A stretch of 47,716 nucleotides of DNA, from positions 1 through 47,716 of the forward strand of contig JAIQGC010000017.1 of the NCBI GenBank assembly GCA_020072805.1, read 5' to 3'. The notes under the pieces were generated by a model. That model had not been told where the DNA came from, searched no databases, and saw only the letters and a list, made by a program, of their open reading frames with translations. Both the position numbers and the translations under genes were made by a program. This stretch comes from Terriglobia bacterium (GTDB lineage: Bacteria; Acidobacteriota; Terriglobia; Acidiferrales; UBA7541). How positions within the stretch are numbered: the first letter of the stretch is position 1; each line of letters opens with the position of its first letter. Positions 1-47,716 of this stretch are shown piece after piece.

Positions 1-1
1 C

Positions 2-1291
2 ATGGTGGGCATCGGCCCTTTCGTGGTCAGCTCGCTGGTGATTCGCGAGATGGGCGGGCCGCAGGCGCTGCTGGCCTGGGTTTGCGGCGCGCTGCTGGCC
101 CTGCTGGACGGTTTTGTGTGGTCGGAACTGGGCGCGGCCATGCCCCGCGCCGGCGGCAGCTATATTTTTCTGCGCGAGGCTTACGGCGCGGAGCGTTGGG
201 GACGGCTGATGTCCTTCCTCTTCGTGTGGCAGACGCTGATTCAGGCCCCGCTGGTCATCGCCAGCGGGGCCATCGGCTTTTCGCAATACGCCACCTACCT
301 GCACCCGCTCAGCGCCTGGCAGCAGAAAGGCATCTCCGGCGTCGTGGTCATTCTTCTCGTGATCCTGCTCTACCGGCGCATTACCACCATCGGAAAAATT
401 TCCGTGCTGCTCTGGGCGGGGGTGATCGCCACGCTGCTGTGGCTGATCTACGGCGGCGTCACGCACTTCAATGCGCGCATGGCTTTTGATTTCCCGCCCG
501 GCGCGTTTCATCTTTCCAGCCTCTTCTTCGCCGCGCTGGGCGCGGCCATGGGCAATACGATTTACAGCTATTGGGGCTACTACAACATCTGCCACCTGGG
601 CGGCGAGCTGAAGCGGCCCGAGCGCAACATCCCGCGCGGAATTTTTATTTCCATCGTCGGGATTGCGCTGCTCTATCTGCTCATGCAGACCAGCATCCTC
701 GGCGTGGTGCCGTGGCGCGTCGCGCAGAATTCGCCGTTTCTGGTGAGCACCTTCGTCGAAACGCTCTACGGCGCGCGCGCGGCCAGCATCGCCACCGTGC
801 TGGTCCTGTGGATCGCCTTCGCTTCCATTTTTTCCGCGTTGCTGGGCTATTCGCGCGTGCCCTATTCCGCCGCGCTCGATGGAAATTTTTTCCCGGTCTT
901 CGCCCGCGTCCATCCCACCAAGCATTTTCCGCACCTTTCGCTGCTTTTCCTGGGCGCGCTGGCGTTTTCCTTCAGCCTGGCCTTCAAGCTGGCCACGGTG
1001 ATCAAAGCCATCCTGGCCATGCGCCTGCTCGTGCAGTTCATCGGGCAAGCCGTGGGCGTGATGATTCTGCGCCGGCGGCGCACCGCCGAACCGCTGCCGT
1101 TTAGAATGTGGCTTTACCCGCTGCCCGCGCTGCTTACCATGCTGGGCTGGGCCGGGCTCTTCTGGGCCACCGGCCCGGCGCGCAAATGGGGCCTGCTGGT
1201 GATTGGTTTGGGCGTGGTGGCGTTTCTGCTGCGCGCCGCGATAGTGCGAGAATGGCCTTTTGCCCTGCCCAAGCAGACGGAGGCCATGTGA
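2..1291 (+). CDS. APC-family amino acid permease, 5'-truncated by window edge
   Basis: Cytoplasmic-membrane amino acid/polyamine/organocation transporter. The visible 429 residues open with MVGIGPFVVSS and continue to the conserved first-helix/loop pattern (GGPQALLAW, WSELGAAMPRAGGSY), followed by about ten hydrophobic segments. In this family the 'MVGIG' stretch lies inside TM1, some 20-30 residues after the true start, so the ATG at position 2 is probably internal and the gene begins outside the window. The stop is TGA at 1289. A PIG-L gene follows about 95 bp downstream on the same strand. The substrate cannot be deduced from sequence alone. Confidence 0.85.
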   Translation: MVGIGPFVVSSLVIREMGGPQALLAWVCGALLALLDGFVWSELGAAMPRAGGSYIFLREAYGAERWGRLMSFLFVWQTLIQAPLVIASGAIGFSQYATYLHPLSAWQQKGISGVVVILLVILLYRRITTIGKISVLLWAGVIATLLWLIYGGVTHFNARMAFDFPPGAFHLSSLFFAALGAAMGNTIYSYWGYYNICHLGGELKRPERNIPRGIFISIVGIALLYLLMQTSILGVVPWRVAQNSPFLVSTFVETLYGARAASIATVLVLWIAFASIFSALLGYSRVPYSAALDGNFFPVFARVHPTKHFPHLSLLFLGALAFSFSLAFKLATVIKAILAMRLLVQFIGQAVGVMILRRRRTAEPLPFRMWLYPLPALLTMLGWAGLFWATGPARKWGLLVIGLGVVAFLLRAAIVREWPFALPKQTEAM

Positions 1292-1386
1292 ATCACATCT
1301 CAACTCTGTCATCCCGGGCGGAGGGCCGGCGCTATTTGCCGGCACGCAGCCAAGGGATCTCTCTTCTCTTCCGGAGCAACCGACCC

Positions 1387-3936
1387 ATGAAGCTATTTTT
1401 TCTTTCCCTGATTGCCGCACTCGCTCTCACGCTGGCCGCGCAACCCGCCGCCGCGCAGTTTCCCGCCGCTCCGGGCACCGGCACGGGCCTGTCCGAAACC
1501 ATCGAGGCCATTGACGCCGCGCGGGTCAACACGCGCATCCTCTACGTCACGGCGCACCCCGACGACGAATCTTCTTCCGTGCTGACCTACCTCGCGCGCG
1601 GCCTGCATGCCGAAGTCGCCCTGCTTTCCATCACCCGCGGCGAAGGCGGGCAGAACGCGCTGGGCCCCGAGCAGGCCCCGCAACTGGGCCTCATCCGCAC
1701 GCAGGAACTTCTCGCCGCCACGCGCGGCTACGGCGTCAAACTTTTCTTCACCCGCGCGCCGGATTTCGGCTTTTCGAAAACTCCCGAAGAGTCCGAACGC
1801 ATCTGGGGCGAACAGGTGCTCGACGACATGGTGCGCGTCATCCGCACGTTCCGTCCAAACATCGTCATCAACAATTGGGGCGGCGTGCATGGCGGCCACG
1901 GCCATCACCAGGCTTCCGGCCTGCTTACCCCGCGCGCCGTGCAGATGGCCGCCGACCCCAAGGCTTTTCCGGCGCAGTTGAAGGAAGGGCTGACCGTCTG
2001 GGGCGACGCCGCGGACGCCGTGGAAATTCTTGGTCTCGAGCGCGGAGGAGACAGTCCGAAAGGTTACGTCCTGCCGCTCGATGAAATTTCTTCTCTCTAC
2101 GGAAAATCCTGGCGGCAGATCGGCCTGGATGCTTACGTCAATCATCGCACCCAGGGCATTTCCGGCTTTATCAACTCGCCCTACATCTGGCGTCCCATTG
2201 CGCTCACCCGCGAAGACGGCGCCAAATTCGATCCGTCCATCCTGGCGCGGCCGCTCACCGCGCTCTTTGGAGACGAGCAGGGGCCGCTGTGTAAAGCGGA
2301 ACCCAAGTGGTGCGCAGCGGCAAAAACCGCGGACGAAAAAATCGCGAAAGCACGCGCCGCCGCGCTGCAGCTGGATTGGCCGGCCGCGGCGGAACTTCTC
2401 GCGCAAGCTTCGGAGTCGATGAGCAGTCTCTATCCCGCCGACACCATCTCTTTCTGGAATCCTGCCAATGCCGAGAAGGAAGGCAGGGTCTTCTCCGTGG
2501 TGGATCGTATTACCCGCGCGCTCCTGCTGGCGGCGGATTTCGAATTCACGGCGGAGTCCGACCGCAGCGAGGCCGTCCTGGGCGAGCCCGTCACCGTCAC
2601 CGTCCGCTATGGCTGCCGCCGCGCCGTAAAATGCCCGGTCCTGCAGGAATCGCTGCACTTGACGGGCATGGAATATGGCGCGAAGGGCGAAGGCGACCCG
2701 GTAAAGGGACTGAAATACAAAATCACGTTTACCGCTCCCGCCGGAGAGCCCGGTATTTGGGAAAAACTTCAGCCCGAACAAGAGCCGGCGGCCCGGGTAA
2801 AGCTGAGTATCCGTACCGGCGAGGGAAGGTCCAAACAACTAAGCGTGCCGGTCACCCACATCCAGGCGAATTCGACGCGCGTGGACCGTGTGCCGCTGCG
2901 CATCGTGCCCGCCTACACGCTGGCGGTTGAACCCAAGCAAAAAATCGAAGTTCTGGCCCAGGCGCGGAAACCGTTCGACATTTTCGTGCGCGTGCATTCG
3001 AACGCCACGCAAGCGGGCAAGGTCAGCGCCGGGCTGGATGTTCCGCCGGGCTGGAGCGCCAGCGCCGAGCAGGCCATTGAATTCACCGGCCCGGGCGACC
3101 GCTACGCCCGCTTCACCGTGACCCCGCCGGAAAAACTCGCCGCCGGACACTATTCACTCGCGGCCTACGCCCGCCGCGAAAAGGAAAAATTTTCGACCTC
3201 GCTCGAACCGCTCACCACGCTGCCCACGCAGTTCTGGAGCGAGCCGGCTGTCTGCCGCGTGCACGCCTTCGACATTAGCGTGCCGGAAAATCTCCGCGTC
3301 GGCTACCTCACCGCGGAAAGCGAGCCCATTCCCGAAGCCCTCGAGCGCTTGGGCATCCGCGTGGAAATGATCAATCCCACCGAGCTGGCCTTCGGCAATC
3401 TCGCGCGCTTCGACGCCATCGTCGTCGGCGTGCGCGCCTATGAACTGCGCGCGGACCTTCCCGCCGCCAACCAGCGCCTGCTCGATTACGCCACGAACGG
3501 CGGCGCGCTGGTGGTCCAATACAACCGCGATTTCATCTGGGACAAGCTGCAGCCCGCTCCCTATCCCGCCAGGATCGACCCCGGCAAGCCTGGCGCCCCA
3601 CTGCCGCGCATCACCGACGAAACCGCCGCGGTGAAATTTCTCCAGCCGGACGACGCGCTGCTCAACCGCCCCAACAAGATCGCCCAGGCGGATTTCGACG
3701 GCTGGGTGCAGGAGCGCGGCCTCTATTTCTGGAGCCGGTTCGACCCGCGCTACACTCCGCTGCTGGCCATGCACGACCCCGGCGAACCGGATCTCGATGG
3801 CGGCCTCGTCTATGCCCGCACCGGCAAAGGAGTCTATATCTACACGGGGCTTTCCTTCATCCGCCAGCTTCCCGAGGGTGTGCCCGGAGCGTACAGACTT
3901 TTTGTGAATCTTCTCGGCGCGGCGCGCGCCCGCTGA
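1387..3936 (+). CDS. PIG-L family deacetylase, large secreted form (849 aa)
   Basis: Predicted exported zinc-dependent N-acetyl-sugar deacetylase-like protein. Residues 1-23 form a signal peptide (MKLFFLSLIAALALTLAAQ...). The LmbE/PIG-L fold starts near residue 50 with the metal motif AHPDDE (H57, D59, D60). A later HGHH cluster (H171-H174) probably supplies the third zinc ligand. Typical PIG-L enzymes are about 230-270 aa. This one has about 550 further residues with beta-rich regions and a C-terminal glutamine-amidotransferase-like segment (residues ~620-849: 'VGYLTAESEPIPEALERLGI', 'FDAIVVGVRAYELR'), an architecture common in Acidobacteriota and Bacteroidota. The ATG at 1387 is chosen because it begins the signal peptide; longer in-frame starts lie inside the permease gene. 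Substrate unknown. Confidence 0.85.
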   Translation: MKLFFLSLIAALALTLAAQPAAAQFPAAPGTGTGLSETIEAIDAARVNTRILYVTAHPDDESSSVLTYLARGLHAEVALLSITRGEGGQNALGPEQAPQLGLIRTQELLAATRGYGVKLFFTRAPDFGFSKTPEESERIWGEQVLDDMVRVIRTFRPNIVINNWGGVHGGHGHHQASGLLTPRAVQMAADPKAFPAQLKEGLTVWGDAADAVEILGLERGGDSPKGYVLPLDEISSLYGKSWRQIGLDAYVNHRTQGISGFINSPYIWRPIALTREDGAKFDPSILARPLTALFGDEQGPLCKAEPKWCAAAKTADEKIAKARAAALQLDWPAAAELLAQASESMSSLYPADTISFWNPANAEKEGRVFSVVDRITRALLLAADFEFTAESDRSEAVLGEPVTVTVRYGCRRAVKCPVLQESLHLTGMEYGAKGEGDPVKGLKYKITFTAPAGEPGIWEKLQPEQEPAARVKLSIRTGEGRSKQLSVPVTHIQANSTRVDRVPLRIVPAYTLAVEPKQKIEVLAQARKPFDIFVRVHSNATQAGKVSAGLDVPPGWSASAEQAIEFTGPGDRYARFTVTPPEKLAAGHYSLAAYARREKEKFSTSLEPLTTLPTQFWSEPAVCRVHAFDISVPENLRVGYLTAESEPIPEALERLGIRVEMINPTELAFGNLARFDAIVVGVRAYELRADLPAANQRLLDYATNGGALVVQYNRDFIWDKLQPAPYPARIDPGKPGAPLPRITDETAAVKFLQPDDALLNRPNKIAQADFDGWVQERGLYFWSRFDPRYTPLLAMHDPGEPDLDGGLVYARTGKGVYIYTGLSFIRQLPEGVPGAYRLFVNLLGAARAR

Positions 3937-3997
3937 CGTATGATTCTGGGTGTGGCCGCCGCCCGCGAAGGACGGCGCACGGGCGAGGAAAAAGATC

Positions 3998-4624
3998 ATG
4001 CATAATAGTCACCGGACGGGAATCCTGCGCGCGCCCTGGCTGTTGTTCCTCTGTGTTTGTATCCTGCTCTCCGCCGCCGGGCCCGCTCTCGCGCAAAAAC
4101 AAAAAAAGGATAAAAAGAAAAAGGACAGCGCGGCGGACGCCACTCTGGCCGCCAGCCTGGCTCTGCCCGACGAGCAGCAAATTAACCTGCTGATTACCGA
4201 TATGCTGGCGGCCTGGCAGCTCGGCGACGTCGAAAAGCTGCATACCTACTATGCCGATGACCTCTCCGCGGTCAGCGGCTTGTGGGAGCCGCCGGTCATG
4301 GGCTGGGCCAACTACCTATCCAACTACCAGCGGCAGCGCGCCCGGGTGCAGCAGGTGCGCATGGACCGCCAGAACACGCTGGTGCGCGTCAATGGCGCCA
4401 CGGCCTGGGCCTGCTATCAATGGGATTTTTTTGGCGCCGTGGATGGCCAGGGAAGTTCGGCGCACGGGCAAACCACTCTCGTTTTCGTCAAGCGCGACGG
4501 CCGCTGGCTGATCATTCACAACCACACGTCGCTCACTCAGGATTCCCTGCCGCAGGCGCCCGCCGCTGCGCCGCAGGGTACACCCTTGCCCGCGGCACAG
4601 CCGAACAAGCCCCCGTCGCCATAA
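3998..4624 (+). CDS. Secreted SnoaL/DUF4440-like protein (208 aa)
   Basis: Start ATG 3998 follows an AGGA-type ribosome site ('gcgaggaaaaag') and opens a signal peptide ending near ALAQ. A lysine-rich linker (KQKKDKKKKD) follows, then a ~120-residue cone-shaped NTF2-like domain: INLLITDMLAAWQLGDVEKLHTYYADD, later TTLVFVKRDGRWLIIHNHTS. This pattern is typical of SnoaL-like/DUF4440 proteins, which bind small ligands or act as ketosteroid-isomerase-like folds. The tail is proline/alanine-rich. The gene is 61 bp after the PIG-L stop and could be co-transcribed with it. No catalytic residues can be assigned, so function is unknown. Confidence 0.7.
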   Translation: MHNSHRTGILRAPWLLFLCVCILLSAAGPALAQKQKKDKKKKDSAADATLAASLALPDEQQINLLITDMLAAWQLGDVEKLHTYYADDLSAVSGLWEPPVMGWANYLSNYQRQRARVQQVRMDRQNTLVRVNGATAWACYQWDFFGAVDGQGSSAHGQTTLVFVKRDGRWLIIHNHTSLTQDSLPQAPAAAPQGTPLPAAQPNKPPSP

Positions 4625-4662
4625 CGGCTCTGCATCTCACAGCGGCCGCAAGACGGAAACTC

Positions 4663-4959
4663 TCAGAAGAAGTTGCTGCCCTTCAAACCTTCGTACAGCC
4701 ACATCCCGGCAATCACCAGGAGCAATACCCCCGAAGTGATTCCCGTGGTGAGCAGCGGCCGGGAGAGCGCCGTGATCTGATTTATGATCACGCGCTGCTC
4801 GGCGGCCATATGCGCTTCCGCGGCATCGATGAAGAGCTGGTCATCTTCCTTGTTTGTGAGCAGGCTCCGCCGGATCAACAAGATGATGAACGCGGTGGTA
4901 ACCAGCCCCCAAAGGATTAGAAGATAGGCAAGAACACCCAATTGCAGGAACTCAGACAT
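4663..4959 (-). CDS. Small two-TM membrane protein (98 aa), unknown function
   Basis: A good ribosome site (GGGAGG) precedes ATG 4959. The protein MSEFLQLGVLAYLLILWGLV has one TM helix at residues ~7-28, a basic stop (RR at ~31), a short helical middle rich in charged residues (NKEDDQLFIDAAEAHMAAEQRV), and a second TM helix near residues 74-91. It resembles no family I can name. It lies convergent to the SnoaL-like gene and divergent from the tRNA-Leu gene. Longer minus-strand extensions would run through the tRNA and are rejected. Confidence 0.6.
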   Translation of the reverse strand: MSEFLQLGVLAYLLILWGLVTTAFIILLIRRSLLTNKEDDQLFIDAAEAHMAAEQRVIINQITALSRPLLTTGITSGVLLLVIAGMWLYEGLKGSNFF

Positions 4960-5106
4960 AACGACCTCCCAAAGAGACCGCTCCGGAGGGAACAACCAGT
5001 CGGAGCGGGCGGGAAATCCGCCCCTGCGGCGGAGTATAGCACCATTGAAAACCGGGGTGTCAATTAAGAAAAATGGCTTCAACCGGACGCCAGCAGGGCG
5101 CTCGCG

Positions 5107-5135
5107 TTGACAAAGCCGGATGCAGGAGGCAAAAT
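5107..5135 (+). promoter_or_regulatory. Probable sigma-70 promoter of tRNA-Leu
   Basis: A perfect -35 TTGACA (5107-5112) is separated by 17 bp from CAAAAT (5130-5135). The expected start site near 5142 is about 20 nt before the mature tRNA 5' end, a normal leader length. Confidence 0.5.
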
Positions 5136-5162
5136 TGAATTCCTGCCTGGTAACGCACTTGT

Positions 5163-5249
5163 GCCCAAGTGGCGGAATTGGCAGACGCACTAGCTTCAGG
5201 AGCTAGCGGTCGCAAGGCCGTGGAGGTTCGAGTCCTCTCTTGGGCACCA
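5163..5249 (+). tRNA. tRNA-Leu (CAG), CCA encoded
   Basis: An 87-nt class II tRNA. The acceptor stem GCCCAAG pairs with CTTGGGC (5239-5245), discriminator A, and the CCA end is genomically encoded (5247-5249). The anticodon loop TTCAGGA gives anticodon CAG (leucine CUG codons, frequent in this GC-rich genome). A long variable arm and the GGTTCGAGTCC T-arm are present. Confidence 0.95.
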
Positions 5250-5346
5250 TATTTATTCTTTCCATCCATTTGAATCAAAGCCATTTCCGGCGGGCATGGC
5301 CCGATGACCCGGCTCCATTCCCAGCGTCTCTCCGCCGCAAAAAAAT

Positions 5347-5378
5347 GCGGCGCATGTTCCACGTGGAACACGCGCCGC
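5347..5378. promoter_or_regulatory. parS-like ParB-binding palindrome in an extended inverted repeat
   Basis: TGTTCCACGTGGAACA (5355-5370) is a perfect 16-bp palindrome matching the chromosomal parS consensus (TGTTTCACGTGAAACA and the TGTTCCACGTGGAACA variant). It is nested in a longer inverted repeat, GCGGCGC (5347-5353) against GCGCCGC (5372-5378), with one A/C mismatch between the arms. It sits between the tRNA-Leu gene and the 3' end of a convergent gene, in non-coding DNA. An alternative role is a transcription-stop hairpin, but no T-run follows on either strand. Confidence 0.6.
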
Positions 5379-5399
5379 AACTGCTTTACTGAGCTTCGC

Positions 5400-5879
5400 T
5401 TAGTTGCCAGCCTGCTTGGCGGCCAGTGGCCCGATAATCGGCAACTGGAACTCCTCCCCGTTATACGCCTTGAACATCAGGAAGAGCCAGAGGCAGAAGG
5501 AGCCAAACCAGAGAAGCATGTCGATGGGCAGAAAAATCAGGCCGATCATGCCCCCGCCAATCATGCGCAGGAAAAAGGATACGAACATGATCGCGATGAA
5601 GATCGCGATGATCCCCACATGAAAGAAAATGGACTGGAAACAATGGAACCGGACCTTGCGGTCGTTCTTGTAGGGGTCCAATACCAGGAAAATCACGCCG
5701 GTGATCAAGCCCACGGCGTACGCCAGCGCGCACACCACGTTGGTGGACAAGCCCTCTCCCGTCCCTGCTCCTCCCCCGGCCGCCGGCGCCGCGCCGGCTC
5801 CTCCCGCGGCCGAGCCGCAGGAACCGCAGAATGAAGTACCCTCGGCGACTTGCGCGCCGCATTTTCCGCAAAATGCCAT
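5400..5879 (-). CDS. Zinc-ribbon plus DUF4870/Tic20-like membrane protein (159 aa)
   Basis: Start ATG 5879 has a strong AAGGAG ribosome site. Residues 1-25 form a zinc ribbon with two CxxC pairs (CGKCG and CGSCG), followed by a Gly/Ala linker. Four hydrophobic helices follow, including AYAVGLITGVIFLVL, with an intervening NDRKVRFHCFQS loop typical of the DUF4870/Tic20-like family ('R.Ha.Qsl'). Such proteins are integral membrane proteins of unknown role. The gene is divergent from RNase R (266 bp apart). Confidence 0.7.
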   Translation of the reverse strand: MAFCGKCGAQVAEGTSFCGSCGSAAGGAGAAPAAGGGAGTGEGLSTNVVCALAYAVGLITGVIFLVLDPYKNDRKVRFHCFQSIFFHVGIIAIFIAIMFVSFFLRMIGGGMIGLIFLPIDMLLWFGSFCLWLFLMFKAYNGEEFQLPIIGPLAAKQAGN

Positions 5880-6145
5880 CTTCGATCTCCTTTCGAAGCT
5901 CCGCTTCCTCTTGCCTGATTCTTGAACTTGCCCGGCCTGCTGCAGGTGCCTTGCCGACTACTCTAGCCTGAAAAACCGCTCCTGGGCTCTGTTCTTACCT
6001 CCTTCCATGCGCAAGAGTCAATAGCCGCGCCCCATCGCTTCGCCCTGCCCCGCTCCGCCGCGCAACTCTTTTGCGGGTGGCTTTGCGCGGGGAGGCGGGC
6101 TAGAATTCTCGTGCAAGGCGGGAATCGCCCGCTGGCCCACATTCC

Positions 6146-8623
6146 ATGCCGCGTCCCCACAATCTCCGTTACGAAGATGTCCTGCACTACCTGCAACTAC
6201 GAAGAAATCCGGCCAGCACATCGGAAATCGCCTCCGGCCTGCAAATCCCCAAAAAAGATATTCGCGCCCTGCACAAACTTCTCGCCAAACTGAAAAAGCG
6301 CCGGGCCATCGAGGAGCTTCCCGGCCAGCGCTATCGCGTCAGCGAACGGCGCGGCGAGGGCGGCGGCAAGCCACGGCGCGAAGAGCGCGAAGAAGGAAAA
6401 CACGGCCGCGCGCGCACAGAGGAACCTTCCAGTCAGTTCAGCCAGACCAGCCCCCCGGGCTCTTCCGGGCAAGCGCCCGCGCCGCGCGACGCCATCAGCG
6501 GACGGCTGGTGCTGCACCAGGACGGCTACGGCTTCGTCGTCCCGGGTACCCCGCTGCCGCAGATCGAAGGCGACATCTTCATTCCGCGCGACGCTATCGA
6601 AGACGCTATGCACGGCGACCGCGTCCTCGCGCGCATCTCCCGGCGCAGCGGCGTGCCCGGCGGCCTGCGCGCCGAAGGAAGAATTCTGCGCATCGTGGGC
6701 CGCGCCCACCCCACCGTGGTCGGGCAGTTCCGCTACGCCGCGCGCGGAAACTTCGTCCTGCCCTACGATATACGCATCCAGCAGGAGATCGAAATTCCTC
6801 ACGGAGAAGAGCTCACCGCTGCCCTGCGCCAGAAACTCGGCCTGCCTGCTGCCGAACCCGGCGCCAGGCCCGCTCCTGCCCGCCGCGGCGAGCGCCTCCC
6901 GGAACTCGATGGCGCGGTGGTCAACGTGGAAATCCTGCGCTTTCCCCGCGGCGGCGGTGCCGCCACCGGCCGCGTGGTGGAAATCGTGGGCCGTCCCGGC
7001 GATCTTGGCGTGGACACCGAAATCATCATCCGCAAGCACCACCTCCCGCATTACTTCGACGGCCCGGTCCTGGCCGATGCCGAAAACCGCGCCCGCCCCG
7101 TCGGCGCGGCCGAGCGCAACGGACGCGAGGACTTCCGCCACCTTCCCGTCGTCACCATCGACGGCGAAACCGCGCGCGATTTCGACGATGCCGTTTACGT
7201 TGAGCGGCGCCCCGGCGGCGGCTGGCATCTCGCCGTGCACATCGCCGACGTCTCTCACTATGTGCGCGTGGATGCCGCGCTCGACCGCGAAGCCCGCCTG
7301 CGCGGCACCAGCGTTTATTTTCCCGACCGCGCCGTGCCCATGCTTCCCGAACAGCTTTCCAGCGGCATCTGCTCGCTCGTCCCCCATGAAGAGCGCTTGG
7401 TCATGAGCGCCCTCATGGAATTCGACGCCGCGGGGCGCATGCACGACGCCCGCTTCGTTCCCGGCGTGATCCGTTCCGCCGCGCGCATGACCTACACCAA
7501 CGTCAACAAAGTCCTCGAAGGCGACTCCGAGACGTCCGCGATCTATTCCGGACTGGCCGCGCACTTCCGCGATATGCGCGAACTCGCTCTGCTGCTCAAC
7601 GCCCGCCGCGCCGAACACGGCTCCATTGATTTCGACCTCCCCGAGCCGGTCATCGAGTTCGACGAAGAGCAGCGCATGATCGCCATCGCCCCGGACGCCC
7701 GCAAGGTCCTTGAATTCGAGGAGCTGGCCCGCGCCTTCGGCTATTCCCTGGGAGTCGAAAATCTCCACGAACGCTCGCTGGCCGTGCGCCACGGCAGCGT
7801 TCCCGCTCCCGCGCGTCACGGACGCCCCGATTCCTTCGGCCACGGCCGCGAGCGCCCCATGCGCGTGGCGCTTCCGGGCGCGGTGGACCTGCGCATCACC
7901 CCGCTGCACTACCAGCGCCTGGTGAAGAAACTTTCCGGAACCACCGAGGAGCGCATCATGTCCTACCTCATGCTGCGCTCGCTCAAGCAGGCCCGCTATG
8001 CCGCCGACCCGCTGGGCCATTTCGCCCTGGGCTTCGACGAGTACACTCACTTCACTTCGCCCATTCGCCGCTATCCCGACCTGATCGTCCACCGCATCCT
8101 CAAATGGGCGCTCGAAAATCCCGAAGCGCATCCCTCCGCCCACCGCGCCGCGCATGCCGCGCGCGAAGCCGAAGCGGTCAGCTATTCCCGCGGCCAGCTC
8201 GAGGAAACCGCTGCGGAATCCTCCGAAGCCGAACGCCGCGCCGTGGGAGCGGAGCGCGAGCTGATGAGCTGGAAGCGCGCGCAATTCATGGAAGAGCATC
8301 TGGGCGAGGAGTACGAAGCGCTGATTATCTCCGTGCAGAAATATGGCTGCTTCGTCGAGTTGTTCGAGGTTTTCGTCGAAGGCTTGCTGCCCATGGCCGC
8401 GCTCGAAGAGGCCGCCGACGGGCGCTGCGTCTATCGCGAGCACGATCACGCCATCGTCGCGCTGGGCCCCTCCGAACGCGGCGGCGCCCACGGACGCCGC
8501 GGCAGCAGGAAGTCCGCCGCGGGCGGCAAAGCCTGGCGCCTGGGCGACCGCGTGCGCGTGCGCGCCGAACGCGTCGACCCCATGCGTCGCCGCGTGGAAT
8601 TTTCCCTGCTCGCCGAAACATAA
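6146..8623 (+). CDS. rnr: Ribonuclease R (825 aa)
   Basis: Processive 3'-5' exoribonuclease of structured RNA, cytoplasmic. An N-terminal winged-helix region (residues ~1-65) is followed by a charged low-complexity linker, OB/cold-shock domains (DGYGFVVP near residue 128), the RNB catalytic domain and a C-terminal S1 domain (residues ~720-825). The catalytic aspartates are visible in DGETARDFDDAV (D339, D345, D347, D348), and the TSPIRRYPDL signature is at 637-646. There is a family-atypical His/Gly/Arg-rich insertion near residues 549-570 and another inside the S1 domain (GGAHGRRGSRKSAAGG). ATG 6146 is the first in-frame start consistent with the winged helix; its ribosome site is weak. Confidence 0.95.
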   Translation: MPRPHNLRYEDVLHYLQLRRNPASTSEIASGLQIPKKDIRALHKLLAKLKKRRAIEELPGQRYRVSERRGEGGGKPRREEREEGKHGRARTEEPSSQFSQTSPPGSSGQAPAPRDAISGRLVLHQDGYGFVVPGTPLPQIEGDIFIPRDAIEDAMHGDRVLARISRRSGVPGGLRAEGRILRIVGRAHPTVVGQFRYAARGNFVLPYDIRIQQEIEIPHGEELTAALRQKLGLPAAEPGARPAPARRGERLPELDGAVVNVEILRFPRGGGAATGRVVEIVGRPGDLGVDTEIIIRKHHLPHYFDGPVLADAENRARPVGAAERNGREDFRHLPVVTIDGETARDFDDAVYVERRPGGGWHLAVHIADVSHYVRVDAALDREARLRGTSVYFPDRAVPMLPEQLSSGICSLVPHEERLVMSALMEFDAAGRMHDARFVPGVIRSAARMTYTNVNKVLEGDSETSAIYSGLAAHFRDMRELALLLNARRAEHGSIDFDLPEPVIEFDEEQRMIAIAPDARKVLEFEELARAFGYSLGVENLHERSLAVRHGSVPAPARHGRPDSFGHGRERPMRVALPGAVDLRITPLHYQRLVKKLSGTTEERIMSYLMLRSLKQARYAADPLGHFALGFDEYTHFTSPIRRYPDLIVHRILKWALENPEAHPSAHRAAHAAREAEAVSYSRGQLEETAAESSEAERRAVGAERELMSWKRAQFMEEHLGEEYEALIISVQKYGCFVELFEVFVEGLLPMAALEEAADGRCVYREHDHAIVALGPSERGGAHGRRGSRKSAAGGKAWRLGDRVRVRAERVDPMRRRVEFSLLAET

Positions 8624-8744
8624 CCGGCCTGCGCGCCCGCGCGTGATTCCTCCGCGATAATTCTGCTATTCTATAGCGTGGAACCAGAGGCCTGAACGTA
8701 ACCTTCGCCCACCCCAGCGTATCCACAGAGAGGAATTACCGACC

Positions 8745-9848
8745 GTGAGTTCTCCCAGCGCAAAACGTGCTTCCAATTTCAATGCCGGACCCGGGGCCTT
8801 GCCCCTGTCCGTCCTCGAACGCATTCGCGAGGAACTGCTCGACTACCGCGGCACCGGCATGTCCGTCATGGAAATGAGCCACCGCGCCGCCGAATTCGAG
8901 GAGATCAACCAGCAGGCCGAGCAGCGCCTTCGCCGCCTCCTGGCCATCCCCGACGATTACGCCGTGCTCTTCGTGCAGGGCGGCGGCAGCCTGCAGTTCA
9001 CCATGGTTCCCATGAACCTGAGCCTCGCCGGCACCTCCGTGGACGTGCTGCACACCGGAAGCTGGTCCGGCAAGGCCATCGCCGAACTGAAGAAAGGTTT
9101 TGCCCACCGCATTGCCGCTTCCACCGAAGCCGAAAAATTCACCCGTATTCCCCGCCAGGATGAACTGAAACTCTCTCCCGACGCCTCCTACGTCTACATG
9201 TGCAGCAACAACACCATCGAAGGCACGCAATGGCAGGCCATGCCGGAGACCGGAACGGTGCCGCTGGTGGCCGATATGTCCTCGGACATCGCCTCGCGCC
9301 CCATTGACGTGAAAAAGTTCGGCCTGATCTTCGCCGGCGCTCAGAAAAACCTGGGCCCTTCCGGCGTCACCGTGGTCATTCTCCGCAAGGACCTGGCCGA
9401 GCGCGCCGACAAGAATCTCCCCACGCTTCTGCAATACCGCACGCACATGAAGGAAAAGTCGCTCTATCACACCCCGCCGACCTTCGCCGTCTACATCCTC
9501 GGCCTGGTGGGCGAATGGATGGAAAGCCTGGGCGGCGTGGCCGGCATCGAAAAACGCAACGCAGCCAAGGCCAAACTACTCTACGACCTGCTCGATGAGG
9601 GCACCTTCTATACCTGCCCGGTCGAAAAGGCTTCCCGCTCCAAAATGAACGTCGTCTTCCGCGTGGCCGGCGGCGACGAAGTCATGGAAAAGAAGTTTAC
9701 CCAGGAAGCCACCGCCGCCGGGCTCATCGGCCTCGCCGGCCACCGCTCCGTCGGCGGCATGCGCGCTTCGCTCTATAACGCCGTCCCCCTCGAAGCCGTG
9801 CAAGCCCTGACCGCCTTCATGCGCGAATTCCAGCGCACCCGCGGCTGA
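8745..9848 (+). CDS. serC: Phosphoserine aminotransferase
   Basis: PLP enzyme of serine (and possibly pyridoxal) biosynthesis that converts 3-phosphohydroxypyruvate and glutamate to phosphoserine and 2-oxoglutarate. It is 367 aa, the usual length. The start is GTG 8745 with an AGAGG ribosome site 9 bp upstream; the N-terminus SNFNAGPGALP is diagnostic. It has VQGGGSLQFTMVPMNL for phosphate/PLP binding and GLIFAGAQKNLGPSG with K201 as Schiff-base lysine. The gene stands alone between RNase R and a membrane protein on the same strand. Confidence 0.95.
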   Translation: MSSPSAKRASNFNAGPGALPLSVLERIREELLDYRGTGMSVMEMSHRAAEFEEINQQAEQRLRRLLAIPDDYAVLFVQGGGSLQFTMVPMNLSLAGTSVDVLHTGSWSGKAIAELKKGFAHRIAASTEAEKFTRIPRQDELKLSPDASYVYMCSNNTIEGTQWQAMPETGTVPLVADMSSDIASRPIDVKKFGLIFAGAQKNLGPSGVTVVILRKDLAERADKNLPTLLQYRTHMKEKSLYHTPPTFAVYILGLVGEWMESLGGVAGIEKRNAAKAKLLYDLLDEGTFYTCPVEKASRSKMNVVFRVAGGDEVMEKKFTQEATAAGLIGLAGHRSVGGMRASLYNAVPLEAVQALTAFMREFQRTRG

Positions 9849-9868
9849 ATCTTTTCCGCTTCGCATTG

Positions 9869-9891
9869 GGCCGGGCCGCGCAGGCCTGGCC
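9869..9891 (+). terminator. Stem-loop after serC
   Basis: GGCCGGGCC (9869-9877) and GGCCTGGCC (9883-9891) form a 9-bp stem (one G-U) with loop GCGCA, 20 bp after the serC stop. No T-run follows, so it may be only a partial or Rho-assisted stop signal. Confidence 0.35.
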
Positions 9892-10048
9892 TGGTGCGGA
9901 GATCGTTCCGCGCATTTCGCCGGCGCTTCATTCGCCCAGTTATTGATTGGACGCCCGCTCGTGCATCCCGCCGCCTTCCCGTGCTTTCTCCCTTACACTG
10001 ATAGCCAGAAGGCCCTGTTTTTCCGCTTCCACTGTGAGGAGGAAGGCC

Positions 10049-11014
10049 ATGAACAATAAGGAATACCTCTCTCAACTCTCCGCACTGACCGGCCTGCGCC
10101 ATTATCCCGGGCAGGGTCCCTGGAGCGGGAAAGCGGGAAGCCTGATCGGTGCGAAGGACGGCTATCTCGCCGCCGTGGGAATCGCCAAGGCGCACAACAG
10201 CGCCGCCCTGGTTATCCTGCTGCGCTTCCAGAAATCCGCCCAGCCGGAAATGTTAAAAACGCTCGTCGAGCAGAATGCCGCCCTGAAGAAACAGGGAAAG
10301 CTGGCCCAGGTGGGGCCGGATTTTCTGCGCTGGCAATGGACGTATTCCTTTTCGAAACCCAAGCTGGAAGAAGCCGCGCAACTTCTCGCGACGCTGGTGG
10401 AGAGCCTCAAGGGCGTGGTTACGCCCTTCGCCAACCGCTGTGAAAATTGCCAGAGTTCCTCTTCCCCCGATCTGATGTTGATGAACGGCTTGCCCGTCTA
10501 TTACTGCTCCAGCTGCCGCGAAAAAGTCCGCCAGGAGCAGGATCAGGTGGCCCTGCAATACGAAGCCATCGAACCGAACTATCCCAACGGCATCCTGCTG
10601 GGCGCCGGCGCCGCTCTCGCCGGCGCGCTAGCCTGGGGCGGAATCGCCTATTCGATCAATCGCATTTTTCTCTGGGGTGCCATCGGTATCGGCTATCTGG
10701 TAGCCCTGGGGATCATCAAAGGCACGGGCAAAGTCACGCGCCTGGGGCAGATTCTCACGCCGGTTCTGACGCTGGCCAGCATTCTCTTCGGCGACGCGAT
10801 TTTTTTCACGCTGTCCGTGATGAAGCAGCAACACATCCCCTTCTCCGGGCATTTGTTGAAGGTCATTCTCCTGCACTTCGTGGAAATCGAACGGGAAGGC
10901 GGCGGAGCCATCTCTCTGCTTTTTGCCCTGGGCGGAGCCGCCTACGCCGTCTACGCCGCGCGCAAACCGGAATTCAGCGTCAAATTCGAACCGCTCACCA
11001 CCGCGGGAAACTGA
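10049..11014 (+). CDS. Zinc-ribbon integral membrane protein (321 aa), unknown function
   Basis: ATG 10049 follows an excellent GAGGAGGAAGG site. The first ~130 residues are soluble and alpha/beta in look (MNNKEYLSQLSALTGLRHY...). A zinc-binding pair of CxxC motifs follows (CENC near residue 131 and CSSC near 153), then four to five TM helices (from ~ILLGAGAALAGALAWGG onward). The middle hydrophobic segment resembles DUF/rhomboid-like 'YLVALGIIKGTGK' repeats seen in zinc-ribbon membrane proteins, but I do not recognise a named family. It is convergent with the pirin gene (13 bp between stops). Confidence 0.65.
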   Translation: MNNKEYLSQLSALTGLRHYPGQGPWSGKAGSLIGAKDGYLAAVGIAKAHNSAALVILLRFQKSAQPEMLKTLVEQNAALKKQGKLAQVGPDFLRWQWTYSFSKPKLEEAAQLLATLVESLKGVVTPFANRCENCQSSSSPDLMLMNGLPVYYCSSCREKVRQEQDQVALQYEAIEPNYPNGILLGAGAALAGALAWGGIAYSINRIFLWGAIGIGYLVALGIIKGTGKVTRLGQILTPVLTLASILFGDAIFFTLSVMKQQHIPFSGHLLKVILLHFVEIEREGGGAISLLFALGGAAYAVYAARKPEFSVKFEPLTTAGN

Positions 11015-11027
11015 TTCTCCGGGGCGG

Positions 11028-11726
11028 TCACGACAAATCGAAGAGCAGCACTTCGGCGTCTTTCCCTCCGGCCAGCTCGATCACCGGCTCCTCCGCCATC
11101 GCCGCTCCGTCCCCCGCCTGCAGCTTTATCCCGTTCAGCTCCACGCTCCCGCGGGCCACCTGCAGCCAGGCGTAGCGGTCCGCCTTTAACTCATACTTCG
11201 CCGATTCGCCCTTGTCGAATAGCCCGGCATAGAGTTTGTTGTCCTGGTGAATCTTCACCGAGCCCGCGCGGCCGTCGGGCGAAGCCACCAGCCGCAGTTT
11301 CCCGCGCCGTTCGGCTGCCGGAAAATTCTTCTGCTCGTAGCTGGGTTGGATGCCCTTGCGTTCCGGCAGCATCCAGATCTGCAGCAGGTGCACCGCTTCC
11401 GTGGGCGAAGCGTTGAATTCACTGTGCGTCACGCCCGTTCCCGCGCTCATCCGCTGCACGTCCCCCGGGCGGATCACCGAACCCGTGCCCATGCTGTCCT
11501 TGTGTTCCAGCGCTCCTTCCAGCACGTAGGTGACGATCTCCATGTCCCGGTGCGGATGCGTGGGGAAGCCTCCGCCGCCGGCCACGCGGTCGTCGTTGAT
11601 CACCCGCAAGCTGCGGAAGTGCACATAGCGGGGATCGTGGTAATCGGCGAAGGAAAAGGTGTGCCAGGTGTCCAGCCAGCCGTGGTCGAAGTGGCCGCGC
11701 TCAGCGGCAGGGCGAATCTCGATCAT
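11028..11726 (-). CDS. Pirin family protein (YhhW-like quercetin 2,3-dioxygenase type)
   Basis: Bicupin metalloprotein of 232 aa. The N-terminal cupin carries the metal ligands H57, H59 (HPHRDMEIV), H101 and E103 (TGVTHSEFN), at the same positions as E. coli YhhW. Related enzymes cleave quercetin or act as redox-sensitive regulators; the native substrate is unknown. ATG 11726 has a GGAGGC ribosome site and sits under a near-consensus promoter carrying an operator-like dyad. The gene is divergent from citrate synthase. Confidence 0.9.
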   Translation of the reverse strand: MIEIRPAAERGHFDHGWLDTWHTFSFADYHDPRYVHFRSLRVINDDRVAGGGGFPTHPHRDMEIVTYVLEGALEHKDSMGTGSVIRPGDVQRMSAGTGVTHSEFNASPTEAVHLLQIWMLPERKGIQPSYEQKNFPAAERRGKLRLVASPDGRAGSVKIHQDNKLYAGLFDKGESAKYELKADRYAWLQVARGSVELNGIKLQAGDGAAMAEEPVIELAGGKDAEVLLFDLS

Positions 11727-11744
11727 AAAAGCCTCCTGCCCGTC

Positions 11745-11773
11745 ATAATAGTCGTTGTAACAACAATTGTCAA
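11745..11773 (-). promoter_or_regulatory. Strong promoter with operator-like palindrome for the pirin gene
   Basis: On the minus strand, TTGACA (11773-11768) is 17 bp from TATTAT (11750-11745). The spacer contains the dyad GTTGT-T-ACAAC (11754-11764), placed where a bound repressor would block RNA polymerase. MarR-family regulators commonly use TTGTTGTAACAA-like sites, but no regulator gene adjoins it here. Confidence 0.65.
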
Positions 11774-11802
11774 GAGGAGCACAAAGCCCGCCCCCGTCCC
11801 TT

Positions 11803-11816
11803 CAAACACCTGTTTG
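11803..11816. promoter_or_regulatory. Short palindrome in the pirin/gltA divergent region
   Basis: CAAACA-CC-TGTTTG is a 6-bp-arm inverted repeat between the two divergent genes, about 125 bp before the gltA start. It is a candidate operator only; no assigned regulator. Confidence 0.25.
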
Positions 11817-11941
11817 GTTCTCCCCGTTTCCGTCCTGCGCCTCTTGGTGCTAAAGTGTTAGCTGCGGGCAAGCACTGCCCCCGGGAATGCACCCCGCTGT
11901 ACGGGGCATTGCCTATCCAGAAAAACGCAGAGGCCTCCACC

Positions 11942-13231
11942 ATGCCGCGGGATACGCTCTCCATCACCGACAATCGCACCGGAAAAACCTACGAAGTTCC
12001 CATCACCCACGACACCATCCGCGCCACCGACCTCCGCCAAATCAAGGTCAATCCCGCCGACTTCGGCATGGTCAGCTATGACCCCGCCTTCAACAACACC
12101 GCCTCCTGCATCAGCCGCGTCACCTACATTGACGGCGACGCCGGCATCCTGCGCTACCGCGGCTATCCCATCGAGGAACTCGCCGAGAAAAGCACCTACC
12201 TCGAAACCGCCTATCTCCTGCTCCACGGCGAACTCCCCACTGAGGCCCAGTTGAAGGACTGGACCTATCACGTCACCCACCACACCTTCATCCACGAAAG
12301 CATCAAGAAATTTCTCGACGGCTTCCATTACGACGCCCATCCCATGGGCATGCTCATTTCCACCATCGCCGCTCTCTCCACTTTCTACGACGACGCCAAG
12401 GATATTTTCAACGCCGAGTCCCGCAAGAAGCAGACCTTCCGGCTCATCGGCAAGATGCCCACGCTGGCGGCCTTCACCTACCGCCACAATCTGGGCATGC
12501 CCTTCGTCTATCCCGACAACGATCTCAGCTATCCCGGCAATTTCCTGAACATGCTCTTCAAGACCTCCGAGTCCAAATACCGCCCCAACCCTGTACTCGA
12601 ACGCGCCCTCGATGTCCTCTTCATCCTGCATGCCGATCACGAGCAGAACTGCTCCGCCAACACCATCCGCGGCGTGGGCAGCTCCCACGTGGATCCTTAT
12701 TCGGCCACTGCCGCGGCCATTGCCGCGCTTTACGGGCCGCTGCACGGCGGCGCCAACGAAGAAGTGGTGCACATGCTGAACGAAATCGGCTCCGTCGCCA
12801 AAGTCCCCGATTTCATCAAGCGCGTGAAAGCCGGGGAGACCCGCCTGATGGGCTTCGGCCACCGCGTCTACAAGAATTACGATCCCCGCGCGCGCATCAT
12901 CAAGAAAATCGCCTATGACGTCTTTGACTTGATGGGCAAGAGCCCCTTGCTGGAAATCGCCCTGGAATGCGAACGCATCGCCCTCGAGGACGACTATTTC
13001 GTCAAGCGCAAGCTCTATCCCAACGTCGACTTCTACACCGGTCTCATCTACCAGTCCATGGGCTTCCCCATGACCATGTTCCCGGTCCTCTTTGCCATCC
13101 CGCGCACCTCCGGATGGATCGCCCAATGGGAAGAGATGCTCCTCGATAGCGAACAAAAAATCGCCCGTCCCCGGCAGATCTACCTGGGCCACGACACGCG
13201 GAGTTACATTCCGATGGAAGCGCGCACCTGA
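11942..13231 (+). CDS. gltA: Citrate synthase
   Basis: Condenses acetyl-CoA and oxaloacetate in the TCA cycle; cytoplasmic. It is 429 aa, like the large hexameric Gram-negative type (E. coli 427). Catalytic residues are in place: H268 in GPLHGGANE, H307 in GFGHRVYK and D363 in PNVDFYTG; HADHEQNCSANTIR is present around residues 230-243. ATG 11942 gives the conserved N-terminus; an upstream in-frame extension to 11855 adds a non-conserved stretch. Confidence 0.95.
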   Translation: MPRDTLSITDNRTGKTYEVPITHDTIRATDLRQIKVNPADFGMVSYDPAFNNTASCISRVTYIDGDAGILRYRGYPIEELAEKSTYLETAYLLLHGELPTEAQLKDWTYHVTHHTFIHESIKKFLDGFHYDAHPMGMLISTIAALSTFYDDAKDIFNAESRKKQTFRLIGKMPTLAAFTYRHNLGMPFVYPDNDLSYPGNFLNMLFKTSESKYRPNPVLERALDVLFILHADHEQNCSANTIRGVGSSHVDPYSATAAAIAALYGPLHGGANEEVVHMLNEIGSVAKVPDFIKRVKAGETRLMGFGHRVYKNYDPRARIIKKIAYDVFDLMGKSPLLEIALECERIALEDDYFVKRKLYPNVDFYTGLIYQSMGFPMTMFPVLFAIPRTSGWIAQWEEMLLDSEQKIARPRQIYLGHDTRSYIPMEART

Positions 13232-13359
13232 GAAGGGCCTGTGTTTTTTCCACAGACTTTCCACAAGTAGCCTGTTTAAGCACTTTCCATCGAAAAGCCT
13301 ATCGACGCCACGGCATCGATTCGTATAGCTTAAATTGAGTTCCAGGTTTTGAAATTTAT

Positions 13360-13755
13360 ATGGCTCAGCCTTCTCATACCCCTTCCACCAGTTCCCGCCG
13401 CCGCAGCCAGCGCGTGCTCATGCAGGTGGCTGTGACCATTCGCGGCAAGGACGCCAAAGGCGACGAGTTCAAGGAAGAAACCGTTACGCTGGCCATCAAC
13501 ATCCACGGCGCCCTGGTTCACCTGAAAACCAAGGTCAAGAGCGGCGAAACTGTGCGCCTCCTGCACAAGGCCATCAACGAAGAAGAGGACTGCGTGGTGG
13601 CCTTCCTGGGCACCTACCGCTCCGGCAAAGCCGAAGTAGGTCTCGAGTTTTCCACCCCGCGGCCGAATTTTTGGAAGGTCAAGTTTCCCCCCGAGGACTG
13701 GACCCCGCGCCATCCCGAAGCGCGCACCATCGCCAGCAACCGCTCAGAGAAATAA
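13360..13755 (+). CDS. PilZ-like domain protein (131 aa)
   Basis: A small soluble protein with an N-terminal RRRSQR (13-18), resembling the RxxxR arm of PilZ domains that bind c-di-GMP. It is followed by beta strands and a degenerate second motif (AINIHGALVHL where D/NxSxxG is expected), then VGLEFSTP. The D/N-x-S serine is replaced by His, so ligand binding is uncertain. It stands alone, convergent to the small RNA locus; no strong ribosome site is visible before ATG 13360. Confidence 0.65.
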   Translation: MAQPSHTPSTSSRRRSQRVLMQVAVTIRGKDAKGDEFKEETVTLAINIHGALVHLKTKVKSGETVRLLHKAINEEEDCVVAFLGTYRSGKAEVGLEFSTPRPNFWKVKFPPEDWTPRHPEARTIASNRSEK

Positions 13756-13847
13756 CCGCCGCAGCTTTTCCGCTCCCGCCCAAGCAATAACGACAAGTCC
13801 TTGTTTTTGTTCCCCTTAGCGCGTTTTCCCTGTGTCTGCCTATTTTT

Positions 13848-13881
13848 AAAAAGGAGGTGAAAACCAAAGGTTCTCACCTCC
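13848..13881 (-). terminator. Intrinsic terminator of the minus-strand small RNA
   Basis: Read on the minus strand, GGAGGTGA-G-AACC pairs with GGTT-T-TCACCTCC: 12 pairs with one mismatch and a TTT loop, followed immediately by TTTTT. On the plus strand no T-run follows, so it acts leftward only. Confidence 0.8.
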
Positions 13882-14009
13882 CGGGGTGGGTGGGGAATTG
13901 CTGTTCAACCCTCCGGTGGATGACGTTCATCCCTTGCGGGCTGGGCTTCTTTCCAGGCGCGAAGACCGCGCCCACAAGAAGCCCTTCATCTGCCAGAAGG
14001 CTTTCATTA
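13848..14009 (-). ncRNA. Probable stand-alone structured small RNA (~160 nt), family unassigned
   Basis: The transcript is inferred from a consensus promoter (14016-14044) to an intrinsic terminator (13848-13881), with no convincing gene between. Inside, plus-strand bases 13946-13986 form a long stem: a GGGCTTCTT / AAGAAGCCC outer helix enclosing GGCGCG / CGCGCC with a 5-nt loop. A second hairpin, GGATGA-(3 nt)-TCATCC, lies around 13918-13932. A 26-codon ORF could begin near the 5' end but lacks a ribosome site. Possible identities include a 6S-type RNA or an Acidobacteria-specific motif; neither can be shown by eye. Confidence 0.6.
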
Positions 14010-14015
14010 TTTCGG

Positions 14016-14044
14016 TTTATAGCACCCGTTTCCAGAGCTGTCAA
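14016..14044 (-). promoter_or_regulatory. Consensus sigma-70 promoter of the small RNA
   Basis: Minus strand TTGACA (14044-14039), 17-bp spacer, TATAAA (14021-14016). This is among the best promoter matches in the window and points leftward to the structured region. Confidence 0.75.
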
Positions 14045-14170
14045 TGCGAAAAAAGGCAAGAGGCCGGCCTAAAGGCCCGGCGCTTCATAAGCATAATCCG
14101 AGCAGGAACCGGGCCGCAATCCCGCATCTGCAAGAGTGTGGCAGAACCCGGACTGCTGAACGGTGCGCGG

Positions 14171-15139
<969 letters not shown>

Positions 15140-15146
15140 GCGAGCC

Positions 15147-15929
15147 TCATGATGACACATTCTTTTCAGCTTCAATAGCAGCCGCAGATTTTATGCCGAC
15201 AGCCATCACGGAGGAGCCGAAGGGAGGGTTGAGCCGGGTGAGGGTTCTTTGTTCGAGGAGGGAGAGAGCCAGGAGGGCGCGGTTAATGGGCGCGGGAGGA
15301 ACAGAGGGGGATTCAGGAGCGGGATGGAGAAGTTTTTCGGCGAAGCGCTGGGCCAGTTTGACCGGGAAAGTCCAGTGAAACCAGTAGCGGCTGGTGGCGA
15401 TGCCAAAGCCGGCATTCGAGAGGAGAGCGAGAAGTTCGGCGCGAGTGTAGCGCTTGAAGTGGTGGTTGACGACGTCGTGCGTGGTCCACAGGGACTGGAA
15501 GGCGGGGACGGTGGCGATGAAGACGCCGCCGGGAGCGAGCAGGGAATGGACGCGGCGGACGGCCTGCGCGGGATCGGCGAGATGTTCGAGGACGTCCAGC
15601 ATGAGGACGAGGCCAAAGGGATGGGCGGGCTGGAAGGATTCGTCAAAGGGGCCGCGATGGATGCGGGAGGCGAAGGGGCCCGCCGGGTTGACGGTGTTGG
15701 CGTCGGGCTCGAGGCCTTCGACTTCGCCGAATTCGGCGAGGCGCGGAAAGAAAAGACCGTCGCCGCAGCCCGCGTCGAGAATGCGGCCGTAGCCTTGCGG
15801 GGGCTGAAAGCGGCGGAGAAGGGTGACGACGGCTTCTTCGCGGGCGCGCCACCACCAGTGTTTTTGATAGAGGTCGCGGTACAGCCGGGCGTAGTTGGGG
15901 TCCAAAAGCCTACCTCTGGTCCGCAGCAC
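15147..15929 (-). CDS. Class I SAM-dependent methyltransferase (260 aa)
   Basis: Ubiquinone/UbiE-type methyltransferase fold (Methyltransf_11/23-like). SAM motif I ILDAGCGDG is at 50-58, the acidic loop at EGLEPD, motif II LVLMLDVLEHLADP around 108-121, and LAPGGVFIATVP. It is found next to a GT2 enzyme, which is common in cell-surface polysaccharide or glycolipid operons. GTG 15929 overlaps the GT2 gene by 20 bp; a TTG at 15908 with an AGAGGT site is an equally good alternative start. Confidence 0.8.
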   Translation of the reverse strand: MLRTRGRLLDPNYARLYRDLYQKHWWWRAREEAVVTLLRRFQPPQGYGRILDAGCGDGLFFPRLAEFGEVEGLEPDANTVNPAGPFASRIHRGPFDESFQPAHPFGLVLMLDVLEHLADPAQAVRRVHSLLAPGGVFIATVPAFQSLWTTHDVVNHHFKRYTRAELLALLSNAGFGIATSRYWFHWTFPVKLAQRFAEKLLHPAPESPSVPPAPINRALLALSLLEQRTLTRLNPPFGSSVMAVGIKSAAAIEAEKNVSS

Positions 15930-16926
15930 TCGAAGCGCCCGTGTCCGCGGCGCGCGGCTGGCGGATGACGCGGCTGACGATATAGACGGGCCGCTGCTTT
16001 ACTTCTTCATAGACCCGGCCGACGTATTCGCCGATGACGCTGAGAAAGAGAAGATGAACGCCGGAAAGAAAAGTGAAGAGAATGATGAGCGCAGTAAAGC
16101 CCTGGGGCGAGCGATGGAGAGCGAATTTGGCGTACAGCGTATAAAAGGAAAAGATGACCGAGCCGAAGAGGGCCAGCATGCCGAAGAGCGCCGCGGCGCG
16201 AATGGGAATGGTGGAGAAGGCGAAGATGCCGTCGGAAGCAAGGCGGAACAGGCGGCGGAGACTGTATTTGGCGGTTCCGGCGAAGCGGGCGTCGCGTTCG
16301 ACTTCGATGCCGATCTGCCGAAAGCCGACCCAACTGCGCAGCCCGCGCAGATAACGGTGATGTTCCTTGAGACTGCGCAGTTCCTGCACGACGCGGCGGG
16401 AGAGCAGGCCAAAGTCGCCGGCATCCATGGGCATGTGCATTTCGGCCATGCTGTTGAGCAAACGGTAGAAAAGTTTGTAGCAGGCGCGCAGCCAGAGCGG
16501 TTCCTTGCGGCGGACGCGGCGGGCGTAGACAACGTCGTAGCCCTGGCGGAATTTTTCAAGGAAAAGTGGAATGGCTTCGGGGCGGTCCTGCAGGTCGGCG
16601 TCCATGAGCACGACGGCGTCGCCGGAGACGTGGTCGAGCGCGGCGGAGAGGGCGGCCTGGTGGCCGAAGTTGCGGGAGAAGATGACCACGGAGAAGCGCG
16701 GGTCGCGGGCGGCGGCGGCTTCCAGCAGAGAGGCGGTCGCGTCGGAGCTGCCGTCGTCGACAAAGACGACTTCGTGCGGGCCGCCGGGAATGGCGTCGAG
16801 AGTTTTGCCGAGGCGCAGAAGAAGTTCGGGGATGACTTCCTCTTCGTTGTGCAGAGGAATGGCGATGGAGAGGCGCAGGGGCTTTTCCGGTAAAGAGCTG
16901 GGCGAATTGGGGGAAGCGGTGGACAT
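15910..16926 (-). CDS. GT2 polyprenol-phosphate-type glycosyltransferase (338 aa)
   Basis: A DPM1/ArnC/GtrB-like enzyme that likely transfers a sugar from a nucleotide donor to a lipid phosphate on the inner face of the cytoplasmic membrane. GT-A motifs: VDDGSSD (56-62) and the metal-binding DADLQD (109-114). Two C-terminal TM helices follow (~FGMLALFGSVIFSFYTLY and FTALIILFTFLSGVHLLFLSV), with the conserved IGEYVGRVYEEVKQRP ending. ATG 16926 is chosen because earlier in-frame sequence is proline/serine-rich shadow. It begins 70 bp after the TPP enzyme. Confidence 0.88.
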   Translation of the reverse strand: MSTASPNSPSSLPEKPLRLSIAIPLHNEEEVIPELLLRLGKTLDAIPGGPHEVVFVDDGSSDATASLLEAAAARDPRFSVVIFSRNFGHQAALSAALDHVSGDAVVLMDADLQDRPEAIPLFLEKFRQGYDVVYARRVRRKEPLWLRACYKLFYRLLNSMAEMHMPMDAGDFGLLSRRVVQELRSLKEHHRYLRGLRSWVGFRQIGIEVERDARFAGTAKYSLRRLFRLASDGIFAFSTIPIRAAALFGMLALFGSVIFSFYTLYAKFALHRSPQGFTALIILFTFLSGVHLLFLSVIGEYVGRVYEEVKQRPVYIVSRVIRQPRAADTGASSAADQR

Positions 16927-16996
16927 GGAAAAAGGTACGGGGATTATTCTACCCGTGAACGGAGTTGGGCGTGGGATGAATTCGCGGGAGGTATGT

Positions 16997-18727
16997 TCAG
17001 GGGAGCAGGCGGCGGGAAAGGGCGCGGGCGACGAAGCGCAGGCGGTCGGCCCAGGGAAGGCGGCCGAAATTGGCGCGAACGACGCCGCGGGTAAAAAATG
17101 TCTTGCGCGAGTAGTCGATGGCCACGTCAATGAGCACGGGGCGGCTGGATTTCGTGATGGAGAGGGCCTGCGCGAGGACGGGCTGAATTTCGGCGTCGCT
17201 CGAGAGCGGGAGATAGTCGATGCCGACAGCGCGGCAGAGGGCGGAGAGGTCCAGGTCGGGAAGTTCGCTGCAGGATTTTTTCGAGAGGGCGGTCTGCTGA
17301 AACTGGGCGATCTGGGCCAGTTCGCGGTCGTGGAGGACAAAGACCATGACGGGGAGGCCGAGATGCGCGGCGGTGAGAAGTTCGAGGCCGGTCATGAGGA
17401 AGGCGCCATCGCCGGGCAGGGCGGCGACGGGGCGGCCGGGGCAGGCGAGCGCGGCGCCGAGCGCGGCGGGGACGGAGTAGCCCATGCAGGAATAGTCCAC
17501 GGGAGCGAGAAAGGAGCGCGGGCGTTCCAGGCGAAGCCACTCCATGGCCAGGAAGGTGCCGTTGCCGCTGTCGGTGGTGTAGATGGCGTCCGGGCCGAGC
17601 GTCTCTTGCAGCGATTGCAAGAGCAGGAACGGGGAGACGCGGGACGCGTCGCCGGGCTTGGCCGCGTCGGCGAGGATTTCGGCGTGGCCCGCGCGGATGG
17701 CGGAATGCCGAGCGGGGTCGGGTGTCCGCGGAGGAAAATCTTTCAGCAGCGCGGAGACAAATGTTGCGGCGTCGGAAGCGATTTTGAGTTCGGCGGGAAA
17801 GTTGCGTCCCAGGACGGACGGGTCGATATCGATATGAACGAGTTTGCCGGGAGGAACCAGCCCGTAGCTGCCCGTGCCGACTTCGGCGAAGCGGCAGCCG
17901 ATGGCGATGGTGAGGTCGCAGTCCGCGGCGATTTTCTGGACGAAGCCGGGAGCAGTGGAACCGAAACCGCACCACAGCCAGAGCGGGTGGCTTTCCGGAA
18001 AAACGCCTTTGCCCTGGATGGTTGTGGCCACGGGAGCGTCGAGGCGCTCGGCGAGAGCGACGAGATCGGCGGCGGCGCCGGCGGCGCCAAGGCCCACATA
18101 GAGAAGCGGGCGGCGGCTGGCGAGGATGAGTTTGCGGAGTTCGTCGAGTTGCTGCGCGGAAGCGGCGGGGGGAGCGGGAAGTTGCGGGAGAGGAGATTCG
18201 AAAGCGGGATCATGGCGCGAGAGGTAGTGGTCCACGGGAATTTCCACCATCACGGGGCCGGCGGGAGCGGCTTGCGCCAGGCGGCAGGCGTGGCGAATTG
18301 TAGAATAAATTTCGGAGCCGGTGCGCGGATGGAATTGAGCTTTGGTAACTGGGCGGGCGATGGCCAACTGATCCACATCGTGGAGTTGATAGGCCAGGGG
18401 GAGATCGCGGCGTATGCCGCAGGAAAGCACCAGCATGGGAATGCCGTCCATGAAGGCTTCGGCGATGCCGGAAAGCGCGTGGGTGAGTCCGGCGCCGGGA
18501 ACGAGATTGACGACCCCAAGTCTTCCGGAGGCGCGCGAAACGCCGTCGGCCATGAAGGAAGCGCTTTGCTCGTCGGTGACCAGAATGGCGCGGACGGAAT
18601 CGGAATGGGCTAGCGAATCGTACAGCTCGATATTGTGCGTGCCGGGAATGCCGAAGGTGAAGGGGACGCCTTCGTCCTGGAGCGCGCGAACCACGATGTC
18701 ACCGCCGGTCATGTTCATCAGACTCAT
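16997..18727 (-). CDS. Thiamine-diphosphate-dependent enzyme, acetolactate synthase/benzoylformate decarboxylase-like (576 aa)
   Basis: Three-domain TPP enzyme. The N-terminal PYR domain has FGIPGTHNIELYDSL and catalytic-type E53 (TDEQSASFMADG). A central Rossmann-like domain follows, then the PP domain with GDG at 439-441. The paired Asn that normally ends the GDG-(~25)-NN motif is HD here (H466, D467), so an Asp replaces the usual Mg ligand. Product specificity is unknown. ATG 18727 overlaps the GMC stop as ATGA, indicating translational coupling. The neighbours suggest a joint oxidation and C-C bond reaction, perhaps for a small aldehyde or keto acid. Confidence 0.8.
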   Translation of the reverse strand: MSLMNMTGGDIVVRALQDEGVPFTFGIPGTHNIELYDSLAHSDSVRAILVTDEQSASFMADGVSRASGRLGVVNLVPGAGLTHALSGIAEAFMDGIPMLVLSCGIRRDLPLAYQLHDVDQLAIARPVTKAQFHPRTGSEIYSTIRHACRLAQAAPAGPVMVEIPVDHYLSRHDPAFESPLPQLPAPPAASAQQLDELRKLILASRRPLLYVGLGAAGAAADLVALAERLDAPVATTIQGKGVFPESHPLWLWCGFGSTAPGFVQKIAADCDLTIAIGCRFAEVGTGSYGLVPPGKLVHIDIDPSVLGRNFPAELKIASDAATFVSALLKDFPPRTPDPARHSAIRAGHAEILADAAKPGDASRVSPFLLLQSLQETLGPDAIYTTDSGNGTFLAMEWLRLERPRSFLAPVDYSCMGYSVPAALGAALACPGRPVAALPGDGAFLMTGLELLTAAHLGLPVMVFVLHDRELAQIAQFQQTALSKKSCSELPDLDLSALCRAVGIDYLPLSSDAEIQPVLAQALSITKSSRPVLIDVAIDYSRKTFFTRGVVRANFGRLPWADRLRFVARALSRRLLP

Positions 18728-20232
18728 TGCAGCGCCTGCCATTCTTCGCGGATGGTTTCCGCGACGCGATCGGCCAAAGCCATGATGGTGAGATAGGGAT
18801 TGATTTCGACGGAGTTGGGAAAAAGGCTGGCGTCGGCGACGAAGAGGCCGGGATGGCCGTGAACGCGGCCGCGCGAATCGGTGACGGAATCTTGCGGCGA
18901 GCGGCCCATACCGCAGCCACCCTGGAGGTGCGCGGCGGAGACAGCCGTCTTGCCGGGGACGAAGCGGCAATCGGCGGCGAGGGCATCGAGCCGCGCGGCA
19001 TCCGCGGCGGTGAGCGTGGGCGACGGGGCGACGGGGAGATGCACGCGCGAGGCGCCCGCGGCGAAAAAGATTTTGGCGGAAGCGACAGCGCCGCTGACGA
19101 GCGATTGCGCGACTTGCGGAGTGCAGCGGTAGTGGACGACGGGGCGGCCGGCGGAGTCGATGGTGACGCGGTTGTGCTCGTCAATGTGATCGCAGGCGAG
19201 GACGAGGATCATCTGCAGGCGGGGGAAGGCGCGCAGGAAGGAACTGTGCTCGGGGCCGAAGCCGGCCAGGCTTTTGGCGGTGACGAAGGGAAAATACATG
19301 CAGGTTTCGAGGATGAAGCGGTCGGATGCGGCGAACTGGTCCAGATAGAAACTCTTGGGATGGCCGACGAAATTGGTAATGGGGCGCGGATGCTCGGCGA
19401 CGAGGATGAAGGCGGGATGGGAAGTAAAACCGTGGCCGAGGCGGGGAAGGGCGCGTTCGAAACCGGAGCGAAGCAGTAGCGCGGGACTGTGGATGGCTCC
19501 GGCGCTGAGCACGATGGCTTTGGCGTTGATGCGGTGGTCGCCGGAGGGCCAGGAGGAGGGTTCGCCTTTGCCATCAGCGGACTTTTCGGTGACGCGCGCG
19601 ACGACGGATTTTCCTGCGATGCGCAGAACTTCGCAGCGGGTGACGACTTCCACGCCGTTCTGTTCGGCGCGGGGTAGCTGCACGCGGTTGGTGCCCTGCT
19701 TGGCCTGATTGGGGCAGCCCAGATTGCACAGGCTCGAGCCGCGGCAGCCTTTCACGTTGACCGGAAACTGTTCGGCGCGCCAGCCGAGTTTGCGGCAGCC
19801 TTCCACAAAAAGCCGGTTGTTGTCGTTGATCAGCGGCTCTTCCAGGAGATGAACATTATTCTGCTGGATGAATTTTTGCGCGCGGCGAGTGATCTCCTCG
19901 TGCGCCAGGCCGGGAACATTCCAGTGTTCGATGACGCGCGGCGGCGGAAGCAGCGAAGTACCCGTGTAGACGACGGTCGAACCGCCGTAAGCGCTGCCGA
20001 AGGCCAGGGTCATCGCGCCGTCGGCGGTGAGGAAGCCGCCGCCGTCTTCATAGATGGCGCGGGACATTTCCAGCTCCCCGCCGGTGAATTCCTCGTCGCG
20101 CAGCTTGGGGCCTTTTTCCAGGACGGCGATGCGCAGCCCGGCTTCGCGGCAGAGCGAAGAAAGTTCCTGGGCGACCGCGCCGCCGCCCGCGCCGGAGCCG
20201 ATGATGACGATGTCGTAGGAGCGCGTGTTCAT
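18724..20232 (-). CDS. GMC-family FAD oxidoreductase (502 aa)
   Basis: Glucose-methanol-choline oxidoreductase. N-terminal FAD motif DIVIIGSGAGGG (G12-x-G14-xx-G17), then GSAYGGSTVVYTG. The middle CRGSSLCNLGCPNQAKQG is the ferredoxin-like Cys loop seen in cholesterol-oxidase/gluconate-dehydrogenase-like members. The C-terminus has SAAHLQGGCGMG and NPYLTIMALADR. It likely oxidises an alcohol or sugar. ATG 20232 makes a 4-bp ATGA overlap with the preceding small-subunit gene; a start 15 bp earlier lacks a better ribosome site. Confidence 0.88.
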   Translation of the reverse strand: MNTRSYDIVIIGSGAGGGAVAQELSSLCREAGLRIAVLEKGPKLRDEEFTGGELEMSRAIYEDGGGFLTADGAMTLAFGSAYGGSTVVYTGTSLLPPPRVIEHWNVPGLAHEEITRRAQKFIQQNNVHLLEEPLINDNNRLFVEGCRKLGWRAEQFPVNVKGCRGSSLCNLGCPNQAKQGTNRVQLPRAEQNGVEVVTRCEVLRIAGKSVVARVTEKSADGKGEPSSWPSGDHRINAKAIVLSAGAIHSPALLLRSGFERALPRLGHGFTSHPAFILVAEHPRPITNFVGHPKSFYLDQFAASDRFILETCMYFPFVTAKSLAGFGPEHSSFLRAFPRLQMILVLACDHIDEHNRVTIDSAGRPVVHYRCTPQVAQSLVSGAVASAKIFFAAGASRVHLPVAPSPTLTAADAARLDALAADCRFVPGKTAVSAAHLQGGCGMGRSPQDSVTDSRGRVHGHPGLFVADASLFPNSVEINPYLTIMALADRVAETIREEWQALQ

Positions 20233-20639
20233 CGCAGCGCGTCCCATCCGCGCGCCGTGGCAGCGTAGCCGATTTCGGCGGCGGCTTGCGGCTGGCCGTA
20301 ATAGCCGAGTAGGGCCAGCGTGCGCAGCCCGAAGAAGCCGCTGCGCACGGTTTGCAGAGGACTGTTTTCAAGGAAAGAGAGAAAGCGCGCGCGGCGGGCA
20401 GGGTCCAGCGCGGTAAAGGGGCGGGCGTAACGGAGGAGCGGAAGCCATTGGATGAAATGAAGAGCGAGGCGGACGCGGCGGCGGAGAGAAGCGGGGCGGT
20501 CGCGCAGGGCGAGATCGATCAGGCGGCGGAGTTCGACCCAGCGTTCCTCATCAAGAATTGTGGCCTCGGGAACGATTGTGGAGACAAAGGCACGCAGCAC
20601 GGGAAAGACGGGTTCGAGCGAGGTGAGGGGAGCGGCCAT
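20229..20639 (-). CDS. Small subunit-like protein of the GMC oxidoreductase (136 aa)
   Basis: A helical protein, weakly like gluconate 2-dehydrogenase subunit 3/twin-arginine partner proteins that accompany membrane-bound GMC enzymes: FVSTIVPEATILDEERWVEL, then R-rich helices, and a C-terminal LRTLALLGYYGQPQAAAEIGY (GY.G.P.A..EIGY pattern). No Tat signal is visible. Its role is inferred from the ATGA overlap with the GMC gene. It is the first gene of the operon, 78 bp downstream of the sigma-54 activator on the same strand. Confidence 0.6.
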   Translation of the reverse strand: MAAPLTSLEPVFPVLRAFVSTIVPEATILDEERWVELRRLIDLALRDRPASLRRRVRLALHFIQWLPLLRYARPFTALDPARRARFLSFLENSPLQTVRSGFFGLRTLALLGYYGQPQAAAEIGYAATARGWDALR

Positions 20640-20717
20640 GGTAACGGGGTGAGGATAGCACTGGTTTAGAGAGGGACAAGGCGAAAGTGGAAGTCAGTAT
20701 CGGCAGCAGCCGAAAGG

Positions 20718-22868
<2,151 letters not shown>

Positions 22869-23050
22869 ACCCCGGAGCATAGCACCGCGTTCGGCGGAGC
22901 CTCAACCCGGAGAAGAGCCGGGCACGGGGGCGAGCGGGAGAAATAAAGGAAAAGTTTCGCGACTCTTTTTGCCATGAAGAAGGGTCCATGGAAGTAGAAT
23001 CGGGCTTGCCCGAAAGCGGTGGCTGATTCGACTTATTTTGGAGGCCGAAA

Positions 23051-24733
23051 ATGAAATGCACTGCCCGACTGCTGCTCTTATTGGTGACACTCGCGTCCAT
23101 TGCGCCGTCTGCCGCCGCGGATTCGCTGGGCGAACTGGCGCGGGATTTCTGGGCCTGGCGCGCGGCGGAGCAGCCTTTTTCCGGGGATGATATTCCTCGG
23201 ATCGAGCGGCCGGAGGGGTGGAGGGCGGACTGGTCGGCCGGGGCGTTCGTGCAGAGGCGCAAGGATCTGCTCCGATTTGAAGAGCGCTGGAAGAGCATTG
23301 ACGCAAGCCAGCGGCCCATCCCGGAGCAGGTGGACTACCGGCTGATGGGTTCGGCGATCGCGCGGGTGCGCTGGGAACTGGAGATCGTGCGGGGGTGGCA
23401 GCGGAATCCGGTTTTTTATGTGGACCAGACGCTGGGAAGCATTTTTGTGGCGCTGACCCAGCCGCCTCCGTTCGATGCCAAACGCAGTGCGGAGATTCTG
23501 GCGCGCCTGCGGCAGATTCCGCGGACGGTGGCGGAGGCCAGGGAAAATCTGAGCGATGCGGCGGCGCCCTTTGCGCGGCTGGCGATCAACCAGTTGAGCG
23601 GCGTGCGGGCGAATCTCGCGCGAACCGCCAGGGCGCTGAAACCGCTGCTCGACGGAGCGAGCGCGGCGCAACTGGACGCGGCCGCCGAGCAGGCCACGGC
23701 CGCGCTGGAGGAGTACCGGGAATGGCTGAAGAAGCGCCTGCCGGAGATGCAGGGAAAGGCGGAGGTGGGACGCGAGGGATTCGAATTCTTCCTGAAGCGC
23801 GTGGCCCTGACGCCCTACACGCCGGAGCAACTGGTGGCCATGGCGCGGCAAGAGTGGGAGCGCGCGGTTGCGTTCGAGATGTACGAGCATGCCCGCGACA
23901 CCAAGCTGGCGCCGCTGCCACTCTTCAAGGATCAGGCGGCGCAAATCGCGCGATCGGAAGAGCAGGAGAAGGAGATTCGCCGGCTGCTGGAGGAGAAAAA
24001 CATTCTCAGCATTCCGGCCAGAATTCGGCACTACCGCAAGCTGCCCCTGCCGGCATATCTGGAGCCGCTTGGGGAAATGGGCGTGCCGGATGATCTGACG
24101 GGGCCGAGCCGTCTGGATCAGGATGGAGTGAGTTACATTCCGGTGCCGGCGGAAAATCTCGGCTATTTCGCGGAGGCCAGCGCGCGGGATCCGCGGCCGA
24201 TCATCGTGCATGAGGGCGTGCCGGGGCATTATTTTCAATTGACGCTGGGCTGGGGGCAGGAAGACCCGATCCGGCGCCATTACTACGATTCCGGGGCCAA
24301 CGAAGGAATCGGATTCTATGGCGAGGAGATGATGCTGCAAGCCGGGCTGTTCGACGACAGTCCGCGGAGCCGGGAAATCATTTACAATTTCATGCGTTTT
24401 CGCGCCCTGCGCGTGGAAGTGGACGTGAAGCTGGCCACGGGAGAATTCACGGTCGACCAGGCCACGGACTACTTCGTGAAGATGGTTCCGATGGACCGCG
24501 CCTCGGCGCTGGAAGACGCGGCGCTTTACGCCGCCGCGCCGGGGATCGGCATCTCCTATCAGACCGGCAAGCTGCAGATCCTGAAATTTCTGGCGGAAGC
24601 GCGGCGGGCGGAGGGGGAGAAATTCAGTTTGCGAAAATTTCACGATTTCTTATGGAACAACGGAAATGTGCCGATTGCGCTGCAGCGCTGGGAATACCTG
24701 GGGCTGACGGACGAAATGGAGTTGCTGCGGTAG
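23051..24733 (+). CDS. Secreted DUF885 family protein (560 aa)
   Basis: N-terminal signal peptide (MKCTARLLLLLVTLASIAPSAAA). The hallmark HEGVPGHYFQ (H387, E388, H393), a gluzincin-like motif, and the downstream EGIGFYGEEMMLQAGL (glutamate ligand region) identify DUF885, whose members are assumed to be metallopeptidases of the periplasm. Length is normal. TTTTGGAGG is just upstream of ATG 23051. It is divergent from the sigma-54 activator (182 bp). Confidence 0.85.
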   Translation: MKCTARLLLLLVTLASIAPSAAADSLGELARDFWAWRAAEQPFSGDDIPRIERPEGWRADWSAGAFVQRRKDLLRFEERWKSIDASQRPIPEQVDYRLMGSAIARVRWELEIVRGWQRNPVFYVDQTLGSIFVALTQPPPFDAKRSAEILARLRQIPRTVAEARENLSDAAAPFARLAINQLSGVRANLARTARALKPLLDGASAAQLDAAAEQATAALEEYREWLKKRLPEMQGKAEVGREGFEFFLKRVALTPYTPEQLVAMARQEWERAVAFEMYEHARDTKLAPLPLFKDQAAQIARSEEQEKEIRRLLEEKNILSIPARIRHYRKLPLPAYLEPLGEMGVPDDLTGPSRLDQDGVSYIPVPAENLGYFAEASARDPRPIIVHEGVPGHYFQLTLGWGQEDPIRRHYYDSGANEGIGFYGEEMMLQAGLFDDSPRSREIIYNFMRFRALRVEVDVKLATGEFTVDQATDYFVKMVPMDRASALEDAALYAAAPGIGISYQTGKLQILKFLAEARRAEGEKFSLRKFHDFLWNNGNVPIALQRWEYLGLTDEMELLR

Positions 24734-24870
24734 CCCGGATTTCTTGCCAGACTCGCGCAGCTGTGGCGGACCTTGCTCCGCCCACTTCACAAGCAGCGTG
24801 ATTGCCAGCTCACCCGCAAGCGTCACACTGTGGTTTTTCCTCTAGCAAAAAAATCCCCCGACTTCTGTAG

Positions 24871-24890
24871 CCGCCCTCTTTAGAGGGCGG
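24871..24890. repeat. GC-rich interspersed-type hairpin
   Basis: CCGCCCTC-TTTA-GAGGGCGG is a perfect 8-bp stem with a 4-nt loop, preceded by TGTAG. It lies in the 236-bp gap between the convergent DUF885 and msrQ genes. It looks like the short palindromic repeats common between genes in Acidobacteria and could act as a bidirectional stop; no long T-run is present. Confidence 0.45.
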
Positions 24891-24969
24891 GCCTTTCCAT
24901 CTTGGCCGCGCAGGCCTGCCCTTCCTCGTGAGAATTGCGGGTTAGCGCAGGGCAACCAGCGGCAAGCCG

Positions 24970-25620
24970 TCAATCGGATTGCGGGGTGGCCGGCGCGAGG
25001 TTGGCGCCGGTTTTCTTTTTTTTCAGCAGCCAGGGATCGAGCCGCAAAAGAAGCAGGACGGCCGCCGCCGCGCCATAGGCCACCGGCTTGCGCACGTCGG
25101 ACTTCACCAGCCAATAATAATGAACAACTCCTGCGGCGGCGGCGAAGTAGATGGCGCGGTGCAGCTGCTGCCAGCGGCGCCCGCCCAGGCGGCGAATCCA
25201 GCCGGCGGTCGAGGTCACCGCCAGGGGAAGAAGCAGGAGGAAGCCGGCGAAGCCGACGGTGATGTAGCGGCGCTTCTGAATATCGCGCCACATGTCATCC
25301 CAGGCGAAGAACTGGTCGAGGCCGATCCAGATGCTGAAATGCAGGAAAGCGTAGAAGAAAGCGAAAAGACCGAGCATGCGGCGATAACGAATGAGTTGGG
25401 GCAGACCCAGTAGGCGGCGCAGCGGCGTGATGGCGAGCGTGAGGAGAAGAAAGCGCAGGATCCAGTCGCCGGTGGCATGGGTGATGAATTCGATGGGGTT
25501 GGCGCTGAGGCGGTGATGCAGGGCAAGCCAGAGAAGACGCGCGAGAGGACCGAGGCACAAAAGAAATACGACGGCCTTGGTCCAGCGGCTGAGCAGAATG
25601 CGTTCGAGGAAAGTTCTCAC
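24970..25620 (-). CDS. msrQ: Sulfoxide reductase haem-binding membrane subunit
   Basis: MsrQ (YedZ) is the b-haem integral membrane partner that passes quinol electrons to MsrP for repair of periplasmic methionine sulfoxide. It has 216 aa with about six TM helices; FAFFYAFLHFSIWIGLD and RRWQQLHRAIYFAAAAGVVHYYWL carry the conserved haem-ligand histidines. The start is GTG 25620, 2 bp after the msrP stop, so the two are translationally linked. Confidence 0.93.
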   Translation of the reverse strand: MRTFLERILLSRWTKAVVFLLCLGPLARLLWLALHHRLSANPIEFITHATGDWILRFLLLTLAITPLRRLLGLPQLIRYRRMLGLFAFFYAFLHFSIWIGLDQFFAWDDMWRDIQKRRYITVGFAGFLLLLPLAVTSTAGWIRRLGGRRWQQLHRAIYFAAAAGVVHYYWLVKSDVRKPVAYGAAAAVLLLLRLDPWLLKKKKTGANLAPATPQSD

Positions 25621-25622
25621 GG

Positions 25623-26585
25623 TCAGAAGTTCTTGCGCAGGTCCATGCCGGAGTAGAGTCCGGCGACCTGATCGGCATAGCCGTTGAACATCAGCGTGGG
25701 GCGCTTGAAGAATTCGCCGAGGCGGCGCTCCTTGGCCTGGGTCCAGCGGGGATGGTCCACGGCAGGATTCACGTTGGAGTAAAAACCGTACTCGCGGGAA
25801 TTGGCCAGGTTCCAGGTGACGGGCGGCTGGTCCTTGACGAATCGGATGCGCACCAGGGACTTGATGCTCTTAAAGCCGTACTTCCAGGGAAGGATCATGC
25901 GCACGGGCGCGCCGTCCTGATTGGGCAGAGATTCGCCGTACATGCCGACGGTGAGCAGGGCCAGCGGGTGCATTGCTTCATCGAGCCGCAGCCCATCCAC
26001 ATAAGGAAGCGGAATGCCGGCGCGGCTGCCGAGGGGCATCTGCCGCGGATCGTAATAGCTTTCGAAAGCGACGTAGCGGGCCTTGGGCGTGGGCTCGACG
26101 AGTTTGGCCAGTTCGCTGAAGGAGTAACCGATCCACGGCACGACCATGGACCAGGCCTCGACGCAGCGATGGCGGTAGACGCGCTCTTCGAGCGGGGCCA
26201 GCTTGAGAATTTCGTCCATCGAAAACTTGCGCGGCTTTTTGACTTCGCCATCCACCGTGACGGTCCAGGGCGAAGTGCGGAAGTTCTGCGCATTCTTGGC
26301 GGGGTCGCTCTTGTCCGTGCCGAATTCGTAGAAATTGTTGTAGTGCGTGGCGTCTTCGTAGGGCGTTTGGGTTTCGTCGGTGCGGTAGGAACTTTTCACG
26401 ACGCCGCTGAGTTTATTCGAGGCGTGCACGTGCGCGGATGGCGCCAGCAGATTCCAGAGATTTTTCCCGGCTAGGGAGGCGCCAGCGGCGAGAGAGAGCC
26501 CGGCAATAAATTTTCTGCGCTCGAGATAAATCTGTTTCGGTGTCTGCTCGGAAGATTGCAATTCCGGGGCGCGCTTGATCAGCAT
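25623..26585 (-). CDS. msrP: Protein-methionine-sulfoxide reductase catalytic subunit
   Basis: MsrP (YedY) is a periplasmic molybdopterin enzyme exported by Tat. The N-terminus has the twin arginine in LERRKFIAG (R23, R24). Molybdenum-ligating C141 is in YRHRCVEAWSMVVPWIG. It is 320 aa, normal for the family. msrQ follows after 2 bp. Confidence 0.95.
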   Translation of the reverse strand: MLIKRAPELQSSEQTPKQIYLERRKFIAGLSLAAGASLAGKNLWNLLAPSAHVHASNKLSGVVKSSYRTDETQTPYEDATHYNNFYEFGTDKSDPAKNAQNFRTSPWTVTVDGEVKKPRKFSMDEILKLAPLEERVYRHRCVEAWSMVVPWIGYSFSELAKLVEPTPKARYVAFESYYDPRQMPLGSRAGIPLPYVDGLRLDEAMHPLALLTVGMYGESLPNQDGAPVRMILPWKYGFKSIKSLVRIRFVKDQPPVTWNLANSREYGFYSNVNPAVDHPRWTQAKERRLGEFFKRPTLMFNGYADQVAGLYSGMDLRKNF

Positions 26586-26772
26586 CGATTGTCTCCGTCC
26601 ATTCCGGGGGTCTGCAAACAGTACATCACTCTACGGCAATTAGACGCGGAACCCGGAAAAAGGATGTATCCGGGTCGCGCAGAACGCTAACTCCGTCCGT
26701 TTCAGTCTGTGTTCGAGACTCATCGAGAGAGGCGAAGGGCGTTCGCGGTTCTTGCGTAGTCAACTTGTTGCG

Positions 26773-27951
26773 CTATTTCTCTTCCGGCTCTTCGTCGGGA
26801 TAGCCCAGGCTGCGCAGAATTTCCCGGTTGTGCTCGCCGAGCAGCGGAGGCGGGTAGCGATAACTGATCGGTGAGTTTGAAAAATGCACGGGATTGGCGA
26901 TGGTTTTTACGGCGCCGAGCGCGGGGTGCTCCAACTGGACAATCAGGCCGCGCGCCAATGTTTGCGCATCGCTGAGGGCTTCGGCGACGGTGTTGATCGG
27001 CGCGCCGGGAATTTCCGCGGCGGCTAGGCGCGCCAGCCAGTCAGCGGCCGGGGCCTCGGCGAAACGGAGCTGTAGTTTTTCGATCAGCGCGGCGCGGTTT
27101 TCCGTGCGCAGCGCGTTCGAGGAGAAGCGCGCGTCGCGGCCGAGGTTTTCTTCCTCGCCGAGCATCTCCAGAAAGCGCTTCCATTGGGCTTCGGTGCCCA
27201 CGCCGGCGACAAAGTGCCGGCCGTCGCCAGCGCGAAAGACCTGGTAAGGCACGATGCTGGGATGAGCGTTGCCCAATCGCTGCGGAGACTGCCCGGCATT
27301 GAGATAACTGCTGCCCACGTTGGCCAGCCAGGTGAGCTGGGAATCGAAGAGCGCCATATCGATGAACTGGCCCTGGCCGGTTTTCTCGCGGGCGAAGAGC
27401 GCTCCGAGAATGCCCATGGTGGCGTACATGCCGCAGGTCATGTCGGCGATGGCGATGGGAAAACGCATGGGGCCGCCGCCGGGTTCGCCGGTGAAGCTCA
27501 TGACCCCGGCTTCGGCCTGGGCCAGGATGTCGTAGCCGGGGCGTCCGGCTTTGGGGCCGGAAAAGCCGTAGCCGGTGATGCTGCAATAGACCAGGCGGGG
27601 AAATTTCGCGCAAAGAGTTTGCGGAGCCAGGCCGCGCTTTTCGAGCGAAGCCAGCACGGGCTGGTTGATGAGGAAGACGTCGGCGGTCGCCAGCAGACGT
27701 TCGAGGATATCGTGCCCGCGAGGAACGTCGTAATCGAGCGTGAGCGAACGCTTGTTGCGATTGGTGGCAAGGTAGTAAGCGGATTCGCCGCCGACAAACG
27801 GAGGTCCCCAGCCGCGGGACTGGTCGCCCACGCGGGGGCGCTCGACCTTGATGACGTCAGCGCCAAAATCGCCAAGCAGCATGGCGCAGTAAGGTCCGGC
27901 CAGCGCTTCGGTCAGCTCAACAACACGGATGGAATCGAGGATGGCAGCCAC
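26773..27951 (-). CDS. Class III CoA-transferase (CaiB/BaiF family), 392 aa
   Basis: Formyl-CoA transferase-like fold. N-terminal VVELTEALAGPYCAMLLGDFGADVIKVE region, NRNKRSLTLD CoA-binding element, and the catalytic aspartate D170 in IADMTCGMYATMG. The C-terminal LGEHNREILRSLGY is conserved. Family members move CoA between carboxylates (formate/oxalate, carnitine, benzylsuccinate, mesaconate), and the substrate here is not evident. It is a single gene, divergent from a small secreted protein. Confidence 0.9.
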   Translation of the reverse strand: MAAILDSIRVVELTEALAGPYCAMLLGDFGADVIKVERPRVGDQSRGWGPPFVGGESAYYLATNRNKRSLTLDYDVPRGHDILERLLATADVFLINQPVLASLEKRGLAPQTLCAKFPRLVYCSITGYGFSGPKAGRPGYDILAQAEAGVMSFTGEPGGGPMRFPIAIADMTCGMYATMGILGALFAREKTGQGQFIDMALFDSQLTWLANVGSSYLNAGQSPQRLGNAHPSIVPYQVFRAGDGRHFVAGVGTEAQWKRFLEMLGEEENLGRDARFSSNALRTENRAALIEKLQLRFAEAPAADWLARLAAAEIPGAPINTVAEALSDAQTLARGLIVQLEHPALGAVKTIANPVHFSNSPISYRYPPPLLGEHNREILRSLGYPDEEPEEK

Positions 27952-28116
27952 AGAAGAGCATTATAGCCGAGGCAGGGAGCGGAATAAGCGATGTGGGGCA
28001 TCTTTCCGCGCACGGTATTCCGTCTATAATTAGACAATTGACATACAAAGGCTGCTCATGTTTACTCTCGCTACAGACTCGAACGCGACTGCTAATTCCA
28101 ATCAAGGGGTAACCAC

Positions 28117-28575
28117 ATGCTGAAATGCTGCGCCATTTCTCTGATTGTTTGCATCCTTTCACTGCCGCTGAAAGCCCAAAAAGGCACCGCGCCGGCCGGC
28201 TACTACCCTGAAAACTATTATGGAGCGATCTTCACCGGGGCGCTGGAATCCGCCGCCAGCGAGACTCAGGAATTCACCCTGGTCTTTACGAAAGGCCAGA
28301 AATCAGAACGCTTCGTGGGACGGTTGGAGTCCGCGTGCGCCTGGAAGGATAAAGCCGGCACTCTGCATGTATTCAATGTTTCTGACCTTTCCAAGGGCAC
28401 CGTCCTGACCGCATTTTATATAAAGGTCACAAAGAAATCGGATGGACAAAAATCGACCGAGAATACGGTCTTTGCCCTAAGCTTCGCCGAATCTGACGGG
28501 AAAAAAATACCCGACGACAAAAGAATAACTGTTTTTTGTTCCAAGGAGCAGTCCCTCCGGTTCAAAGTCTATTGA
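28117..28575 (+). CDS. Small secreted protein of unknown function (152 aa)
   Basis: A signal peptide (MLKCCAISLIVCILSLPLKAQ) is followed by a ~130-residue beta-rich domain with repeated charged strands (FTLVFTKGQKSERFVGRLES, LTAFYIKVTKKSDGQK, RITVFCSKEQ). No recognised motif. The stretch is less GC-rich than the housekeeping genes to the left. A TATAAT (28025-28030) upstream may be its -10 box, but the -35 is poor. Confidence 0.55.
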   Translation: MLKCCAISLIVCILSLPLKAQKGTAPAGYYPENYYGAIFTGALESAASETQEFTLVFTKGQKSERFVGRLESACAWKDKAGTLHVFNVSDLSKGTVLTAFYIKVTKKSDGQKSTENTVFALSFAESDGKKIPDDKRITVFCSKEQSLRFKVY

Positions 28576-28625
28576 AACAAGGATGGTCTGAAATTGAGTT
28601 GATGTAGACGATGCCCGCGGCGGAA

Positions 28626-28659
28626 ATGGTAGGCCCGTGGGGACTCGAACCCCAGACCT
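28626..28659. repeat. Left copy of 34-bp direct repeat (att-like)
   Basis: All 34 bases are identical to 30747-30780, which are the CCA end, 3' acceptor strand, T-arm and variable region of tRNA-Val. The two copies are in the same orientation, 2,121 bp apart, as expected for the duplicated core left by an element that integrates at a tRNA 3' end. Confidence 0.65.
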
Positions 28660-28696
28660 GGCCGACCCGGTCGGCCCGCTCTAACCAACGGAGCCT
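28627..28696 (-). pseudogene. Degenerate tRNA-like sequence (tRNA-Val 3' half, altered anticodon arm)
   Basis: On the minus strand, the 3' half matches tRNA-Val exactly including CCA. The 5' acceptor strand is cut to AGGC, and the D-arm lacks about 7 nt. The anticodon arm is replaced by GGCCG-ACCGGGT-CGGCC (anticodon position CGG, with C instead of the invariant U33). It cannot fold a normal acceptor stem, so it is a remnant, not a working tRNA. Confidence 0.75.
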
Positions 28697-28858
28697 GCCA
28701 GCAGTGCGCGGATCATCTTTGCTGATTTCCAGCGTTTGATTTCCAACTCGCGCCGGCGGGCTTCCGGCAGAGACTCCAATGCTTCCTGGTAGACCAGTTG
28801 CCACGGACCACGGTCCCGTGTAGCTAGACTGTGTCCCCGACCATGTTCTTCCACCCTG
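28681..28858 (-). pseudogene. C-terminal remnant of a GIY-YIG nuclease-like protein
   Basis: The frame RVEEHGRGHS...TRDRGPWQLVYQEA...RRRELEIKRWKSAKMIRALL is the second half of small single-domain GIY-YIG (URI) proteins. The catalytic N-terminal GIY/YIG part is absent. It starts at the junction with the kinase fragment (28845-28860) and its stop TAG falls inside the D-loop of the degenerate tRNA. Confidence 0.7.
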
Positions 28859-29197
28859 TGCAACTTTCAACGAGTTCTTTAGTCCCAGCGGATGTTGTTC
28901 AATCCTTGCTTTTAGGGAGCCGTTTTCAAAGAGGGGCAATGCAAGATGAAAATCATCTGAGGTCTCGCAAACGTATTCGATTCCGACGATATTGGAGTCA
29001 GCAGCAGCGAACATCGCTCGTGCTTCGTTACAGTAAGAATTGAAATCATTTCCAAATTTGGCCTTACTGACCACTTTTACGGCGATCGCCCGCTGTAAAT
29101 AAGGATCAAATGCACGGTACACAGTGGAGTTCATCCCCTCACCGATTCCGATGACTCCGGTTCGATGATATCGAATTGTTCCCTGAACTTCGAACAT
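28845..29197 (-). pseudogene. Truncated Ser/Thr protein kinase (N-lobe only)
   Basis: ATG 29197 has AAGGA upstream. The N-lobe is clear: glycine-rich loop GIGEGMNSTVYRAFD, lysine in AIAVKVV, helix C NEARAMFAAADSNIVGIEYV, hinge LPLFENGSLKARIE. The sequence stays kinase-like to LKVAQG and then becomes antisense-frame sequence of the GIY-YIG remnant. HRD and DFG motifs are lost, so the protein cannot phosphorylate. The open frame formally continues to 28562. It is the last of four closely spaced minus-strand genes (9 bp after the preceding stop). Confidence 0.75.
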
Positions 29198-29206
29198 TAG
29201 TGATCC

Positions 29207-29587
29207 TTATTCTGGAAGCAGTGAAGCAGCAACTAAAATTGCTTCACGAGCTTTGTCTTTGTGTTCTGACCAATCTAATCCCCGCAGATCTTTCGAAACC
29301 AAGTCGTCCTTTGGAGATTTGCTGCCTGCATGCTTGCCAAAGGTATTCAATGCTCCTGTAACCACGACCTTGTTCTTTGTACTAGAAACTTCTACCAGCA
29401 CGCCCTCAACCCGACAGCGTGACTTCGCAGAGTCTTTGTTGGCTCCTCTTGCGATGCGCTCCGGATATCGGACTGCTACAGTCGTCGGATTATAAGTATC
29501 GATAATATGAGCAACTTTCTGACGGGTCCAGGCTAGCGACTCGGCCTCAGTATAGACCTGAGGCGAAGTTTCCGTTCCCGGCTGCAT
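29207..29587 (-). CDS. Unknown protein, possibly RuvC/RNase H-like (126 aa)
   Basis: The pattern HIIDTYNPTTVAVRYPE, then EGVLVEVSSTKNKVVVTGAL, then DWSEHKDKAREAILVAASLL recalls the order of strands and the C-terminal Asp-containing helix of RuvC-like/RNase H-fold nucleases. The first catalytic strand (D-x-G) is missing from the visible protein, so activity is doubtful. It is 13 bp after the PD-(D/E)XK-like gene and 9 bp before the kinase remnant. The fold assignment is a guess from pattern only. Confidence 0.4.
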   Translation of the reverse strand: MQPGTETSPQVYTEAESLAWTRQKVAHIIDTYNPTTVAVRYPERIARGANKDSAKSRCRVEGVLVEVSSTKNKVVVTGALNTFGKHAGSKSPKDDLVSKDLRGLDWSEHKDKAREAILVAASLLPE

Positions 29588-29600
29588 CGGACGTGGGTTC

Positions 29601-30263
29601 CTACGGCTTCAGTGTTTTGTTGACTCCCTTATGGAGTCCCACCAAGTGTTCAATCAACTGCCTACCGTTCATTCCGGAATCCGCCAATGCGACAAGGGAA
29701 TCCACGCTCAGGCCCGCCTGTTGAGCCAGCAATGCAAGTTGGTCAAAGGCATGCTGTCTCTTAGCTAACATCTCCCATGCCCCCTTGTAAGGGGCCAACT
29801 TTTGCTGATAGCCATGTCCCAGTTTTGTCGCGTCGTCGTCCACATAGAACAACCTGCGCTTGTTCTCAGCATCTCTCGCTTGGCCTCTCACGCCGGGGGT
29901 CGTGACCCAAGCATGGAAATCGCCCTTCAGCCATTTGTCAATTACAGGTGTGGGCACAATGTAGTAGTCGGGGCTTTCGTTTGCCTCCTCTGGTATATCA
30001 ACCAGCACGCAAAAGTCACCCTCCTGAGTCATCTCCAGAAAAACCTCTCCGTTTGGCTTGGCATTCCATTGAAAGAGAGTGAAGGCTGACGTCTTGGTCT
30101 TAACGCGAATGGCAGCGAACTCGTCGTCGCGTTTTGCGAGGATGTCGTAGGCGCGGTTATTACGCGCTGTGAGAGCAGCTGTCCAACCTCGTCGGGTGAG
30201 TTCCGCTAAGACAAAGAACTCTCCCGCATTTCCAGCGAATGCGCTTGGTATCGCTCGTTCCAC
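29601..30263 (-). CDS. PD-(D/E)XK nuclease-like protein (220 aa)
   Basis: The N-terminal ~60 residues have the order GNAGEFFVLAELTRRGW (E15), NNRAYDILA (D40), FAAIRVKTK (K55): the alpha-E, D, beta-xxK arrangement of PD-(D/E)XK folds seen in DUF4365-like and Holliday-junction-resolvase-like proteins, with Arg in place of the usual E/Q two residues before K55. The middle is rich in aromatic and acidic residues; the C-terminal ~50 residues are helical. The start is GTG 30263 with GAGG 8 bp upstream. It is second in a four-gene minus-strand group of AT-richer genes. Confidence 0.5.
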   Translation of the reverse strand: MERAIPSAFAGNAGEFFVLAELTRRGWTAALTARNNRAYDILAKRDDEFAAIRVKTKTSAFTLFQWNAKPNGEVFLEMTQEGDFCVLVDIPEEANESPDYYIVPTPVIDKWLKGDFHAWVTTPGVRGQARDAENKRRLFYVDDDATKLGHGYQQKLAPYKGAWEMLAKRQHAFDQLALLAQQAGLSVDSLVALADSGMNGRQLIEHLVGLHKGVNKTLKP

Positions 30264-30287
30264 GTGATTGACCTCATTTAGCCACGG

Positions 30288-30608
30288 CTAGCGGGAGATG
30301 AGCGCTAGAAAACCTACAATTATGAATGCGATAACGAGCACAGCTATTACCATTCCAAGTTTATGTCCCGACTTCTGTCCTGCCTCGTACCCCTCGGCAA
30401 ATGTGTCCAATACACCGAGGTGCCTCGATTGTTCGGGCGTTAGCCCCGCTAGGTAAGGCTCCATCCTTTTCAGAATTTCAATCTGCTGTGGGGTACACAT
30501 CTTTTCTGACAGCGCTCCTACAGCTAATAGCTGTCGTTGCTTCGGTGTTAGGGTTGAGTCGAGTTCGCGATGGAGCCGCCGCAGTTCTTGCGTGTAAAGT
30601 CGGTCCAT
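30288..30608 (-). CDS. Small protein with C-terminal membrane anchor (106 aa)
   Basis: Charged helical N-terminus (MDRLYTQELRRLHRELDSTL, QIEILKRMEPYLAGL) followed by a single TM segment (KLGMVIAVLVIAFIIVGFLALIS) ending the protein. No family is recognised. It is the first gene of the island group, 24 bp before the nuclease-like gene. Confidence 0.55.
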   Translation of the reverse strand: MDRLYTQELRRLHRELDSTLTPKQRQLLAVGALSEKMCTPQQIEILKRMEPYLAGLTPEQSRHLGVLDTFAEGYEAGQKSGHKLGMVIAVLVIAFIIVGFLALISR

Positions 30609-30746
30609 GGAGTTACCCGAAATTTCCTTCTTCAGGTCGGAAGCGACATCATCATACGCCCCTAACTTAAAGCCCCCAACGCCAATTTACAGGTGAAGAA
30701 TTACAGGTGAAGTTTTTTGGTGATTTTTGCTAAGTGATTGAAAACG

Positions 30747-30780
30747 ATGGTAGGCCCGTGGGGACTCGAACCCCAGACCT
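30747..30780. repeat. Right copy of 34-bp direct repeat (within tRNA-Val)
   Basis: Identical to 28626-28659. It covers the CCA end through the variable region of the intact tRNA-Val gene, the usual attachment core of tRNA-targeting integrases. Confidence 0.65.
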
Positions 30781-30824
30781 CTACCGTGTCAAGGTAGCGC
30801 TCTAACCAACTGAGCTACGGGCCT
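30748..30824 (-). tRNA. tRNA-Val (GAC), CCA encoded
   Basis: A 77-nt cloverleaf on the minus strand: acceptor AGGCCCG with CGGGCCT, D-arm GCTCAGTTGGTTAGAGC, anticodon arm CTACC-TTGACAC-GGTAG (anticodon GAC, valine), T-arm GGGGTTCGAGTCCCC, discriminator A, genomic CCA. Confidence 0.95.
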
Positions 30825-30879
30825 AAACTTAGGCAAGTTTACCACGATTGCGGCAACACTGAGGCATCAGGGCGACGGA

Positions 30880-30937
30880 AGAATTCCCCGACCTGCCGAC
30901 CCCGTCGGCCCACTCCGACCAATTGAGCTAGGAGGCT
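30880..30937 (-). pseudogene. Second degenerate tRNA-like remnant, 5' half
   Basis: On the minus strand: AGCCTCC acceptor strand, then TAGCTCAATTGG D-arm, an anticodon arm with GCCG/CGGC stem and GGG at the anticodon (again no U33), ending in GGTCGGGG, where the T-arm is lost. Its anticodon arm closely resembles that of the remnant at 28627, so the two share an origin. Confidence 0.6.
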
Positions 30938-31167
30938 ATACTCAACCAAGTCCACCACATCTCTCATTGCGTTGCGGAATCACGACAGCGGGGAAAGTGG
31001 GGATTTAGGGGTAGTACTGAGTGAAATAACGCAGCAAAAACACTAAACCTGTCCACTATTGGGCACCAGATTCCTGAAATAGGAACGAAATAACCAGTGA
31101 AGCAAGCCGCAATCTCTTGAACTCTGACCTGCTCTAACACATTTATTATCTGTCAGTTATCAATAAT

Positions 31168-31183
31168 TGGACTCTTTGGTCCA
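31168..31183. promoter_or_regulatory. Dyad upstream of the sigma-54 promoter, possible enhancer site
   Basis: TGGAC-TCTTTG-GTCCA lies ~57 bp before the -24 element, a position and symmetry typical of sites bound by NtrC-type activators. A single copy only, and the cognate activator is unknown. Confidence 0.35.
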
Positions 31184-31239
31184 TTTCCAAATGACGACTA
31201 ATCTCCATTTTCAGTCTTAATCAGGAGAGAAGTCATGCC

Positions 31240-31255
31240 TGGCAGCAGGATTGCT
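31240..31255 (+). promoter_or_regulatory. Sigma-54 (-24/-12) promoter of the multihaem cytochrome operon
   Basis: TGGCAG-CAGGA-TTGCT matches the consensus TGGCAC-N5-TTGCW at all but one base. The invariant GG and GC are exactly 10 nt apart. A start near 31266 gives a ~108-nt leader to the first cytochrome gene. Confidence 0.6.
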
Positions 31256-31293
31256 TTGACCAATAGCAGGTGGGAAAGTTCTTGGGAATATAT

Positions 31294-31321
31294 TTGAAGT
31301 GTGTGTGCGCAGTAGTATGAT
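31294..31321 (+). promoter_or_regulatory. Alternative sigma-70-like promoter of the cytochrome operon
   Basis: TTGAAG (31294-31299), 16-bp spacer, TATGAT (31316-31321), about 50 bp before the first gene. It could give basal expression beside the sigma-54 promoter. Confidence 0.35.
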
Positions 31322-31373
31322 GCGCGAGTCGTAATGTTTTAGCAGCGGCCACGGGGCCGAGTAAGGAGTATCT

Positions 31374-32375
31374 ATGGAGCACCGCAGACCATTCAAACTG
31401 ATGGCTCTCTCGCTGATCTTCATGGGCGTCGCCACGCTGGCATGGGCAAGCGCGATCGCGGCGCAGACGGCCAATACGGAAACCAAGCCCGCGGTAACTG
31501 CACCGGCGGCGTCCCAGGCCGATGGCGATTATGTGGGCATGGAAACCTGCATCACCTGCCATGAAGACCAGCACAAGCGCTTCAAGAACACGGTCATGGG
31601 CAAGATCATGGAACATCCGCGGACGGACCTGGAAAAGCGCGGCTGCGAAGCCTGCCACGGGCCGGGGAAGGCCCACGTGGAGGCCGGAGGCGGCAAGGAG
31701 ACCATCCCGGTGCGCTTCGGCAAGGATTCCAAGAATTCCGTGGCCGAGCAGAACGCCGCCTGCCTGGATTGCCATTCCAAGGGCAATCGCCTCTTCTGGA
31801 AGGGCAGCCAGCATGATTCACGGGCCATCGCCTGCGTGGACTGCCATCAGGTGAAACAGGAACTGCACCCGGCGCTGTCCTCGGAAGGCCGTTACAGCTC
31901 TCCGCTGACGGAGAACCGCGGCCTGAAGAAGTCGCAGCCGGAGTTGTGCCTGCAATGCCACCAGATGCGCAAAGCGCAGTTGCAGCGCTCCTCGCACATG
32001 CCCTACCGCGAAGGCAAGGTAACCTGCACCAGCTGCCACAATCCGCACGGTTCGCCCAACCCCAAACAGCTCCTGCAAAGCACCACCAACGAGAATTGCC
32101 TGAGCTGCCACACCGAGCGGCGCGGCCCGTTCCTCTGGGAGCACCCCCCGGTGATGGAGAATTGCGCCAATTGCCACGATCCGCACGGCACCAGCAACCC
32201 GCAACTGCTGAAGGTGCGCATGCCACGGGTCTGCGATTCCTGCCACGTGGCCACGCGTCACCCCACGCAAGCGCAGCCTCTCGGCTCGATCAAGAATTTC
32301 AACCGCGGCTGCACCAACTGCCACTCGGCAATTCACGGGTCCAATCACCCGTCAGGCGACAAGTTCCTGCGCTAG
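31374..32375 (+). CDS. Decahaem cytochrome c, MtrA/DmsE-like (333 aa)
   Basis: A periplasmic electron carrier predicted to sit inside the outer-membrane porin encoded next. A signal peptide (residues ~1-30) is followed by exactly ten CxxCH motifs (CITCH, CEACH, CLDCH, CVDCH, CLQCH, CTSCH, CLSCH, CANCH, CDSCH, CTNCH). Size (333 aa), haem count and CHNPHG/CHDPHG spacing match MtrA, PioA and DmsE. The start ATG 31374 has AAGGAG upstream. It leads the ten-gene operon and is 19 bp from the porin gene, the usual MtrA-MtrB arrangement. Confidence 0.9.
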   Translation: MEHRRPFKLMALSLIFMGVATLAWASAIAAQTANTETKPAVTAPAASQADGDYVGMETCITCHEDQHKRFKNTVMGKIMEHPRTDLEKRGCEACHGPGKAHVEAGGGKETIPVRFGKDSKNSVAEQNAACLDCHSKGNRLFWKGSQHDSRAIACVDCHQVKQELHPALSSEGRYSSPLTENRGLKKSQPELCLQCHQMRKAQLQRSSHMPYREGKVTCTSCHNPHGSPNPKQLLQSTTNENCLSCHTERRGPFLWEHPPVMENCANCHDPHGTSNPQLLKVRMPRVCDSCHVATRHPTQAQPLGSIKNFNRGCTNCHSAIHGSNHPSGDKFLR

Positions 32376-32394
32376 GAAGGGAGAGCGAACGAAC

Positions 32395-35058
32395 ATGAAA
32401 ACCATCAAACAGTTAGCAGCTTTCACAGTCTTCGCCATCCTGTGCTTCCCCGCGGGCCTCTTCGCACAGGAGGAGAAGGCTCCCGAACACGGAACGATTG
32501 ATTTCGGACTGCGCTTTGCCGCGGGCGATGTGGATGGCCGGCCGGATCTGCTCAGCGGCCAATGCCTGGGATGCGGCAGCCCGTTCGATCCGTCCTTGAA
32601 AACCTCGAAATACAACGAATACCGGGACATCCGCAACGGCTTTTTCATTCGCCGCCTGGACTTCAAATTTGAAAACGTCCTGGGCTCGAAGAACAACTAC
32701 ATGACTCTGCAATCGCAGAAGTCGCTGTTCAAGGACCAGAGTTATCTGGCGACGTACGGAAGCTATGGCAAGTTCAAAATCCAGTTCCGCTACGACGAAA
32801 TTCCGCACACCTACAGCAACACCGCCCGCACCCTGTTTACCGAAACCTCCCCGGGCGTGTGGAGATTTCCGGATCTGATCCGGAAGACCTTGCAAAGTCC
32901 CACCACCTCGGCCGCCAATCTCCCCTCGGTCATCAACACCCAGGTGGTGACGGACTTCAACTTCATCACGCCGGCCATTCTCCGCCGCGCGGGTAGCCTG
33001 CTGTTCTCCTACAATCCCACGGCGGAATGGAGCCTGACGGCCTCGTTCTGGCGGGAAAGCGAGAAGGGCAACCGGCCCATCGGCCTGATCATGAACTCCA
33101 GCCCCAGCGCCAGCGCCAGTTCCGGTTATGGCGTGGAACTGCCCGAGCCGATCAACTACTTCAACAACCGCCTGCAATTTGGCGCCGAATACGGCAGGCA
33201 AAGCTGGGCTTTCCAGGCTGGTTACTTCGGCTCCTTCTTCCAGAACAATGTCGGAACGCTCACGTGGGACAATCCCTTCCGGTTGACCCTCGAGAGCGCG
33301 GGCAATCCGCTCACCGGGCGCATGGACCTGTACCCCGATAATCAGGCGCATTACCTGAACTTTGCCGCGGGAGCCGACGTGGGCAAGTACGTGCGTGTGA
33401 CGGGCAGCGTCACCCCGGGCTGGCTGCGGCAGAACGACCTGTTCCTGCCGTACAGCACCAATACCGCGCTGCTTACCTGCGGCGACGGAACGCAGGCCTG
33501 CACTTCGATAGCGGCGCTGCCGGTGGCCCGCCTGGAGGGGAACAAGCAAACCCTGGCCATGAACTTCTCCGGCGTAACCACGATGTGGAAGAAGGTCCAG
33601 GCCAAGGCCTCTTACCGCCACTACGATTACAACAACAACACTCCGGTGCATTCGTTTACTCCTGCGGAAGGCGATTCCGCGGCGCCGGCGCTGGACCCGA
33701 TCACGCTCTTGCCCGTGACCACGGAAAACACTCCGTTTGGCTACAACCGCAAAAACCTCGAACTGAGCGGCAGCTGGTACTTCTCCAAGCGCAGCGCCTT
33801 CAAGCTCGGCTACGAGAAGGAATGGATGGACCGTGTGCATCGCGACGCGGAACATTCCGTGGACAATTCCATCTTCACCGCCGTGGACTTCAGCCCGAAC
33901 AAGGATCTGCTCTTCCGCCTGTCTTACCGGCACTCCGACCGCAAACCGGAAGTCTATCTGGACGACGTTTCTCTGGAGATCTCCGGAGGCATCCCGGTGG
34001 ACAGCCCCTTGGCCCGCCGCTTCGACCAGGCGGCCCGGCTGGAGCACCGCGCCGACGGCTTGGTGCAATACAACTTCACGGACAAGCTGACCGCTTCGGC
34101 CTTTGCCGGCACTCTGCAGGACGACTACAACCGTGCCGGGGAGTCCAACAGCGCCACGCCGCTGAACTTCCTGACCGGCGCCGCCGCTACCACCAACCCG
34201 TATTATCTCTACGGCCTGCTGAAGGACATCTCCTACAACTACGGCGTCAATCTGGACTACGCCCTCAGCACCCAAGTCACCCTGTTCGCCGAGTATTCCC
34301 GCGAGCAGTACCACAAGCGCATGATTTCCCGCTATCGCGGGCCGGAAAGCACCACCCTCACGGCGAATCCCAACGGTTGCGGCACGAGCAGTAATGGACT
34401 TCTCTACCAGGGTCCCTGCGACAGCCCCAACAACGACTGGGAGAGCACTGCCAACGAACGGGTGGACATCCTGGCCGCGGGCGCCGACGCCCATTTCGGC
34501 AAGAAGACCTATCTGACCGCCTACTACACGCTGTCGGCAGCGAAAGGCAACGTCAATTCGGCGGCGCTGGGAACTCAGCCGGCCAATTTCCTCACCAGCC
34601 CCACTCCTGTTGACCCCACTCCCCTGGCCCTGGCCGACCGCTTCATGCTGACGACAACCAACGCGGCCGTGGACTATCCGGAAACGGTCAATCGCTCGCA
34701 CGAGTTCACGGTCATGTTCCGCTACAAACTGACGGACCGCCTCACGCCGAAGTTCGAGTACCGCTACCAGCAATGGGACTACAAGGACTATCAGACTTCG
34801 GCCATGACTCAGTACATGGGCTGCGTGGCGACAACTGGCGTACCCGCCGTGCTTGTGCCGCAAACCCCGTCTGTCTCTGCCACGGTCGCGCCGGGCTGTC
34901 CTAGTGTGGGCCCGACGGCGGCTTCGTCAATCTCCAGCCCCTACTACCCTTACTTCGTGGTGGGCGATCCCTCGGCGGCGCGCTATCTGTTCCTGGGCGT
35001 GGACCAGCCTTCGTACAAGGCCCATTACGTGTCTTTTACTCTGGAATACCGCTTCTAG
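32395..35058 (+). CDS. MtrB/PioB-like outer-membrane beta-barrel (887 aa)
   Basis: Large porin predicted to sheath the decahaem cytochrome through the outer membrane. Signal peptide (~1-24), then a CxxC (C57, C60; QCLGC) in the N-terminal region, a feature of MtrB. After that come many alternating amphipathic strands with aromatic girdles (e.g. YNEYRDIRNGFFIRRLDFKF) and a C-terminal strand ending in Phe (VSFTLEYRF), as needed for Bam insertion. It is longer than Shewanella MtrB (~700 aa). Identity rests on context, CxxC and barrel character; a family search would confirm. Confidence 0.85.
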   Translation: MKTIKQLAAFTVFAILCFPAGLFAQEEKAPEHGTIDFGLRFAAGDVDGRPDLLSGQCLGCGSPFDPSLKTSKYNEYRDIRNGFFIRRLDFKFENVLGSKNNYMTLQSQKSLFKDQSYLATYGSYGKFKIQFRYDEIPHTYSNTARTLFTETSPGVWRFPDLIRKTLQSPTTSAANLPSVINTQVVTDFNFITPAILRRAGSLLFSYNPTAEWSLTASFWRESEKGNRPIGLIMNSSPSASASSGYGVELPEPINYFNNRLQFGAEYGRQSWAFQAGYFGSFFQNNVGTLTWDNPFRLTLESAGNPLTGRMDLYPDNQAHYLNFAAGADVGKYVRVTGSVTPGWLRQNDLFLPYSTNTALLTCGDGTQACTSIAALPVARLEGNKQTLAMNFSGVTTMWKKVQAKASYRHYDYNNNTPVHSFTPAEGDSAAPALDPITLLPVTTENTPFGYNRKNLELSGSWYFSKRSAFKLGYEKEWMDRVHRDAEHSVDNSIFTAVDFSPNKDLLFRLSYRHSDRKPEVYLDDVSLEISGGIPVDSPLARRFDQAARLEHRADGLVQYNFTDKLTASAFAGTLQDDYNRAGESNSATPLNFLTGAAATTNPYYLYGLLKDISYNYGVNLDYALSTQVTLFAEYSREQYHKRMISRYRGPESTTLTANPNGCGTSSNGLLYQGPCDSPNNDWESTANERVDILAAGADAHFGKKTYLTAYYTLSAAKGNVNSAALGTQPANFLTSPTPVDPTPLALADRFMLTTTNAAVDYPETVNRSHEFTVMFRYKLTDRLTPKFEYRYQQWDYKDYQTSAMTQYMGCVATTGVPAVLVPQTPSVSATVAPGCPSVGPTAASSISSPYYPYFVVGDPSAARYLFLGVDQPSYKAHYVSFTLEYRF

Positions 35059-35073
35059 AAGTATTGCAGGACC

Positions 35074-35099
35074 GGGGGCAGGTGGAATACCCTGTCCCC
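35074..35099 (+). terminator. Stem-loop after the porin gene
   Basis: GGGGGCAGG (35074-35082) pairs with CCTGTCCCC (35091-35099; one G-U) around an 8-nt loop, followed by GTTTA. It may be a partial terminator or an mRNA 3'-end stabiliser separating the MtrAB-like pair from downstream genes. Confidence 0.45.
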
Positions 35100-35125
35100 G
35101 TTTACATCATCGGGAGGATATAGAA

Positions 35126-35449
35126 ATGAACTCAACACTCAGCAGGGGGTTGGTGATCGCAGCGGCGGGGATGGCTCTTCTGGTCTGGCCGGCGTCTTCG
35201 CGTGCCGATGAAGCCGCCGATCTGTTCAAGGCCAAGTGCGCCATGTGCCACGGCGCGGACGGCGCCGGAAAGCCGGCCATGAAGACGCGCGACTTTGGTT
35301 CCGCGGATGTGCAGAAGCAGACCGACGCGGAACTGACCGCCATCGTCACCAAGGGCAAGAACAAGATGCCCGCCTACGAGACCAAGCTCAGCAAGGAACA
35401 GATTGCCGGGCTGGTGGCGCACATTCGGACATTGGCTAAAAAAAACTAA
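35126..35449 (+). CDS. Monohaem class I cytochrome c (107 aa)
   Basis: Periplasmic carrier. Signal peptide to ~SRA, one CAMCH haem site and a probable Met ligand in TKGKNKMPAYETKL. GGGAGG precedes ATG 35126. It is clearly paralogous to the cytochrome at 38359 (shared TKGKNKMPAY). It probably shuttles electrons from the Rieske/cytochrome b complex encoded next. Confidence 0.88.
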   Translation: MNSTLSRGLVIAAAGMALLVWPASSRADEAADLFKAKCAMCHGADGAGKPAMKTRDFGSADVQKQTDAELTAIVTKGKNKMPAYETKLSKEQIAGLVAHIRTLAKKN

Positions 35450-35488
35450 ATAAGCGCGGGAAAAGATCCGGAGGGAAACGCGAAGCTC

Positions 35489-35950
35489 ATGCCCACTAAC
35501 GATACGTCCCGCGTAAAGCCGGAACGCCGCCGCCTGGTGGAAATTCTGCTGGGCGGCGGCCTGATCGCCTCGGTCATCTCTTTCGTTTACCCCATCCTGC
35601 GTTACCTGGTTCCCCCGCCGGTTGCCGATTTGGGCGGCGATGAAGTCGTCGCCTGCAAAAAGGGCGATCTCAAGCCCAACAGCTCGAAGATCTTCCGCTT
35701 TGGAAACCGCCCGGCTCTGCTGCTGCTGACGGCCGAAGGGGAGTATCGCGCTCTCTCGGCCACCTGCACGCATCTGAGCTGCACGGTGCAGTACCGCAAC
35801 GACCTGCACCAGATCTGGTGTGCCTGCCACAACGGCCTCTACGACATGAACGGGCGCAACGTGGCCGGGCCGCCGCCGCGCCCGCTGGAAGTTTTTCAGG
35901 TGAACCTGCGCGGAGATGACGTGGTGGTGCGACGGAAACAGGGAGCCTAG
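35489..35950 (+). CDS. Rieske iron-sulfur protein (153 aa)
   Basis: [2Fe-2S] subunit of a cytochrome bc-type quinol oxidase complex. An N-terminal TM anchor (residues ~18-40) precedes the Rieske domain: box I CTHLSC (C93, H95 ligands; C98 disulfide) and box II CACHNG (C111, H114 ligands; C113 disulfide). ATG 35489 has a GGAGGG site. It is 1 bp from the cytochrome b start, so the two are coupled. Confidence 0.93.
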
Positions 35951-35951
35951 C

Positions 35952-37037
35952 GTGAAGCTTCTGCAACAGGCTTACGACTGGCTGGACGAGCGCCTGGACT
36001 TCAAGGACCTGGCCGCCCCTCTTGCCAAGAAGACCGTGCCCATGCACGGGCGCTCCTACTGGTATTTTCTGGGCGGCATCACCCTCTTCCTTTTCATGTT
36101 GCAGGTTTGCACGGGAATCCTCCTGCTGCTCTATTACCGCCCCAGCGCCGGCGAAGCCTTCGAAAGCGTGCAGTACATCATGACCCGCGTGCAGTTCGGC
36201 TGGCTGGTGCGCTCTATCCACTCCTGGGCCGCCAACCTCATGATCTTCACCGCTTTCGCGCACATGTTCAGCGTGCTGTTCCTCAAGGCCTACCGCAAGC
36301 CCCGCGAGCTCACCTGGGTGACCGGCATGCTCCTGCTCTTCCTGGCCATGGGCTTTGGCTTCAGCGGCTACCTCCTGCCCTGGAACACGCTGGCCTTTTT
36401 CGCCACCAAGGTGGGCACGGACATTGCCGGACAGGTTCCCGTGGTCGGCAAGTGGATCATGATTTTTCTGCGCGGCGGCGAGGAAGTGACCGGAGCGACG
36501 CTGACGCGCTTTTTTGGCTTCCACGTGGCCGTGCTCCCCGGCATCACCACGGTTCTTATTGCCGGGCATATCTTCCTGGTGCAGCGCTTCGGCATGAGCG
36601 TCCCGCCGGAAGTGGAAGAACGCTGGAAGGCGGCGCCCGCGGAAGCGCGGGAAATGAAATTCTTTCCCAGCTTTTTCCTGCGCGAGCTGATGGCCTGGTA
36701 TATCGCCCTGGCCGTGCTGGGCGCGCTGGCCGCGTTGCTGCCGTGGGAACTGGGCACCAAGGCGGACCCCTTCGCTCCGGCGCCCCTCGGCATCAAGCCC
36801 GAGTGGTATTTCCTGTTCATGTTTCAGACGCTGAAGCTCATCCCCGCCAAGGTGTGGCTGGTGGACGGAGAGTTGCTGGGCATTCTGGTCTTCGGCGCGG
36901 CCGGTGGTTTGTGGGTTCTCCTGCCTTTCTTCGACGGCGCGGCCCGCGGGCGCGGCCGCAGAATGATCTTGGGCGCGGGCATTTTCGCGCTGGCGTTTAT
37001 TCTGGTGATGACGGTCTATGGCTATGTGGCGAAATAA
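35952..37037 (+). CDS. Cytochrome b of a bc-type complex (361 aa)
   Basis: Integral membrane quinol-oxidising subunit with the cytochrome b6 and subunit-IV-like parts fused. Four haem-ligand histidines are visible: H90/H104 (13 residues between) and H191/H206 (14 between), the spacing of b6-type proteins. The Qo-site PEWY is in [15 protein letters not shown]. The start is GTG 35952. The complex appears to lack a classical cytochrome c1/f; the adjacent 9-haem anchored cytochrome may replace it. Confidence 0.93.
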
Positions 37038-38280
37038 AACGATCTGGCGGTACGCGTGGCCCGGCCTGCTGCTTTGCCTCGCGGCCGTTCCCGCTCTCGC
37101 GCAATCAACCAGCACCTGCCTGGATTGCCACGCTACGCTCGACCCGCCGCTGCAGGTGACCGAGCAGCAGTTCGCCGCGGACATTCATGCGCAGAAAGGA
37201 CTGACCTGCGCGAGTTGCCATGGCGGCGATCCCAAGCTCGCGGACATGGACGCGATGAGCAAGAAGGCCGGCTTCCGCGGAAAGATCGAAAAGAAGCAGA
37301 TTCCGGAATTGTGCGGCAAATGCCATTCCGACGGGGCCTACATGCGGCAATACAACCCCTCGCTGCGCACCGATCAGCTCGCCCAGTATAAAACCAGCGT
37401 GCACGGAAAGCTGCTGGCCAAAGGCGACCTAAAAGTCGCCGTCTGCACGGACTGCCACGGGCTGCACGGATTGCGCCCGGCCAGCGACACGCGCTCGCAG
37501 GTCCATCCCTTGAATGTGGCGAAGACCTGTTCGCGCTGCCATGCCGACGCCGCCTACATGAAGGACCACCACATCCCTACCGACCAGTTCGCCAAGTACA
37601 CCACGAGCGTGCATTTTGATGCGCTGACCGTGCGCGGAGACTTGAGCGCGCCCACTTGCACCACCTGCCACGGAAATCACGGCGCCGCGCCTCCGGGCGT
37701 GGATTCGGTGCAAAACGTGTGCTCGAACTGCCATGTGTTTCAGTCCCAGCTCTACGAAAAGAGTTCGCACAAAGCCGCTTTCCAGCGCTCCGCTCTTCCC
37801 GGATGCATGGTCTGCCACGGAAAGCACGACATCAGCCACCCCACCGACGCCAATCTGGGCGCCGGCCCCAAGGCCGTATGCATGCAGTGCCACAAACCCG
37901 GAGACGTCTGCGACCAGGCCCGCGTGAAAATCCTCGGCAACCTGACGCAACTCGACGACGGCATCCGCGGCGCCGATCAGCTTCTGGCGGCCGCCGAAGC
38001 TTCCGGCATGGAGGTCAGCGAAGCGCGGCTCGAGCAGGATCAGGCGCGCGATGCCCTGACCAAGGCGCGCGTTTCCATCCACCGCTTCCGGGTGGACCCG
38101 GTGAATCAGGACGTGCAGGCGGGCATGAAGATCGTGGCCAAGAACCTGCAAGCGGGAAAGGATGCGCTGCGCGAGCGCGATTACCGGCGCATGGGCCTGG
38201 GCGTGGCCCTCCTGAGCATCTTCATGGTGCTGGTGGGGCTGCGCCTGTACATCGGAAAGATGGAACAGAAGGCGCGCTGA
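37018..38280 (+). CDS. Nine-haem membrane-anchored cytochrome c (420 aa)
   Basis: Signal peptide (residues ~1-28) and nine CxxCH motifs (CLDCH, CASCH, CGKCH, CTDCH, CSRCH, CTTCH, CSNCH, CMVCH, CMQCH) in the first ~300 residues. A helical coiled-coil-like stretch (residues ~300-385) and a C-terminal TM helix ([19 protein letters not shown]) anchor it. The start overlaps the end of the cytochrome b gene by about 20 bp, hinting that it is the high-potential haem subunit of that complex. A second ATG 6 bp later is possible. Confidence 0.88.
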
Positions 38281-38358
38281 ACGCCGCGCGCGGCACGAAT
38301 TTCGAAAATTCCGCGGGGCCTTCAACGAACCCTGCGCGAAAGCAAGAGGGAGGCAACC

Positions 38359-38703
38359 ATGACAATGCGAATCAACTGGGCGGTAAAATTCGGCGCGTGT
38401 CTTCTGGCGCTCGCCGTGATGCTCCTGTGGAGCGCGCCAGCGCAGGCCCAGAGCGCGGGCGAAAAGGTGTACAAGGCGAAGTGCGCGGGGTGCCACGGTC
38501 CGGACGGAACCGCCGCCACCGCCGCCGGAAAGGCCACCAAGACGCCCAGCGTCTGCACCGAGGAGGCCGCCAAGGCCACCGATGCGGATTGGACGGAAAT
38601 CATCACCAAGGGCAAGAACAAGATGCCCGCCTATGACAAGAAGCTGACCGAGGCGGAAATCAAGGACGTCATTGCCTACATGAGAAGTCTGTGCAAGAAA
38701 TAG
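38359..38703 (+). CDS. Monohaem class I cytochrome c (114 aa)
   Basis: Signal peptide to ~AQA, CAGCH haem site, probable Met ligand in TKGKNKMPAYDKKL. Paralogue of the 35126 cytochrome. It lies between the 9-haem and NapC-like genes. Confidence 0.88.
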   Translation: MTMRINWAVKFGACLLALAVMLLWSAPAQAQSAGEKVYKAKCAGCHGPDGTAATAAGKATKTPSVCTEEAAKATDADWTEIITKGKNKMPAYDKKLTEAEIKDVIAYMRSLCKK

Positions 38704-38743
38704 CGGCGCCCTTCTAACGTCGGAGAGACAGTCTGGTTCGGTC

Positions 38744-38777
38744 TGCGGTCCCCGGCGCCTCCCCGCCAGGGACCGCA
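38744..38777 (+). terminator. Stem-loop before the NapC-like gene
   Basis: TGCGGTCCC (38744-38752) and GGGACCGCA (38769-38777) make a perfect 9-bp stem with a 16-nt loop, in a 122-bp gap. AATTTATT follows. It is probably an attenuator or partial stop inside the operon. Confidence 0.45.
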
Positions 38778-38825
38778 ATTTATTGCGCTCAGGGAACGAA
38801 AGGAAATAAGCAGCGGCGGCAAACG

Positions 38826-40274
38826 ATGAGCCCACAGCACACCATCCGCGAATGGGTCCGGCTGTTCTATTACCTGGGGCAGAATTTTGCCTCCATGGCC
38901 GGTGTGGTTCTCACCACCAGCAGCGCCTTCACCATGATCGGCTTCTGGATCCTGGAGTCCCTGCAACGCGGCCCCGTTCATCCTTACATCGGCATCCTGA
39001 TCTTTCTGATTCTTCCGGGACTCTTCATCCTGGGATTGCTCCTGATCCCCCTGGGCATCTGGCTGCGCCAGAGCTCGCTGCGCAAGCGCCAGGCCCTCCC
39101 GCTCACCTATCCCGCGGTGGATTTCGCCATCCCCGCGGCGCGCCGCGCTTTCCTGCTGGTCAGCGGCGCCACCCTGCTGAATGCCGTTATCGTCTCCATG
39201 GCCTCCTATCGCGGCGTGGAATACATGGACACCACGCAGTTCTGCGGACAGACCTGCCACACGGTCATGATTCCCGAATTCACCGCCTATCAGAATTCGC
39301 CTCATTCCAACGTTTCCTGCGTGGCCTGCCACATCGGGCCCGGCGCCGGCTGGTTTGTGCGTTCCAAGCTTTCCGGCGTGCGCCAGGTCTTTGCCGTGAC
39401 CTTCCATACGTATTCACGGCCCATTCCCGCTCCGGTCAAATACCTCCGCCCCGCGCGGGAAACCTGCGAGCAATGCCACTGGCCGCAGCGCTTCACCGGC
39501 GACAAGTTCCTGGTGAAAACCAAATACAAGGACGACGAGAAAAACACCGCGCTGAAGACCGTCCTGCTGATGAAGATCGGCGGACGCACCTGGCAGGGCG
39601 TTGCGGGCATTCACGGGCGCCACCTGGATGCCGGCTCGCGCATCCGTTACACCTCCATTGACGAGCAGCGCCAGGTCATCCCCGTGGTGTTCTACACCGA
39701 CGACGCCGGAAAAAACGTGGAATACGTTTCCAGCGACGCCAAAGCCACCCCGCAGCAACTGGCCGCCGGCGAAACCCGCACCATGGATTGCGTGGACTGC
39801 CACAACCGCCCCACGCATGCCTTTGAAATGCCCGATGCGGCCCTGGACAAGCGCATGAGCGAAGGCCTGGTCAGCCCCGAATTGCCCTTTATCAAGAAGA
39901 AGGGCATGGAGCTGCTCAAGGCCGAATATCCGGACCGTGACGAAGCCCGCCGCCGCATCATCACCGAACTCAACGAGTTCTACCGCGCCTCCTATCCGCA
40001 GATTTACCGGGCCCGGCGCACCGTGGTGCAGCAGTCGGCTGAGCAGGTGGCCGCCATTTACGAGCGCAATATTTTCCCGGACATGAAGCTGTCCTGGGGC
40101 ACGCATCCCAATAATCTGGGGCACAACGATTTCCCCGGCTGTTTTCGCTGCCATGACGGCAGCCATACCAGCGCGGACGGAAAGACAATCGACAACGATT
40201 GCTCCGCCTGCCACGCCCTGCTGGCCATGGAAGAGGAAAATCCCAAGGTGCTGACTGACTTGGGGCTGAAATAG
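38826..40274 (+). CDS. NapC/NirT-like multihaem cytochrome c, inner-membrane (482 aa)
   Basis: Three N-terminal TM helices (residues ~18-115) precede a periplasmic haem domain. The first haem site is CGQTCH, a CxxxCH spacing known in NapC-like Geobacter proteins, followed by CVACH, CEQCH, CVDCH, CFRCH and CSACH: six in all. HTVMIPE after the first site is like the Met-containing NapC/NrfH signature. Such proteins take electrons from menaquinol to periplasmic cytochromes; Geobacter ImcH is an analogue. ATG 38826 has only a weak ribosome site. Confidence 0.85.
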   Translation: MSPQHTIREWVRLFYYLGQNFASMAGVVLTTSSAFTMIGFWILESLQRGPVHPYIGILIFLILPGLFILGLLLIPLGIWLRQSSLRKRQALPLTYPAVDFAIPAARRAFLLVSGATLLNAVIVSMASYRGVEYMDTTQFCGQTCHTVMIPEFTAYQNSPHSNVSCVACHIGPGAGWFVRSKLSGVRQVFAVTFHTYSRPIPAPVKYLRPARETCEQCHWPQRFTGDKFLVKTKYKDDEKNTALKTVLLMKIGGRTWQGVAGIHGRHLDAGSRIRYTSIDEQRQVIPVVFYTDDAGKNVEYVSSDAKATPQQLAAGETRTMDCVDCHNRPTHAFEMPDAALDKRMSEGLVSPELPFIKKKGMELLKAEYPDRDEARRRIITELNEFYRASYPQIYRARRTVVQQSAEQVAAIYERNIFPDMKLSWGTHPNNLGHNDFPGCFRCHDGSHTSADGKTIDNDCSACHALLAMEEENPKVLTDLGLK

Positions 40275-40308
40275 CCGCCGGCAAAGTTTGCAGGAAAGTC
40301 TGGGAGCG

Positions 40309-43137
40309 GTGAAAGTTAGGGTCCAGGAAAGTTCGCAATCCGCGGGCGGAAACGCCTTCCGCGGATTTCTCTTGCTGCTTCTCCTCCACGCCGCCGCTTC
40401 CGTGTCCTCCCGCGCCGCTTCTCCATCTCCTGCCACCAACGAGGAATGTCTCGCCTGCCACGGCGATAAAAGCATGTCCGTGGAACATTCCGGGCGAACC
40501 GTGTCCCTCTATGTGGACGGGAAAAAGCTGGCCGTCTCGGCGCATGCCAGCCTGGGCTGCACCGCCTGCCACGCCAGCCTGGAAGGCCAGGAGATTCCTC
40601 ACGGCGCGCCGGTCGAGCGCGTGGACTGCGGCCTGTGTCACGCTCCCGAGCAGGAGCAGCATGCCCGCTCGCTGCACGGAAAGGCGGTGGCGCGCGGCGA
40701 CCCTCTGGCGCCGCGCTGTAAGGACTGCCACGGCAAACACGACATCTTTCCCGTCAAAGATCCCCGCTCGGCGGTGGCCCCGCTGCGAGTCCCCTTCGTC
40801 TGCGGCCGCTGCCATCGCGAAGGGACTCCGGTGCAGCGCAACCGCGACATCCCGCAAAGCAACATTCTGGAAAACTATTCGGAAAGCATTCACGGCGAAG
40901 GTTTGCTGAAAAAGGGCCTGATCGTGGCCCCCACCTGCGCCACCTGCCACACGGCCCACCTGATCCTGCCGCATACCGACCCGGCTTCCAGCATCGCCAG
41001 GAAAAACATCGCCGCGACCTGCACGCGCTGCCACGCGCAGATCGAGGAGGTGCACCGCAAGACCATCAAGGGCGAATTGTGGGAAAAGCAGTCGCACATT
41101 CTTCCCGCCTGCGTCGATTGTCACCAGCCGCACAAAATCCGCAATGTCTTCTATGAGCAGGGCATGGCCGACGCCGATTGCCTGCGCTGCCATGGCAATC
41201 CGCGCCTGCGCCGCGCCCGCGACTCTCGCTCCATGTTCGTCCCGGCGGCCGAACTGGCCGGCTCGCGCCACTCCAAAATTGCCTGCAGCCAGTGCCACTC
41301 GGAAGTGAACGCTTCGCGCCTGCGCCCCTGCGAAACCATCACCCGCCCGGTGGACTGCACCGCCTGCCACGAGGAAATCGGCAGGCAATACCAGAGCAGC
41401 ACCCATGGGCAGCTCTTGGGCGCAAAAAATCCCGTGGCTCCGGACTGCCGCGAATGCCACGGAACGCATGCCGTGCTGGGCAAGAGCAACCCCGCCTCGC
41501 CCTCGTTCCCCACGAATATTCCCGCGCTGTGCGCGCGCTGCCATCGCGAGGGGCAAAAGGCCGCCGCGCGTTACACCGGAACGCAGCACGAAATCATCGA
41601 GCACTACACCGAAAGCATTCACGGCAAGGGCCTGCTCAAGAGCGGCCTGACCGTCACCGCCACCTGCACCAATTGCCACACCGCCCACCGCGTTCTCCCG
41701 CGCAGCGATCCGCAATCCAGCGTCAATCACGCTAATGTTCCCGCCACCTGCGGCCAATGCCATCACGGCATTCAAGAGCAGTTCGACCGCAGCGTTCACG
41801 TTCGCGGAAACGGCAAGAACGGCCACCCCCTGCCCGTTTGCAACGATTGCCATACGGCCCACACCATCCGCCGCGCCGACGAGGACGCCTTCAAGCTGGA
41901 CATCATGACCAAATGCGGCCGCTGCCACGAAGAGATCGCCAAAACTTATTTCGACACCTACCACGGCAAAGTCTCGCGCCTGGGCTACACCAAGACCGCC
42001 AAATGTTATGACTGCCACGGCGCGCATGACGTCCGCGCCGTGGCCGACCCCAACTCGCGCCTGAGCCGCGCCAACGTCGTGGCCACCTGCCAGAAGTGCC
42101 ACCCCGGCGCCACCCGCCGCTTCGCCGGTTACCTCACCCACGCCACGCACCACGATCCCCGCAAGTATCCCTTCCTCTTCGCCGCGTTCTGGGGTATGAC
42201 CGCGCTGCTGGCCGGCACCTTCCTGGTCAGCGGCCTGCACACCCTGCTGTGGATTCCCCGCGCCTTCCAGATGCGCCGCGAACTGCGCACCGCCGCGGTC
42301 CCGCCCGCCGGCGAGCGCCAGTTCGTGCGCTTCACGCGCCTGCATCGCGTCCTGCACACCGGCATGATTCTCTGCTTCATGAGCCTGGCGCTCACCGGAT
42401 TGACCCTGAAGTTTTCCTACACCGGCTGGGCCGTCACGCTCTCCCGCCTGCTGGGCGGTTTCGAAACCGCCGGATACATTCACCGCGCCGCGGCCGTGGT
42501 GATGTTCTCCGTCTTCGTGATGCACCTGCTGGACCTGCTGCGGCTGAAGCGCCACGAGTACCACTCCTGGAAAGCCCTGCTCTTCGGACCCGATTCCATG
42601 CTGCCCGGACGCCGCGACTTTTCCGAATTCATCGCCACCGTGAAATGGTTCGTGGGCCGCGGACCCCGCCCCTCCTATGGCCGCTGGACCTACTGGGAAA
42701 AATTCGACTACTTCGCGGTTTTCTGGGGCATCGCCATCATCGGAGCCACCGGCCTGACCCTGTGGTTCCCGGTTTTCTTCACGCGCGTGCTGCCCGGAAT
42801 GTTTCTCAACGTGGCCACCATCATTCACAGCGACGAGGCCTTGCTGGCCACCGGCTTTATTTTTACCGTGCATTTCTTCAACACCCATCTGCGCCCGGAA
42901 AAATTCCCCATGGACATCACCATCTTTACGGGGCGCGTGGCCCTCGAGGAAATGCGGCGGGATAAACCGCGCGAAGTGCAAGCCCTGGCCGCCGCCGGCA
43001 AGCTCGAGGAAAAAATGGACGCCGCCTATCCCCCCATCGTCACCCGCACCATTCGCGCCTTCGCCTGGTCCGCCCTGGCCGTGGGCTTCAGCATTGTCTT
43101 GTGGATTTTGTACGCCATGCTTTTCGCGTACCGCTAG
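40309..43137 (+). CDS. 19-haem cytochrome c fused to b-type membrane cytochrome (942 aa), CbcL-like
   Basis: After an N-terminal signal/anchor ([12 protein letters not shown]) there are nineteen CxxCH motifs in ~600 residues, then a membrane domain with four to five TM helices and several His ([40 protein letters not shown]) typical of FdnI/HydC-type dihaem b cytochromes. The layout resembles Geobacter CbcL but has about twice its c-haems. The haem part contains an internal duplication (see findings). The stop TAG lies within the left end of an interspersed palindromic element. GTG 40309 is chosen; a TTG 21 bp earlier is possible. Confidence 0.85.
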
Positions 43138-43306
43138 CAGGCTGGGGAAAAAGTGGAATTTGTCATTCTGAGTCCCGGTGCTTTTTACCGGGACGAAGAA
43201 TCTCAGCTGTATGTGCTGCAGACACTTAAAGTTGAGATGCTTCGGCGAACCTCATCGGTTCGCCTCAGCATGACACCCGTAATTGAGTCTTTCCGCAGAC
43301 TGCTAG
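43134..43306. repeat. 173-bp nested palindromic (MITE-like) element
   Basis: Outer inverted repeats CTAGCAG.CTG.GGAAA (43134-43150 and the complement 43290-43306; 15 of 17 match) enclose a second pair TGTCATTCTGAG (43161-43172) / CTCAGCATGACA (43264-43275). Two perfect hairpins lie inside them: TCCCGGT-(7)-ACCGGGA and GGCGAACC-(5)-GGTTCGCC. A third pair GAAGAATCTCA / TGAGATGCTTC is central. It has no coding capacity. The GTCATTCTGAG end type is, to my knowledge, widespread in Acidobacteria genomes. It sits between the two largest cytochrome genes. Confidence 0.7.
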
Positions 43307-43341
43307 AGAGATAGAAAAGGCCGGCGAAGGAGGATGCGCAC

Positions 43342-45468
43342 ATGCGCGTACTGAAGATTGCGGCGCTGATCCTGGCGATCGTGCTGGCGTTGCTGATGGC
43401 GCTGACCCTGCTGGCGCCCACTGCCGCGGCAAACCAGAAGGAAAATGCGGCTTGCCTGGACTGCCACGGCCAGCCGGACATGAAGAGCGAAACTGGCAAA
43501 AACATCTCCCTGCATGCGGATAAGTTTCAGGGCAGTATCCACGGCATTCTGGCGTGCCGCGACTGTCACACCGCTCTGCGCGGCTTCCCCCATCCGGCGA
43601 AAGTCCCGCGCGTGAAGTGCGCAGCCTGCCACGCCGAACCTTCCGCCGACATGCCCCGCAGCGTTCACGCCGCCCTGGGCGCGGACGCCTGCCGCTCCTG
43701 TCATGGCGACCTGCACGAACTCACTGCGGAAAACAAAGTGGCTCCGGAGAAATGCGCGGCCTGCCACGAGCAGCAGGTGAAGGAGTTGCGAGCCAGCGCG
43801 CACGGAAAAGCGCAGAAGGCCGGAGATACCGACGCCCCGGGATGCGCCAACTGCCACGGCCCCGCCCACCGCATCGTGGCATCCAGCGCAGCGGCCTCGC
43901 CCGTGGCCAAAAAGAATCTGCCGGATACCTGCTCGGCCTGTCACGGCAACAAGGAGTTTCTCTCGCGCCACCGCATTCCCCTGGCGCATCCCGTGGAAAG
44001 CTACCGCCTGAGCGTGCACGCGCAAGCCGTCGCCAGCGGAAAAAATGCGGCCACCTGCTCGGACTGCCACGGCAGCCACGGCATCGCCGTGGGGCGCGAA
44101 GCGCGTTCGCCCATCAATCACTGGAACGTGGCGGAAACCTGCGGCCGTTGCCATGCCGGCGTCGCCAAGAAATATCTCGCGGGAGTGCACGGGCAGGCCA
44201 TGCTGGCGGGCGTGCGCGACGCCCCCGTATGCACCGATTGCCACGGCGAGCACGGCATTCTTTCTCCCTCCGACGCCGGCTCCCGCGTGAACGCCGCGCG
44301 CGTTTCCATGGATACCTGCGCGCGCTGTCACAGCGACGAGCGCCTGGCCGAGCGCTACAACCTGCCCACCGACCGCGTGCCCTCCTACGCGGATAGTTTT
44401 CACGGACTTTCCATCAGCGAGGGCTCGCTGACCGTGGCCAACTGCTCCTCCTGCCACGGCGTGCATGACATCTTCCGCTCCAGCGACCCGCGCTCCATGG
44501 TGCATCCCGCCAATCTGGCGAAAACCTGCGGCCATTGCCATAACGGCGCCGGAGAACGCTTCGCCATCGGCGCGGTGCACGTGCGCACCGCCAGCGGCCC
44601 GGCGCATCCCGCCGTGCGCTGGATCCGCTGGATTTACTGGGTGCTGATCCCCCTGACGCTGTTCTTCATGGTTGCGCACAACGCCCTGGATCTCCTCTCC
44701 AAACTGGTGCGTCCGCGCCCCCGGCCGGAAAGTCCGCAGCAGGCCGTGCGCATGAATTTCCATTTTCGCCTGGCCCATTGGGGCGTCATGCTCAGTTTCC
44801 CCACGCTGGTCTTCACCGGCTTTGCCTTGAAATATCCCGCCAAGTGGTGGGCCCAGCCCCTGCTGCTGTGGGAAAGCCACATCGCGTTTCGCGGCACGCT
44901 GCACCGCATCGCAGCGGTGGTTCTGCTGGCCGCGACGATTTATCACTTTGCTCATCTGGCGGTGAATAAGCGCGACCGCTCTATCTTGCGGGCCCTGCTC
45001 CCGCGCTGGCGCGATTTCACCGATTTACTGCGCGTCCTCCGCTACAACCTGGGCTTCTCCCGCGAAGCGCCGCAATTCCCCAAATTCAGCTACGCCGAAA
45101 AAATAGAGTACTGGGCCTTTCTCTGGGGCACCGCGATCATGGCCCTCTCCGGCTTTCTGCTGTGGTTCAATAATTTCACCCTGCATTACTTTCCCAAGTG
45201 GCTGACCGACGCGGCCACCGCCGTGCACTTCTATGAAGCCCTCCTGGCCACCTTCTCCATTCTGCTCTGGCATTTTTATCTGGTGATCTTCGACCCCCTG
45301 GTTTATCCCATGGACCTCGCCTGGCTGCACGGCAGGGTTCCCGCGGAGCATTACCGCCACACGCGCCCAGACTATTACCGGGCGCTGGAGGAGGCTGGAC
45401 GGTTGCGCGAACCGGCCGCCGCGGAGTCCGGGAAGACGAAAGAAGAAGAACGGGAGCCGGGCGCTTGA
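43342..45468 (+). CDS. 13-haem cytochrome c fused to b-type membrane cytochrome (708 aa)
   Basis: Signal/anchor helix (residues ~5-28), thirteen CxxCH motifs between residues ~38 and 400, then a 4-5 helix b-type domain (WIYWVLIPLTLFFMVAHNALDLL, RLAHWGVMLSFPTLVFTGFALKY, GTLHRIAAVVLLAATIYHFAHL, HFYEALLATFSILLWHFYLVI) with paired His for b haems. It has the same plan as the preceding 19-haem protein and is presumably a second quinol-to-periplasm module. GGAGG precedes ATG 43342. It is the last gene of the operon; tnaA follows with its own promoter. Confidence 0.87.
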   Translation: MRVLKIAALILAIVLALLMALTLLAPTAAANQKENAACLDCHGQPDMKSETGKNISLHADKFQGSIHGILACRDCHTALRGFPHPAKVPRVKCAACHAEPSADMPRSVHAALGADACRSCHGDLHELTAENKVAPEKCAACHEQQVKELRASAHGKAQKAGDTDAPGCANCHGPAHRIVASSAAASPVAKKNLPDTCSACHGNKEFLSRHRIPLAHPVESYRLSVHAQAVASGKNAATCSDCHGSHGIAVGREARSPINHWNVAETCGRCHAGVAKKYLAGVHGQAMLAGVRDAPVCTDCHGEHGILSPSDAGSRVNAARVSMDTCARCHSDERLAERYNLPTDRVPSYADSFHGLSISEGSLTVANCSSCHGVHDIFRSSDPRSMVHPANLAKTCGHCHNGAGERFAIGAVHVRTASGPAHPAVRWIRWIYWVLIPLTLFFMVAHNALDLLSKLVRPRPRPESPQQAVRMNFHFRLAHWGVMLSFPTLVFTGFALKYPAKWWAQPLLLWESHIAFRGTLHRIAAVVLLAATIYHFAHLAVNKRDRSILRALLPRWRDFTDLLRVLRYNLGFSREAPQFPKFSYAEKIEYWAFLWGTAIMALSGFLLWFNNFTLHYFPKWLTDAATAVHFYEALLATFSILLWHFYLVIFDPLVYPMDLAWLHGRVPAEHYRHTRPDYYRALEEAGRLREPAAAESGKTKEEEREPGA

Positions 45469-45507
45469 GCGCAAGAGAAATCCCGCCCTTGCGAATGGGG
45501 ACCGCGA

Positions 45508-45536
45508 GTGACCTGCTTAGATGCAGATGATATAGT
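45508..45536 (+). promoter_or_regulatory. Probable promoter of tnaA
   Basis: GTGACC (45508-45513), 17-bp spacer, TATAGT (45531-45536); predicted start near 45543, ~33 nt before the gene. No TnaC-like leader peptide fits in the gap. Confidence 0.4.
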
Positions 45537-45575
45537 CTGTAATTCTCGCGCAGGCGCGGAAAGGCGGCCCTGGCC

Positions 45576-46928
45576 ATGAAAACTATCATCGAGCCCTTCC
45601 GCATCAAGAGCGTCGAGCGCATCCGCGAAACCACCCGCGAAGAACGCCAGCGCCTGATCGCCGCCGCCGGCTACAACCTCTTCCTCGTTCCCGCCGACGC
45701 CATCCTCATCGACCTGCTCACCGATTCCGGCACTTCGGCCATGTCCACCGAACAGTGGGCCGCCATGATGCGCGGTGATGAAAGCTACGCCGGCTCCTCC
45801 AGCTTCGACCGCTTCCGCCGCTCCGTGCAGGATATTTTCGGCTTCCGCCACGTCATTCCCACGCACCAGGGCCGCGCTGCGGAACGGATTCTCTTCACGG
45901 TGATGTGCAAGAAGGGCGACGTCGTCCCCAACAACACCCATTTCGACACCACCCGCGCCAACTGCGAATTCGTTGGAGCCGAAGCCCTCGACCTGCCCAT
46001 CGCCGAAGCCCTCGAACCCGCCGCGTTGCATCCCTTCAAGGGCAATATGGACACGGCGCGCCTTGCGGAAACCATCGAGCGCCTGGGCGCCAAGCGCATT
46101 CCTCTGGTGATGCTGACCGTAACCAACAATTCCGGCGGCGGCCAGCCCGTCTCCATGGCCAATATCCGCGCGGTCAAGGCCATCTGCGCGAAGCACGGCA
46201 TTCCCCTCTATATCGACGCCTGCCGCTTCGCCGAAAATTCCTGGTTTATCAAACTCCGCGAGCCGGGCTACGCCGATAAAACTCCCCGCGCCATCGCCCA
46301 AGAAATGTTTTCTCTCGCCGACGGCTGCACCATGTCCGCCAAGAAAGACGGCCTCGCCAATATCGGCGGCTTCCTCTGCACCAATGACGATCTTCTCGCC
46401 CAGCAGGAAAAAGACCTCCTCATTCTCACCGAAGGTTTTCCCACCTACGGCGGTCTCGCCGGGCGCGACCTCGAAGCTATCGCCGTCGGCCTCAACGAAG
46501 CTCTCGAAGAGGACTACCTGAAATATCGCATCGCCTCCACCGGGTTTCTCGGCAACCACATCGCCGCCGCAGGCGTGCCCATCGTTCAGCCTCCCGGCGG
46601 CCACGCCATCTATCTGGACGCCCGCGCCTTCCTCCCGCATATTCCCCCGGCGCAATTCCCCGGCGTGGCCCTGGCCATCGAGCTGTATCTGGCCGGCGGT
46701 ATCCGCTCGGTTGAAATCGGCACGCTGATGTTTGGCGAGCACGCCCGCATGGACCTGGTGCGCCTGGCCATTCCCCGCCGCGTTTATACCCAGAGCCATA
46801 TCGAGTACGTCGTCGAAGTCATCCTGGACGTGTGGAAGCGCCGCGAATCCCTCCGCGGCTACGACCTGACCTACCAGGCCCCCTTCCTCCGCCACTTCAC
46901 CGCGCGGTTGCAGCCGCGCGCCGGATAA
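45576..46928 (+). CDS. tnaA: Tryptophanase (450 aa)
   Basis: PLP enzyme splitting L-tryptophan to indole, pyruvate and ammonia. The beta-eliminating lyase fold is clear; the PLP lysine is K257 (MSAKKDG). Residues that separate tryptophanase from tyrosine phenol-lyase are of the tryptophanase type: D124 (HFDTTR; Thr in TPL) and I381 (SVEIG; Arg in TPL). It is shorter than E. coli TnaA (471), near TPL length. No tryptophan transporter adjoins. Indole could serve as a signal. Confidence 0.85.
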   Translation: MKTIIEPFRIKSVERIRETTREERQRLIAAAGYNLFLVPADAILIDLLTDSGTSAMSTEQWAAMMRGDESYAGSSSFDRFRRSVQDIFGFRHVIPTHQGRAAERILFTVMCKKGDVVPNNTHFDTTRANCEFVGAEALDLPIAEALEPAALHPFKGNMDTARLAETIERLGAKRIPLVMLTVTNNSGGGQPVSMANIRAVKAICAKHGIPLYIDACRFAENSWFIKLREPGYADKTPRAIAQEMFSLADGCTMSAKKDGLANIGGFLCTNDDLLAQQEKDLLILTEGFPTYGGLAGRDLEAIAVGLNEALEEDYLKYRIASTGFLGNHIAAAGVPIVQPPGGHAIYLDARAFLPHIPPAQFPGVALAIELYLAGGIRSVEIGTLMFGEHARMDLVRLAIPRRVYTQSHIEYVVEVILDVWKRRESLRGYDLTYQAPFLRHFTARLQPRAG

Positions 46929-47289
46929 GCTCGGACAGGCCCAGTCCATTTTGCGTGCCGGTCCGCGGTTTTCTGGCATTTGCCTTGCTTCACATCAACA
47001 CGAGGATGAGTGCAGAGTTTCCCTTTTTTGCACCGGTTACGGCCCGGGAAGATACAGCCGACAGCTTCTCTGCCGCAACCGATTGCAATACAAGGAGTTG
47101 GGTTGATCCAACCCATCGCACAGAAACTCCCCACGAGGGCCTGCACTCATTCCTTTGCAATCGCCAAGGGCCAATGGGCGCAAGGGGTGCGTTTTCTCCC
47201 CCAGTCTCTGCCGCCTGACGACTTCCGTCTCTTGCCGCGCATTGCAGCCCCGGAATGGCCTGCAAATAGATAGCACGAGGAGACCTTCC
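46929..47289. other. 361-bp gene-free region before the right-end gene
   Basis: No convincing open reading frame. The only structure I see is a perfect GGGTTG-ATC-CAACCC hairpin (47100-47114) and a T-rich stretch near 47022. GAGGAGA at 47276 serves the downstream gene. Confidence 0.6.
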
Positions 47290-47716
47290 ATGACGCCGCC
47301 AGCAAAAAAGTGCGGTCCGCACCTGAGCATCGCCGAATTAAAAGCCGCCGCCGCCGAAATGCGCGCCATCAACCTGCTCAGCATCCACGCCGCCGGCTCC
47401 GGCCATCCGGGCGGCACTCTTTCCGTCATGGACATCGCCGCCGCTCTCTACCTGAACGTCCTGAATCACGACCCCGCCAATCCCCACTGGCCCCAGCGTG
47501 ACCGCGTCTTTTGGTCCGCCGGACACAAAGCCCCGGCCCTCTATGTGGCGACCAACTGCGGCGGCACCCTGAACCTCTTGGAGGCGGCCCGCCATCACGG
47601 GGTGGAGCGCTTCGTGCACACCTCCACCAGCGAAACCTACGGCACCGCCCAATACACCCCCATCGACGAAGCCCATCCGTTGCGGGGCCAATCTCCCTAT
47701 GCCGCCAGCAAGATCG
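47290..47716 (+). CDS. Chimeric reading frame: transketolase N-terminus joined to an NAD-dependent epimerase (3'-truncated)
   Basis: ATG 47290 has GAGGAGA upstream. Residues 1-~86 are transketolase-like (INLLSIHAAGSGHPGGTLSVMD, then DRVFWSAGHKAPALYVA: the TPP/phosphate region). From TNCGGTLNLLEAAR onward the protein is a short-chain epimerase/dehydratase (RFVHTSTSETYGTAQY, EAHPLRGQSPYAASK, the catalytic YxxxK). The frame is open across the junction at 47542-47550 (YVA). No enzyme is known with this order; it is either an assembly/chromosomal joining at short homology or a genuine fusion. It runs off the right edge. Confidence 0.7.
   Translation, partial: MTPPAKKCGPHLSIAELKAAAAEMRAINLLSIHAAGSGHPGGTLSVMDIAAALYLNVLNHDPANPHWPQRDRVFWSAGHKAPALYVATNCGGTLNLLEAARHHGVERFVHTSTSETYGTAQYTPIDEAHPLRGQSPYAASKI

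What the first reader, a model, noticed from the sequence alone, without database searches (positions are those of the whole stretch)
31374..35058. MtrAB-type conduit without a visible MtrC-type surface cytochrome
The decahaem MtrA-like gene is followed after 19 bp by a barrel with N-terminal CxxC (C57, C60) and C-terminal Phe. No lipoprotein-signal multihaem cytochrome is in the window. The conduit may work as a two-part PioAB-like iron-oxidation unit, or pair with an external cytochrome encoded elsewhere.
Basis: partly seen in the sequence, partly recalled or inferred. Interest (0 to 1): 0.75.

Follow-up and report, generated by a model that had tools for sequence, protein, structure and literature searches.

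The report
Acidobacterial outer-membrane electron wire lacking MtrC
An acidobacterium carries genes for a haem wire through its outer membrane, in one gene row with the inner-membrane proteins that could feed it, but without the usual surface cytochrome, which suggests a complete electron-export chain of unusual make-up.

Summary
Window 31374-32375 encodes a decahaem MtrA-type cytochrome, followed after 19 bp by an MtrB/PioB-family barrel (32395-35058). The genome has one PF11854 barrel and no OmcA/MtrC match over cut-off. The pair heads a 14-kb same-strand gene row: monohaem cytochrome, Rieske protein, cytochrome b, 9-haem cytochrome, monohaem cytochrome, an ImcH-like quinol oxidase (3 TM, CX3CH, 5 CX2CH) and two CbcL-like multihaem/b561 proteins. 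These ten genes and a following lyase are syntenic in two congeners. In 399 genomes of the class, PF11854 barrels occur in 26, 19 of them with an ImcH-like gene; in 8, from two families, both lie within about 10 kb, and none of those 8 has MtrC. A 2018 survey found no mtrAB beside imcH. Best reading: an MtrC-less conduit wired to quinol oxidases, most likely exporting electrons. PioAB-like iron oxidation is disfavoured (ImcH implicated only in quinol oxidation as of 2018; no RuBisCO; no adjacent pioC) but not excluded. An OmcE-like tetrahaem cytochrome elsewhere in the genome is a speculative outer partner. The CxxC is not at the gammaproteobacterial MtrB position. Structure models failed. New variant of a known kind.

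The parts
31374..32375 (+). mtrA-like decahaem c-type cytochrome, signal sequence, 10 CXXCH
   Evidence: 8 further His shared with Shewanella MtrA as candidate distal ligands
32395..35058 (+). MtrB/PioB-family outer-membrane barrel, 887 aa, C-terminal Phe
   Evidence: C-terminal Phe in 23 of 24 aligned acidobacterial barrels
35126..35449 (+). monohaem c6-type cytochrome (c6a), possible periplasmic carrier
   Evidence: at the same place in G007 and G009
35489..35950 (+). Rieske iron-sulphur protein
35916..37037 (+). cytochrome b (b6 plus C-terminal domain), overlaps the Rieske gene
37018..38280 (+). 9-haem cytochrome with one C-terminal TM helix
38359..38703 (+). second monohaem c6-type cytochrome (c6b)
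38826..40274 (+). ImcH-like NapC/NirT-family quinol oxidase: 3 TM, one CX3CH, five CX2CH
   Evidence: criteria from PMC6295460
40288..43137 (+). CbcL-like protein: 19 CXXCH plus b561/FdnI-like membrane domain (weak, 24 bits, below the Pfam cut-off; TTG start uncertain)
43342..45468 (+). second CbcL-like protein: 13 CXXCH plus b561/FdnI-like membrane domain
31294..31321 (+). sigma-70-like promoter match about 50 bp before mtrA (weak; the number found in the region is no more than chance)

Best explanation
The two genes encode an MtrAB-type electron conduit across the outer membrane that works without an MtrC-type cytochrome and is part of an electron-export chain encoded in one gene row. Proposed flow: quinol is oxidised at the inner membrane by the ImcH-like protein, the two CbcL-like proteins or the Rieske/cytochrome b unit; electrons pass by the 9-haem and monohaem c6-type cytochromes through the periplasm to MtrA; MtrA inside the barrel carries them out to a mineral, a shuttle or an extracellular cytochrome. 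Shown here: gene identities by family, gene order, its conservation, no MtrC by family search. Inferred: that the genes form one operon, the direction of flow, the partner order and the final acceptor.
For: Family and structure-sequence matches. ImcH criteria of PMC6295460 met (3 TM, CX3CH, 5 CX2CH); lengths and haem numbers of both CbcL-like proteins lie in the ranges given there. Same 11-gene order (ten plus a lyase) in congeners G007 and G009. PF11854 and ImcH-like genes within about 10 kb in 8 of the 19 genomes that have both, in families f1 and f11 (listed places; gene orders). PF11854 and ImcH-like co-occur: 19 of 26 against 166 of 373 (p 0.007). ImcH-like is itself linked to extracellular electron transfer in this class: in 70 of 74 genomes with OmcA/MtrC against 115 of 325 without (p 1.7e-22; relatedness not corrected). 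ImcH implicated only in quinol oxidation as of 2018. No RuBisCO in 8 of 8. MtrAB alone can pass electrons across the outer membrane (PMC4245776, passages).
Against: No expression or physiology data. PF11854 barrels also occur without an ImcH-like gene (7 of 26), and in 11 of the 19 the two genes are on different contigs by the listed places (one further ImcH-like place of G161 was not listed; assembly breaks may matter). AlphaFold models of both proteins are unusable (pLDDT 35 and 25), so MtrA-in-barrel fit is untested. CbcL-type proteins are found in both metal reducers and iron oxidisers. A 2018 comparison read lone mtrA/mtrB genes in Acidobacteria as not being Shewanella- or Geobacter-like iron reduction (PMC5900883, passage).
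Confidence: 0.7

Rival explanations
1. A PioAB/MtoAB-like iron-oxidation unit: electrons from Fe(II) enter through MtrAB, pass a monohaem carrier (MtoD-like) and reach the quinone pool or an oxidase through the CbcL/MtoC-like proteins and the Rieske/cytochrome b unit working in reverse.
For: MtrC is missing, as in several Fe(II)-oxidiser clusters (PMC4245776); mtoAB clusters can contain a CbcL-type gene (mtoC) and mtoD; a monohaem cytochrome follows the barrel here. PMC10654088 reports PioA/PioB/PioC homologues in Acidobacteria (passage).
Against: ImcH-like gene in the row, implicated only in quinol oxidation as of 2018; no RuBisCO in 8 of 8 (other CO2-fixing routes and mixotrophy not tested); no PioC next door; MtrA lacks the long haem-free N-terminal region reported for Rhodopseudomonas PioA (passage; first haem at residue 59), though that region is said to be rare outside Rhodopseudomonas.
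Confidence: 0.15
2. Compatible with the best explanation: MtrAB hands electrons to an extracellular OmcE-type cytochrome filament encoded elsewhere in the genome (contig C103), which takes the place of MtrC.
For: A 230-aa tetrahaem protein matches 7tfs (OmcE filament by recall; the tool says 'Cytochrome c') with E 1.4e-9, three haem motifs aligned and a fourth present; the N-terminus of an 11-haem neighbour matches with E 2.8e-20. Relatives at E below 1e-60 in 9 of 399 genomes; within the genus these are, in that sample, the three genomes with the full mtrAB-imcH row (own included); all 9 have an ImcH-like gene and none has MtrC.
Against: On another contig than mtrAB; no such relative in the other 5 genomes with mtrAB near imcH (3 of them match only weakly, through a longer protein); 6 of the 9 lack a PF11854 barrel; the three congeners may simply share ancestry; 0 of 9 with MtrC is not significant (p 0.22); no proof of filaments or of contact.
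Confidence: 0.2
3. A DmsEF-like conduit for an extracellular terminal reductase (DMSO or iodate type).
For: The cytochrome family model is named DmsE family.
Against: No molybdopterin DMSO-reductase subunit among the ORFs of the row or the 19 further window ORFs scanned; the neighbours are inner-membrane quinol oxidases instead. The rest of the genome was not searched for one.
Confidence: 0.04
4. A classical MtrCAB system whose mtrC is encoded elsewhere or was lost in assembly.
For: mtrC lies apart from mtrAB in some Desulfobacterota (PMC12133095, passages); the genome is in 157 contigs.
Against: Completeness 99.77%; no TIGR03507 match over cut-off in it; the congeners G007 and G009 (110 and 10 contigs) also have none; the same search finds MtrC in 74 of 399 genomes, so it works in this class.
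Confidence: 0.05

Closest known systems
MtrAB of Shewanella MtrCAB (PDB 6R2Q)
   Same: Decahaem MtrA plus MtrB-family barrel; 10 CXXCH, 7 of the 9 spacings within 3 residues
   Different: No MtrC; barrel 887 aa against 695; haem 4-5 spacing 38 against 23 and haem 9-10 spacing 26 against 35; inner-membrane partners are ImcH/CbcL-like, not CymA; CxxC placed differently from the Photobacterium MtrB
MtoAB(CD) and PioAB(C) of iron oxidisers
   Same: MtrC-less MtrAB pair; monohaem cytochrome and CbcL-type genes in the cluster as in mtoABCD
   Different: ImcH-like and Rieske/cytochrome b genes in the row; no PioC next door; no RuBisCO in the genome
Geobacter inner-membrane quinol oxidases ImcH and CbcL
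   Same: ImcH-like: 3 TM, CX3CH, 5 CX2CH; CbcL-like: multihaem N-terminus plus b-type membrane domain
   Different: In Geobacter they pass electrons through PpcA to outer-membrane systems (passages); here they share a gene row with mtrAB and c6-type carriers
mtrA/mtrB homologues in cultured Acidobacteria (PMC5900883) and MtrCAB group 5 of Acidobacteriia (PMC8805035)
   Same: Same phylum, same conduit family (passages)
   Different: The passages seen do not report linkage to imcH and cbcL; MtrCAB group 5 has MtrC

Membership tests
MtrAB-type conduit (TIGR03508 plus PF11854) | Decahaem cytochrome with 10 CXXCH over the family cut-off | tested here: met
   252 bits against 192; 10 CXXCH
MtrAB-type conduit (TIGR03508 plus PF11854) | MtrB/PioB-family barrel adjacent | tested here: met
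   PF11854 287 bits against 23; TIGR03509 225, below its cut-off of 240
MtrAB-type conduit (TIGR03508 plus PF11854) | 26-strand barrel that encloses the cytochrome | tested here: inconclusive
   AlphaFold models of pLDDT 25 and 35; no complex prediction available
MtrCAB | OmcA/MtrC-family surface cytochrome | tested here: not met
   No TIGR03507 match over cut-off in the genome; the unspecific domain PF22113 does match MtrA and the 13-haem b561 protein
PioABC | HiPIP gene pioC after pioB | tested here: not met
   Next gene is a monohaem cytochrome, then Rieske; the rest of the genome was not searched for a HiPIP
PioABC | Clade with PioA/PioB in a tree | not testable with these tools
   No PioA reference was at hand; the tree holds Acidobacteria, Shewanella and Photobacterium only
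ImcH | NapC/NirT family, 3 TM, one CX3CH, 5-9 CX2CH | tested here: met
   criteria from PMC6295460
ImcH | Sequence clade with Geobacter ImcH | not tested
   No Geobacter ImcH sequence was at hand
CbcL/MtoC/MtrH | 416-1034 aa, 3-23 CX2CH, mostly 6 TM with b-haem His | tested here: inconclusive
   949 aa/19 and 708 aa/13 CXXCH fit; simple hydropathy sees 5 segments each, the first of the 708-aa protein being its signal sequence; His ligands not checked
DmsEF | Adjacent DMSO-reductase-type molybdoenzyme genes | tested here: not met
   None among the window ORFs scanned
OmcE filament cytochrome (candidate partner, contig C103) | Tetrahaem protein similar to OmcE | tested here: met
   230 aa, 4 CXXCH, E 1.4e-9 to 7tfs
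OmcE filament cytochrome (candidate partner, contig C103) | Polymerises; haem ligand from the next subunit | not testable with these tools
   Feature from PMC9473688 and PMC12307469 (passages)

The most novel reading that the evidence does not exclude
A hybrid export chain: Geobacter-type quinol oxidases (ImcH, CbcL) drive a Shewanella-type MtrAB conduit, which plugs straight into an OmcE-type cytochrome filament in place of MtrC. It would be a natural answer to how cytochrome filaments are fed at the outer membrane.
Probability: 0.2. Interest if true: 0.8.

Novelty: new variant of a known kind. Interest (0 to 1): 0.52.

Why it matters
[quoted passage not shown] Here the 'missing' inner half is present in the same gene row, but of the ImcH/CbcL kind, and the linkage recurs in two families. 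If the chain exports electrons, these Acidobacteria gain a plausible route to ferric minerals or other outside acceptors, and MtrC is not needed for it. How filament cytochromes are anchored and redox-coupled at the cell membranes is named as an open question in a 2025 review (PMC12307469, passages); these genomes give a concrete pair to test.

Tried and rejected

MtrA loop as a mark of MtrC docking: the haem 9-10 spacing is 26 here and 35 in Shewanella, where MtrA residues 284-306 face MtrC (PMC7198977, passage). Rejected: G088 and G115, whose genomes have no MtrC, have 39, while the MtrA genes beside MtrC in G392 and G055 have 26 and 25.

CxxC as the MtrB signature: rejected on position. Lipobox as the test for a surface cytochrome: 0 of 22 multihaem ORFs (3 or more CXXCH) found in this genome have one (20, 2), but neither do the three acidobacterial MtrC-family proteins tested, so it proves little. 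The 22 come from CXXCH, TIGR03507, PF22113 and PF14537 hits; the CXXCH list showed only about the first 100 of 375 places, so the inventory is not proven whole. Of the stretches fetched, L060-L063 held no ORF with 3 or more CXXCH.

Depletion of MtrC among PF11854 genomes (3 of 26 against 71 of 373) is not significant (p 0.44). One 23-haem protein of C116 was compared with the PDB and had no useful match; the other was not. The plasmid search for named MtrA references gave only Photobacterium and a weak Granulicella hit. A tree against PioA could not be made. Loci L121-L123 were fetched but not analysed. The first script printed nothing of use because the files were laid otherwise.
Full report
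OBSERVATION. Window 31374-32375 (+) encodes a 333-aa protein with a signal sequence and ten CXXCH motifs. It scores 252 bits with TIGR03508 (cut-off 192) and matches Shewanella MtrA 6r2q_A with E 3.9e-60; 8 further histidines are shared with it as candidate distal ligands. After 19 bp, 32395-35058 (+) encodes an 887-aa PF11854 barrel (287 bits, cut-off 23), matching 6r2q_B with E 3.7e-9. The CLGC at C57/C60 and the C-terminal Phe are there. Among 24 aligned acidobacterial barrels (own included) the CxxC occurs in 4, after the first predicted strand; the Photobacterium MtrB CxxC lies before that strand. It should therefore not be read as the gammaproteobacterial MtrB motif. C-terminal Phe occurs in 23 of 24 (the exception, from G036, was not examined further).

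SURROUNDINGS. The eight genes after the barrel, all on the + strand, are electron-transfer genes: monohaem c6-type cytochrome 35126-35449, Rieske 35489-35950, cytochrome b 35916-37037, 9-haem cytochrome 37018-38280, monohaem cytochrome 38359-38703, NapC/NirT-type protein 38826-40274, and two proteins with 19 and 13 CXXCH plus a b561/FdnI-like membrane domain, 40288-43137 and 43342-45468 (for the first of these the Pfam match to that domain, 24 bits, is below the cut-off). Gaps are 204 bp or less and two gene pairs overlap; no + strand terminator-like match lies in an intergenic gap from mtrA to 45468, and a promoter-like match precedes mtrA by about 50 bp, though promoter-like matches are no more numerous than chance. 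That it is one operon is inference. The NapC-type protein meets the description of ImcH in PMC6295460 (3 TM, a CX3CH beside them, 5-9 CX2CH; sections 10 and 11 read). The two large proteins fit the size and haem ranges given there for CbcL/MtoC/MtrH, but their b-haem ligands were not checked.

CONSERVATION. These ten genes and a beta-eliminating lyase stand in the same order in congeners G007 and G009. pN/pS against G007 is 0.19-0.38 for the eight genes tested. A named relative is a 'gp2' Acidobacteria assembly (L046), whose contig length and gene positions equal those of congener G032; so the window is from the Acidobacteriota, same genus as that assembly. Class and order names are not given by the tools (recalled: probably Terriglobia, Acidoferrales). 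In a tree of 30 MtrA rows the window's MtrA falls with five congeners (98/98) inside a group of 16 acidobacterial sequences (98/97); Shewanella and Photobacterium lie outside it, joined to three other acidobacterial sequences with weak support (86/76).

SURVEY. In a first set of 61 relatives, PF11854 matched in 11 and the ImcH-like protein in 20. In 399 genomes of the class: PF11854 (E 1e-10 or better) in 26; ImcH-like (E 1e-40 or better) in 185; OmcA/MtrC (TIGR03507, E 1e-25 or better) in 74, not in the window's genome. PF11854 and ImcH-like together: 19 of 26 against 166 of 373 without the barrel (p 0.007). OmcA/MtrC and ImcH-like together: 70 of 74 against 115 of 325 (p 1.7e-22), which ties the ImcH-like protein to extracellular electron transfer in this class (shared ancestry not corrected). 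From the listed places, barrel and ImcH-like gene lie on one contig within about 10 kb in 8 genomes: G000, G007, G009, G036 (family f1) and G088, G115, G242, G385 (family f11). The four f11 loci read mtrA-mtrB-(c6)-(cytochrome b, 9-haem)-CbcL-like (one or two)-imcH-like, bracketed genes not in all; G036 has two mtrAB pairs on the strand opposite to its imcH row. None of the 8 has MtrC. By my arithmetic, chance placement would give about 0.1 such cases among 19 independent genomes; these genomes are not all independent. PMC6295460 states that no mtrAB/mtoAB was found adjacent to imcH. My searches of the paper library for this linkage in Acidobacteria (listings, and passages of PMC8805035, PMC4245776, PMC5900883, PMC12133095) showed no report of it; the library lacks most subscription journals.

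ABSENCE OF MtrC. Best TIGR03507 score in the genome is 18 bits against a cut-off of 209; of 11 PF11854 genomes searched, window's included, only G055 is over the cut-off. Of the 26, three have MtrC: G055, G084, G392. The Pfam domain PF22113 (MtrC/MtrF domains II/IV) rings over its cut-off in the window's MtrA and 13-haem b561 protein and in 8 of 8 genomes searched; because it marks MtrA too, I do not take it as MtrC. In G055 the MtrC genes on C40 stand with another decahaem gene and a 678-aa barrel that NCBIfam does not recognise and that the PF11854 search did not report, so counts of conduits by PF11854 are lower bounds.

DIRECTION. For export: the ImcH-like gene (implicated only in quinol oxidation as of 2018) and no RuBisCO in the 8 genomes with the linkage (five of 14 control genomes rang). 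Against certainty: CbcL-type proteins occur in reducers and oxidisers, and MtrCAB has been run as an oxidising system in laboratory settings (PMC8805035, passage). I put export through this conduit at about 0.7.

OUTER PARTNER. Contig C103 encodes a 230-aa tetrahaem protein matching 7tfs (OmcE filament; entry name recalled) with E 1.4e-9, and an 11-haem protein whose N-terminus matches it with E 2.8e-20, among two NHL-propeller genes and a 7-haem cytochrome. Relatives at E below 1e-60 occur in 9 of 399 genomes: G000, G007, G009 and six others; all 9 have an ImcH-like gene (p 0.0009), 3 of 9 a PF11854 barrel (p 0.016), 0 of 9 MtrC (p 0.22). Among the same-genus genomes of that sample they are confined to the three with the full row. 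This may be shared ancestry; it is a lead, not a proof.

VERDICT. An MtrC-less MtrAB conduit is a known kind (PioAB, MtoAB; also mtrA/mtrB in cultured Acidobacteria). What is new, as far as my searches show, is its recurrent coupling to ImcH- and CbcL-like quinol oxidases in one gene row.

Noticed in passing
L105:4273-6381, L106:4468-7152, L120:13109-15145: Large putative outer-membrane barrels next to TIGR03508 decahaem genes that match no NCBIfam model and were not reported by the PF11854 search: MtrB-like proteins unseen by the libraries, one in an MtrC-MtrC-MtrA cluster, two near imcH-like genes.
   Followed up: partly
G000:C103:5474-13035 (L118, L047): Cluster of OmcE-like tetrahaem, 11-haem and 7-haem cytochromes with two NHL beta-propeller proteins.
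   Followed up: partly
G000:C116 (L050:5122-7104 and 7464-9365): Two neighbouring frames of 660 and 633 aa with 23 CXXCH each and no lipobox; the first has almost no PDB match.
   Followed up: partly
L120, L152: Acidobacterial OmcA/MtrC-family proteins without a recognisable lipobox, so surface anchoring may differ from Shewanella.
   Followed up: partly
L069:2620-3586: One of two mtrA copies in G036 is read in two pieces, a 9-haem frame and an N-terminal stretch; a frameshift or an assembly error.
   Followed up: no
window 24970-26585 (-): Ferric-reductase-domain membrane protein beside MsrP, probably an MsrPQ methionine sulphoxide repair pair.
   Followed up: no
window 45576-46928 (+): Beta-eliminating lyase at the end of the row, kept there in G007 and G009 and beside the CbcL-like gene in G019.
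   Followed up: no
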